From the NCBI GenBank assembly GCA_011033025.1, contig WFMF01000047.1, positions 434,001-498,000 of the forward strand: a stretch of DNA of 64,000 nucleotides. Direction: 5' to 3'. The DNA is from Beroe forskalii. Its lineage: Eukaryota > Ctenophora > Nuda > Beroida > Beroidae. This document shows positions 1-64,000 of the stretch, one piece after another; positions within the stretch are counted from its first letter, which is position 1, and every line of letters begins with the position of its first letter. The position numbers were made by a program, and so were the translations under genes. The notes under the pieces are model-generated. The model saw only the letters and a program-made list of their open reading frames with translations, had not been told where the DNA came from and searched no databases.

Positions 1-99
1 AATGGCGCCATTATAATATTAATTGGCAATTGCACCATGACTAATGGTGTCATTGGCACCAACGTTGTACGATGTATGACCCGCTGACGCCAGCCGCGA

Positions 100-375
100 A
101 GCGGCTGGTGTCAGCGGCTGGTGTCAGCGGCTGGTGTCAGCGGCTGGTGTCAGCGGCTGGTGTCAGCGGCTGGTGTCAGCGGCTGGTGTCAGCGGCTGGT
201 GTCAGCGGCTGGTGTCAGCGGCTGGTGTCAGCGGCTGGTGTCAGCGGCTGGTGTCAGCGGCTGGTGTCAGCGGCTGGTGTCAGCGGCTGGTGTCAGCGGC
301 TGGTGTCAGCGGCTGGAGTCAGCGGCTGGTGTCAGCGGCTAGGGCTGGCGTCAGCGGCTGGCGTAAGACTAAGCG
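100..375. repeat. 13-bp minisatellite (GTCAGCGGCTGGT)n
   Basis: About 20 nearly identical head-to-tail copies of a 13-bp unit, degenerating at the right end. It is embedded in DNA rich in ATTGGTGCCA / TGGCACCAAT words (1-70, 380-460, 700-805). The unit contains the CTGGTGTCAG core seen again in arrays at 27.7, 55-59 and 59.8 kb. Open frames across it are a by-product of a stop-free unit, not genes. Confidence 0.95.
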
Positions 376-455
376 GCTAGCGTCAGGAAAATGTGCCAAT
401 GGCAACATTGGTGCCATCAGTACCATAGATGCCAATGGCACCATTGTTATCATTG

Positions 456-545
456 GTGCTTGTCTGACGTTGACACCCTCTCGAGAATCAGCGCCGCGTG
501 CGCGGCGCTGATTCTCGAGAGAGTGTCAACGTCAGACAAGCACCA
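456..545. repeat. Near-perfect 90-bp palindrome
   Basis: Arms of about 43 bp run from GGTGCTTGTCTGACGTTG inward to a GC-rich centre (gcgccgcg/tgcgcggcgc) and out again, with one mismatch. The arm start resembles the palindromic words at 16.47 and 24.31 kb (TTGTC..GCGTTG..C..CCCCTC), suggesting a dispersed hairpin family. Confidence 0.85.
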
Positions 546-565
546 GCACCAATGGTAACAATGTT

Positions 566-676
566 CCTAAGCCCGCATAGGTGTGTGTCAGTATACGCGC
601 CGCGCGCTTCCCTGTTCTGAGGAACTGGAAGCGCATAACACGTATACAACACACCTAGGAAGCGCGCGGGCTTAGG
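566..676. repeat. Imperfect inverted repeat, dispersed family
   Basis: The ends CCTAAGCCCGC / GCGGGCTTAGG enclose inverted TAGGTGTGTGT and GTATACG words. The word ACACACACCTATGCGGGC recurs at 9768-9785, where foldback FB1 has inserted into this family. A companion word, cagggatatacgtgtttagcaa-like, lies at 685-705, 9725-9745 (inverted) and 59735-59755. Confidence 0.7.
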
Positions 677-862
677 AGTTAACAGGGCATATACCGTGTT
701 TAGCAAGGCGATAGGGTGTACCATTGGTGCCCTTTTAGCCATCACCATTGGTGCCAATGGATCTTTATAATTATTGGTGCCATCTAGTGGCACCATCGGT
801 GATAATATGTGCTACCCGGTATGACACTTTTGCCTTATTTTTATTTTATTTTCAAAAATGAA

Positions 863-918
863 AATAACTTATCCTTCTGGGACACACACGTGTCCCACTC
901 CCAGAAGGATAAGTTATT
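863..918. repeat. Perfect-arm hairpin
   Basis: Two 19-bp arms (863-881 and 900-918) are exact reverse complements around a short CACACACGTG-type loop. A partial third copy of the arm (atccttctggaacacc) follows at about 945. No gene is attached. DNA from 919 to 1631 is otherwise AT-rich with nothing I can assign. Confidence 0.8.
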
Positions 919-1631
919 TCCATTTAATAAAGAAACGATAACATATCCTTCTGGAACACCGTATAGTATGCACATCTAATTCTATGAGTATGAAGATTTA
1001 GGAAATTACCAATAACATTAAAACAAATGTCTTATAAAATTGAAAATGAATTACTCATTTCACAATTGTATTTGTACTACTCTACAAGACCAGATCAGTT
1101 CATGATAATATGATATTGATATGAACAGAATACGTCGATCAAAGTTTAAATAAAAACTGATTTTATTTGCGTGTTACAGCTTAAAAAGATTAAGTTTTAG
1201 GCTCTGTAATTGATCAATTAAATTTAAACTAAATAAATTATTCTGTCCTGGGTCGGGCCACGCCATGGGAATTTATAGAATAAGAAGTTATTCTTACACA
1301 GTTACAGTTTGAGTTACAGTTACATAACTTCGGGAAACGACTTGAAATTTAATTTTCATCTTAAAAATATTAAAAAATGCATTCTATCTGTGAAAATAAT
1401 TTAATTTCCAAGTTTGACTTCAAACAAAAATATCGGAATTGCACTTAATGCAATTGTATGAGTTAAAAACTATCCATCAAAAATGAATGAAGCGCAATAA
1501 ATAAGTCGTAGAACTCGAATTATTATTATCAATCTTCGATTTAAAGTCATTGAATGCTTATGTCCTAAAACAATAAACCGGAAGCGGCCTGGTGATTGAC
1601 CAGGCCCCTGATAACTACCTCTTTGAACGTG

Positions 1632-1760
1632 CTACTGCTTGAGGTCCTGGATTGAGTAAGCCTCCACGGGGGGACACGTGCAGAACACGTTCTGATCTCC
1701 GTAGGCGTCATCCACGCGCGCGGAGCCCGGCCAAGTCTTCTTGTCCGCCGTCAGCCACGG
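1632..1760 (-). CDS. GLDC: GLDC last coding exon
   Basis: 42 codons plus TAG, starting [16 protein letters not shown] and ending [10 protein letters not shown], with the conserved [13 protein letters not shown] block. Acceptor TTTATTTCAG. Confidence 0.93.
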
Positions 1761-4700
1761 CTGAAATAAATTAAAATTAAATTTATGCTCAAAGTCAATG
1801 TACACATTGCTCGCTTAGGAAAAGTTCGTGGTTGGATGGTTCCAGGCTCTCATTCGAAAGATAGGGTGCATTTAAGGTGCAGAATAGGATGTATTTGAGG
1901 CGCGGAATATAGGGTGCTTTGGGGGTGCAGATAGGGTGCAGATAGGGTGCATTTGGGATGCAGATAGGGTGCATTTGGGATGCAGATAGGGTGCATTTGG
2001 GGATGCAGATAGGGTTTCGTTTGGGGTGCAGATAGGGTGCATTTGGGCATTTGGGGATACAGATATTTATCTATTTTGACCCAGATAGGGTCCCCCTATC
2101 TATTTGAATAAGAATTTTTCAAAATTGATTGACCCCCTCCCCTTGCTGACGTCAACATCAACCCACCCCCCTTAATATTATAAAACAAATTTTGATCATT
2201 TCGATCGAAACAATGGGAATAAAATATCAATCAGGTAGGAGTAAAGTGTATAATTTTGATTGATTCGTTTGAGATAGACAAAATATGGTTCTAATTGTTT
2301 CAGATGAACCACATTAAATCATCAAATGGCCTATCACGTGCCTAACAGGCTAAATATTATGAACTGGCCCAAGTGTCATGGACTAAAACGTCAGGAAATC
2401 GTATCCCGTCATATGGTTCTAATCGTTTCAGATGGACCATATCTAATAATCAAATGGCCTGTCACGTGCCTATAAGACTAATTAATATCATGGACATGGC
2501 CTAAAACGTCAGGAAATCGTATCCTGTCCTCATCTTTCAGCATTTAGAAACCCTCTCTCCTGTTGGGTGATGATGTTATATGAGACGGCTCCCATAAAGG
2601 GAATGTTCAATGTTCCAATAAATATCAGGTCATGATAGAGTAAAACAAGCAACATCGTTACTTATTATCTGGTGTAAGTACGTGTGTGAAGAAGAGCCTG
2701 ATTGAAATATTGAATTACCTCAATGACTTCATGGTTTAATTCAACTATCACGGTGACCCATTCAGCGGCAACAAAAGTCCCGACTAATGTAAATTCTCAG
2801 AAATGGCTGAGGTCCCTTTTGGTATACTATACCATTTGCTCCCCTACCTATGAATACAAAACATATGCCTAATTAAGATGTGTATTCATTCAGGTGAATC
2901 CGCGACTTAGTGAGTCACTACCTAGTCACTACCTAGTAATTACTAGCTAGTGAGTCACTACCTAGTCACTACCTAGTAACTACTAGCTAGTGACTTACAT
3001 TGCATACGGGCCATTCTTATATTCACCCCAAAACCTTGAGATGAAAGATATTATGGAATCCAAGTTCTTATCTATAAAGTTGTATGGGTATATTACAAAC
3101 ATATCAAAGTAATGCAAACCGATTTGATACTTCAAGGATCGAAACAGGAGGAGGAAGAATCTAAACTGCGAATCATCAGCGGTTACCCTACAGATGTAAG
3201 GTTCTCCCTCGTCAACTGCGATGTGAATGTCTACATCAGCGGTGACAAGAGAGAACGTAGAGGTTTCGGCCCACCGTACCTACCTTTCATAGCTTACAAT
3301 TGCAAGGCTGGGCCACCCGGAACTCGGGAAATTCCGAGCATCACAGTTTAGAGAGGAAGGGGAGGAGGGAAATAGAATTCAAAAGAAGTGGAAGATATGC
3401 AACAAGACGAAGAAATGCCAATAATTTTATCGAGTGATGATTGTTTATCATATTATCAATTTTGATTTTGTTGGCACTGATGCTTTCACTGAAAAATTTT
3501 GAACCTGTATTGCTAGTAATGTATTTTGTCGCGAGTAAATCCTCCAAATTTGAACTCATGCTTAAATCGGTATTCATAAACTAGTATTTACTCGTCCCCA
3601 AATACTAGTATTCAAATTGGTAATGGTATTCATAAACTGAGTAAATGCTCAAAACAAGTACTCCAAGAGTTAAAAATGGTTTCATTTTCTCAGAATAAAT
3701 ATTCGTGTTTATTTTTAGAGGGTTGGTCATGCAACAACATGGAATAACAATTTTTCTTCCACCCTTGTTACCGCTCTCACCGTTGAATAACTTTTGATCT
3801 TCCACAGTTCACTAACCATGGTCGCTGACCATGGTTAGTGAACCTTGGAAGATTATCTCCTTCTCTGCTATTGGTTCAGTGCAGTCACGTGACGCGGGTA
3901 CAAGGCCATGGCCTACTTCCTACTTTCCTACTATTAAATGGTCACGTGCGCGGGTCTATTCAGGTCGAATATCATATACGATGAAGTAGAGATATACGGA
4001 GGCTGACCAATGGTTGGCCTTTGTATATAAATTCCTTATCTCTACTCCATCGTATATGATATCGACCTGAATAGGCCCGCGCACGTGACCATTTAATAGT
4101 AGGAAGTAGGCCATGGCCTCGAACCCGCGTCACGTGACTGCACTGAACCAATAGCAGAGAAGGATATATAATTGAAACAACCGTATTGTTTATCTTCGTT
4201 TCAATCACGTTCGTTTCAATCAGAGTATATAAGTGCCACTTATTAAGTGGGGTCACTACTCACTCAGACGCCGTATATTATTGCATCCGTGTTTCAATGT
4301 TAATTTTGTGCCAGAGTTGATTTCTGATTGAAGGATCGAAATAAAGATAACGCAGATTTGAAGCGCTAATTGTTCATTTTCTTAATTCCTTGTGACCGGG
4401 CTTTTGTGTATCGGAGTTTATTTCTGATTGAGCCATTTAATTAAATTCAAGATCGTGATGAAAATAATGCATAAAATCATAAAACTTGTAGACAAGTGCC
4501 TGGAAATTGGTAGTTTTGTGATCTGAAATTGAAATTGTTCTCGATACAGTATCGAACTAGAAATTTCATTGGTATTTGAGTACCGCATACCAACCATCCA
4601 ATCGTTGAAGTGATCTGTGTAAGTGTTTGTTCCAGACCGTTTAGAATTTCGATACATAATTTGATCATTTGCTATTGAATTTAACAAATTGATCATGATT

Positions 4701-7700
4701 TAAGCGGGTCTTACTTATAAATTCTTACTAATAAAGTCGTATTTTGTGTGTTTTTACGTCACGCCTTTTAATCCGATTAGAATTTTTTGATGCGGTATTC
4801 AATCGATTTGAATGGTGTCATTTGAAAATGAGGTGCTGCGTAGCAGCGCCGAGTAATAGTTAATACTTTAATAGCTGTGTATTTGCTGCTAGTTTCTTGT
4901 AAATCCATTATTATAAGCCCACCCAACATATGAGATCTGAACACCAGCAAAACAACAGGTCTGGCACCATGAGTAAAGACAACAAGGTCCTGGCGGGACT
5001 GAGTAAAAACAACAAGGGTCTGGCTGGACTGAGCAACCTGGGCAGCAGTTCTGGGAACAACACATCCAACTTTGACAAGTACTGTTCCCGTCTGGGCTAC
5101 CCCAGCATCATGGCCCGAGATGCCCGCAGCCAGCTGGGTAACCAGGCCTCAACCAGTGACTTGTTGAGCGTCGTGCTGAACAACGCCAGAGCCAACAACG
5201 TGCAGCCCAATCTTCAAGGCACCCCAGATACCTTCAGACACAGGTTAGAGATCAAAATGAAAATCATGCTTCATTTCTTGGCAGCGTAGCAGGATGCAAT
5301 GAACTCAAAATGTTATTTATCGGAGTGAATTGTGATATTCCTCTTATTAAGATTTACTCGGATCAATTGAACAATGCGACTCTTAAGTATAACCCCACAG
5401 AGGCAACTCAAAATGTTATCACTCACTATATTTGAATGGGCACCTTGGAGCAGTGAAATTAAAAGGTAATTGCTCACTGCTCACCAGTCACATAGTCTGT
5501 GTCAATTCAGTTCTTTTTAGCATTTAAAATCTTCGTGCATATACCTTGGGAGGTGTATTTACGGTGGTTGTTATTTGGGGATATTTCGAAAAAATCCCCA
5601 TTTTTACACACCATGACAATTCGAAATGACGTAATTATCATATGTTAACTAGAGTAACGACTTGAGAAAGATCCTCAAATTACACTCTACCAAATTTGTT
5701 AACACCAAAACTTTTCTCCACATATATACACCTAAGGTATAACTCATCTAGTGGACTACACATCTGCCGTTCAGGATTGCTATCAGGGATCCCACGGAGA
5801 AAACAAAGTCCCGATATGGATACACAAAGAACCGAAGAAGGAAGGATAAGGAATGAGGTGAGTTATTAATCTATTTCTTAGGTCTCTTGAAATGAAAGAG
5901 CACAGCTTAGAAATTTAAAAGACAGGGATAGATCAGGATTGCAATTATGATTATAACCCAACAGCTTGGTTTTAAATTATAACAACTTCTCAACTCAAAG
6001 TGTAACGTTTCAGACCGACCCGTGGCTAGCAGAAAGAAGTTATTTCTAGGCGGATCTTGGACGGGACTAGTTCTCTCTGTTATAAAATCCCATTCTCAGT
6101 GATATTTTTTGTTCGTTGTAACGTTTTTTTACTTTTATAAACACATTTTGGGGTGCCAACGTGCATTATTTTATCAGATTATTAGATGTATAGATATGCT
6201 TTGATAGATTTATAGATATGCTTATATTGTCTTTCTTTGCTGATTTCAGTCACCGAGTTAACCATTAATTGCAATCTTACATTGTGGTGTTTTTTGAGAT
6301 CTAACAAAAACGTGCTAATGAGGGTTCATAATGGGTTCCCTTACTCAGCAGATGGTATTTTTAGCCCTTTACCCTCTTCTCCGACACCACCGGCTGCCGG
6401 GCAGCCGGTGGTGTCGGAGGAGTTAAAGACTGCCAAAAGTTCTGAAAATGACAGCATTAAACTCACGAGTGGGAAAGCTGCTTGCTGCCTTGAGTAGGGT
6501 CGGTCCCAAGTGTCAGCAGTAACTGTTGCCATGGTGTGTGGCGCGCGCTTCACTACGTTGTCATGGGGATCCACTTTACCGTCCTGAATGTCCTGGATCT
6601 CCTGCCTGATACCTGCAGGGAAACCATACTTCTTTAAGGGGTGCTGAGCTAAGATCATCAAGAAGAACTGACGTTTAAATGGTACTGACATGTTGATTAG
6701 CTTGAACTATGAAACAATGGGTAAGCAAGATTCGACCTGTGCACTTTGCGAACCCAGATTTCCCACAGGAATAAAAAGAAATTAATAACTCATTTAGTAC
6801 AAGACTTACTGATAAGAGCATCGATGTATCTGTCCATTTCCGCCTTATCTTCGCTCTCCGTAGGTTCTATCATCATAGTGTTGCCAACCGGCCAACTGGC
6901 AGTCGGGGCATGGAAACCTGCACAAATTGAACTTGGCATTAGTTACTTTTAAACCCCCTGTAAAATTATTTGTAATAGAAACCTACAGATCTTCTGATCC
7001 TACTAAGACGCAGTGAGAATTGCTACTGGCAAAGAACCAATAAAGCAGTACAAAAATCAGAGTCATATCCCATTCCCATAGGATTATTTTGGCTTGTTTG
7101 GCACGTACCGTAGTCCTGAAGTCGCTTAGCGATGTCCATGACTCCAATGTGGGTAGCATCCGGGAAGTTCCTTACGTCCAGAATAAACTCGTGAGCTACG
7201 AGGCCATCACTGTTGGTGAAGAGAGTCTTGTAGTGACCTTCCAACCTCTTAGCCATGTAGTTGGCGTTCAGAATGGACACCTGAGTGCGAAGTGTCTTGA
7301 GTGGTGTTGCACCATTGATTAGTACAACTCATTGTAGAATCTCATGGTATTATGCCTTGGTCATGATAATTCTGGACACAACTTCTTGAGAACCACACAT
7401 ATTCCATTAAATAGTTAAAACTTCAGCTATAGTACGTCAGTAATTCAGCTACAATGATACAGCACTTCTGTACTGTAGTTCGTAGATTAAGATACTATCA
7501 TAGTACAGCACCACACGAAACACCAGTACCACCCACCTCTGACGCATTCCTGAGAGCGTGGGGTCCCATGAGTTTGATGTAAGCCCAGGAGATGGGCAGG
7601 ATTAGGGCTGAGCCGTACGGGGCGGCTGAGATCTGTCCGAGGGGGCGGCACCCCGGGGCGGTGGTCTCAATGGGGGGCTGGACTTCGTGACCGGGGAGGA

Positions 7701-10700
7701 AGGGGGCTAGATGGGACTTCCTGCGAGGGAGAATGGGGGTAGAGGATAGTGCGGACATCGGAGGATTTTATGAGCTAAATAGCCGAAATAATTACAGCAT
7801 TCTGAAATTTCTGTAAATGTAATGTTAAAGCAGTAATATGTACAGATGGCGGTCAAGTGCCACGAATTTCAGGAGGCGGTCTCTGACCTCTCTAGACATC
7901 TACGGATGAATACTCACACTCCAATGGGTCCGACCCCGGGGCCCCCGCCCCCGTGGGGGATGCAGAACGTCTTGTGGAGGTTGAGGTGAGACACGTCCGC
8001 ACCGTAGTGACCCGGCTTACACAGGCCAACCTGCAGGGAGAGAGGGTGCGTTACATTCTGATTCACAACAATAATACATGAATGTTGAATGAAGCAAGAT
8101 TTTAACTCGAGCATAAAATGACAACAAGAAACAGACCTTATGTCTGAAAAGGCCAACCTGAGCGTTCATGTTGGCTCCATCCAGATACACCTGACCCCCG
8201 TGACTGTGAATCAGTTCACACAGAGCCCTGGGATGGTTTTATGTTCAGTCGGTTTCAGTATGTTTTGAATTCACAATTTTAACAAAGGGACTTTGATACC
8301 AAGTTCATTACGCACTGAAGTCAAAAATTCCCGCATTGGAAACTTAAAATGGGCTGGAAACCACACCTCCAAATATCATGATCAATGAAAACAAAGCATA
8401 GGATTTACCTGACTCCACTTTCGAATACTCCATACGTAGAAGGATAGGTTATCATGATACAACTCAGGTTGTCCGAATACTTGTCGCACTGAAATAATTG
8501 TAGCATTATCAACTGACTCGTAGGATGCTACCCTCGCGCGCACGGTGCAACGTTCTGTATTGGGACGTCAACATTTGGTGCACTTGTACAACTATCCGCA
8601 TAAGATTGTAGCTATTCGTCATGTCTGATTGGATGCAGAGTGGTGTCAACGTCACAGAGTTGGTATGTGCACGTAACGCTATTCGTCATGCTTGATTGGG
8701 TGCAGAGTGGTGTCAACGTCACAGAGTTGGTACGGCACGTAACGCTATTCGTCATGTCTGGCTGGACGCTGAGTGGTGTCAACGTCACAGAGTTGGTATG
8801 TGCACGTAACTCTATTCGTCATGTCTGATTGGGTACTTAGTGGTGTCAACGTCATAGAGTTGGTATGTGGAATGTGCATACGTCGCTGTTCGTCATCGAT
8901 GACTGAGTGGTGTCAGCCGGCATATATAAAGACCTGCGCTGCAGATCTGGTCATTAGTTCTTTTAATTTCTTGTCTAAGTTGCCTTGTTTTCTTGTCTAG
9001 TCTTGCTTAATTTCGTTGTTAATAATGTGCCGTTGTAAATAAGGTACCGCTGTAAATAAGGTACCGCTGTAAATAAGGTACCGTTGTAAATAAGGTACCG
9101 CTGTAAACAAGGTACCGTTGTTAACGAGGTACCATTGTTAACAAGGTACCGTTGTTAACGAGGTACCGTTGTTAATGAGGTACCGTTGTTAACGAGGTGC
9201 CGTTGTTAACGAGGTACCGTTGTTAACAAGGTACCAAGGTTAACAAGGTACCAAGGTTAACAAGGTACCAAGGTTAACAAGGTACCAAGGTTAACAAGGT
9301 ACCGTTGTTAACGAGGTACCAAGGTTAACAAACGGTACCTTTTCAACAGCGGTATCTTGTTAACGAGGTGCTGTTGTTATAAGGTACCGTTGTAGACAAC
9401 GGCACCTTTTAAATAACGCACCTTGTTAACAACGATACCGTCGTTCACGAGGTACCGTTACCAAAACGGTACCGCTGATAACAAGGTACCGTTGTTAACG
9501 ATCGGAACTGTTGTTAATGTGATCATACGCGTCAAAACTGTGCACATATGTCAGGGGATGCAATGAGAGCCCAAGCACTCTGACCCACCCATGTTTAAAC
9601 TCCTGGAACCCTCCTCCATAATTCATTCAGGCCATCTTTCGGAGGGGCTCTGGCAACACCTGTCAAATCAAGAGTGGGTAGGAGAAGATTGTTCTTTTGG
9701 AACTTGGAAGGTTGGAACTTGGATTGCTAAACACGTATATCCCTGTCTGCGTTGCGCGGCGCGCGCGTACACACACCTATGCGGGCTTAGGAGAGTTCAT
9801 GATTCCGCGGAAGTGGATACAAAGTGGATACAATGGGACAAATTTGGGACAAATCTGGGACATCGGTTTTCTGGCTATATTTACGTTGTTTTCTAACTTT
9901 CAACGGTTCCAAATGGTTTGTAGGATAGTTCCAAAGTATGTCCATCGAATTGTGAGCCAGAATGGCCATTCTGGGCCCCAATATGGCCAAAAAGGCCCAA
10001 AAAAGGCCCAAATTTCAAATTGCTCTAATCGGCCTGGAAACGCTTCAAATCGATTTATTACCATTCTGAGAGGCATTTTACAAAGTTTGTACGAAATTGT
10101 CTCTAAGTGTCCCAAAAACGCTTTCCAAAACGTGGATACAGTCTGGGACAAAAGTGGATACAGATGGGACAAATCTGGGACATCGGTTTTCTGGCTATAT
10201 TTACGTTGTTTTCTGACTTTCAACGGTTCCAAATGGTTTGTAGGATAGTTCCAAAGTATGTCCATAGAATTTTGAGCCAGAATGGCCATTCTGGGCCCAA
10301 AAATGCCCAAAAAGGCCCAAATTTCAAATTGCTCTAATCGGCCTGGAAACGCTTCAAATCGATTTATTACCATTCTGAGAGGCATTTTACAAAGTTTTAC
10401 GGCCAGAAATTGTCTCTAAGTGTCCCAAAAACGCTTTCCAAAACGTGGATACAGTCTGGGACAAAGTGGGGACAAATCTGGGACAACGGTTTTCTGGCTA
10501 TATTTACGTTGTTTTCTGACTTTCAACGGTTCCAAATGGTTTGTAGGATAGTTCCAAAGTATGTCCATAGAATTTTGAGCCAGAATGGCCATTCTGGGCT
10601 CCAATATGGCCAAAAATGCCCAAAAAAGGCCCAAATTTCAAATTGCTCTAATCGGTCTGGAAACGCTTCAAATCGATTTATTACCATTCTGAGAGGCATT

Positions 10701-12807
10701 TTACAAATTTTTACGGCCAGAAATTGTCTCTAAGTGTCCCAAAAACGCTTTCCAAAACGTGGATACAGTCTGGGACAAAAGTGGATACAGATGGGACAAA
10801 TCTGGGACATCGGTTTGGGCCTTTTTTGGGCCTTTTTGGCCATATTGGGGCCCAGAATGGCCATTCTGGCTCAAAATTCGATGGACATACTTTGGAACTA
10901 TCCCACAAACCACTTGGAACCGTTTAAAGTCACAAAACAACGCAAATATAGCCAGAAAACCGATGTCCCAGATTTGTCCCATCTGTATCCACTTTGTCCC
11001 AGACTGTATCCACGTTTTTTTTTGGGACACTTAGGGACAATTTCTGGCCGTAAAACTTTGCAAAATGCCTCTCAGGATGGTAATAAATTGATTTGAAGCG
11101 TTTCCAGACCGATTGGAGCCATTTGAAATTTGGGCCTTTTTGGGGCCTTTTTGGCCATATTGGAGCCCAGAATGGCCATTCTGGCTCAAATTCGATGGAC
11201 ATACTTTGGAACTATCCTACAAACCATTTGGAACTGTTTAAAGTCAGAATACAACGTTAATATAGCCCGAAAACCGATGTCCCAGATTTGTCCCATCTGT
11301 ATCCACTTTTGTCGCAGGCTGTATCCACGTTTTGGAAAGCGCTGGGACACTTAGAGACAATTTCTGGCCATAAAACTTTGTGAAACGCCTCTCAGAATGG
11401 TAATTAATCGATTTAAAGCATTTCCACTTTCCAGACCCATTGGAGGAATTGAAATTTGGGCATTCTGGGCCAAATTGGATCTGGAGTTCCTCAAGACTCT
11501 TCGGACAAATTCCAAATTGGACACATTCTCAAGATCTAGAAGACATAAATTTGGTAAAAACATGTAGCTGGTAGAGACTTATAAATATTATTTTCTTAAG
11601 AAGGTTTTCGCCTGAAATGGTTCTACAATGGGACAAAACGACGGCGCACGCATAAATCGAACTTTTTGCCGCGCCGCGCATTGTCCCAAATCTGTATCCA
11701 CTTCGCGGATTCATCTTCTGGCTTAGGAAGAACTTGGAAGGTTGAGCGTACTAAAGCAATAAATGCCCTGCATTTTACCCGCGGCGCGCGCGCGTTCCCG
11801 CTAAACTGTGTTAACGTTTTTGCATTAGCCATCTTTTTGTTTTCGCGCCATACGATTATTTTTTGGAGAAAATGCTGGATTAAATTCCGATGTCACACAA
11901 TGATGAAGAAATTATAGCGCACAATTACATTACACAATGAATAATGAACAGTGTTGGATTACAATCGTACGGTATTTGCGAAAAAGACTAAGTATGTTTG
12001 TAAGGTGATGTCACCATGAGCAATTTCCTAGTTTATGATGATGAACTACTCAACTAGCCATGCTCACAATGGATAGATTCGACAGACCTTTATCGCACAG
12101 ATGTACCATTGCTTTCACATCACAATATGGAAGAATGTTCCGAAGCTACAATGATTTTCAATACAAAAGATCGAAACTTTAACAATTGAATAACATAAGA
12201 AATGGCAAAGTTTTGTGGTGTCAGTGGAGATTAAACTAAAATGTCTTACCTTGGCTCTGACATCGTCCATATCAATGCTTCCATCAGCAGTGGTCTTGGT
12301 GGTTATGACTGTTAGTCCTGCCATTTGGGCAGAGGCTGGGTTGGTACCATGGGCACTAACAGGCACCTGAACAGAAGGAAAAATGGGACCTAAGTTTTAA
12401 GTTTGTATGGGGAATAGAGTTGAGGGAATATGCCAGTAAAGTGTACATAAAGATACAAAGTATACAGGGTATCCCAATGGAAGCTGGATTACTTCTATCG
12501 TAAGTAAGTTTGCTGATAAGTTAGGATTTAGCTTAAAGGATATCACTGCAAGAAGATGTTGCGTTGGAATGGTCCCTGTATGGAACTCAGGATGAACAGT
12601 TAATCAAAGTCCACGGCACCGCACTGTCGTTATCTGGTACAAAGAGGGGGACGCACTTACCAGGCAGATGTTCCTGTGTCCCTGCCCTATGTCGTGTTGG
12701 TAGGCCCGGATAGCCAGTAATCCAGCATACTCTCCCTGAGCCCCGCTGTTAGGTTGGAAGGAGACTGCGTCGTATCCTGTTATCTCACACAAATCATCGT
12801 GCAGCTC
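1632..12807 (-). CDS. GLDC: Glycine decarboxylase (P-protein), C-terminal ten coding exons
   Basis: PLP-dependent P-protein of the mitochondrial glycine cleavage system: it decarboxylates glycine and passes the aminomethyl group to the lipoyl arm of H-protein. Ten minus-strand exons (12661-12807, 12250-12366, 8409-8488, 8158-8227, 7918-8030, 7537-7720, 7109-7280, 6810-6917, 6467-6612, 1632-1760) join with GT-AG borders and matching phases into 421 codons plus a stop, without frameshift. Diagnostic blocks: [32 protein letters not shown], the PLP-lysine block HLNLHKTFC followed by [51 protein letters not shown] and a C-terminal [12 protein letters not shown]. The family is about 1000 residues long, so roughly the first 590 are missing. 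I found no upstream exons between 12.8 and 30 kb; they may be distant, or this may be a partial copy. Introns carry several mobile elements. Confidence 0.93.
1855..2060. repeat. Minisatellite, GATAGGGTGCATTTGGGATGCA unit
   Basis: About nine imperfect copies of an approximately 22-bp unit with variable spacing, inside the last GLDC intron. No coding function visible. Confidence 0.85.
2283..2527. repeat. Two-copy tandem duplication, about 122 bp
   Basis: Both copies start ATGGTTCTAAT.GTTTCAGATG, contain AATGGCCT.TCACGTGCCTA and end ACGTCAGGAAATCGTATCC. The copies have diverged by substitutions and small indels. Confidence 0.85.
2905..2995. repeat. CTAGT-rich tandem duplication
   Basis: A 47-bp block (AGTGAGTCACTACCTAGTCA, then CTACCTAGTAA.TACTAGCT) is present twice, the two copies differing by one base. 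Confidence 0.85.
3797..3853. repeat. Palindrome
   Basis: Arms of about 25 bp (ATCTTCCA..GTTCACTAACCATGGTC and its complement) around a GCT spacer, with a 2-3 base interruption. It abuts the larger inverted repeat at 3860. Confidence 0.85.
3860..4164. mobile_element. Hairpin (MITE-like) inverted repeat, about 300 bp
   Basis: Left arm (CTTCTCTGCTATTGGTTCAG to GATGAAGTAGAGATA, about 135 bp) and right arm (TATCTCTACTCCATCG to GAACCAATAGCAGAGAAGG) are reverse complements with few mismatches around a loop of about 40 bp. Each arm carries CACGTG-type E-boxes and a CCAAT box. It lies just upstream of a TATA box (4226) serving the plus-strand gene at 4930, so it may act as promoter DNA. No TSD recognised. 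Confidence 0.75.
4226..4233 (+). promoter_or_regulatory. Possible TATA box for the 4930 gene
   Basis: TATATAAG about 30 bp before TCACTCAG, an initiator-like site. Two TCGTTTCAATCA words precede it. This would give a 5' leader of about 670 bp, so either the leader is long or it contains an intron. Confidence 0.35.
4930..5856 (+). CDS. Small two-exon gene nested in the last GLDC intron, function unknown
   Basis: Exon 1 (4930-5243) starts at an ATG after an AT-rich leader. It encodes 104 codons plus two bases and ends at donor GTTAGAG. Exon 2 (5775-5856) follows acceptor CCGTTCAG, restores the frame and ends in TGA. The 131-residue product starts [12 protein letters not shown], is Ser/Asn/Gly-rich, and has a segment [13 protein letters not shown] followed by [15 protein letters not shown] that loosely resembles the UBA-like helix bundle of Regnase-type proteins (inference). 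Its C-terminus is basic ([13 protein letters not shown]), a possible nuclear signal. Exon 1 is clearly more GC-rich than its surroundings. It is antisense to GLDC. A second donor-like GTGAGT directly after the stop leaves open another 3' end. Confidence 0.55.
5355..5408. repeat. Dispersed repeat fragment
   Basis: GATCAATTGAACAATGCGAC and the following TATAACCCCAC..GAGGCAAC recur at 20360-20408. It lies in the intron of the 4930 gene. The rest of 5857-6466 shows no feature apart from a short palindrome at 6390-6420 (CACCGGCTGCCGGGCAGCCGGTG). Confidence 0.6.
6467..6612 (-). CDS. GLDC: GLDC exon
   Basis: 146 bp encoding [15 protein letters not shown] to [13 protein letters not shown]; acceptor TTCCCTGCAG, donor GTGAGT. 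The 4.7-kb intron beyond it contains a plus-strand gene and hairpin elements. Confidence 0.93.
6810..6917 (-). CDS. GLDC: GLDC exon
   Basis: 108 bp encoding [20 protein letters not shown] and [12 protein letters not shown]; acceptor TTTGTGCAG, donor GTAAGTC. Confidence 0.93.
7109..7280 (-). CDS. GLDC: GLDC exon
   Basis: 172 bp encoding [18 protein letters not shown] to AKRLQDYG; acceptor GCACTCAG, donor GTACGTGC. Confidence 0.93.
7537..7720 (-). CDS. GLDC: GLDC exon
   Basis: 184 bp encoding [13 protein letters not shown], then [20 protein letters not shown] and ALRNASE; acceptor CCCTCGCAG, donor GTGGGT. Confidence 0.92.
7918..8030 (-). CDS. GLDC: GLDC exon with PLP lysine
   Basis: 113 bp encoding [20 protein letters not shown] then [17 protein letters not shown]. 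The lysine of HLNLHKTFC is the family's cofactor-binding residue and is intact. Confidence 0.94.
8158..8227 (-). CDS. GLDC: GLDC exon
   Basis: 70 bp encoding [20 protein letters not shown] and NAQ. The donor reads GTTGGCC, and the next exon also starts GTTGGCC, so the splice join is fixed by phase rather than by donor strength. Confidence 0.92.
8409..8488 (-). CDS. GLDC: GLDC exon
   Basis: 80 bp encoding [20 protein letters not shown] and on to ESGV plus two bases of an arginine codon; acceptor TTATTTCAG, donor GTAAATCC. Confidence 0.92.
8600..8925 (+). repeat. 62-bp tandem repeat ending in a TATA box
   Basis: Four to five units of CTATTCGTCATGTCTGATTG, GGTGTCAACGTCA and GAGTTGGTATGTGCACGTAA, then CATATATAAAGACC at about 8923. 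The same words (inverted) with a TATA box occur at 34.35-34.75 and 51.8-52.27 kb, so this is a dispersed promoter-like module. Here it reads into the GGTACC array. Confidence 0.75.
9025..9505. repeat. GGTACC minisatellite, 17-18 bp unit
   Basis: About 27 copies of GTTAACAAGGTACCGTT variants, beginning TAAATAAGGTACCGCTG and drifting to GTTAACGAGG. Each unit contains the palindrome GGTACC and usually GTTAAC. It lies in a GLDC intron. Confidence 0.93.
9793..11720. mobile_element. Foldback element FB1 with 8-bp TSD
   Basis: The ends are inverted: GAGTTCATGATTCCGCGG at the left and the complement of CAGAAGATGAATCCGCG at the right, both followed by AAGTGGATACA. The flanks are identical 8-mers GCTTAGGA (9785-9792 and 11721-11728). 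Inside, direct tandem copies of a 305-325 bp monomer form the left arm (to about 10815), and the same monomer in reverse forms the right arm. About 300 bp next to the right end is non-repeat. No transposase is encoded. It sits in a GLDC intron within an older dispersed repeat. Confidence 0.9.
12250..12366 (-). CDS. GLDC: GLDC exon
   Basis: 39 codons, [14 protein letters not shown] to DDVRAK, phase 0/0; acceptor CTGTTCAG, donor GTAAGACA. The following 3.8-kb intron holds foldback FB1, a GGTACC minisatellite and a 62-bp tandem repeat. Confidence 0.93.
12661..12807 (-). CDS. GLDC: GLDC exon (first in window)
   Basis: 49 codons beginning [13 protein letters not shown] and ending GHRNICL, phase 0 at both ends, donor GTAAGTGC. 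The acceptor GTCGCAG is itself the last partial unit of a tandem repeat that runs on into the intron. Confidence 0.93.
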
Positions 12808-12810
12808 CTG

Positions 12811-13235
12811 CGACAACAAGCGTGAATGTGACAACAAGCGTGAATGTGACAACAAGCGTGAGTGTGACAACAGAGTGTGACAACAAGCGTGAATATGACA
12901 ACAAGCGTGAATGTGACCCTCCGGAGAATGGGCCACCCGAAGAATGGGGCCCTCCGGAGTATGGACCCTCCGGAGAATGGGCCCTCCGGAGAATGGGCCC
13001 TCCGGAGACTGGGTCCTCCGGGGAATGGGTCCCTCCGGAGAATGGGGCCCTCCGGAGAATGGGCCCTCCGGAGAATGGGCCCTCCGGAGAATGGGGCCCT
13101 CCGGAGAATGGGCCCTCCGGAGAATGGTGTACACTTCGGAGAATGGGCCTCCGGAGAATGGGGCCTCCGGGAGAGAATGGGCCTGAGAATGTACACTTCG
13201 GAGAATGGGGCCCTCCGGAGAATGGGGCCTAATTT
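12811..13235. repeat. Two adjoining minisatellites abutting a GLDC splice acceptor
   Basis: 12811-12915 is about six copies of a 15-bp unit (ACAACAAGCGTGAATGTG). 12916-13235 is about twenty copies of a 16-17 bp unit (CCCTCCGGAGAATGGG). The first array starts at the acceptor AG, so its units supply the polypyrimidine tract on the minus strand. Confidence 0.93.
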
Positions 13236-13897
13236 TGAATTTTGAAGCATGATAACAATGATAATATTAGGCAACAACTGTAAGCTGAAATCATATGCTT
13301 TCAGCGGCATCGACAATCAATGATGGGGAGACGAGCTCTCTATTTCACTACTAATTAAATTAGCAATCTTGGCCCATTGGTGTCAGGGAGAACATATAAC
13401 AGCTGGCACCATTGGTCGGTTGTTGTTTTATTACGTGATTCAACGCGACCAAGCTATTGGTTGATTGTTATCGATGGGTGACGCTATTGGACGAGCGGTG
13501 CCACGATAATGATGAGGACTCTAATATGATTAATCAATGAGTGACAAGTCTGATCAGACTTGAGGTACTCGAATTAATTAATAATGTTAAGCATAATCAA
13601 ATTTAATCAGAGAAGCATCCACTAAATTAAACTCAAAATGGTTATCAAGGATAACTTGAAGTCTTTAGACTTGAGTTGTATTTTATCTGGTTACTTAGAA
13701 AAGCCAAAGAATTCACCAATGGTTGCTTGGAGTTGGTCTCGAATGGAGCCGATAAGCGTTCTATAGTTCTACACCATTATTGATCATTGTGACATTGTGA
13801 GGGTGTGTTCCTCAACACCATCCCAGATTACATGATGGTCCATGTTTCGATTCCGATCAAACTATTGAAGTTATTGAAATTTAACCAACTACAGCAT

Positions 13898-14727
13898 GGC
13901 ACTTCCGGTGCAGGAAACTTGTCGCTGCGGACGTTGGCAGAAATTGACAAATGCTGGACTGCTGGAGAACTGGTGACGAACACTGGCGGAATCTGCCAGC
14001 GTCCGCCGAGTTTTGCCCACCTCCGATACCTTTATGTGCTTAGCGTAACTCATTCGTGGTCATTTGCGCCCATTTTGCGCTCGGCGCACAAATTTCAACT
14101 TCAAGTGGGCGCAAAAAATTCAAAGGTAGAAAAATTAGCGCAAATAGGCGCAATTTTTAAACTTGGTGCTTATTTTTTATGGGCGCAAAAAATTTGCGCA
14201 CTTTTGTGCACTCAGCACAACTGAGCGCAAATTTGAAATTTTGCGCTCAGTTCTGCTGGGTGCGAAACATGATTCTATGAGTTAGGGTTAACGAATCCCG
14301 AAGCATATGAGTATGACTCTAAGCGCAATTCAACTCATAAATTGCTCTCATCCACAATGAGCGCAAAACAAATTATGGGTGCAAATATAAGAATTTTCGA
14401 AAATGAATTTTCACTCCGAGTCTGAGTGCAGAGTAGGCGCAAATGAGTGCAATTGAGCGCAAATGAGCGATTCTGGGCGAAAACGAGTGCGAAAATTTGC
14501 GCCCAGCGAAAATGAGTGCACATGGACTGCAGAAGAGTGGATTTGGGCGCATAAGAGCGGTGACTAAATTTTACGCCCAGTTAAGACTTGCGCTACAGTG
14601 CCCACTTGCCCAAAGTATTTGGTCAAGGTGGACATGTAAGCAGTAAATTTACGCCATTACACTGCGAGCTCCGCTAATGTCCGCCAGTTTTCACCAAGGC
14701 GGACAAACTTTCGCCACCGGAAGTGCC
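13898..14727. mobile_element. Non-autonomous element with TIRs of about 28 bp
   Basis: Both ends begin GGCACTTCCGGTG and continue G.AAA.TTGTC.GC, in inverted orientation. The interior is built of GCGCAAA-rich inverted segments with no plausible protein. No TSD is visible: flanks are ACAGCAT and CGCAGAA. DNA from 13236 to 13897 and from 14728 to 15389 holds nothing else I can name. Confidence 0.75.
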
Positions 14728-15397
14728 CGCAGAATTATCAACTGAAGCCTATCTTCTTTATAAAACTAAGCTAGACATGATATCGTTTTATCGACGATCG
14801 TCCCACTCCCAAGATGATCTTTATAAAGAGTCTCTGAGCACAGTGTCAGTAGGTAGATTCTTAAGGTGAAACTGTCGAAAACGTCTACAAGGAAATTTAA
14901 TCAAAATTTATACCACGAGCAAATCTTTCATAAGCTCTACTAATTGCATTAATTTGAACCTTTTACAACAAGCTATATTGTGCAATACAATTAATGTGAT
15001 TCAGACCCTCTCTTGCTTCCATGTCCAAATTGATGTTCGACTGCCTTCCCCTAACCGATGTGTCGCACTTCGTCTCTGGTTAAAGACCCTGAGCATTTGT
15101 CCCGCCATATCCGCTAATTCGGATATGGTATAATACTGCATACCTTATCGGACAACAAAATATCAAGAAAGTGGATGGCTTTATTTACCCAGAAATTCCA
15201 AAAGTGACGCAGCGTCAGATAAAATAGACATCAGCAGGCCATATGCAGACAATCTGGAGCCTGAAAATATATACTTATTAAACTTTTAACAAATCTAAGG
15301 AAAGATTAACTATCGCAATTTAGAGATTTCAATAATCGATTTGAGTAGGCCTAAGGTTAGGGACTAGGGTATTATTACTCCATGTTACAGAGCCTTC

Positions 15398-16422
15398 CAG
15401 GGCCGTAATTCTCAATTTCGAGTTGGGGGGGCTGGGCGTGCGAAGCGAGCCCAGGGAATGGTTCCAGGGGCGGAGCCCCTGGCGGCAGGGGTCTGGGGGC
15501 GCAGCCCCCAGCGGGGTCCAGGGGCGGAGCCCCTGGCCGGAAAATTTTTGGGTTTTTCAATGTCTGAGAATGAATTTTGGGCTACAGAAATGGGTAAGAA
15601 TCGTGAAAATTATGAGTCGTATAAAATGGTACTTTAACAAGTCTTGATCAATTTTTCATGTTAAAAAACCGTGTGCAGACATATTGTGCCTCATAATCCT
15701 CCTTACCCAACTGATGACCCATTGTTAGCCCAGAGCACTTGCTTGTTTTATTAAGGCGTTAAATTAATATGAACATCATTGAATCTTTTTGACTTCCCCA
15801 AGATATGCCTGAGGCTGAAGGAGTCCTTGATTATTGAGAGCGAGCTCCAGATGGTGAACAGAGTGTCTCCTAACCATTGGGCGAAACGGTCTGCCCAAAG
15901 TACACAAGCAAGGCACCCCACTCCGCCCCATCATTAGCATGACCGGTGCATTCAGCCACCGTTTCGCCCAATGAGCCAATGGTTAGAAGACACTCTATCC
16001 TCCATCCGGAGCTCGCCCTCAATCATTAAATCTTTTTATTCATTCGAGTTTGTCACTTGCATAAATCTATGAGCATGTTATGAGCATGATATGAGCACGA
16101 TATTTAGTTATTCCTTTCCTTGTTATTATTATTTTTGCCTACTTACTATGGAGACATGGATTTATTACAGCACTTCTGTACTGTGGTTTGTAGATAAAAA
16201 ATACCATGATGAACCTACAAACTAGCATACATGAAGAGTTGATATGATGTTGAAACCTTCACAATTGCGAATGATGCATCAATATCATTCCCCATTCAAT
16301 GAGCAAACTGTAAAGATCAGTAAATTTGGAAATTTTAATAGAGAGTTAGAATTTTTTTGAGTCAGTTCAAAAATCTTGGGGGGGCTTCAGCCCCCCTAGC
16401 CCCCCCGGGAATTACGGCCCTG
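15398..16422. mobile_element. hAT-like non-autonomous element, 8-bp TSD
   Basis: The ends are CAGGGCCGTAATTC and GAATTACGGCCCTG, flanked by identical GAGCCTTC (15390-15397 and 16423-16430). CAGGG ends and 8-bp TSDs are hAT hallmarks. The subterminal regions are G-rich hairpins (GGGGCGGAGCCCCTGG, GGGGGCGCAGCCCCC). No transposase. The interior carries a reverse-transcriptase scrap inside an inverted repeat. Confidence 0.88.
15888..15953 (+). pseudogene. Penelope-like reverse transcriptase fragment
   Basis: 22 codons read GLPKVHKQGTPLRPIISMTG then AF, the GLPK.HK....LRPI.S motif of Penelope-like elements. It is flanked by an inverted repeat of about 50 bp (GAGCGAGCTCCAGATGG... at 15838 and its complement ending at 16020). 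Nothing else of the protein remains. Confidence 0.7.
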
Positions 16423-16459
16423 GAGCCTTCTTAATATTTTGCGCTAACAAACAGCGGGA

Positions 16460-16560
16460 CACACGCACAGTTGCCAGACGTTGCCTGGCCCCCTCAAATA
16501 AATGTAAATATATTTATTTCATTTTAAATATACGCCAGACAACGTTTGGCAAGGACACAG
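16460..16560. repeat. Inverted repeat, GTTGCC hairpin family
   Basis: TTGCCAGACGTTGCCTGGCC and the complementary GCCAGACAACGTTTGGCAA bracket an AT-rich centre. Related to 24310-24500 and to the arms of the palindrome at 456. Confidence 0.65.
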
Positions 16561-16639
16561 CATGTGGCAAGAATAAAAGGGTTGACAGCAAAAGGGTTCT
16601 TTAGCGCAGGGCTTAATAATTAATTGACTGTGACATGAA

Positions 16640-17933
16640 GGTGATTGGGTGCAATTGAGTAACTGAGCGCAATGGAGCGAAATTGGGCACAATTGGTCAC
16701 AATTGGATGCAATCGGCTGAAATTTGGCACCACTCAAATGTTTTGCAAATTTGCGCCCATTCGCGATCAAGACCCCCCGAGAAGACCCTCGAAAATGTCT
16801 AATTTATTCTTATAGGGCAAATCTTAATTGACTTTGAGCGCAACTTGTTGCAATTGCAAGCACAATTGGGTGCTATTGGTCGCAATTGAGTGTAATTGGG
16901 CGAAATTGAGTGTAATTGGGCGCAATTATTCTTGAGCGCAATTGGGTGCAATTGTTCTTGAGTGTAATTGGTTGCAATTGTTCTTGAGTGTAATTGAGCG
17001 CAATCGGCGCAATTGAGCGCAATCGGGCTCAATTGAGTGCTATTGGGCGCAAATGAGTGCAATTGGGCGCACATGAGTGCAATTGGGCGCAATCGGGCGC
17101 AATTGAGCGCAATTGGGCAAAATCAAGCACAAAAGGGCGCAATTAGGCGCAATTGAGCGCAATCGGCACAATTGAGTGCGATTGAGCGCAATCAGCACAA
17201 TTGAGTGCGATTGAGCGCAATCAGCACAATTGAGTGCGATTGAGCGCAATCAGCACAATTGAGTGCGATTGAGCGCAATCAGCACAATTGAGTGCGATTG
17301 GGCGCAATCGGGCACAATTGAGCGGCAAGTGTAATTGAGCGTAATTGAGCACAATCAAGCGCAATTGAGCGCCGTTGGGCACAAACGGGGACAATTGAGC
17401 GCGATTGAGAGGCAAGTGTAATTTGGCGCAATTGAGCGCAATTTGGCACAATTTGACGCAATTGAGCGCAATTTGGCGCAATTTGGCGCAGTTGAGCGCA
17501 ATTGTGCGCAATCGGGCGCAATTGAGCGCAATTGTGCACAATCGGGCGCAATTTGGCGCAATTGAGCGCAATTGAGCACAATTTGGCGCAATTGAGCGCA
17601 ATCGGGCACAATTGAGCGCGATCGGGTGCAATCGGCCAATCGGGCACAATTGAGCGCAATTGAATGGCGAGTGGAATTGACCGCAATTGAGCACAATCGA
17701 GCGCAATTGGCCGCAATCGAGCTTGTATTTGTAATTAGGCGCAATCGGGCGCAATCGAGTATTATTAGGCGCAATTCAATTGGGCGCAATCGAGCTGTGT
17801 AATTGGGCGCAATCGAGTGTAATTGGGCGCGATCAAGCGCAATCGCAATTGTGCGCAATCGAGCGCAGTTGCGCGCAATTGAGCGCAATCGGCACAATTG
17901 AGTGCGATTGAGCGCAATCTGAATCAGCACAAT
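16640..17933. repeat. GCGCAATT array, 10-11 bp unit
   Basis: About 120 degenerate copies of GAGCGCAATT / GGGCGCAATC. Long minus-strand frames (QLRSIALNCA-type repeats) are artefacts of the array. The array continues in the same orientation at 22636-22880, on the other side of the giant inverted repeat. Confidence 0.93.
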
Positions 17934-20900
17934 GGGGGTGGCAAGTTATGGGAGCCCCTGTATCCGTTTTGGATACACGGACTTCTCCTAAACCTGGTAT
18001 ACATCATAACAGAGTTAACCACATACCCAGGCTCGCCTACACTTGGGCTAACCTCTAATCACGGGCTCCCTATACACCGCTCCCCTTAATCTTGGGCTTA
18101 CCCACTTCCCTTGGTCTCACCCCTAAACAAGGGATCGCCCATACCAGACTCGCCCCTTATCCTGGGCTATACCGCATATGGCTCCACCCTACCTTGGGCT
18201 TCTGGAATGCCTTGTTAACCCCCAAACACGGGATCAACCATACCAGACCAACCCTTATCCTGGGCTATACCGCATATGGCTCCACCCTACCTTGGGCTTC
18301 GCAATGCCTTGGGCTAACCCCCAAACACGGGATCCACCATACCAGACCAACCCTTATCCTGGGCTATACCGCATGGCTCCACCCTACCTTGGGCTCCCCT
18401 CGCTTTAAATATGGGCTCCCTCCGTTATATTGGGCCACCCCATTCACTCACCCCATGCCCTCTCCCTAGTTTGGGCTCCCCCATGATCAGAACCCGGACT
18501 ACCCCGGCATCATGATAACTCGGGCTCCATCATGGGCCCTCCTGCTAACTCGGGCTACCCCCCTCAGGCTAACTCGGGCTCCCCATACAAACTCGGGCTC
18601 TCCCCATACCAACTCGGGCCCCGTATAAACTCAGGCTCCCCCCGTATAAACTCGGGCTCCCCCATACAACTCGGCTCCCCTATGATAACTCGGGCCCCCA
18701 TAAACTCAGGCTCCCCATACCAAACTTGGGCTCCCGCACTAACTTGGCTCCCCTATGACAAGCATGGGCTCCCCCATACAAACTTGGGCTCCCTGTACAC
18801 CATCGTGGGCCCCCCTGTACCAACTTGGGCCCCTGTACTAACTTGGGCTCCCCCACACTTGGCCCCCCATGCCAACTTGGCTCCCCTGTACTAACTTTGG
18901 GCTCCCCCATACTAACTTGGCCCACCGTACCATCTGGGCCACCCTGCCAACTTGGGCTCCCCCTGTACTATCTGGGCTCCCAGAACCAACTTGGGCTCCC
19001 CGTACTATCTGGGCTCCCCCGTACTAACTCGGGCTCCCCATACCAACTTGGGCTCCCCTGCATTAACTGGGCTCCCCTGCACAAACTTGGGCTCCCGGCC
19101 CCCAAACTTTGGGGCCCCCCGTACAAACGTGGCCCCCTGCAGTCACTTGGGCTCCCCATTACTAACTTTGGGCCCCCACACTTGGGCTCCCCATGCCAAT
19201 CTTGGGCCCCCGCGTATTAACTTGGGCCCCCTTACGTGCCAACTTGGGCTCCACCGTACTATCTGGGCTTCCTCATGCTAACTTGGGCTCCCCCGTTCTA
19301 ACTTGGGCTCCCCCGTACTATCTGGGCTCCCCCACTATTTGGGCTCCCCCATGCCAACTTGGGCTCCCCCTAATAACCTGAGCTCCCCCATACCAACGTG
19401 GGCTCCCCCATACCAACTTGGGTTCCCCCGTACTATCCGGGCTCCCCCAATATGAACTCGGGCTCCCCCATATCAATTCGGGCTCCCCAATACTAATTCG
19501 GGCTCCTCCCGTATAAACTCGGGCTTCCCCATACTAACTCGGGCTCCCCCATACTAACTGGCTCCCCCCGTATTCGGGCTTCCCCCATGATCATAACTTG
19601 GGCTCCCTAATAATATCTCGGGCTCCCCCATGATAACTCGTGTTGCTGCTTTCCAATTTGGGCTTCCCCGTGCTAACTCTGGCTCCTTCATATTAACTAG
19701 GGCTCCCCCATAACCATAACTTGGGCTCCTTTACGAGTTCATGATAACTCGGGCTCCCCGAAGCTCTTTAGGGCTCCCCCATGATAACTTGGTCAGCTAC
19801 ACACTCCAAACCAAAAGACTTCAACGAACAGAGGAGGAGACGGACAGTACAGGAGTGACTTAACATCTACTCATCTCTCCGCTCAGTCTGACGAAACCGG
19901 TATTGTATTGGTAAAGGTATCCTCCTTTCATTAGTCACTCCCTCACACCTCCGTTTGTTTTGTTTAAAACCCGCGGTGGGGTACCCATAAGGGTTTTGAA
20001 ACAGAAATAATTAGTACAATAATAAATTAAACAAAACCACAATCACATAGAGATGCCAATCAAGGCATGTGTCCTTAGTAAATTGTGGCGTGATTGCCAC
20101 TGTTCCAATCTTCACACAGAGAAACCAGCAGTCAAAACAGCAAACATAAAACGTAAAGGCACTCATGACTTGTTCATGTACTCAGGATATGAGCTGGGCG
20201 GAGGATGTTCCGCGAGTTCTTTCCAGCGCGATGCAGGGCGTAGAACTGAGTTTGGGCGTAAAACACTCACCCTAACCCCTCACCGCCCCCCACACTGACT
20301 TGACCTCCCCATATCTATTTGGGCTCCCTGTAATTTGGACTGATCTGAATAAATTCAGATCAATTGAAACAATGCGACTCTTGAGTATAACCCCACTGAA
20401 GCAACCCTGTAATTTACAATCAATTACGCCCATTTTGGGCGTAATGTTAGGTTGTCAGCCAGAATCTGAAAGCCCCCTCATCGCTTCGTCTGCAGAATTG
20501 ATTACATACATTATAAGATTATAGCAATCTCACGACAGGTTTAGACCGAAATAAAGGGTAGTACTATATGATATTTACATGGGATTTTCGACTTGGTTAC
20601 GTTGAAATGAGTTCAAATACGACTGATGCACGTGAAATTAGATCTGATTGCTATATTTCAGCACGTGAGTTCACGTGGATAATTTGTAGAAATTAAGAAA
20701 TATATCAATTCTAGTAATTCCAAGTTAGAATAACTTAGTTTTGGACTTCGTCAGGGTGAGTTATGTGGGTTAGACTTGCGTTCGGGCTAGTAACGAGGGT
20801 TTGGACTACGTGAGGGCAAGTTACGTGGGTCCAAACTGCCTTTGGGCAAGTAACATGGGTTTCAAACTACATACATCTGTCAAGATATCACCACCAACAC

Positions 20901-22637
20901 CGTTGGACGGTTGGTCTAGTAACCCAGATAGTACGGGGGAGCCCAGATAGTACGGGGGAGCCCAAGTTAGAACGGGGGAGCCCAAGTTAGCACGAGGAAG
21001 CCCAGATAGTACGGGGGAGCCCAAGTTAGTATGGGGGAGCCCAAGTTGGTATGGGGGAGCCTACATAGTACGGGGGAGCCCAAGTTGGTATGGAGGGGCC
21101 CAGATAGTACGGGGGAGCCCAAGATGGTTCGGGGAGCCCAAGTTAGTACGGGGGAGCCCAAGTTGGTATGGGAGTATGGGGGAGCCCCGATACTACGGGC
21201 GAGCCCAAGTTGGCATGGGGGAGCCCAAATAGTGGGGGAGCCCAGGTTAGTACGGGGGAGCCCAGATAGTACGGGGGAGCCCAAGTTAGTATGGGGTAGC
21301 CCAGATAGTACGGTGGAGCCCAAGTTGGTATGGGGGAGCCCAAGTTAGTACGGGGAGCCCAAGTTGGCATGGGGGAGCCCAAGTAGTGGGGAGCCTGCGG
21401 GGAGCCCAAGTTAGCATGGGGAGCCCAGATAGTACGGGGAGCCCAAGTTGGTATGGGGAGCCCGAGTTAGTACGGGGAGCCCAGATAGTACGGGGAGCCA
21501 AGTTCGGGGAGCCCAAGTTGGTATGGGGGAGCCCAAGTTAGTACGGGGGAGCCAAGTTGGCATGGGGGAGCCCAAGTAGTGGGGGAGCCCAAGTTAGTAC
21601 GGGGGAGCCCAAGTTAGTACGGGGGAGCCCACGTTTGTACAGGGAGCCCAAGTTTGTATGGGGGAGCCCATGTTTGTACGGGGGAGCCCAAGTTAGTACG
21701 GGGGAGCCCAAGTTGGTATGGGGGAGCCCGAGTTATAATGGGGGAGCCCGAGTTATCATGGGGGAGCCCGAGTTTATACGGGGGAGCCTGAGTTTATACG
21801 GGGGGAGCCCGAGTTAGTATGGGGAGAGCCCGAGTTTGTATGGGGGTGCCCGAGTTAATATGGGGGAGCCTGAGTTAATAAGGGGGGAGCCCGAGTTATT
21901 ACGGGAGGAGCCCAAGTTAGTAGGGGGTAGCCCGAGTTATCATGATGGAGCCCGAGTTAATACGGGGTAGTCCGGGTTCTGATCATGGGGAGCCCAAACT
22001 AGGGGAGAGGGCATGGGGTGAGTGAATGGGGTGGCCCAATATAACGGAGGGGAGCCCATATTTGAAGCGAGGGGGAGCCCAAGGTAGGGTGGAGCCATAT
22101 GCGGTATAGCCCAGGATAAGGGTTGGTCTGGTATGGTGGATCCCGCGTTTGGGGGTTAGCCCAAGGCATTGCAGAAGCCCAAGGTAGGGTGGAGCCATAT
22201 GCGGTATAGCCCAGGATAAGGGTTGGTCTGGTATGGTGGATCCCGTGTTTGGGGTTAGCCCAAGGCATTCCCGAAGCCCAAGGTAGGGTGGAGCCATATG
22301 CGGTATAGCCCAGGATAAGGGTTGGTCTGGTATGGTTGATCCCGTGTTTGGGGGTTAGCCCAAGGCATTCCAGAAGCCCAAGGTAGGGTGGAGCCATATA
22401 CGGTATAGCCCAGGATAAGGGCGAGTCTGGTATGGGCGATCCCTTGTTTAGGGGTGAGACCAAGGGAAGTGGGTAAGCCCAAGATTAAGAGGAGCGGTGT
22501 ATAGGGGAGCCCGTGATTAGAGGTTAGCCCAAGTGTAGGGCGAGCCTGGGTATGGTTAACTCTGTTATGATGTATACCAAGATTAAGGGGAGGCATTTTG
22601 GCTCCCCCATTGTCCGGTATACCAAACTTGCCACCCC
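17934..22637. mobile_element. Giant inverted repeat with minisatellite arms, inserted in the GCGCAATT array
   Basis: The left arm starts GGGGGTGGCAAGTT and the right arm ends AACTTGCCACCCCC. Each arm contains, in mirror order, a roughly 99-bp tandem repeat (TGGGCTATACCGCATATGG..CTACCTTGGGC; about three units left, four right) and then a GGGCTCCCC array of 16-20 bp units (18480-19790 and 20930-22000). The spacer 19800-20925 is non-repeat and has a dispersed fragment at 20360. Flanking GCGCAATT DNA is in direct orientation on both sides. That is the pattern expected of an insertion and not of a palindromic duplication of the whole region. No TSD or transposase found. Confidence 0.75.
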
Positions 22638-22880
22638 CATTGAGTGCGATTGGGCGCAATCGGGCACAATTGAGCGGCAAGTGTAATTGAGCGCAATTGA
22701 GCACAATCAAGCACAATTTAGCGCCGTTGGGCGCAAACGGGGACAATTGAGCGCGATTGAGAGGCAAGTGTAATTGGGCGCAATTGAGCGCAATTTGGCG
22801 CAATTTGGCGCAATTTGGCGCAATTGAGCGCAATTGAGCGCAATTTGGCACAATTTGACGCAATTGAGCGCAATTTGGCT
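22636..22880. repeat. Continuation of GCGCAATT array
   Basis: Matches 17289-17600 nearly base for base in the same orientation (GAGTGCGATTGGGCGCAATC, then GAGCGGCAAGTGTAATTG). Either the array was split by the inverted repeat, with part of the left side duplicated, or part of it moved with the element. Confidence 0.88.
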
Positions 22881-23041
22881 TTTCCGTATGTAGATGGATT
22901 TCACCCATCCCTAGCATGCAACACTCGGAAATTTGGAGGCCTGGAGGGTCGTGTTTTTTCCCCGCGGAAAAAAATGGCGCGCGGCGAAGGGTAGGGTAAA
23001 ATCCTACTATTCCGTATGCAACACGACCCTCCTAATTTCGG

Positions 23042-24248
23042 TATGTCTCCCATATAAACGGCTCTGAGTGACGTCACAGATCTAAACGTCAATTTTTCTG
23101 TATCCTAAACCTAACCAAGTAACCAAAGCCCTACCCAAACCTTCCACTAGGGGTGTCACAACGCGTAGTTGCGCACAAAGTACTAGCACGAATTTACGAG
23201 GAAAAGTGAAACACAAATTTCTCCATTCAAATGGACATAACTCCAAATCTACTTGTCGGATCAGTCTGAAATTTGGATATGTGCTACAAAACACAATGTA
23301 GCATATTTAAAGCAGAGGGATTTTGAAAATTTTACTCAAAACGGAAGTTATGGTCAAAATTGACACTAAATTTTGTAAATTTCCACTAAATTACCTATAT
23401 CTCATCACTTGGATCGATTTGAAAAATTCTTTTCCGCTTCATAACTCTAAAATATTGTTTTCTGACGATTCTGTGAGTTTCATGATGATTCGATGAAAAA
23501 TGTGGACTGTAGAACTTTAATAGAATTCAGTTTTTTACTGCGACACGCGAAACTGACAAAATATACCCAAACAGCGAAACTTATCAGCGCGCACGTGCTA
23601 CGTTTCAACGTTTAGAATTGCGCGCACCGTGGGAATGCACGGGGGCGCTTGCGCGCTATTAAACAGTCTTTTCAGATTTGTTCTACGTCTATCCTGAGCC
23701 GGGTTATGAACGAAATACGTTCGTATTTTGACCACTTGCCTTTGTAGATTGATTATTCAAGTTCCATAAAATGTATTCCTCTGAAACTTTCAAGAAACGT
23801 TAGAGGAAGGATTAAGCTTTAATTTCCATGTTTTATTTTGCAGTTTGAGCGATGATTTCCCTTTTTATCGCGTTTTTTGTGGTGATGATTGATATGCGTA
23901 ATTTGATGCGAAATTTCGGCGTTGCTCAAAATGAGCGCGGCTCCTTGCCCACGTGCAGCCTCTAACTCACTCAAATTATTGAAAATGCTTTTAAAACTAA
24001 GTTCATTTGAAAGTAGTAATCGTGCTGATCATTTTGGTACCATTTTTGTGGTGATTCGTTAAAGTTCGTTTTTTATGTGACACCCCTACTCTAACCTTAA
24101 TCCTAACCCTAACCCTAACAAATCCTGACCCTAATCGTGACCCTAACCCTGGTCCTTAAAGCGCTAGGTGCGCTTAATTATATTTTTCTGAGTGACGTCA
24201 TTGTCATGGATAATGAAGGCTCCTGTTTATACTTTATATGGGAGACCG
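23042..24248. mobile_element. Telomere-like MITE, interrupted
   Basis: The left end TGTCTCCCATATAAACGG is followed by GTGACGTCAC. The right end carries GTGACGTCATTG and then ATATGGGAGACC. Between them are degenerate CCCTAA runs. An uninterrupted copy of about 260 bp is at 43343-43600 and a partial one at 59560-59745. The interruption is the element at 23150-24090. Confidence 0.75.
23150..24090. mobile_element. Element with AGGGGTGTCACA termini
   Basis: The ends AGGGGTGTCACA and TGTGACACCCCT are inverted. The interior of about 940 bp matches 42226-43185 in reverse (GTACTTTGTGCGCAA..ACGCGTTGTGACACC, ATGATCAGCACGATGA). No ORF. Confidence 0.8.
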
Positions 24249-24309
24249 ACCCAAATTTCCGAGTGTTGCGCGCTAGTGATGGGTGAAATCTATCTACTGG
24301 TTAGGGGAA

Positions 24310-24500
24310 AAATTGTCAGGCGTTGCCTGACCCCTTCGCGTGTCTTGTCAGGCGTTGCCTGACGACGTCAGACAACGCGTTGTCAGGCGTTGCCTGACCC
24401 CCTCGCGCGCGCGAAGCGCGCGCGCCACGACTAAATAAATTTAAAATTTTAAATAATGGGTCTGACGACGTCAGACAAACAACGCGCGTCAGACAAGAAA
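24310..24500. repeat. GTCAGGCGTTGCCTGAC hairpin cluster
   Basis: Three copies of the 17-base interrupted palindrome GTCAGGCGTTGCCTGAC, followed by GCGCGCGCGAAGCGCGCGCG and GTCTGACGACGTCAGAC. Each word can fold on itself. Related to 16460 and 456. Confidence 0.8.
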
Positions 24501-27500
24501 CAACTAAGAGTAAGAGTAAAATTCTTCTTTTTACGCCGCGCACTAACAGGATTTTATTCTAATACAGAATTTTCGCGTTGGAAAATGCAACTTGAATATA
24601 GTGAGCGCGAATTTGCTTCTTTTGATTTATTTTCCCGTTTGTTTCGTCGGTACTGATCACTCCATATTATGCATTGATTTGAATATTTACAGAAATCGAC
24701 CGTCGACCGTCGAATGTCGATATATCATATCATGTCAGATCTTAACTCAATTCATGGAAGATAAGAATTTAGATATGATATTTTTACTTTATAGCCCGTG
24801 ATAGCCCTGAGCACATGTTTGTTTTGAATTTCCTATTGCATGTTACATTCAGTATATTTATTTTTGCTTGTCCCCCCACTTTCCCTTTTTGCGCTGTTTT
24901 TCCGACAGACAACAGATAACAGACAACAGAGTTCAGCTACTCTATACAGTGGATACAGTAGGGTGCCATATGTTTTCATTTTTCGTTATTTCGCTGTACT
25001 AGCCTTCTTTGGAGAAATTCCTAGCCTGAGTGGATTAAGTTGCTTGAGAGCTTTATAGTTGTTTCTGCTTCAAGTGGTAAAATGCCTATGTGCAATTCTC
25101 AATCGGTCCATCCAATCGTTATATGCATAATAAATGAATCAATTACTGTATTCGGATAATACGAAACATATTGAATGACAAGGATCTATATCCTCCATTT
25201 GGGTTTTGTCAATCTTCCGTGAAATACTCTTGCTTGAGGCGAAAAACAAGTAAAAAAACCGTGAAACTTCACTTTTACTCCTGAATGACTCGCTCTTCAA
25301 TATACTTGATGTTTTAATTTCGTTCATCAGTTTTATTTTATCAGTTAACATTTATTTTAGGGGGGCTCTATTTTACCAGCATTTTCGTGCCTTTGCGGCC
25401 TTTTTAACCGGCTCCGACCAATGTAGCCTTATTTTGCGCCGTTTTAACTGAACCATTTTAAGAAATTCCCAGCATCCACCAAAATTTTGTCAAAATCTGT
25501 GAAAGATCAGATAACTTCCATAAAATCTGATAAAAATCAATAACTAAATAATGAAATAGCCTCGGTAGACGGGTTGCTGAAAAAGACCACTGAAAAAGAC
25601 CAAACATAAAACCTTTGTTCCTGTACAATATCAGTGTTGCTTTTGACCGACTACCACACGTTTTCCTAAAACGTTATCCTTAAACTTCATTCATGCGGCC
25701 TGCAGGAAATACGGCCTGCGGGAAATATTATTGTAGTTCTTGGTAATTCCAGTAGCTTAGGACTGTACATACAGTACCTCGTTCATAATTCTCTTCACGC
25801 CAGCAATTAATTAATTGGTCAGCTGTCTACACTTGTAAATGTGCAATAATACTCTTCAACTTTTGTCAGTGCTGTTGTTGAATTCAATAATTTTTAGTCG
25901 ATTGATACTGAAAGTCAACTTCTCTGTCATTTCAATTGTCATGCTTTCTGTAGTCATGGGTGAATGGATGGGTGATACTTGTTAATTGCATTCCATTAAA
26001 GGTATAGTATCAGGTTGTCACCATTCAAAAATGTCTTTTAGTTCATTATATATGAATTCATTGCATTTTTGTCGAAATTCATAACAAATGGCTTGTCGCT
26101 ATGTGATCGTCATTCATGAATTATAGGATCGTGCCAATGAAGAGCAGAGAAGATTTGTGCTTCTATGATGAACCTTTTATGGCGATTTATGGATGAAAAA
26201 GACTGTTAAAGCCCAAAAACTTTAAATTTGCTTGGTAATAAACACAGAAAAGGGAAAATTTCACAATTGTGAAGTCATGTCTCACTTAGGTTTTACAGGA
26301 ATGGTCTGTCAAGTTTCAGCTCAATCGGACGAATCTTAAATTACAGGATTCTGGGTACTTTGAGAAGTGAATCTGAAAAAAAATAGGGTTTAGCTGGGGT
26401 CAGTCGACTTGCTTTGATGACACGAGAGGATTTCTGAACCGTATTTTCATGTACAAACTACAGTACAGTGGTGGTGTATGATTATGATGATCAACCATGT
26501 CTCTAATTAAATAGAAGGTGAACATAAACCATTAGAATCATGCGATAAGAAGTACTGAAGATTTAGATGATCTTGTTTACTGATTTGCTTACTGAGCAAT
26601 TCTCAACACTTATCTGGCATTTCATTATCATAGCACTGTTGTGCAAAGTCCATATAACCTTTCTTCCACTTTGCTGTGATTAGAGTTTGTTAGACACATG
26701 TCTTTTATGAAATTGTGTAATTTTTCAGCTGTCTAGTGGAAGACTGAAGGGCAGTTCACTTGTCCGGCTGGTTAGAAGTTCATTGATCATCCTTGGTTAT
26801 AATGTTTACATGGACACCGGTTAAATTTTCATTTTGGTAAGGATTCACGTTTGCCATCATTCTTTGATGGCTAAAGTCCGAACCCTTGCACTCATCTGAC
26901 ATTCCACAATGGTGCTCCTTTTTCTCTGTTCTGAATCCAGGTGGTTGACTTCAGTTGCACGCTACTGCAACGTTGCTACACCAGCTGGTGACGAAACAGG
27001 TTCTACATCCCTGCAGGCTCTGCACATGTTAACACGTGTAGACGTGTATACTGTACAGAATAAACAGTCATGCCAGGCACAGTACAAAGGTGCAGTTATT
27101 CGATCTGAACCCTTGTCTTTGTGTATTCTTTTAATCTAATTCAGGAATCCAGGAATTTATTTAAAAAGTTCTAGAAACTTCTCGAGATTCCCCCTCTCTG
27201 CTAAAGTCTCCAAGTAATTTTGGTAATGACCTGCATCATGCATAATTTGATTTACAATCCTATTTTAATATTACACTCGGATTTACCAGGTCACACTTTT
27301 AAAGTGTCGTATTTCATTCTGGGAAGATGGATGTTGTATGTGATTTTGTGACCTGTGCGTGTGTAGGATTTGAGGAGAGAGCTTCGCTTAGCCTCTATTA
27401 TATTCAGCGTATTCGACTGTAGGGCTTCTTTAGTTCTATAGTATGTAGACCTCTCGACATGAATGTATAATTATGTTGCCCGATGAAAGAAATATTATGT

Positions 27501-27659
27501 ATCTGCGCATGTTACCTTTCAACTTTATCTTTCCTCTAATTTGTCGTGGTTATTTACTGGCCATTTAGTGCTTTTCAGTATTGTAGAATGTCTCTTTGTA
27601 GCCTATGTAGAATGTTAAATGGTCCTTCTAAATCTTTTGATACTTTGCTTCGGCAGATC
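24501..27659. other. AT-rich stretch without recognised genes
   Basis: I see no conserved protein, no exon with convincing splice context and no array. Short open frames start at non-ATG codons or show no domain. Upstream GLDC exons were looked for here and not found. Confidence 0.5.
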
Positions 27660-28447
27660 AGAAACTCTGGCCCCAGTTTATCCTGAAACCAGTGTTTCCG
27701 GACACCAAGATATTCTTGACCCCAGTGTACCATGGCAGTATTGAGTGTACCCTGACACCAGTATAGCTAGGAACCAGCGTACCCTGACACCAGTATACCC
27801 TGACACCAGTGTACGTTGACACCAGTGTACGTTGACACCAGTTTACTCTGACACCAGTGTACCCTGACACCAGTGTACCCTGACACCAGTGAACCCTGAC
27901 ACCAGTATACCCTGACACTAGTGTACCCTGACACCAGTGTACCCTGACATCAGTGTACCCTTACACCAGTGTAGTGTGTATCCTGACACCAGTGTACGTT
28001 GACACCAGTGTACCCTGACACCAGTGTACTCTGACACCAGTGTACCCTGACACCAGTGTACCCTGACACCAGTGAACCCTGACACCAGTCTACCCTGACA
28101 CCAGTGTACCCTGACACCAGTGTGCCCTGACACCAGTGTACCCTGACACCAGTGAACCCTGACACCAGTATACCCTGACACCAGTGTTCCCTGACATCAG
28201 TGTACCCTGACACCAGTGTAGTGTGTATCCTGACACCAGTGTACCCTGACACCAGTGTACCTTGACACCAGTTTACTCTGACACCAGTGTACCCTGACAC
28301 CAGTGTACCCTGACACCAGTGTACCCTGACACCAGTGAACCCTGACACCAGTGTACTCTGACACCAGTATACCATGACACCAATGACCAGTGTACCCTGA
28401 CACCAGTGTACTCTGATATCAGTTGACTTTGACACCAGTGTACCTCG
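27660..28447. repeat. 16-bp minisatellite (CTGACACCAGTGTACC)n
   Basis: About 48 units, with an internal higher-order block of about 240 bp (GTGTAGTGTGTATCCTGAC occurs at 27970 and 28216). The complement contains ACTGGTGTCAG, the core of the 59.8-kb array. Stop-free frames across it read SGYTGVRVHWCQ-type repeats and are not credible genes. Confidence 0.95.
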
Positions 28448-30254
28448 ACAATCGATAATAGTATGATCACTTTACCACTTTACAGACAGCTATAAAAAGT
28501 TTTCAGATTTAAGAGTATCGAGTCAATTTTATAGGGACTGTTGTTTGTTGTAAAGGCCACCGCATGACACACGAGAAATAGGCACTTCTAACACCTCAGC
28601 ATAGAAGTGCCCTATGATAACTTATCATCCTATAACCCTGTGAGAAGACTAATGCAGACAAAACAGGTGAACGAAACATTGCGCTGAGAAGTCATTATTC
28701 AACCAAACAACTGAAGTGAGCTAATTGAGAAATCACTTAATTATTTTGCATAACTTGAGATTTAACTGGAAGTGTGTTATTCATGATGATACAACTGATC
28801 TGGTGGGCATCACGAATAGATCCAACAGATCATCTGGTAAATATCATGAGAAAACTTCCTATAATCAATCATTTCAATTTGAAAGCAAGAGCTGAATCAA
28901 TTGGGAAGTGACAATTGTGTACTGACTATTATGGATAGACTGAATATAATCTCATAAAGCCTTTTATATACAGTTTGAGCGAACTTGATTTGGAAACAAT
29001 GTGAGTTGATAGTGAATTTACACTTACTTTTTTAGAGTTTGAGATCATGATATCAACTGCGAAAATATGCGGGACATGAAATATTTTGAATTAATATAAT
29101 AAAGGATGTTTGTTGTTTAGTGACTCTGTAAAATATAACAACCAACGTCAGTTGGTTTTTATTAACATTTAAACCTTGTAAACCTTGTAAACCTTGGCGG
29201 TTCAACGTCATCAACTCGCTACATCATGATACGATAATGACGTCATTCTACCCGCCTATTTCTTGTGCGCGGGTTTTAGGGTTTTCACCAAGAGCAATGT
29301 TGAAAACATTCATTTGCTTTTATAAGCGATTTTTTTGCATTTATCTGATTTATCTCAATAATCCAATAATGACTATTCGGTAAATATTTCCTAATTGCAC
29401 AAGATTAACAGGTCTAGACATATTCGTTACTAAAACAAACAGAGCCTCTCTGTCTCACACTCATATATGCGTACGTGATAATTAAGAATTCATTTGCCGT
29501 TGTCACCTCCGTACAATACTGCATTGTTTTGAAGTATTTTCTGCTGCATGCGAACTCTCGGCGATATTTTAAATGTTGAAGCTACTCAGCTTGTTTGCTG
29601 CCTGATAGTTGCCGCTTTTAGCTCAATGTAACAGGTAGCTAGAATTTGCTTGGTGGTTGTGCGCGATGTTTGTTTACAACAAGAAGCTCACCGACTTGGA
29701 TGTACGTATGAAGTCTGCTAGAAAAGTGCTTCTAAATTGGATAATGTGTTGCGATGTATTGAAGACCCTAAAAGGCAGCAATCACGTATTTATGTTCCGT
29801 TTACGTATTTTCGTTTGCAGTAGCAGTGTTTACATTCATCTATCTCTTATTTCTTATGTTCTGGGTTTTTGCTTGTTTTTCATTTGCTTTGCTATAAAGT
29901 GTGAATGGCAATGGTTTTTTGCTTGTTTTTTATTTTGTTTTCATGGTAACAACAATTTTATCTTTATTCAGAAAACAGGTTTACACCTTATTCATAAACC
30001 AATTCTATAACAGCATTGCCAATTAGGCCATCACATTATCACAATATCATTATTCCTACTTGGTTTTTGTCTTAATGAACTCATGTTGTATACTTGACAA
30101 AAGATGAATCTATCCAATGCTTAAAGCTACCATCTTTGTTTTACTTGCTACTTAGTCACTCGGATTTGACATCTCATTTGCGCAGTCAATCTGTCACATC
30201 GTTTGTCTCTCTCAAGTCTGCACTTGACACCTCATTCCCAGCTAAACTCCCACC
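28448..30254. other. AT-rich upstream region of the aldo-keto reductase
   Basis: No gene recognised. A possible non-coding leader exon ends near 29700 (GGATgtacgtatg), and a likely acceptor CATTCCCAG lies at 30232-30240, just before the reductase ATG. Confidence 0.35.
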
Positions 30255-31079
30255 ATGCGTCTCCCTCTGTTCGGCATTGGCACCTACCAACTAGAAGACA
30301 TCAATGTCCTGCGAGCAGTGATCCGGGCAGTGTTACCGCTGGGTGTCCGCCTGATAGACACTGCTCAGTGGTATGTTAACGAGGGTCTGATAGCTGAGGT
30401 TCTGGCTGAGGAGCTGCCCAAACATTCCCTCACCAGGGAGGACCTGGTGATCGTCAGCAAGGTGCATCCCCGCAACCACGGCTACGAGAAGGCGCTATCT
30501 TCCTCCCTGGAGAGCATCTCTCACTTCGGGTATCTGGACATGATGCTGGTGCACTGGCCCGGCATGCACGGCTCTGAAGGACATGACATGAGGAGCGTGC
30601 GGGCTGGCACATGGCGGGCGCTGGAGGAGCTGCTGGCAGCGGGCAAGGTGCGCGGGATCGGAGTGTCTAACTACACGGTGGAGCACCTGAAGGAGCTCCA
30701 GGAGTACTCCACGACGGGAGCACCGAGCGTGCTCCAGTCGGAGTTCCACCCGCGGTGTCACCAGCGAGACGTGCGGGAGTACTGCGCGGCGCAGGGCATC
30801 CAGTTCATGGGGTACACGCCCCTGGGTCGTAGAGACCTCCTGGGGAAGGACGTGGTGGTGGAGGTGGCGGGTAAACATGGGATAACTCCCGGACAGGTCC
30901 TGCTAAAGTGGAGCATGCAGAAGGACGCTGTCACCATCCCCCGGTCCTCCAGTGCGGAGAGGAATGTGGAGAATGTGGGGAGCTGGACTGATGGGGTGGA
31001 GCTGGATAAGGAGGATATGGAGAAGCTGGATCTGTTGGATGATGAGCACCATTACACGTGGAACCCTAACTTGTTGTAG
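30255..31079 (+). CDS. Aldo-keto reductase, intronless, 274 aa
   Basis: NADPH-dependent carbonyl reductase of the AKR superfamily, cytosolic. The catalytic tetrad is intact: Asp35 and Tyr40 (LIDTAQWY), Lys69 (IVSKVHP) and His100 (MLVHWPG). The barrel motif GIGVSNYT lies at 134-141 and the cofactor-phosphate motif IPRSSSAERNVEN near the C-terminus. The ATG has a good context (CCCACCATGC), and an in-frame TAA a few codons upstream rules out an earlier start in this exon. At 274 residues it matches the short bacterial-type or invertebrate AKRs rather than vertebrate 315-residue forms, and it starts directly at PLFGIGTYQL. The coding region is strikingly GC-rich and uninterrupted inside AT-rich DNA, which fits a retrocopy, an old transfer or simply a compact gene. 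Substrate unknown. Confidence 0.92.
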   Translation: MRLPLFGIGTYQLEDINVLRAVIRAVLPLGVRLIDTAQWYVNEGLIAEVLAEELPKHSLTREDLVIVSKVHPRNHGYEKALSSSLESISHFGYLDMMLVHWPGMHGSEGHDMRSVRAGTWRALEELLAAGKVRGIGVSNYTVEHLKELQEYSTTGAPSVLQSEFHPRCHQRDVREYCAAQGIQFMGYTPLGRRDLLGKDVVVEVAGKHGITPGQVLLKWSMQKDAVTIPRSSSAERNVENVGSWTDGVELDKEDMEKLDLLDDEHHYTWNPNLL

Positions 31080-32149
31080 CTTGAAATATTCGAGTTTTTT
31101 TTAAATATGATAGCTGATATTGGGGCAAATCAGTTTTTAAGAGGTGTTTTTAAAATTTTAATTGCATGGGTTTGTTTGGGCCCGATTTTAGATTTATTTA
31201 TTCAGCTCCATCGTTTTTAAGACTTGTTTGTGATATCCATTTCGATAACCGTAGGACTAGGACTATTGTCAGTTTGTAATTATAATTCGAGGAATCCTGT
31301 GTGTATGCCGGTATGAATTATATTCGTTTGGATTGCATATAATGCACATGGAATCTCGTATTACATTATTATATCGGAGGGTTTGTGTGTAGCCGTTGTA
31401 TGAACTCGGTGTATATTGTGGGGAATTATAACCATATTACAGTATTTTACATTTTTAGACAATGGTTCATGTGTTTCGTTGCCATGGCTTCAAATATTGA
31501 GTACAGCATTATTTTGGTGAATTATTTAGTATTGCCCTTGTGTTATTAACTGCTATCATATTCCTATTTATTAGGGTTATTTTAAAAAGCTATTGTCGTA
31601 TTTCAGACTTTTTATCTTCATGTTTTTGTGTTTGATTCAACAAGTTTCAATGTCTAGTAACTGCTCCTAAACTTTGATCAAAATGCATCGCATCCCTTTT
31701 ACCAATTTCCTCTCTATAACAATGCTAAATCAATCATTTAAGTTGGTTATTTTGATCGAAATTAGCTCCTTTTGGAACCATCGTAACAATAAAGAAATCA
31801 CGAATGATGAACTTGCTTTTGTTACGGGCTCCTCCAATTATGAACATTGGATAAATGCATAATGAAATAATTTTCTGCCTTGAATCTTATGAATATTCTA
31901 TTTTGGTCATTACTCAATGTTCATCGTGCAAGATAACAAGAACGATTTCACTCCATTCGTTTTAATTCTGTTTAATTCTGCTTCGGCTAAATATAGGCGA
32001 TGCATGTGAAAGTTCCTGTAATTCTCGTGCCAGATAATTATTAATTAATAATTATTATGACTTTATAATGAAGGAGTCTAGCATTATGTTGATTTGTTAA
32101 TCATATATTTTCTGAGTTCTTGTGTTCACCACTCCATCCTCCTAGCATC
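31080..32149. other. 3' flank of the reductase and upstream region of the kinase
   Basis: AT-rich, no gene. An AATAAA at about 31788 could serve polyadenylation of the reductase. Confidence 0.4.
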
Positions 32150-32254
32150 ATGAGTTGGCAGAAGCTCCTGGGAAGTTGTGCGGCAGTTGGCGCGGCGAGC
32201 CTTGGCGTCTACAAAATGAAGAACAACCATCTATTTGCCGGAACTGCGGAACAG
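32150..32254 (+). CDS. Kinase exon 1, putative transit peptide
   Basis: Starts at ATGAGTTGGC and ends GCGGAACAG|GTTGGC. The peptide has a hydrophobic Ala/Gly-rich helix at 9-21 and basic residues at 5, 22 and 24. Its assignment rests on phase agreement and leader-like character, not on a transcript. No second copy lies upstream of the duplicated kinase. Confidence 0.6.
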
Positions 32255-35200
32255 GTTGGCATGAACTTGGCATCGATCATTTGCCAACATTTAATTTACC
32301 GTCTTATTCCCTAGTGGTTTAATTATCACACCTTTTGTGTGGCTTCACGAGAATAACCTTAGCGCCAATCACCAGTCTCAAAATCTCCAATGTTTCTGCG
32401 GGATTGGGACAAAATTGGAACAAATATGAGACAAATTCCTGACATATACCAAAGACGTGCGAAATGGTCAAAATTGATATAAAAACCCATCGAGCTTGTT
32501 GTTTAAACATCGTACCAAAAGTTCCTGAAATTCCATTCTACATAATGAGACAAAATGCTGCCATATTTCGAGACGAGCAAAAAACCTTATATTGACCATA
32601 ATGAAGCTTTGAAATTTCAATCTGACTGATTTTTTGTGTTGGAACAAGTTTGGAACAAAATGAGACAAAATCCTGACATATTGCGAAATTGAGACATAAT
32701 GCTGACATATTCCAAGGGCATGAATCGGTAAAGATAATGTAACACATTGAACGTGATATTTTGAGGTTTCAAGTTCAAGTTAGTTGCAGGAAAAACATGT
32801 CAGCATATTGTCTCTTTTTTGTTCCAATTTTACGGAAACATCATATGCTTGAGTGCAATTTATTATGTAGCGCGTAGATGGTTTTGTTGTAAAGACAGCA
32901 TTGTGAAAATCTGGGGTGTGTTGAGAAACACAGCACTTTTGTACATACCGACACTTGACACAATAGCTGCTCGCGCATTTATGCTAGTGAACAAACACGA
33001 AAGGCAGAACACACGGCTTCCTTGACAAGTGATGAGCAGCCCCCCTTCTCCTTCCTAGTAGGCTCACTGTGCCCTTTTTTAATTAATGTACCCTCGGCGG
33101 CTCCTTTTACTCCCACCACACCTTCCTTGACGAGTGATGACCAACCTCCCTACTTCTAACGGTTTCCTTGACGAGTGATGATCATCAGGCTATCAACTTT
33201 TACTGTATGTCTCATGGGGCAGAGGATTTGGTTAGGTCCTTCTAACAGACCCTAGATATACAGCATCACATGTTTCAAAATTGATAGCATGAAGATCATC
33301 CATCGTCAAGGAAGGTGTGGTAGGAGTAGGAGGGGCTGGTCATCACTAGTCAAAGAAGGCGTGGTAGGAGTAGGAGGGGCTGTTAATCACTCGTCAAGGA
33401 AGGTGTGGTAAGAGTAGGAGGGCTGGCCATCACTCGTAGGAGGGGCTGGTCATCACTCGTCAAAGAAGGCGTGGTAGGAGTAGGAGGGGCTGTTAATCAC
33501 TTGTCAAGGAAGGTGTGGTAAGAGTAGGAGGGCTGGCCATCACTCGTCAAGGAAGGTGTGGTGAGAAGGGCTGGTCATCACTCGTCAAGGAAGGCGTAGC
33601 AGGAGTAGGAGGGCTGGTCATCACTCTTCAAGGAAGGAGGGCTGGCCATCAGCCGTCAAGGAAGGCGTGGTAGGAGAAGGAGAGGCTGGTCATCACTCGT
33701 CAAGGAAGGCGTGGTGAGAGGGGCTGGTCATCACTCGTCAAGGAAGGCGTGGTGAGAGGGGCTGGTCATCACTCGTCAAGGAAGGAGGGCTGGTCATCAC
33801 TCGTCAAGGAAGGCGTGGTAGGAGTAGGAGAGGCTGGCCATCACTTGTCAAGGAAGGCGTGGCAGGAGGGGCTGGTCATCACTCGTCAAGGAAGGCGTAG
33901 CAGGAGTAGTAGGGCTGGTCATCACTCGTCAAGGAAGGAGGGCTGGTCATCACTCGTCAAGGAAGGCGTGGTAGGAGAAGGAGAGGCTGGTCATCACTCG
34001 TCAAGGAAGGCGTGGTGAGAGGGGCTGGTCATCACTCGTCAAGGAAGGAGGGCTGGTCATCACTCGTCAAGGAAGGCGTGGTAGGAGTAGGAGAGGCTGG
34101 TCATCACTCGTCAAGGAAGGCGTGGCAGGAGGGGCTGGTCATCACTCGTCAAGGAGACGTAGCAGGAGTAGTAGGGCTGGTCATCACTCGTCAAGGAAGG
34201 AGGGCTGGTCATCACTCGTGAAGGAAGGCGTGGTAGGAGAAGGAGAGGCTGGTCATCACTCGTCAAGGAAGGCGTGGTAGGAGTAGGAGAGGCTGGTCAT
34301 CACTCGTCAAGGAAGGCGTAGTAGGAGTAGGAGCGGTCAACAAATATAATGAATAATGACTCCACCCGCCGTGGGGGGGCTTTATATATGCGTCTGCTGA
34401 CACCCAATCAGACATGACGAATGCGCGCATTCCACATTCCAACCATATGACGTTGACACCATTCGTATGCTATGACGTATGACGTATTTTGATTCGTACA
34501 CATTCCACATTCCATCCCATATGACGTTGACACCATTCGTATGCTATGACGTATGACGTATTTTGATTCGTACACATTCCATCCCATATGACGTTGACAC
34601 CATTCGTATAGTATGACGTATGACGTATTTGATTCATACGCATTCTACATTCCAGCCTTTTTGACGTTGCCACCATTCGTATCCAATGACGTATGAAGAA
34701 TATTGATTTACACGCATTCCACATTCCATCCTATATGACATTGACGGTATAATTGTTACTGTGAGCCTCTAGATTGACAGCAAAATTCCCAATAAAGTAG
34801 ATGTGAAAAGGGTTGACAGGATTATCCACATATGCCATGGCTGAAAAAGGAGGGGGATTGTTATTAAAGAAAAAACTGTCAAAAGAGAGCTATGGGACAG
34901 TAATCGATTCTTCCTAATTGTCCTTCGACCCTATTTTTGATGAATTTATGTTCTGTTTTTGGTGAAACATCAACGGAATTTGCAAAAACGGTCTGAGTTC
35001 ATGATTCCGCGGAAGTGGATACAAAGTGGATACAATGGGACAAATTTGGGACAAATCTGGGACATCGGTTTTCTGGCTAAATTTACGTTGTTTTCTGACT
35101 TTTAACGGTTCCAAATGGTTTGTAGGATAGTTCCAAAGTATGCACATCGAACTTTGAGCCAGAATGGCCATTCCGGGCCCTTAATATGGCCGAAAAAGGC

Positions 35201-38200
35201 CCAAAAAGGCCCAAATTTCAAATTGCTCCTATCGGTCTGGAAACGCTTCAAATCGATTTATTACCATTCTGAGAGGCATTTGACAAAGTTTTACGGCCAG
35301 AAATTGTCTCTGAAGTGTCCCAAAAACGCTTTCCAAAACGTGGATACAGTCTGGGACAAAAGTGTGGATACAGATGGGACAAATCTGGGACATTGGTTTT
35401 CTGGCTATATTTACGTTGTTTTCTGACTTTTAACGGTTCCAAATGGTTTGTAGGATAGTTCCAAAGTATGCACATCGAACTTTGAGCCAGAATGGCCATT
35501 CTGGGCCCCAATATGGCCGAAAAGGCCCAAATTTCAAATTGCTCCAATCGGTCTGGAGACGCTTCAAATCGATTTATTACCATTCTGAGAGGCATTTGAC
35601 AAATTTTTACGGCCAGAAATTGTCTCGAAGTGTCCCAAAACGCTTTCCGAAACGTGGATACAGTCTGGGACAAAAGTGGATACAGATGGGACAAATCTGG
35701 GACATTGGTTTTCTGGCTATATTTACGTTGTTTTCGACTTTTAACGGTTCCAAATGGTTTGTGGATAGTTCCAAAGTATGCACATCGAACTTTGAGCCAG
35801 AATGGCCATTCTGGGCCCCAATATGGCCGAAAAGGCCCAAATTGCTCAATCGGTCTGGAGACGCTGGAATCGATTTATTACCATTCTGAGAGGCATTTGA
35901 CAAATTTTTACGGCCAGAAATTGTCTCGAAGTGTCCCAAAACGCTTTCCGAAACGTGGATACAGTCTGGGACAAAAGTGGATACAGATGGGACAAATCTG
36001 GGACATTGGTTTTCTGGCGAGCTTACGTTGTTTTCTGACTTTTAACGGTTCCAAATGGTTTGTGGATAGTTCCAAAGTATGCCAATCGAATTTTGAGCCG
36101 GAATGGCCATTCTGGTCCCCAATATGGCCGAAAAGGCCCAAAAGGCCCAAATTTCAAATTGCTCCAATCGGTCTGGAAACGCTTCAAATCGATTCATTAC
36201 CATTCTGAGAGGCATTTGACAAAGTTTTACGGCCAGAAATTGTCTCGAAGTGTCCCAAAAACGCTTTCCAAAACAAAACGTGGATACAGTCTGGGACAAA
36301 AGTGGATACAGATGGGACAAATCTTGGACATCGGTTTTCTGGCTCAAAATTCGATGGGCATACTTTGGGACTATCCTTAAAACCATTTGGAACCGTTAAA
36401 AGTCCGAAAACAACGTTAATATAGCCAGAAAACCAATGTCCCAGATTTGTCCCATCTGTATCCACTTTTGTCCCAGACTGTATCCACGTTTCGGAAAGCG
36501 TTTTTGGGACACTTCGAGACAATTTCTGGCCGTAAACTTTGTCAAATGCCTCTCAGAATGGTAATAAATCGATTTGAAGCGTTTCCAGACCGATTGAGCA
36601 ATTTGAAATTTCGGCCTTTTTTGGGCCTTTTTCGTCATATTGGGGCTCAGAATGGCCATTCTGGCTCAAAGTTCGATGGGCATACTTTTGGAACTATCCT
36701 ACAAACCATTTGGAACCGTTAAAAGTCAGAAAACAAACGTAAATATAGCCAAAAAATCAATGTCCCAGATTTGTCCCATCTGTATCCACTTTTGTCCCAG
36801 ACTGTATCCACGTTTCGGAAAGCGTTTTTGGGACACTTCGAGACAATTTCTGGCCGTAAACTTTGTCAAATGCCTCAGAATGGTAATAAATCGATTTGAA
36901 GCGTTTCCAGACCGATTGAGCAATTTGAAATTTCGGCCTTTTTGGCCTTTTTAGCCATATTGGGGGCTCAGAATGGCCATTCTGGCTCAAAGTTCGATGG
37001 GCATACTTTGGAACTATCCTACAAACCATTTTTAAACCGTTAAAAGTCAGAAAACAACGTAAATATAGCCAGAAACCAATGTCCCAGATTTGTCCCATCT
37101 GTATCCACTTTTGTCCCAGACTGTATCCACGTTTGGAATTAAGGTTTTAGGACACTTAGAGACAATTTCTGGCCGTAAAACTTTGTCAAATGCCTCTCAG
37201 AATGGTGATAAATCGATTTGAAGCTTTTCCACTTTCCAGACCTATTGGAGAAATTGAAATTTGGGCATTATGGGTCAAATTGGATCTGGAGTGCCCAGAC
37301 TCTTCGGAACAATTTGAAATAGGACACATTCTCAAGATCTAGAAGACATAAATTTGGTAAAAACATGTAGCTGGTAGAGACTTATAAAATTTCATCTACT
37401 CAAAAAGGTTTCCGGCCGAACTGGTTCTACAATGGGACAAAACGACGGCGCACGCATCAATCGACTTTTTGCCGCGCCGCGCATTGTCCCAAATCTGTAT
37501 CCACTTCGCGGATTCATCTTCTGAACGGTCTTCTTCTAATCCTATTTTGATATGGAAAGACCTGATTTTTAGCGCGCACGTTAGTTCATCTTGCGCGCGA
37601 ACTCGTTTTGTCAATTTGTTACATTCTTTTTATTTACATTAATCCAATTCAAATTTATTTCAGAAACCGCTCCCAGAAATACGCTCTGAGCAATCTCTGG
37701 TGAAGAAACATCTTACTCAAGAGAAGTGGGACCAACTATCTGGAATCAAAACCAAGACGAGCGGATTCACTCTAGAGCAAGCCATTGCAACTGCCATCCA
37801 GTTCGATAACCAACAATGTGGAATTTACGCGGGAGACCACGACTCTTACATAGATTTCGCTCCCCTGTTCGATCTCGTTATCCAGGATTATCATGGAATC
37901 GACGCCAATGCCACTCACACGTCCGATATGGATCCTGAGAAAATCCAGGGCAACGTTCACCCTGACGCCCCCGTCCACTCGGTTAGGATCAGGGTGGGGC
38001 GATCATTCGAGGGATTCGGACTCTCCCCAGGGATCACCAGGGATCAGCGACTGGAGTTGGAGGGGCTCCTCAAGAAGGCTTTCTCCACGTTTACGGGTGA
38101 TCTCGCAGGGGACTACTATCCCCTGCTGGGGATGGAGGAGTCCGTGAGGCAACAACTGGTTGACGACCACTTCCTGTTTGTGTCGGGAGATCCTAATCTT

Positions 38201-38725
38201 ATTGTCGCCGGCATGGAGAGGGACTGGCCTGAAGGCCGGGGAATCTTCCACAACAAGGATAAAACCTTCCTCGTTTGGGTCAACGAGGAGGACCAAACCA
38301 GGATCATCTCAATGCAGAAAGGTGGTGATGTGAAGGCTGTCTTTGAGCGCCTCTCCAGGGCTATTAAGGCTGTTCAGGACAGTGTGAAGGCGGAGTCAGG
38401 CAAGGACTTCCTATTCGATCCCAAGTACGGCTACATCCACTCCTGCCCCACTAACCTGGGCACTGGGATGCGAGCCTCCGTCCACATCGACCTGCCCGGG
38501 TGGACTGCTGAGGGGACGGACGCTCTGCGGGAGCGATGCGAGCAGCTGAAACTCCAGCCCCGGGGAACGCGGGGAGAGTCCGGCGGTCAGACGGGCTGCA
38601 CTTACGACATCTCCAACAAGCACCGGCTGGGGTACTCAGAGGTGGAACTAGTACAGTGTATGATAGATGGAGTTAATACGCTGTTTGCAGAGGACATGGA
38701 ACTCCAGAAGAAACACGCTAAATGA
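32150..38725 (+). CDS. Phosphagen (arginine) kinase, probably mitochondrial, copy A
   Basis: Reversible ATP:guanidino phosphotransferase that buffers cellular ATP. Exon 1 (32150-32254) gives 35 residues (MSWQKLLGSCAAVG...), joined at phase 0 through donor GTTGGC and acceptor TTATTTCAG to exon 2 (37664-38725); total 388 residues. Visible family residues in the precursor: a short guanidino-specificity loop ending CGIYAGD (87-93), SVRIRVGRS, NEED (242-245), reactive Cys296 in SCPTNLGTGMRAS, and RGTRGE with Glu340. The loop length and this glutamate are arginine-kinase traits; the spacing from NEED to the cysteine is creatine-kinase-like. Exon 1 is uncharged at first, with small hydrophobic residues then KMK, and resembles the leader of mitochondrial creatine kinases; that role is inferred. 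The 5.4-kb intron holds a minisatellite and FB2. Confidence 0.82.
32390..32830. repeat. Inverted/direct repeat cluster (GAGACAAAATCCTGACATAT)
   Basis: GGAACAAA.ATGAGACAAA followed by CTGACATAT occurs four times in direct order (about 32420, 32545, 32660, 32690) and once inverted at 32796-32825, which could mark the ends of a small hairpin element in the kinase intron. Confidence 0.6.
33290..34345. repeat. 43-bp minisatellite, copy A
   Basis: About 25 variable units of GCTGGTCATCACTCGTCAAG plus GAAGGCGTGGTAGGAGTAGGAG. Short inverted pieces of the unit precede it at 33110-33185. It lies in the kinase intron. Confidence 0.95.
34346..34745 (-). promoter_or_regulatory. TGACGT-rich tandem repeat with TATA box, copy A
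   Basis: On the minus strand, about four 75-bp units carrying ATGGTGTCAACGTCATATGG and TACGTCATACGTCA lead to CATATATAAAGCCCC at 34379-34393, pointing into the 43-bp minisatellite. The same layout is seen at 8.6-9.0 kb. Promoter activity is inferred from layout only. Confidence 0.5.
34995..37523. mobile_element. Foldback element FB2 with 8-bp TSD and empty site
   Basis: Same termini as FB1 and flanked by AACGGTCT on both sides (34987-34994 and 37524-37531). The allele-like copy at 52643-52655 reads AAAACGGTCTTC without the insert, giving an empty site. The left arm has about four direct monomers, turning over near 36345, and the right arm has them reversed. The unique 300-bp domain lies at the right end. 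It encodes no protein. Confidence 0.93.
37664..38725 (+). CDS. Kinase catalytic exon, copy A
   Basis: One exon carries the whole catalytic core, from KPLPEIRSEQSLVKKHLT to ELQKKHAK. It has no in-frame ATG before the middle of the N-domain, so an upstream exon is required. AATAAA at 39075 is a plausible polyadenylation signal. Confidence 0.95.
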   Translation, partial: KPLPEIRSEQSLVKKHLTQEKWDQLSGIKTKTSGFTLEQAIATAIQFDNQQCGIYAGDHDSYIDFAPLFDLVIQDYHGIDANATHTSDMDPEKIQGNVHPDAPVHSVRIRVGRSFEGFGLSPGITRDQRLELEGLLKKAFSTFTGDLAGDYYPLLGMEESVRQQLVDDHFLFVSGDPNLIVAGMERDWPEGRGIFHNKDKTFLVWVNEEDQTRIISMQKGGDVKAVFERLSRAIKAVQDSVKAESGKDFLFDPKYGYIHSCPTNLGTGMRASVHIDLPGWTAEGTDALRERCEQLKLQPRGTRGESGGQTGCTYDISNKHRLGYSEVELVQCMIDGVNTLFAEDMELQKKHAK

Positions 38726-39321
38726 GCGGAGGAGATATGGTAGTTTTATTGTAACTGACAATTACAAATATTTTGACAGTTCCTCCTTTTGGAGTGGGTC
38801 TTATATAATTCATTTCTTGAAAAAGTCTTTGAGTCTTTGGCTCTCAGTCCATTTTATGACTGATAATTTATAATTTTACGTATTAATGAAAGTGACACAA
38901 CTCTAAGTATGAGCATATATACGTCATTTATAGAAGGTTTTTGTATGTATAGATATCAATATACCAATTACAATAATAACCCATATAAATCCCTTGTAAA
39001 GATGCGAATTTCAGTATTTCGTCAAAACTTTTATGGTGTGCTTAAAACTTTGTTTAACTCCTTCCACAGTTATTAATAAACCCACATGCAAACAAGTTTT
39101 CATACCAACTACCAAATGCAGTCCAATCACTCCTCATTTTCAATTCACATGGATTACCTCTCCTTTGATATCTGACAATTTCAAATAGTAATATTTGATC
39201 ATATTACACTTAAATCCAATCAGAATGGATCAAAGTAAAACTGTAAAAAAGGAATTGTTACCAACATTTATGGTTTTGGCTGCACAAGGGGGGGTGCCAA
39301 CTTATTACCAACCCTGTATTC

Positions 39322-39647
39322 TCACCAAACGTCCATATAATAGATCCATAGGAGTAGCATAATGGTGACCATGAGAATGGCTAGAGTGACGAATATATTC
39401 CAGCATCCTGAATCTGCAGATCCCGTATTTTCTTCCAGGATTAGACCCAAGTCCTCCCCATCGTGCACTAGGTTCACCTGTCGTAGAAAAAGTCATTTCG
39501 TAAAAAATTGAGTCGTGATTCACATTTACAATTAGAATTAAGATAATTTTGGCAGGTATAATTTTGTAAATTTGACGTCATTATTATACAGAATATTAAG
39601 ATTGAGCTTACCTGAACTGGATTCTTTCTCTGCAAGTTCCAAAACAT
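39322..39647 (-). CDS. 63-aa single-pass membrane microprotein, copy A
   Basis: Exon 1 (39612-39647) encodes MFWNLQRKNPVQ and ends CAG|GTAAGC. Exon 2 (39322-39477) follows acceptor CTACGACAG in phase 0 and ends TGG TGA. The product has an N-terminal acidic segment (VNLVHDGEDLGLILEENTGS), one hydrophobic segment of about 20 residues (IFVTLAILMVTIMLLLWIYY) and a tail of three residues after MD. There is no N-terminal signal, so it is probably tail-anchored, facing the cytosol. It is convergent with the kinase gene and duplicated with it. Both copies encode the same protein, with one silent difference seen in the coding exons, which supports a real gene. I do not recognise a family; size and topology recall SERCA-regulating or mitochondrial micropeptides, but no motif proves this. 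Confidence 0.68.
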
Positions 39648-40118
39648 GGCAAATTACTCACAACTTTCACCCCGAATCACTAAGTCAAAACTGTGCACTT
39701 GATATTTTATTGTACAATCACAACTCGGCTGTAGTGTATGATATTAATTTTTCAAGAAAACAAGCTAAGGAAAGCACTTCGCACTAGCAACTCAGTCACT
39801 CAAACAATATAAACTGCGCCTGTGAATACAATAAAACAGAACAGAATACGCATATATATGCACATTGCACAATGATGAATGGAAATTTGTACAATGTATC
39901 CAGATGTTTTGTTAGCTAACGTGTTAAACAGCCACGAACAATACACTGCCCTACACAGTACACCTGGCATCTTATTCCTTAATCAGCTGAATTATAAGTG
40001 AACTGCTGAAAATTAGAATTATTTTGAATTATGTTCAATCAGCATCATGGAAAAACACGCAGTTCGCGTTGTCTGACGTCTGCATAAAACAAAAAAAACA
40101 CGTATCGGTTATTCCCTG

Positions 40119-40686
40119 ACAACCTGCGTTTATTTGCCATATTATCCGAGCTATTATTCACGATTTCCATTAATTTAGCCACTTATCTCATTTTTATCAT
40201 TTTTCCTCTATTTTTCCATTTTCCTTATCTCACTCCCGTGTACCTATCAGTTATTATTCCTCCAAGTTCTTACCTCCATACCTCCATATATCGACATTAT
40301 TATATCGAGGGCGAGCCCCCAATTCTAATCTAGCATATTTACCAAAAAAAAGGCTCACCCTCTCAACATTAATAGTTTAAATGCTTTATAAAGGAGCCCA
40401 CGGGCAGTTATCTCAATTCATTTTCCAGTTCTGCATACAACCTGCGTTTATTTGCCATATTATCCGAGCTATTATTCACGATTTCCATTAATTTAGACAC
40501 TTATCTCATTTTTATCATTTTTCCTCTATTTTTCCATTTTCCTTATCTCACTCCCGTGTACCTATCAGTTATTATTCCTCCAAGTTCTTACCTCCATACC
40601 TCCTCCATATATCGGCATTATTATATCGAGGGCGAGCCCCCAATTCTAATCTAGCATATTTACCAAAAAAAGGCTCACCCTCTCAA
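40119..40686. repeat. Pair of 250-bp direct repeats
   Basis: 40119-40366 and 40437-40686 are nearly identical (ACAACCTGCGTTTATTTGCC to GGCTCACCCTCTCAA). The 70-bp spacer contains CTTTATAAAGG. The first repeat begins exactly where the segmental duplication stops. It could be a very short LTR-type element or a simple duplication. Confidence 0.8.
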
Positions 40687-42225
40687 AAAAAACACCCCTT
40701 TGCATCTTACATTCTTATATATCAATCCTGTTATTTCCTTGTGTTTGAAATAGGGTTACTATTATCATCTTTTACATATTCTACGACGCACACTTCTTTC
40801 GAATTACGTCTTTTGACATATATTGACATTCGAGACTTTGTTCCCTCGCTCATTGCTGGATTGCTGGGAATATACTCAACTCGGAATAATCACAGAAGAT
40901 AAAAGCCCAAAAGATCCCTACTATGGAACGGATAAGTGTCTTTATTCCCAGTTTTATTCCAACTTTCAATTCTCCATACTTTATTCTAATGTGTTTTATC
41001 ATGGGCTATACTATATACCTTAATTCATGAAATCAAGGTTGTCAAGTTACTAAGATGAGTGTTGTAACTTATTTTTATTTTCTACTTTTTATTTTTTTTT
41101 CTCTATGTACTTAGAACTCACTGAAAGTGAGGGCCGTCCTTGCCAGGACGGAAATTACCACTTTTCCCTAACTACAGAATAAATAGAATTGGGATGGGTT
41201 AGCAGAGATGAAGATTCGTCTAATTTGTGCCATGCACGCAATTACCTAACTCTTCAAATACAGCGTTAGATATTTTATGTTATTTTACCACTTACAACTC
41301 AACTGGGTACAATCAAATTTGAGGACGGTTTCAGATGACAAGTACAACGAGTAGTAACGAATCAACTCCTTCCTGCTTTCCTGTTAACATACCAGTTTTC
41401 TACTTGATTTAGAGTATCCACTTTTTGCCACTAGGTGCCGAAGTATCGTTTGTTGACTCGTTTTGTCTATCTTCTATAATAATATATAAATATTTATTAG
41501 ATCTTCATTACGGGTGCATTAATTCACACTAGTTCTTCTTACTTATTAGGAATAAGCTAATAGACTAAAAAGTATTCATTACATCAGGCAGTAAAATCGT
41601 CTATTCACTCATTTTTCTTGTCCGAACAACCAAAGCTATTCATTCTTATGTGTTTTAGACTCTCACTCAGGATAGTTAATTTCTTTTAATCCAGTACAAT
41701 CCTCCCGTAACAGGTGTATAAGCGCATTTTACTAGCTGTTTCTTTTCATAATCAGCCATAATTCTTTAGCCTCAAGATTATCGCATCGACGCAACACTAT
41801 AACTCATGGCTCGCTACGTTTAAAGTATCTTGTATTTAAATCATCACCATTTTAGGTGCACTGTTACAGTATCATAACATGACTACTTATGGCAATTATT
41901 ATTATCTTAACCTTAAGATAAAGAATACTCTTCACGATGGGCACATTGGAGCAGTATTTCTTTTTGGCAGGCTAATTTTAATTACCTCTTCAACAATCCT
42001 CCACTCTACATGATTATGGGCGTACGGGTAGGTTAGTAGGGAACTGGAAGGGTACTTTATCTCAAATAGCTCTGTCGTTCATAATATTCCTAATGATGAA
42101 GATATATGCAGGTGCAGCCTTTTTCCCGACTAATTTTGCCAATTTATCTTCAACTAGCATTGCTCATTAATCTGTTCCGATACTTCTCATGATGGGCGCA
42201 ATGGCGCAGTATTTCATTGATTTAG
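40687..42225. other. AT-rich DNA with small repeats
   Basis: No gene recognised. There is a hairpin CCGTCCTTGCCAGGACGG at 41134-41151, and a twice-used word GATGGGC.CA.TGG.GCAGTATTTC at about 41936 and 42193. Confidence 0.4.
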
Positions 42226-43185
42226 GGGGGTCACATGAAAAATCTACTTGGAGGAATCCCCACAAATATGGTACCAAAATGATCAGCACGATGAGTTCTT
42301 TCAAACAAACTAAGTTTTATTGCTCTTTTTGATAATTTGAGAGAGTTATAGGCTGCACGTGGGCAAGGAGCCGCGCTCATTTTGAGCAACGCCGAAATTT
42401 TGCTTTAAATTACGCATATCAATCATCATCACAAAACATGCTATAAAAAGGGAAATAATCGCTCAAACTTCAAAATAAAACATGGAAATCAAAGCTTGAT
42501 CATTCCTCTGACGTTCCTTGAAACTTTCAGGGCAATACATTATGTGGAAGAAGAGTTATCATTCTTAAAAGACAACTGGTCAAAATTCGGATGTATTTTG
42601 TCCATAACTCGGCTCAGGATAGACGTAGAACAAATCTGAAAACACTGTTTGATAGCTCGCAAGCGCCCCCCGTGCATTCCCACGGTGCGCGCAATTCTAA
42701 ATGTTGAAACGTAGCACGTGCGCGCTGATTAGTTTCGTTGTTTTAGCATATTTTTCTCAGTTTCGCGTGTCGTAGTGAAAAACTGGGTTTTGGCCAAATT
42801 TTATTTGCATATCTACAGCGGTTGGATCTGGCTGAAACTTCTGAAAAGTTTGAAAACAAGAATGGTAAGAGAACTGTCGAAAAAGAATTTTGAAAATTGG
42901 TAAAGTAGACGAGATATGAGCATTTTTGTGTCATTTTTGTAATTTTTGGCCTTTTTTGTGTCGTTTCTGGCCATGACTTCCATTTGGGGCATAATTTTTC
43001 AAAATATGAACGTCAGTTCTCTGCTCCTATGAGTTCTGCAGCACATAGCCGAATTTCAGACGGAAAGAAATTGAATTTCCTGAGTTATCGCATTTCTAGT
43101 GCAAAAAAACTGTGTTACACTTTTTCATTTTTATCGTAATTTCGTGCTAGTACTTTGTGCGCAAGTACGCGTTGTGACACCCCTA
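42226..43185. mobile_element. Second copy of the GGGGTGTCACA element (inverted)
   Basis: About 960 bp, matching 23150-24090 in reverse complement and ending TGTGACACCCCT. The left end is slightly degraded (GGGGGGTCACATG). No ORF. Confidence 0.78.
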
Positions 43186-43342
43186 ATTGATTAACTAAAT
43201 CATTTATAACTAGGGCATTTATAGCGTTTTTTTCAGCAACTTCTTGATAAAGATATGCAGGGGTTGCATTGGTGTTGATATTCTAAACTTCGACAGGCTT
43301 TGCCTACTTATCTTTTTCAATCGACTAGTCAAGTCAAATTGG

Positions 43343-43600
43343 TAGTATTTTCCGGTAGGTCTCCCATGTAAACGGGAGCCTTCATTATATATGACAATGA
43401 CGTCACTCTGAAAAATAGAATTAAGCGCACCTAGCGCTTTAAGGACTAGGTTAGGGTCAGGATTAGGATCAGGATTTGTTAGGGTTAAGGTAAGGATTAA
43501 GGTTAGGGTTTTGGTTAGGGTTATGGTTAGGTTTAGGATACAGAAAAATTGACGTTAAGATCTGTGACGTCACTCAGAGCCGTTTATATGGGAGAGATAC
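43343..43600. mobile_element. Telomere-like MITE, uninterrupted copy
   Basis: GGTCTCCCATGTAAACGG and ATGACGTCAC at one end, GTGACGTCAC and CCGTTTATATGGGAGA at the other. The centre is degenerate TTAGGG/TTAGGATCAGGA repeats. It shows what the 23-kb copy looked like before insertion. Confidence 0.8.
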
Positions 43601-44492
43601 CTATTTTCCAATTAAGTCAGAAGATCATTCGAAAAACATTTCAGAATTATAATAACAACACGGCAGAAAACTATACTGGTAGTCTCCCATTGGATGTGCC
43701 TGAACATGAATGACGAATGGGCACCCACAGTAGCTTGAGAAAATATGCTACGGTCGGTCTTGGAACTTTCAAATGAAACAAAACAAAAAACAACGAAGGA
43801 CCAGATTGATTCTCTTAGACATCATAGAAGCATTGACCTCAGTTTACAATTGAAGCCTCGAAGAAGAAAATTCGCACTGATAGCTTAGACTACCAGTTTC
43901 AACGAGTATACCAAAAAGAAATTAAGGAAATACAGTGGAAAAAAACAAAAACACAAATCAAAACACAAACAAAAACACAAATCAACACAGTTTTGGTCGT
44001 CTGTTATTGATTTGAGCTTTATTGCTACGTTAAGTACCTTTATAGCTACGTTAGGTGCCTATTTCTTCTAGAATTCTCATAATGCCCTGGGTTTCTCGTG
44101 AGTTCGCGGCCCATCTTGAAATAGATTGAAGTTGTGGAGGTTTATTTAGATTATGTCCTGGACTTATGGCATTCTTTTATAATTAGTGCACTGTCATGAT
44201 AGGCCTCCTCATTATTATATGTGGCCCTCCTTACTCTCAACACGATCATGACTATCACCTAATAAATGCCTTTTTACGTTGGTTTTCCTAGTATTGGTAT
44301 GTTAACAGCTTCCTATTCGACCAGGAACTCTTTCTCTTGTTCCAGCTTCATCGTAATCAGAGACTGTCTGCCAGTCTAGAGAGTGTGGCGACTCTCCAGG
44401 TATTTGGTTCTCCTTTCCGGCATTGGATAACACTCCTAAAAGTCAACACTGGGCGCAAGACGCAAGAAAAGGGAAGGGAACCGATGTAATGG
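43601..44492. other. Upstream flank of the retrotransposon
   Basis: No endonuclease domain or other ORF is visible, so the retrotransposon is 5'-truncated or its first ORF has been lost. Confidence 0.4.
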
Positions 44493-46649
44493 GTGGAATT
44501 TTTGCTGACTGTAGGGATACATATATCTACCATCCTTGAAATGAAGGAGGCCTACTCGAGCACAGCCTCTACTCAAGATGAAACCACAGATTCCCTAACA
44601 GATTCACTGAACGCTGACATTACAGAATCTGAGCTACGAGCAGTCATTATGAAGCTAAAAAACGGCAAAGCCACCTCAGAGGACTGTATTCCAAATGAGT
44701 TTTTAAAGAATGCCTCACCCTTACTCCGACGAGGCATATTGAAGCTCTTTAATGAGTGTCTCAAACATGGTGTCTACCCATGGAACACGGCACTCATAAC
44801 ACCACTTTTTAAGAAGGGGGATAAGTATGACCCAAACAACTACAGAGCAATCGCAGTGAACAGCAACATTGGGAAGCTCTTTGCAAGTATCCTCCTAGAA
44901 AGGCTGGTTAACTACAGGAATATGTTCTGCCCGGATCCCATCAGCCAACTGGGCTTCTGTAAAGGTGCCCAAACATCAGACCATATCTTCACACTTAATA
45001 CCTGCATCCAGAAGCACATAAAAAAGAAGGAATACCTATATGCATGTTTCATTGACTTTCAAAAAGCCTTTGACACGGTATGCAGGGAGGCACTCTTGTT
45101 TAAGCTCTGCAATCTCGGCATCAATGGAAGATTCTTTGCATGTCTAAATAATATGTACTCCAATTCTACAGCAAAAGTTAAGTTACTAAACAAGGTATCA
45201 GACTTCATCGAAGTTCTAACTGGAACTGAGCAGGGCCACCCTATGAGCCCTGAGCTTTTCAAATGCTTCCTCTTAGAATTGTCTGAAATCCTGGATAAGA
45301 CGGAAGGAGTAGAATCCCCCGAGCTTGACTACCAAAGGGTGACTCACCTACTCTGGGCTGACGATCTAGTCCTGTTGGCACTCAACAAAAAATCCCTTCA
45401 AACTCTCCTAGACCAAGTGTCCAAGTACTGTGAAGCGTGGGGTCTCACAGTAAATCTTGAGAAAACAGCTGTACTTGTTTTCAACAAAACTGGAAGACGT
45501 TTGAAAGGGAGCTTTGGGTTCAAGTATGGTTGCAATAGGATTGCATCAGCAAAAAGTTACTGTTACCTTGGCATTACGTTCAACCTGTGTGGTAGTATGA
45601 AGTCAGCTCAAAACGAACTAAGGCTCAAAGGTCTCAAGGCTTACTTTGCACTGAAGCGCAGCATCGATATTAGTAGTCTGAACACCAAGTCCTCTTTGCG
45701 ACTATTTGATGCCCTCATAACACCTGTGTTTACATATGGCTGCCAAGTCTGGTTCCATGAGAGTAACTATGTGAAGCTCCTAGCAACTGATTCCTTGTTG
45801 AAAGACCCACGATCTTCAGTAACCAAACTGGCATCTGACCACTCAGAGAAAATCCATCTTAAATTCCTGAAATGGACTCTAGGGTTGTCAAACAAAGCCT
45901 CTAACATAGTCTGTTGGGGGGACACCGACAGACCACCAATAGCTATCAGGACTATCAAGCAGGCTCTAGACTACGCCAATAGGCTGGAACAATTGAGTGC
46001 TATAGGAAACTCCCCGAATCCTTTGGCAGTATGTGCTTACAGAGAACAGGTCAAACTGTGTCTGCCCTGGTACAGCAATGTTAAGGGAGTGAAAAAAGCA
46101 CTGCAACAAGATACGCCTAACACAAGCCTGGCCAAAACTACTATGGAAAGTATGTTCCGTGAACTTTGGAAGAACGCTGTGAAAGAATACTCTAAGTTAT
46201 CTTTCTATAACCTCGTCAAGAGTGAAATGTCTTACTAACCTTATCTTGACCTCATAAGCCACAGTGCGAAGCTGAGGGCAAGCAATCACCGGCTGAACTG
46301 CGAAACAGGAAGATACCTACCCAGCAAAAACTTCCCATCATATAACAGCGATAAGGATAACATGGTGTGGAGAAAAAGCTGCAAAACTTGCTGTGCTGAA
46401 GAAGGGAAAGACTTGCCACACCTGCCCTTTCACACCCCCATCATCGAAGATGAACAACACGTCCTCGTTACATGTCCTAAGTACCATCACCTTAGGCTCA
46501 ACATGAGCGATGAAATCAAGTCAATGGTCATAGCATGGGACACTCAAGAGCTGCACCACCTATTTGATGCGAGCCATATAAGACATTTCTCAAAATTCGT
46601 GAAGAAAGTCTTTGATGTACGGTTTCCGAAGGAAGAGAACCCAGACTGA
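44493..46649 (+). pseudogene. Non-LTR retrotransposon reverse transcriptase, nonsense mutation
   Basis: One frame runs through reverse-transcriptase blocks: PNNYRAIAVNSNIGKLF, YLYACFIDFQKAFDTV (first catalytic Asp), GTEQGHPMSPELF and THLLWADDLVLLA (the WADD active-site pair), followed by a thumb region. An in-frame TAA at 46236-46238 interrupts it. The same frame continues beyond the stop through LDLISHSAKLRASNHRL to a C..C...H....C finger (CKTCCAEEG..EDEQHVLVTC), ending at 46649. A single nonsense change therefore separates it from an intact C-terminus. The true N-terminus is uncertain; RT homology begins near 44600. The clade is not determinable here (jockey, CR1 and I-like all fit). No endonuclease found. 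Confidence 0.88.
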
Positions 46650-47386
46650 TTGGACTAGGGCTACTTCATCAACATTGTACAAGACTCCTCAGTTTTTTCT
46701 GTATGATCTGGTTTAACTTTAAGACTTTTGTAATTCCATGATTCACCTAACGAACTATTTCCTGGCCTCTTCATTAAATACTTTTATTTATTTATCAGAG
46801 AATTTAACCCCATTCGTGGTGCACTTTTGTTTCTTAGGCTTATATTATGTTTTTAGCATTGAATTTTTGATTTGGCCTTATAAAGCTCTTAGAACAGGGC
46901 AACCTTTTGGTATCATAGACCACTTTGGATCTCGGGCTTTTCACAGTTTACCGTAGCGTTAGGAAATTCAAGCCTTATTTTATTTTTAGGCTGTTTGTAT
47001 TAACCTATTACCACTGTATTTAAATATAGGGTCTTGGGTATCGGGCTTTCTCATAATCATTTGTTGACCTTAAGTTTCTCCATGCTCTCTTATAGACTAA
47101 TTGTTTCACCCTGATTTGTATTAAGTTTTAGCACTTTTTCGATATCAAGGAATGTAGGGTATCATGAGTTTTGAGTATCATGAGTTTTGACGTGTTTTGA
47201 GTTTTCTGACCCCTTGTGCTAATGAACTGTCCCTCTTTGGGCATATCCTTTTGAAGGTGCATTTTTATTCATATTTTTATTCATACTTAATGCTTAATAT
47301 TTATTTATTTTACCATTAATTAGACCTATGTTTATATGTCTGTCGACGGACGTTGCCCCGTCTATTTCTTCTGACTGGATGGCTAT
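46650..47386. other. Possible 3' tail of the retrotransposon
   Basis: AT-rich, no gene. TATCATGAGTTTTGA occurs twice in tandem near 47160-47190. Confidence 0.35.
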
Positions 47387-49993
47387 CAATAGATGAATCC
47401 GCGAAGTGGATACAGATTTGGGACAATGCGCGGCGCGGCAAAAAGTCGATTGATGCGTGCGCCGTCGTTTTGTCCCATTGTAGAACCAGTTCGGCCGGAA
47501 ACCTTTTTGAGTAGATGAAATTTTATAAGTCTCTACCAGCTACATGTTTTTACCAAATTTATGTCTTCTAGATCTTGAGAATATGTCCTATTTGAAATTG
47601 TTCCGAAGAGTCTGGAGGCACTCCAGATCCATTTTGGCCCATAATGCCCAAATTTTAATTTCTCCAATAGGTCTGGAAAGTGAAAAAGCTTCAAATCGAT
47701 TTATCACCATTCTGAGAGGCATTTGACAAAGTTTTACGGCCAGAAATTGTCTCTAAGTGTCCTAAAACGCTTAATTCCAAACGTGGATACAGTCTGGGAC
47801 AAAAGTGGATACAGATGGGACAAATCTGGGACATTGGTTTTCTGGCTATATTTACGTTGTTTTCTGACTTTTAACGGTTCCAAATGGTTTGTAGGATAGT
47901 TCCAAAGTATGCCCATCGAACTTTGAGCCAGAATGGCCATTCTGAGCCCCAATATGGCCGAAAAGGCCCAAAAAAGGCCGAAATTTCAAATTGCTCCAAT
48001 CGGTCTGGAAACGCTTCAAATCGATTTATTACCATTCTGAGAGGCATTTGACAAAGTTTTACGGCCAGAAATTGTCTCGAAGTGTCCCAAAAACGCTTTC
48101 CGAAACGTGGATACAGTCTGGGACAAAAGTGGATACAGATGGGACAAATCTGGGACATTGATTTTTTGGCTATATTTACGTTGTTTTCTGACTTTTAACG
48201 GTTCCAAATGGTTTGTAGGATAGTTCCAAAGTATGCCCATCGAACTTTGAGCCAGAATGGCCATTCTGAGCCCCAATATGGCCGAAAAGGCCCAAAAAAG
48301 GCCGAAATTTCAAATTGCTCCAATCGGTCTGGAAACGCTTCAAATCGATTTATTACCATTCTGAGAGGCATTTGACAAAGTTTTACGGCCAGAAATTGTC
48401 TCGAAGTGTCCCAAAAACGCTTTCCGAAACGTGGATACAGTCTGGGACAAAAGTGGATACAGATGGGACAAATCTGGGACATTGGTTTTCTGGCTATATT
48501 AACGTTGTTTTCGGACTTTTAACGGTTCCAAATGGTTTTAAGGATAGTCCCAAAGTATGCCCATCGAATTTTGAGCCAGAAAACCGATGTCCAAGATTTG
48601 TCCCATCTGTATCCACTTTTGTCCCAGACTGTATCCACGTTTTGTTTTGGAAAGCGTTTTTGGGACACTTCGAGACAATTTCTGGCCGTAAAACTTTGTC
48701 AAATGCCTCTCAGAATGGTAATAAATCGATTTGAAGCGTTTCCAGACCGATTGGAGCAATTTGAAATTTGGGCCTTTTTTGGGCCTTTTCGGCCATATTG
48801 GGGACCAGAATGGCCATTCTGGCTCAAAATTCTGGCATACTTTGGAACTATCCTACAAACCATTTGGCACCGTTAAAGTCGATGCATACTTTGGAACTAT
48901 CCTACAAACCATTTGGAACCGTTAAAAGTCAGAAAACAACGTAAATATAGCCAGAAAACCAATGTCCCAGATTTGTCCCATCTGTATCCACTTTTGTCCC
49001 AGACTGTATCCACGTTTCGGAAAGCGTTTTTGGGACACTTCGAGACAATTTCTGGCCGTAAAAATTTGTCAAATGCCTCTCAGAATGGTAATAAATCGAT
49101 TTGAAGCGTCTCCAGACCGATTGGAGCAATTTGAAATTTGGGCCTTTTCGGCCATATTGGGGCCCAGAATGGCCATTCTGGCTCAAAGTTCGATGTGCAT
49201 ACTTTGGAACTATCCTACAAACCATTTGGAACCGTTAAAAGTCAGAAAACAACGTAAATATAGCCAGAAAACCAATGTCCCAGATTTGTCCCATCTGTAT
49301 CCACTTTTGTCCCAGACTGTATCCACGTTTTGGAAAGCGTTTTTGGGACACTTCGAGACAATTTCTGGCCGTAAAACTTTGTCAAATGCCTCTCAGAATG
49401 GTAATAAATCGATTTGAAGCGTTTCCAGACCGATTGGAGCAATTTGAAATTTGGGCCTTTTTTGGGCCTTTTCGGCCATATTGGGGCCCGGAATGGCCAT
49501 TCTGGCTCAAAGTTCGATGTGCATACTTTGGAACTATCCTACAAACCATTTGGAACCGTTAAAAGTCAGAAAACAACGTAAATATAGCCAGAAAACCGAT
49601 GTCCCAGATTTGTCCCATCTGTATCCACTTTTGTCCCAGACTGTATCCACGTTTTGGAAAGCGTTTTTGGGACACTTCGAGACAATTTCTGGCCGTAAAA
49701 CTTTGTCAAATGCCTCTCAGAATGGTAATAAATCGATTTGAAGCGTTTCCAGACCGATTGGAGCAATTTGAAATTTGGGCCTTTTTTGGGCCTTTTCGGC
49801 CATATTGGGGACCAGAATGGCCATTCTGGCTCAAAATTCGATGGGCATACTTTGGAACTATCCTACAAACCATTTGGAACCGTTGAAAGTCAGAAAACAA
49901 CGTAAATATAGCCAGAAAACCGATGTCCCAGATTTGTCCCAAATTTGTCCCATTGTATCCACTTTGTATCCACTTCCGCGGAATCATGAACTC
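47387..49993. mobile_element. Foldback element FB3, inverted relative of FB2
   Basis: Begins CAATAGATGAATCCGCG (two mismatches to the FB1/FB2 right end) and ends GGAATCATGAACTC. It carries the same monomers and the same odd centre as FB2 (reverse of CCAAAACAAAACG and of ATCTTGGACATCGG), so both come from one ancestor. Its flanks differ (ATGGCTAT and CGTTAGAA), so no TSD is present. Confidence 0.88.
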
Positions 49994-50493
49994 CGTTAGA
50001 AAAGTACAAAGATTCCAAAATGGGACAAAATTGTGACACATTTTACAGTAATTGAAACAATGAAATTGCAACATATACAAATACAACAAACGCAATCTGT
50101 CAATCAATAAACCCAGAGAATCTATTCACATGAAAAATTTTGTTTCTATTTATGAACAGTCTGAAAATGCTAAAATGCATATTTTTCTGTCCCACTGTAC
50201 CATTGCATCAACTAAATTACCGGCGCCCTCCGTCATGAAACTCAAAACTGTGGTACCGGCACATATACAACAACATATACAACGGAATTCACAAAATTCA
50301 TGAACTCAGGCGTTTAGAAATGAAGTGAAAAATTGTTGCTATGTCATTGATGACTCTTCGAACCGTGTTATATAACGTTTTGTACAGGACCCCTTCTCAA
50401 AGAGTTTAATCATCATGAAACTATGAAATTTCGGCGCCACGATTGAAATGGCACAAAAACTTAACACTAACAGAATGGCTTAGCACCGTAAGT
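49994..50493. other. Unassigned DNA before duplication copy B
   Basis: AT-rich, no gene; no copy of kinase exon 1 here. Confidence 0.45.
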
Positions 50494-50559
50494 AGAGGAT
50501 TTGGTTAGGTCCTTCTAACAGACCCTAGATATACAGCATCACATGTTTCAAATTGATAG

Positions 50560-51800
50560 CATCGTCAAGGAAGGTGTGGTAGGAGTAGGAGGGCTGGTCA
50601 TCACTCGTCAAGGAAGGCGTGGTAGGAGTAGGAGGGCTGGTCATCACTCGTCAAGGAAGGCGTGGTAGGAGTAGGAGGGCTGGTCATCACTCGTCAAGGA
50701 AGGCGTGGTAGGAGTAGGAGGGCTGGTCATCACTCGTCAAGGAAGGCGTGGTAGGAGTAGGAAAGAAGGGCTGGTCATCACTCGTCAAGAAAGGCGTGGT
50801 AGGAGTAGGAGGGGCTGTTAATCACTCGTCAAGGAAGGCGTAGCAGGAGTAGGGGGGCTGGTCATCACTCGTCAAGGAAGGCGTGGTAGGAGTAGGAGGA
50901 ACTGGTCACCACTCGTCAAGGAAGGCGTGGTAGGAGTAGGGGGCTGGTCATCACTCGTCAAGAAAGGCGTGGTAGGAGGAGGGCTGGTCATCACTCGTCA
51001 AGGAAGGTGTGGTAGGAGTAGGAAAGAGGGCTGGTCATCACTCGTCAAGGAAGGCGTGGTAGGAGTAGGAGGGCTGGTCATCACTCGTCAAGGAAGGCGT
51101 GGTAGGAGTAGGAGGGCTGGTCATCACTCGTCAAGGAAGGCGTGGTAGGAGTAGGAGGGCTGGTCATCACTTGTCAAGGAAGGCGTGGTAGGAGTAGGAA
51201 AGAAGGGCTGGTCATCACTCGTCAAGAAAGGCGTGGTAGGAGTAGGAGGGGCTGTTAATCACTCGTCAAGGAAGGCGTAGCAGGAGTAGGAGGGCTGGTC
51301 ATCACTCGTCAAGGAAGGTGTGGTAGGAGTAGGAGAGGCTGGTCATCACTCGTCAAGGAAGGCGTGGTAGGAGTAGGAGGGCTGGTCATCACTCGTCAAG
51401 GAAGGCGTGGTAGGAGGAGAGACTGGTCATCACTCGTCAAGGAAGGTGTGGTAGGAGTAGGAGAGGCTGGTCATCACTCGTCAAGGAAGGCGTGGTAGGA
51501 GTAGGAGGGCTGGTCATCACTCGTCAAGGAAGGCGTGGTAGGAGGAGAGGCTGGTCATCACTCGTCAAGGAAGGTGTGGTAGGAGTAGGAGGGGCTGGTC
51601 ATCACTCGTCAAGGAAGGCGTGGTAGGAGTAGGAGGGCTGGTCATCACTCGTCAAGGAAGGCGTAGCAGGAGTAGGAGGGCTGGTCATCACTCGTCAAGG
51701 AAGGAGGGCTGGTCATCACTCGTCAAGGAAGGCGTGGTAGGAGTAGGAGAGGCTGGTCATCACTCGTCAAGGAAGGCGTAGTAGGAGTAGGAGCGGTCAA
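50560..51800. repeat. 43-bp minisatellite, copy B
   Basis: About 29 units of the same family as 33290-34345, but more regular, with a higher-order block including GGAAAGAAGGGCTGG repeated about 430 bp apart. Confidence 0.95.
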
Positions 51801-51809
51801 CAAATATAA

Positions 51810-52265
51810 TGAATAATGACTCCACCCGCCGTGGGGGGCTTTATATATGTGTCTGTTGACACCCAATCAGACATGACGAATGCGCGCATTCCACATTCCA
51901 ACCATATGACGTTGACACCATTCATATGCTATGACGTATGACGTATTTTGATTCGTACACATTCCATCCCATATGACGTTGACACCATTCGTATGCTATG
52001 ACGTATGACGTATTTTGATTCGTACACATTCCACATTCCATCCATATGACGTTGACACCATTCGTATGCTATGACGTATGGCGTATTTTGATTCGTACAC
52101 ATTCCATCCATATGACGTTGACACCATCATAGTATAGTATGACGTATGACGTATTTGATTCATACGCATTCTACATTCCAGCATTTATGACGTTGCCACC
52201 ATTCGTTTCCAATGACGTATGAAGAATATTGATTTACACGCATTCCACATTCCATCCCATATGAC
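51810..52265 (-). promoter_or_regulatory. TGACGT-rich tandem repeat with TATA box, copy B
   Basis: Duplicate of 34346-34745 with CATATATAAAGCCCC on the minus strand near 51840 and units ATGACGTTGACACCATTCGT. Confidence 0.5.
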
Positions 52266-52792
52266 ATTGACGGTATAATTGTTACTGTGAGCTCCTAGAT
52301 TGACAGCAGCATTATCAATAATTAATTAATTAATTAATCTAATATGCTCCTAATTGTGAGCCCAATGTACAACTTTCTGCTCATATAAGTTATTAACAAA
52401 TCCTAACCAAAAACAAATCCTAACCAAAAATGAAATTCAAAAAGGAAAGCAAACATACAAAATGCGACTTGGTGGACCATTTTTCGTTTAAAGGGTTGAC
52501 AGGATTATCCACATATGCCATGGCTGAGAAAGGAGGGAGGGATTGTTATTGAAGAAAAACTGTCAAAAGGGAGCTACGAGACAGTGCTCGTATTTTCGAA
52601 GTGTGGTTCCACTTTTGGTACAAAAAATGTGCGGAATTCGCGAAAACGGTCTTCTTTTAATCCTATTTTGAGATGGAAAGACCTGATTTTTAGCGCGCAC
52701 GATAGTTCATCTTGCGCGCGAACTCGTTTTGTCAACTGGTTACATTCTTTTCAATTTTATGAAAATGTTAATCCAATTCAAATTTATTTCAG

Positions 52793-53854
52793 AAACCGCT
52801 CCCAGAAATACGCTCTGAGCAATCTCTGGTGAAGAAACATCTTACTCAAGAGAAGTGGGACCAACTATCTGGAATCAAAACCAAGACTTCCGGATTCACT
52901 CTTGAGCAAGCCATTGCAACTGCCATCCAGTTCGATAATCAACAATGTGGAATTTACGCGGGAGACCACGACTCTTACATAGATTTCGCTCCCCTGTTTG
53001 ATCTCGTTATCCAGGATTACCATGGCATCGACGCCAATGCCACTCACACGTCCGATATGGATCCTGAGAAAATCCAGGGCAACGTTCACCCTGACGCCCC
53101 GGTTCACTCTGTTAGGATCAGGGTGGGACGATCATTCGAGGGATTCGGACTATCTCCAGGGATCACCAGGGATCAGCGACTGGAGTTGGAGGGGCTCTTG
53201 AAGAAGGCTTTCTCCACGTTCACCGGTGATCTGGCTGGGGACTACTATCCCCTCCTGGGGATGGAGGAGTCCGTGAGACAACAGCTGGTTGACGACCATT
53301 TCCTGTTTGTGTCGGGAGATCCTAACCTCATTGTCGCTGGCATGGAGAGGGACTGGCCTGAGGGCCGGGGAATCTTCCACAACAAGGACAAAACCTTCCT
53401 CGTCTGGGTAAACGAGGAGGACCAAACCAGGATCATCTCAATGCAGAAAGGTGGTGATGTGAAGGCTGTTTTTGAGCGCCTCTCCAGGGCTATTAAGGCT
53501 GTTCAGGACAGTGTGAAGGCGGAGTCAGGCAAGGACTTCCTATTCGATCCCAAGTACGGCTACATCCACTCCTGCCCCACTAACCTGGGCACTGGGATGC
53601 GAGCCTCCGTCCACATTGACCTGCCTGGGTGGACGGCTGAGGGGACGGACGCTCTGCGGGAGCGATGTGAGCAGCTGAAACTCCAGCCCCGGGGAACGCG
53701 GGGAGAGTCCGGCGGACAGACAGGCTGCACCTACGACATCTCCAACAAGCACCGGCTGGGGTACTCAGAGGTGGAACTAGTACAGTGTATGATAGATGGA
53801 GTTAATACGCTGTTTGCAGAGGACATGGAACTCCAGAAGAAACACGCTAAATGA
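52793..53854 (+). CDS. Phosphagen (arginine) kinase catalytic exon, copy B
   Basis: Same acceptor (TTATTTCAG) and same reading frame as copy A, from KPLPEIRSEQSLVKK to the TGA at 53852. The 341-residue core is identical to copy A although I count about 39 nucleotide differences, all silent, including a two-step serine change AGC to TCC. All catalytic residues are kept. No first exon is present in copy B or just upstream. It must use another leader, possibly the exon at 32150 as a shared first exon about 20.5 kb away, or be expressed otherwise. AATAAA at 54207. Confidence 0.92.
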   Translation, partial: KPLPEIRSEQSLVKKHLTQEKWDQLSGIKTKTSGFTLEQAIATAIQFDNQQCGIYAGDHDSYIDFAPLFDLVIQDYHGIDANATHTSDMDPEKIQGNVHPDAPVHSVRIRVGRSFEGFGLSPGITRDQRLELEGLLKKAFSTFTGDLAGDYYPLLGMEESVRQQLVDDHFLFVSGDPNLIVAGMERDWPEGRGIFHNKDKTFLVWVNEEDQTRIISMQKGGDVKAVFERLSRAIKAVQDSVKAESGKDFLFDPKYGYIHSCPTNLGTGMRASVHIDLPGWTAEGTDALRERCEQLKLQPRGTRGESGGQTGCTYDISNKHRLGYSEVELVQCMIDGVNTLFAEDMELQKKHAK

Positions 53855-54349
53855 GCGGATTAGAGATGTGGTAGTTTTATTGTAACTGACAATTACAAAT
53901 ATTTTGACAGTTCCTCCTTTTGGAGTGGGTCTTATATAATTCATTTCTTGAAAACTTCGATGAGTCTTAGACTCTCAGTCCATTTTATGACTGATGATTT
54001 ATAATTTTACGTATTAATGAAAGTGACACAACTTTAAGTATGAGCATATATACGTCATTTATAGAAGGTTTTTGGTATGTATAGATATCAATACACCAAT
54101 TACAATAATAACCCATATAAATCCCTTGTAAAGATGCGAATTTCAGTATTTCGTCAAAACTTTTATGGTGTGCTTAAAACTTTGTTTAACTCCTTCCACA
54201 GTTATTAATAAACCCACATGCAAACAAGTTTTCATACCAGTTACCAAATGCAGTCCAATCACTCCCCTCATTTTCAATTCACATTGATTACCTCTCCTTT
54301 GATATCTGACAATTTCAAATAGAAAAATTTGATCATATTACAACTATTC

Positions 54350-54683
54350 TCACCAAACGTCCATATAATAGATCCATAAGAGTAGCATAATGGTGACCAT
54401 GAGAATGGCTAGAGTGACGAATATATTCCAGCATCCTGAATCTGCAGATCCCGTATTTTCTTCCAGGATTAGACCCAAGTCCTCCCCATCGTGCACTAGG
54501 TTCACCTGTCGTAGGAAAAGTTATTTCGTAAACATGGAGTTGAGATTCGCATATCCAATTAGAATTTAGATAATTTTGGCCGTTACTATTTTAAAAATTT
54601 GGCGTACTATTATTATATAGAATATTCAGATTGGACAATGAACCTACCTGAACTGGATTCTTTCTCTGCAAGTTCCAAAACAT
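54350..54683 (-). CDS. 63-aa membrane microprotein, copy B
   Basis: Exon 1 (54648-54683) and exon 2 (54350-54505) splice as in copy A (donor GTAGGTT, acceptor CTACGACAG) into the same 63 residues. One silent change (CTC CTA to CTC TTA) is seen in the coding exons, while the intron and flanks carry indels. Confidence 0.68.
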
Positions 54684-55189
54684 GGCAAATTACTAAGTCG
54701 AAATTGTGCACTTGATATTTTATTGTACAATCACAGCTTGGCTGTAGTGTATGATATTAATTTTTCAAGAAAACAAGCTAAAGAAAAGCACTTCGTACTT
54801 ATAGCAACTCAGTCACTCAAACAATCTTAACTGCGCCTGTGAATACAATAAAACAGAACAGAATACGCATATATATGCACATTGCACAATGTTGAATGGA
54901 AATTTGTACAATGTATCCAGATGTTTTGTTAGCTACGTGTTAAACAACCACGAACAATACACTGCCCTACACACTACACCTGGCATCTATAATTCCTTAA
55001 TCAGCCGAATTATTAGTGAACTGCTGAAAATTAGAATTTGATGTTGATCATAATATTATGTTCAATCAGCATCATGGAAAAACACGAAGTTCGCTTTGTC
55101 TGACGTCTGCATAAAACAAAAAAAACACGTATCGGTTATTCCCTGTTCACGCGCCCAAATAAATTATTTTGATTAGAATACACTGGTGC

Positions 55190-58100
55190 CAAGCTGTTTG
55201 CACTGGTGCCAGCTGCATGCAGCACGCACTGGTGCCAGCTTAATGCAGCACGCACTGGTGTCAGCTGCAGTACAGCACGCACTGGTGCCAGCTGCAGTGC
55301 AGCACGCACTGGTGCCAGTTGCAGTGCAGCGCGCACTGGTGCCATGCTGTTTGCACTAGTGCCAGCTGCATGCAGCACGCGCTGGTGCCAGCTGCATGCA
55401 GCACGCACTGGTGTCAGCTGCATGCAGCACGCACTGGTGCCAGCTGCATGCAGCACGCGCTGGTGCCAGCTGCATGCAGCACGCGCTGGTGCCAAGCTGT
55501 TTGCACTAGTGCCAGCTGCATGCAGCACGCACTGGTGCCATGCTGTTTGCACTAGTGCCAGCTGCATGCAGCACGCGCTGGTGCCAGCTGCATGCAGCAC
55601 GCGCTGGTGCCAGCTGCATGCAGCACGCGCTGGTGCCAGCTGCATGCAGCACGCGCTGGTGCCAGCTGCATGCAGCACGCGCTGGTGCCAGCTGCATGCA
55701 GCACGCGCTGGTGCCAGCTGCATGCAGCACGCACTGGTGTCAGCTGCATGCAGCACGGACTGGTGTCAGCTGCATGCAACACGCACTGGTGTCAGCTGCA
55801 TGCAACACACACTGGTGCCAGCTGCATGCAGCACGCACTGGTGCCAAGCTGTTTACTGCACTGGTGCATGCAGCACGCGCTGCATGCAGTGCACGCACTG
55901 GTGCCAGCTGCATAGCACGCAGTGCCAGCTGCATGCAGCACGCATGGTGTGCAGCACGCATGCAGCATGCAGCACTGGTGCCAGCTGCATGCAGCACGCT
56001 GGTACCTGCTGCATGCAGCACAGCACGCACTGCATGCAGCACGCAGTGCCAGCAACACGCACTAGTGCCAGCTGCGCTGCAGCACGCGCTGAATGCTGCA
56101 TGCAGCACGCACTGGTGCTAGCTGCATGCAGCACGCACTGGTGCCAGCTGCAGTGCAGCACGCACTGGTGCTAGCTGCAGTGCAGCACGCACTGGTGCTA
56201 GCTGCAGTGCAGCACGCACTGGTGCTAGCTGCATGCAGCACGCACTGGTGCCAGCTGCATGCAGCACGCGCTGGTGCCAGCTGCATGCAGCACGCGCTGG
56301 TGCGAGCTGCATGCAGCACGCAGTGCCACGCACTGGTGCCAAGCTGCATGCGATGCCAGCTGCATGCAGTACGCACTGGTGTCAGCTGCATGCAGCACGC
56401 ACTGGTGCCAGCTCGCAGTGCACGCAGCACGCACTGGTGCCAGCTGCATGCAACACGCACTGGTGCCTGCTGCAGTGCAGCACGCACTGGTGCCAGCTGC
56501 ATGCAGCACGCGCTGGTGCCAGCTGCATGAAGCACGCGCTGGTGCCTGCTGCAGTGCAGCACGCACTGGTGTCAGCTGCATGCACTGGTGCATGCAGCAC
56601 GAACTGGTGCAGCATGCAGCTGCATGCAAGCACGCACTGGTGCCAGCTGCATGCAACACATACTGGTGTCAGCTGCATGTAACACGCACTGGTGCCATGC
56701 TGCATGCAACACGCATGCAATGGACGCACTGGTGCCTGCTGCAGTGCAGCACGCACTGGTGCCAGCTGCATGCAGCACGCACTGGTGCCAAGCTGTTTGC
56801 ACTAGTGCCAGCTGCATGCAGCACGCGCTGGTACCAGCTGCCATGCAGCACGCGCTGGTACCAGCTGCAGTGCAGCACGCACTGGTACCAGCTGCAGTGC
56901 AGCACGCACTGGTGCCAGCTGCAGTGCAGCACGCACTGGTGCTAGCTGCAGTGCAGCACGCACTGGTGCCAGCTGCATGCAGCACGCACTGGTGCCAGCT
57001 ACATGCAGCACGCAGTACGCATTGGCTGCAGTGCAGCACGCACTGGTGTAGCTGGGCGTGTCAGCTGCATGCACCAGTGCCGGCTGCAGTGCAGCACGCA
57101 CTGGTGCTAGCTGCACTGCAGCACGCACTGGTGCTAGCCAGAGCATGCAGTGCAGCACGCACTGGTGCTAGCTGCAGTGCACGGTCGCACCAGCTGCAGT
57201 GCTGCACGTACTGGTGCGAGCGCTGCATGCTGCATGCACTGGTGCCGGCTGCATGCACCGGTGCCAGCTGCATGCAGCATGCACCGGTGCCAGCTGCATG
57301 CAGCACGCACTGGTGCCAGCTGCATGCAACACATACTGGTGTCAGCTGCATGTAACACGCACTGGTGCCATGGCTGTTTGCACAAGTGCCAGCTGCATGC
57401 AACACGCACTGGTGCCTGCTGCAGTGCAGCACGCACTGGTGCCAGCTGCATGCAGCACGCACTGGTGCCAAGCTGTTTGCACTAGTGCCAGCTGCATGCA
57501 GCACGCGCTGGTACCAGCTGCCATGCAGCACGCGCTGGTACCAGCTGCAGTGCAGCACGCACTGGTACCAGCTGCAGTGCAGCACGCACTGGTACCAGCT
57601 GCAGTGCAGCACGCACTGGTGCTAGCTGCAGTGCAGCACGCACTGGTGCCAGCTGCATGCAGCACGCACTGGTGCCAGCTACATGCAGCACGCACCAGTG
57701 CCGGCTGCAGTGCAGCACGCACTGGTGCTAGCTACATGCAGCACGCACCAGTGCCGGCTGCAGTGCAGCACGCACTGGTGCTAGCTGCAGTGCAGCACGC
57801 ACTGGTGCTAGCTGCAGTGCAGCACGCACTGAAAGCATGCATGCAGCACGCACTGGTACCAGCTGTGCAGCACGCACTTAGCTGCAGTGCAGCACGCACT
57901 GGTGCACGCTTCAGTGCCAGCTGCATGCAGCACGCGCTGGTGCCAGCTGCATGCAGCACGCACTGGTGCCACGTATGCAGCACGCACTGGTGCCAGCTGC
58001 ATGCAGCACGCAGTACGCACTGGTGCCAGCTTAATGCAGCACGCGCTGGTGTCAGCTGCAGTACAGCACGCACTGGTGCCAGCTGCAGTGCAGCACGCAC

Positions 58101-59535
58101 TGGTGCCAGCTGCATGCAGCACGCAGTACGCACTGGTGTCAGCTGCATGCAGCACGCAGTACGCAGCCTGCATGCAGCACGCGCTGGTGCTAGCTGCATG
58201 CAGCACGCACTGGTGCCAGCTGCACGCACTGGTGCCAGCTGCATGCAGCACGCGCACGCCAGCTACGCAGCACGCGCTGGTGCCAGCTGCATGCAGCACG
58301 CACTGGTGCCAGCTGCTGCATGCAGCACGCGCTGGACTGGCTGCATGCATGCACCGGTGCCAGCTGCATGAAGCACGCGCTGGTGCCAGCTGCATGCAGC
58401 ACGCACTGGTGTCAGCTGCATGCAGCACGGACTGGTGTCAGCTGCATGCAACACGCACTGGTGTCAGCTGCATGCAACACACACTGGTGCCAGCTGCATG
58501 CAGCACGCACTGGTGCCAGCTGCATGCAGCACGCACTGGTGCCAGCTGCATGCAACACGCACTGGTGCCTGCTGCAGTGCAGCACGCACTGGTGCTAGCT
58601 GCATGCAGCACGCACTGGTGCCAAGCTGTTTGCACTAGTGCCAGCTGCATGCAGCAGGCGCTAGTGCCAGCTGCATGCAGCACGCACTGGTGCCAGCTGC
58701 ATGCAGCACGCACTGGTGCCAGCTGCATGCAGCACGCAGTACGCACTGGTGTCAGCTGCATGCAACACGCACTGGTGCCTGCTGCAGTGCAGCACGCACT
58801 GGTGCTAGCTGCATGCAGCACGCACTGGTGCCAAGCTGTTTGCACTAGTGCCAGCTGCATGCAGCACGCGCTGGTGCCAGCTGCATGCAGCACGCACTGG
58901 TGCCAGCTGCATGCAGCACGCACTGGTGCCAGCTGCATGCAGCACGCAGTACGCACTGGTGTCAGCTGCATGCAACACGCACTGGTGCCTGCTGCAGTGC
59001 AGCACGCACTGGTGCCAGCTGCACGCACTGGTGCCAGCTGCACGCACTGGTGGCATGCAACACATGCTGGTGCCAGCTGCATGCTGCGGAGCATGCTGCA
59101 TGCAGTGGTGCCACTTGCCAGCTGCATGCACTGGTGCCGGCTGCATGCTGCACGCACTAGTGCCAGCTGCAGTGCAGCACGCACTGGTGCCAGCTGCATG
59201 CTGCACGCACTGGTGCGAGCTGCATGCTGCATGCACTGGTGCCAGCTGCATGCACTGGTGCCGGCTGCATGCACCGGTGCCAGCTGCATGCAGCATGCAC
59301 CGGTGCCAGCTGCATGCAGCACGCACTGGTGCCAGCTACATGCAGCACGCGCTGGTACCAGCTGCATGCAGCACGCACTGGCGCCGGCTGCTTGCACCAT
59401 TACAGCACGCACTGGCGCCAGCTGCTTGCACCATTACAGCACGCACTGGCGCCAGCTGCATGCACCATTACAACAAGCACTGGCGCCAGCTGCATGCACC
59501 ATTACAGCACGCAGTGGTGCCAGCAGCGCAGCACG
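55190..59535. repeat. 4.3-kb minisatellite, 26-bp unit
   Basis: About 165 units of GCACGCACTGGTGCCAGCTG plus CATGCA, with variants (CAGTGCAGCA, AAGCTGTTTGCACTAG) and higher-order blocks of several hundred bp (56590-56950 is repeated at 57280-57640). Units contain the palindrome GCTGCATGCAGC. As 26 is not a multiple of 3 and the unit lacks stops, long open frames exist on both strands; I regard these as artefacts. Confidence 0.96.
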
Positions 59536-59559
59536 CACTGGTATTGCCAGACATTTTAC

Positions 59560-59745
59560 GGTCGGTCTCCCATATAAACGGGAGCCTTCATTATCTATGA
59601 CAATGACGTCACTCGGAAAAATATAATTAAGCGCACCCAGGACTCAATTAAGGACTAAGGTTAGGGTCAGGATTAGGGTCACTATTTGTTAGGATTAGGA
59701 TTGAGGTTAGGGCTATGGCCAACACAAACAGGGATATACGTGTTT
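59560..59745. mobile_element. Telomere-like MITE, partial third copy
   Basis: GGTCTCCCATATAAACGG, ATGACGTCACTC and degenerate TTAGGGTCAGGATTAGG, then broken off beside the cagggatatacgtgtttagcaa dispersed word. Confidence 0.75.
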
Positions 59746-59799
59746 AGCAAATCGACACCTGTACCCCTGGTTTGGGGAATGTTTCAGCACGTAAGGTGT

Positions 59800-60250
59800 C
59801 AGTCTGAGTCAACACGTACTGATGTTAGCACGAACTGGTGTCAGCACGTACTGGTGTCAACACGTACTGGTGTCAGTACATACTGGTGTCAGCACGTACT
59901 GGTGCCAGCACGTACTTGTGTCAGCACGTGCTGGTGTCAGCACGTACTGGTGTCAGCACGTACTGGTGTCAGCACGTAGTCGTACTGGTGTCAGCACGTA
60001 CTAGTGTCAGCACGTACTGGTGTCAGCACGTACTGGTGTCAGCACGTACTAGTGTCAGCACGTACTGGTGTCAGCACGTACTGGTGTCAGCACATACTAG
60101 TGTCAGCACGTACTGGTGTCAGCACGTACTGGTGTCAGCACGTACTGGTGTCAGCACCTAATGATGCCAGCACGTACTGGTGTCAGCACGTACTGGTGTC
60201 AGCACGAACTGGCGCCAGCACATACGGCTGTCAGTGTCAGCACCTATTGC
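59800..60250. repeat. 16-bp minisatellite (ACTGGTGTCAGCACGT)n
   Basis: About 26 units. It differs from the 27.7-kb array only in five bases outside the ACTGGTGTCAG core. Confidence 0.95.
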
Positions 60251-60643
60251 CATCAGTACGTACTGCCATCAACTTCCATCACCGTCTTCACAGCCACTCA
60301 AAAATTCATGTGCCATTGAAAATGCACAATTAAGACCACACTGTACACAGTACACCATTTGTACGCAGTACAGGTGTAAACTCGGAGCTATATACACCAG
60401 GCGTTCTATGAGGAGTTAACTGGAGGAGAGTCATTGTGTGGCAGTTTATGTCCGTACTTTGTCCCATCGGGGCACTTAGTCTTGGCTTTCTTTACGTGAG
60501 ATTTGTTCGAGCTGTGCGGATTTTTCAGTTTCAAACAGGTCTTTTAGTTTTACATCGGTAATCTATCATATCACATGCGATTTTCAAACGTGCCATGAGC
60601 CTTCAGTTTTAGCACTAACAGATCAAAGAGCCCGAGATAAGCC

Positions 60644-62008
60644 ATGAGTATGCTACGGAGAGCGCAAAGAAACACTAAACTATCTGTAATCTTTCTCCTC
60701 GTCCTAGTCGTACTATACCTCTACAGAATCACCCCCAACTACAACACATCCAACCACTGCCCGAACAGACAGCACTTCGGTAACCTCACCGACACTCACT
60801 ACTTCGTCTTCATCAAACCCAAACACGCAGACGCCGACGTTTTCTCCAACCTCTTCTTCTACCTGGGCCTCAAGTACTCGCGGTGCTTTGCTTTGAACAT
60901 CCAGTCCCCGGCAGCTTGGCACGGCATCTCCTCAGGGATGTACGATGAGTCCTACGTCCAGGAAACGGAGCACCCTCCGAGGATGGTGGTCCAGGAGATG
61001 GACTACTCCCCTGCCAGGATGGAAATGTTAGTGGGAGGTTCCAACTACCAGTACCAGACCAGTAGCAAGGTGGTGGTGGGGTTCCTCAGGGACCCTTACG
61101 ATGTGTTTATGAGTTGTCTCATGAGGCACGTGCAGATAAAACGCAAGCAAAACGACCCTACGATCAGCATGTCAATGGATGTGAATGTTAATAACTACAT
61201 TGATTCGTTTGACTTCGAAGGGAATTTGAGGAGTAGTACGACCTATATTGGACCTAACACCTGTCATAACAATCTGGCTTACTCATTCGGGCTCAATGAT
61301 AATCTGTACAGGACGCATTATAACCTTCAGACTGACCCTGAAGCAGCGGAAAAGTTTGCTGATTTAGTGGAGAAGAGAGTCACTGATTTTATCATTTATG
61401 AGCACCTCCTGCAATCTGTGTTCTTGATGAAGGAGCATTACTGTTTGGAATCAAATAATGACCTGCTCTATCTGACTAGGATACCAGAAAACTACGTTAG
61501 CATTGGTCTGGGTAAAATCACTCCCGAAACCAAAGAAAGGCTACAAGACTTCCTGAAGTACGACTACACAATCTACAACAGGATCGTCGCTAAGTTCAAG
61601 GCAACATTCGCTGAGAAACAGACCAGCCCCGCATTCCAACAGGACTACACGACCTTCCAACGGCAGATCGTGGACTTCACTAACTACTGCTGCAAGAAGA
61701 CGCTGTCTCTGAAGGCAGAGGAGAGTAAGATCAGAGCGTACAGCATGACAGAGCAAGGAGAGGGGGACGCGCAGTGCGCCCTGATTAACGGCAACAACAT
61801 CCTGTTAGCTAACATGGTGTACCAGATTCAAGAGTACAAGTTCACGGGGCGGGTAGCTCGACTGCTGAGTGGAGAGGGAGGAGGAGGAGGAGGAGGGGGA
61901 GGAGGAGAGGGAGGAGGAGGAGAGGGAGTAGAGGGAGGGGGCTTCAGAGAATTTATCAAGATAGTCAACGAGACCCTGGCTGAAGAAGACGACGAAGGTA
62001 ACAGATAG
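60644..62008 (+). CDS. Galactose-3-O-sulfotransferase-like protein, 454 aa, intronless
   Basis: Golgi type II membrane enzyme class that moves sulfate from PAPS to galactose of glycolipids or glycans. Short cytosolic N-terminus with basic residues, membrane anchor at about 13-27 (LSVIFLLVLVVLYLY), then a lumenal domain with N-glycosylation sites (NTS at 34, NLT at 47). The PAPS region FVFIKPKHADADVFSNLFFY (54-73) stands where the family has a K.HK.GSS.. loop; the small hydroxyl residues are missing here. VGFLRDPYDVFMS (145-157) fits the 3'-phosphate motif, and later FIIYEHLLQSVFLMK and YDYTIYNRI match Gal3ST blocks. Residues about 407-433 are an acidic poly-glycine run from a GGA microsatellite. 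Similarity is moderate, so substrate and even activity are uncertain. The start was chosen at the first ATG; a second lies two codons on. Confidence 0.75.
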   Translation: MSMLRRAQRNTKLSVIFLLVLVVLYLYRITPNYNTSNHCPNRQHFGNLTDTHYFVFIKPKHADADVFSNLFFYLGLKYSRCFALNIQSPAAWHGISSGMYDESYVQETEHPPRMVVQEMDYSPARMEMLVGGSNYQYQTSSKVVVGFLRDPYDVFMSCLMRHVQIKRKQNDPTISMSMDVNVNNYIDSFDFEGNLRSSTTYIGPNTCHNNLAYSFGLNDNLYRTHYNLQTDPEAAEKFADLVEKRVTDFIIYEHLLQSVFLMKEHYCLESNNDLLYLTRIPENYVSIGLGKITPETKERLQDFLKYDYTIYNRIVAKFKATFAEKQTSPAFQQDYTTFQRQIVDFTNYCCKKTLSLKAEESKIRAYSMTEQGEGDAQCALINGNNILLANMVYQIQEYKFTGRVARLLSGEGGGGGGGGGGEGGGGEGVEGGGFREFIKIVNETLAEEDDEGNR

Positions 62009-63540
62009 CCGTTATTGGGTCAAGGGTTAACCAGAACTGGACACCTAAAATCTATTTCAGCCCTTGTTTTCTGATATAATCCATTAGCCATAATAGGAAA
62101 TAAAGGTGATTTGGGAGGGAAAATATTCCTAACTCTCGGACATTATAATATTAATATTTAGTAATACATGCCAAGGACGCGTGTTATTGAGGTTATAGCA
62201 TACTTTTGAAGTACCCAATCTTGTATTTTGATTTTTAGTCTAGACAATTATCGAGAGATTGCTGTCTCACAAGTATGCGGCCACAAATATGTGTCAAGTA
62301 TATTAACACTACTACTTGTTGATCGCGCTGAAATTACCAAACACCAACCATGAAAACAATCTGACTTAAAGTGCCAAAATATTTACGATATTTATTTCGT
62401 CCAGCAAAATTCAATATTAAATTACAATCTATTTACAAGCCCCTTTCATAAAAATTGACGCTTTTTTCAAAAGACTAAATTGAAAAGCGTGAAAGGCACT
62501 TAAAAATCAAGCTACAAAAAGGTATACTACTTGATTAACAATTATTTACAATTCAGTTGGCCAGTTGCCATTTAATCTGAAGATTTCCGAATGTTTTTGA
62601 TGTTTTACACTGACTTAATTATTGTTTGACTAACGTATTGAATATTTTTCATTTCAAAAACAGTTCATTTTGGATTGCTTTACGATAAACAGAGATCATG
62701 AGAAATCCCACTACACATGCCAAAAATATTTTTTGACACGCGCTTCATCACTATGGAATCTAAACAGTTAAGTGCAATGATTTGATTGGTAGATTCAATG
62801 TCGTACAATTTCGAGTACCCAGTGTCAATGATGCAAATAATGAAGAAATGTGCAAATAAAATGAGCAGCTGGGATAGACACCGCCATTAGGGATGTTCAA
62901 AAAATCTTATTTCCGCCCAATCACTCCGAATACTTGATAATATTTTGCATTTGGACCCACTGAAGCACCAAGAAAAATTTTTCGGCCCAACTCCATCGGG
63001 AAACCATGGCTCCGGCCACGCCCATTTTTTGCCCATTCCTTATACAGGTAAAATATCGAAAATTGCGTTTTAAAGCATGAAATGTTGGATTAATCTTATT
63101 GGAACCCGTTTCCTTCAATATAAACCGTATGAAGGCATTTTGTTTTAATCGAGGTCTCAAGTCTCTATGATGTAATCTAGCCCGGCCACGCCCTGACCAC
63201 ACCCATTTTTCGTAACTTCCGAAAAAAGCGCCAGAAGGTCGAGACTGGTGACAAAGTTGGGTTTCATCCTCTGGTTTTGACGTTTAAACATGGTTTCAAC
63301 AGTGTAGCAACAACTCCTCACCGAGATAATTAACCTTTCTATGTCCTTCAGACCATATTTTGGATAACTCATAATGCGTATTTCATGGATTGTTAATAGT
63401 GTGATCGTATGATATTGTGATTCGAGTGCCATGGGCTGATCTTGTGCTCGTTACCGTGACACCAGTTCCAAGTGCAGGGCGGTTTTTGACACCATTGAAA
63501 CGAGAGCTATCAATCAAGGTGTTACACTGACTGCCCTTGA
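62009..63540. other. 3' flank of the sulfotransferase-like gene
   Basis: AT-rich, no gene recognised. GGCCACGCCC..CACACCCATTTTT-type words at 63015 and 63185 hint at an old repeat. Confidence 0.4.
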
Positions 63541-63559
63541 CACTACCATGGTAACGTGG

Positions 63560-63566
63560 TATATAG
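63560..63566 (+). promoter_or_regulatory. Possible TATA box
   Basis: TATATAG 48 bp before the ATG at 63608. A palindromic ACCATGGTAACGTGGT lies just upstream. Confidence 0.35.
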
Positions 63567-63607
63567 GGCGTCATGTGATCTCTTCAATCATCCAATCTTT
63601 CATTGCA

Positions 63608-64000
63608 ATGACCAACACACTTGGCAAACGCAAGCTTCCTCGAAGTAACCTCCCCTACCTTGGCAACCTACTCGACAAACTATCCTTCTCAAAGCTTCCT
63701 ACAAAGAAAGTTGTCCTGCAGCGGTTGATGTTTGAGATCGAGCACAACAATGGAGCCGCCAGCTTGGAATCTGCAGCTCTCAGCACACAGAAGGAATTGT
63801 TTGCTCTCTGGGAGTATGCTGGCTACGGAGACATCCTGAAGCCCCTCTCCAATGTCCTTAAACAGATACGCTCCCTCCACCAATCCTACAAAGCCATCAA
63901 CAAGACACCACTCTCCAGAAGACAGACACCCTCCTTCCAGAAAAAAGAAGCCCTCTTCAACTCCTCTCTTGGTGAACTCTTCGACATCGCCGATGCCTCC
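63608..64000 (+). CDS. Start of an unrecognised ORF, cut by the window end
   Basis: 131 codons open from ATG (MTNTLGKRKLPRSNLPYL) to the last base. The sequence has a predicted helical repeat-like character (LLDKLSFSKLPTKK, LQRLMFEIEHNNGAA, ILKPLSNVLKQIRSLHQSYK) and ends in ALFNSSLGELFDIADAS. The L..LFDIA ending resembles a group of uncharacterised invertebrate proteins often tied to mobile elements; this is recollection, not proof. The ATG lies close to a TATA-like box, as expected for a compact mobile-element gene. Confidence 0.65.
   Translation, partial: MTNTLGKRKLPRSNLPYLGNLLDKLSFSKLPTKKVVLQRLMFEIEHNNGAASLESAALSTQKELFALWEYAGYGDILKPLSNVLKQIRSLHQSYKAINKTPLSRRQTPSFQKKEALFNSSLGELFDIADAS

Follow-up and report, generated by a model that had tools for sequence, protein, structure and literature searches.

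Drosophila FB and sea-urchin TU elements are foldback transposons whose arms are built of tandem repeats. The repeat units are short, 31 bp in FB and 15 bp in TU, and TU has a target-site duplication (TSD) of 8 bp. Foldback elements of both hosts are mentioned briefly in PMC4079207. FB1, an element located in a 64-kb stretch of the Beroe forskalii genome (the whole of which is called the window below), likewise has tandem-repeat arms but differs in unit length. Among its closest described counterparts is Tetris of Drosophila virilis, also a non-autonomous foldback element with variable tandem arm repeats, which measure ~220 bp in Tetris (PMC4079207). As described in that paper, the three complete Tetris copies have TSDs of 8-9 bp, a shorter relative, DAIBAM, has the same ends, and a transposase was not found; FB1 likewise has shorter relatives and no transposase found. 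In Tetris, an outer flanking domain of up to 866 bp precedes the repeats (PMC4079207), whereas the FB1 array, compared by description, begins ~30-50 bp inside the left end. Tm1 of root-knot nematodes resembles FB1 in the asymmetric short motifs outside its inverted part, in its variable tandem arm repeats and in its MITE-like relatives, and its TSD is 8-10 bp (PMC3169594). By the same account, Tm1 differs from FB1 in having ~14-bp repeats, most commonly a 9-bp TSD, other terminal letters and known copies with a putative Mutator-like transposase (PMC3169594). Galileo of Drosophila, as reported, shares the long, internally repetitive arms as well as array expansion and contraction, and its repeats contain secondary transposase-binding sites (PMC3573991, PMC3688188); its copies include chimeras with non-matching flanks (PMC3573991). 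Unlike FB1, Galileo has a 7-bp TSD and a P-superfamily transposase (PMC3573991, PMC3688188).

FB1 spans 1928 bp on the plus strand (9793-11720) and is bounded by two exact, unstranded copies of the 8-bp TSD GCTTAGGA, at 9785-9792 and 11721-11728. Inside the left terminus GAGTTCATGATTCCGCGG (9793-9810, plus strand), a forward array (9826-10816, plus strand) contains three full units of 312-313 bp (9826-10137, 10138-10450 and 10452-10764) and a partial one running to ~10816. A reversed array (10811-11511, minus strand) follows, with one full unit (11008-11321) and two partial ones starting from ~10811. With a unit of ~314 bp, the element thus holds ~3.2 forward and then ~2.2 reversed units. To the right of the arrays lie a one-sided domain without array similarity (11512-11703, plus strand) and the right terminus (11704-11720, minus strand), which reads CAGAAGATGAATCCGCG inward. 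The outermost six bases are not the same at the two ends (GAGTTC on the left, CAGAAG on the right); inside them, both have ATGAWTCCGCG and a AAGTGGATAC stretch in common. The inverted arms are 90-95% complementary over stretches of as much as 200 nt, and the predicted single-stranded DNA fold of 10400-11400 is one long hairpin of -465 kcal/mol, a value computed without shuffled controls of this length.

A preliminary description of the window had proposed a foldback whose tandem-repeat arms run forward and then in reverse, flanked by an exact 8-bp TSD and devoid of coding capacity. The arrays, the inverted arms and the two copies of GCTTAGGA agree with it, and coding capacity is absent in any recognisable form: a Pfam scan of all five ORFs of at least 160 codons from the window copies FB1, FB2 and FB3 matched no family. 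The unique domain that it placed near one end is indeed one-sided; the sequence concerned measures ~190-210 bp (about 11512-11720), not ~300 bp. An Rfam scan of the 64-kb window gave no matches. Other tandem arrays are abundant in the window. One of them, at 55200-59396, consists of 26-bp units over 4.2 kb, and those at 16863-19729 recur at 20929-22875 in the opposite sense, which may reflect a large inverted duplication. A reverse-transcriptase ORF (PF00078) of a non-LTR-like element lies at 44490-46238.

The genome (216 Mb in 1134 contigs) was searched with the FB1 ends, using the reversed patterns as control. This search, which the preliminary description had proposed, showed that FB1 belongs to a multicopy family: exact matches to the left 18-mer number 24, against none in the control. 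At up to two mismatches the 18-mer gave 110 copies (control, three), the 26-base left end at up to three mismatches gave 79 (control, none), and the right 17-mer at up to one mismatch gave 29, 11 of them exact (control, one). The family end sequences are GAGTTNATGNNTCC on the left and CNNNAGATGAWTCC on the right, with the right-end variants CAGAAG, CAGTAG and CTATAG among the copies. Three copies fall within the window. FB2 (34995-37523, plus strand) is a second complete copy of 2529 bp with the TSD AACGGTCT at 34987-34994 and 37524-37531, both unstranded; FB3 (47387-49993, minus strand) measures 2607 bp and has an altered right end (CAATAG) and non-matching flanks.

We read the flanks of 19 left-right foldback pairs out of ~110 left ends, namely FB1-3, C157, C166, C203, C211, C220, C267, C392, C414, C440, C508, two each at C529 and C714, C717 and C1002. 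An exact 8-bp TSD flanks ten of the 19 (FB1, FB2, C157, C166, C211, C267, C414, C440 and both at C529). The flanks are identical at seven of eight positions in two pairs (C203 and C392), at six in one (C220) and at five or fewer in six (FB3, C508, C717, C1002, C714b and the 6.1-kb reading of C714a). The TSD therefore differs by at most one base in 12/19 pairs and by more in 7/19; the poorly matching pairs may be chimeric, nested or mis-paired. The preliminary description had asked if the flank matches arose by chance, other copies having no 8-bp TSD or no terminus in common; the ten exact pairs speak otherwise.

Evidence of mobility comes from FB2, whose locus is duplicated within the window (37524-39208 versus 52645-54342, 95.6% identity). 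The alignment begins at the first base beyond FB2, and when FB2 and one TSD are removed, both loci align through a single AACGGTCT, which in the locus without FB2 stands at 52645-52652 (unstranded) as a paralogous empty site. The left flank of FB2 matches the empty locus closely over its last ~20 bases, with several gaps farther out. Because the two loci align through the single AACGGTCT, either FB2 inserted into one duplicate in a single piece, or it excised from the other without trace. The segmental duplication as a whole covers 33221-39208 and 50494-54342, its two members being told apart by the FB2 insertion. The duplicated 1.7 kb (95.6%) surrounds a single-ORF ATP:guanido phosphotransferase gene (37643-38725 and 52772-53854; Pfam PF00217/PF02807).

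These observations bear on the view that FB1 is no transposon and that its flanks match by chance. The units do build satellite-like arrays, as a dispersed satellite would, and the window does hold a segmental duplication. Fixed termini and exact TSDs nevertheless argue against both forms of this view, the empty site at FB2 contradicts it, and we consider it highly improbable. The FB1 family belongs to the foldback structural class: it has long inverted arms that can pair along most of its length, variable tandem repeats, a TSD and mobility. That FB1 is a non-autonomous, cut-and-paste foldback DNA transposon moved in trans, with arrays that grew as set out below, is an explanation in which we have high confidence.

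Forward-then-reversed arrays of varying unit number were found in 13 of 16 copies examined (FB1-3 and ten more); the other three, C508, C714a and C714b, are long and interrupted. Full units number six forward and two reversed in C211 and one of each in C414, and C220 is a 422-bp copy with a single unit. Concerted evolution of the units within a copy was considered and found weak: mean identity is 94.4% for units of the same element and arm (56 pairs) and 93.0% for units of the same arm in different elements (422 pairs). Of 44 units from eight copies, 19 have their nearest unit within their own element.

Two related families have the ends, not the unit, in common with the foldback family. The first (GAGTTAATGTTTCCGCGG / CTATAGATGAATCCGCGG) consists of direct arrays of ~315-bp units with no inverted half. 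Its left-right spacing is 748-769 bp in five cases, and the one copy read (L084, 769 bp) has ends related to those of the foldback and an exact TSD, TGTACGTA. In a longer span at C379, a stretch of 1.2 kb likewise shows same-direction units, along with an unrelated insert. The second relative (GAGTTCATGAATCCGCCG), known from its left side and array, has direct units of ~505 bp. A model of the foldback monomer matched neither GAGTTAATGTTTCCGCGG/CTATAGATGAATCCGCGG nor GAGTTCATGAATCCGCCG. In C714a, the left part of a foldback continues into the final 600 bp of the direct-array family; this chimera is flanked on both sides by the exact TSD GGGCGTAG. Since the chimera lies within one exact TSD, one enzyme may pair ends of the foldback and direct-array families.

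On the explanation that we prefer, a non-autonomous foldback moved in trans, a transposase made elsewhere would recognise the two asymmetric ends, GAGTTC and CAGAAG, and insert FB1 through an 8-bp staggered cut. The arms probably grew out of the left subterminal region, because each unit repeats the end-adjacent motifs GTGGATACA and GGGACAAA. Since the unit repeats these motifs found beside the end, it may, by analogy with Galileo, also carry secondary transposase-binding sites. Tandem expansion and contraction would change the unit number. Because related families combine the same kind of ends with direct arrays, the foldback may have arisen from a direct array by inverted joining.

An autonomous copy, for which the preliminary description had proposed a search, did not emerge: in nine ORFs of candidate spans (longer single ORFs, scanned against Pfam), no transposase was found. 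C714b (7.9 kb; L080, C714:407940-416211) proved to be a foldback copy broken by an insertion that has inverted GGGATCGTTCACATATTACGTAA ends (GGGATCGTTCACATATTACGTAATCA in L080) and holds a non-LTR retroelement with reverse transcriptase (PF00078) and endonuclease (PF14529). C508 (9.7 kb) contains repetitive arrays by eye, and its one scanned ORF matched no family. C714a (6.1 kb) was set aside as it contains the chimera together with a further partial copy. At C247, a left end of the family is not followed by a right end within 4.5 kb, and in the one ORF scanned two families scored, both below the Pfam cut-off. A 243-aa ORF in C221 had no Pfam family match. Two C714 copies, L082 (C714:311600-317900) and L080, lie 90 kb apart in opposite orientation and share GGGCGTAG as their left 8-mer as well as the flank on the right. 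An inversion reading of the GGGCGTAG flank was dropped, the right partner with GGGCGTAG in one copy being a direct-array end. The data suggest an inverted duplicated locus or a rearrangement, and a duplicated locus is likelier because the right flank is also in common.

The MULE domain within C267 was likewise rejected as the family's own gene, because the same array pivot stands without a MULE in C211 and because the C267 junctions carry a 9-10-bp duplication (CATTCTGGCC); CATTTTGGCC is present once in C211. The nested MULE-like element lies at the foldback pivot of L085 (C267:84541-88484), at about 760-2955 of the element, and its ends are built of GGACATTTGTCCGACAC repeats.

The TSD of Mutator elements is usually 9 bp, within a range of 8-11 bp; hAT elements have the target consensus nTnnnnAn and terminal inverted repeats starting 5'-YARNG. 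The preliminary description took the 8-bp TSD of FB1 as pointing to a hAT-like transposase. We do not draw this conclusion, since 8-bp duplications also occur in foldbacks ascribed to Mutator and both bases of the hAT target signature nTnnnnAn are present in only 3/50 insertion sites. The duplication length does not decide the superfamily because Tetris, with 8-9 bp in complete copies, and Tm1, with 8-10 bp, are both ascribed to Mutator by their authors (PMC4079207, PMC3169594).

That a hAT transposase specifically mobilises the foldback family is possible but doubtful. The 8-bp TSD fits hAT as it fits other superfamilies, the family right end begins with CAG, and the hAT dimerisation domain has 23 matching places in the genome. 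Reading ten of these 23 loci gave 11 weak matches to the terminus patterns (3-4 mismatches in 16), compared with a shuffle mean of 3.9 (range 1-7, ten shuffles) and two with reversed patterns. A hAT mover whose termini have diverged may therefore exist. However, none of the 11 has fewer than three mismatches in 16, and by position seven of them fall within transposase ORFs. Just two of the 23 places share a contig with any of the at least 192 listed termini, the nearest being 253 kb away. The left end begins with GAG and the fifth bases are T/A, at odds with YARNG.

A Mutator-like (MULE) transposase, as thought for Tetris and predicted for Tm1, is a tentative answer to which we give somewhat less than an even chance. 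The genome has 46 MULE domain places, the asymmetric outer motifs followed by a shared inverted part are arranged as in Tm1 (PMC3169594), and most foldbacks are ascribed to Mutator in the Tetris paper (PMC4079207). Against this, the foldback TSD is 8 bp, whereas the one measured MULE insertion, at C267, made 9-10 bp, and the only MULE domain within a foldback copy, among the at least 192 listed termini, is that nested element. Measured to the same termini, the nearest MULE place is 1.3 kb away (C267) and the next 12.9 kb.

Another superfamily with an 8-bp TSD (Merlin/IS1595, P, KDZ or one not yet described) may supply the enzyme, a possibility that we rate on the doubtful side. There are 35 IS1595-type (Merlin) domain places in the genome, but the nearest is 55 kb from any of the at least 192 listed termini. 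Searches of the genome with the P (PF21787) and KDZ (PF18758) profiles gave no matches, with the controls also unmatched by both profiles. With the exception of the nested C267 MULE, none of the 23 hAT, 46 MULE and 35 Merlin-type places lies within an element bounded by the at least 192 listed termini. The most likely mover of the foldback family is a Mutator-like or hAT-like transposase, and Mutator has a slight edge, since published foldbacks that combine asymmetric outer motifs with TSDs of 8-10 bp have been placed there.

The arrangement of neighbouring copies adds a further feature. Seven outward-facing end pairs lie at most 20 bp apart, six among the at least 192 listed ends and the seventh (C1002) among 66 ends read; all are head-to-tail (right-to-left), whereas random orientation predicts half. 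The spacer is 8 bp at C221:257562-257571, C304:19087-19096, C379:159887-159896 and C769:628421-628430, 9 bp at C581:758460-758470 and C1002:525258, and 14 bp at C529:123838-123853. In an eighth case, C544, a right end abuts a left end missing its outer two bases. At 142-322 bp, four weaker matches (1-2 mismatches) were seen among the 66 ends, one head-to-tail, one right-to-right and two toward the element. Several pairs combine different subfamilies, so the head-to-tail neighbours are not simple dimers. The insertion sites, 50 of 53 8-mers after three partner 8-mers were dropped and including a few overlapping readings of one junction, are asymmetric (permutation p ~0.002) and non-uniform by position (p ~0.002), with G at target position 6 in 25/50. 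The head-to-tail neighbours and the asymmetric insertion sites would both follow if an oriented target were used again. Head-to-tail double insertion has been described as a common event in DNA transposons (McGurk and Barbash 2018, cited by PMC12368964).

A more far-reaching proposal is that all elements with the ~18-bp ends, whether single-unit, direct-array or foldback, are moved by a single transposase, which may belong to a superfamily not yet described. This enzyme would recognise arrays of its own binding unit amplified from the left end and would always use the 8-bp target in one orientation; the duplicated target of a resident element would then serve again, and copies would accumulate head-to-tail at 8-bp spacing. 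We regard this proposal as unlikely. The reading that we retain is the non-autonomous foldback moved in trans.

The FB1 family is new and of a known structural kind, the foldback; it is set apart from Tetris by description, not by sequence. The preliminary description knew of no family on record that has these termini. A full-text search of papers, with Repbase and sequence files outside its scope, found none with the left 18-mer, which is weak evidence in favour of that statement. The finding also calls for caution, since an 8-bp TSD does not by itself identify hAT. In one genome, single-unit, direct-array and foldback elements have a terminal signature in common, together with an empty site and a chimera. 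Because this genome holds all three forms, the growth of foldback arms and transposon-borne satellites are open to comparative study.
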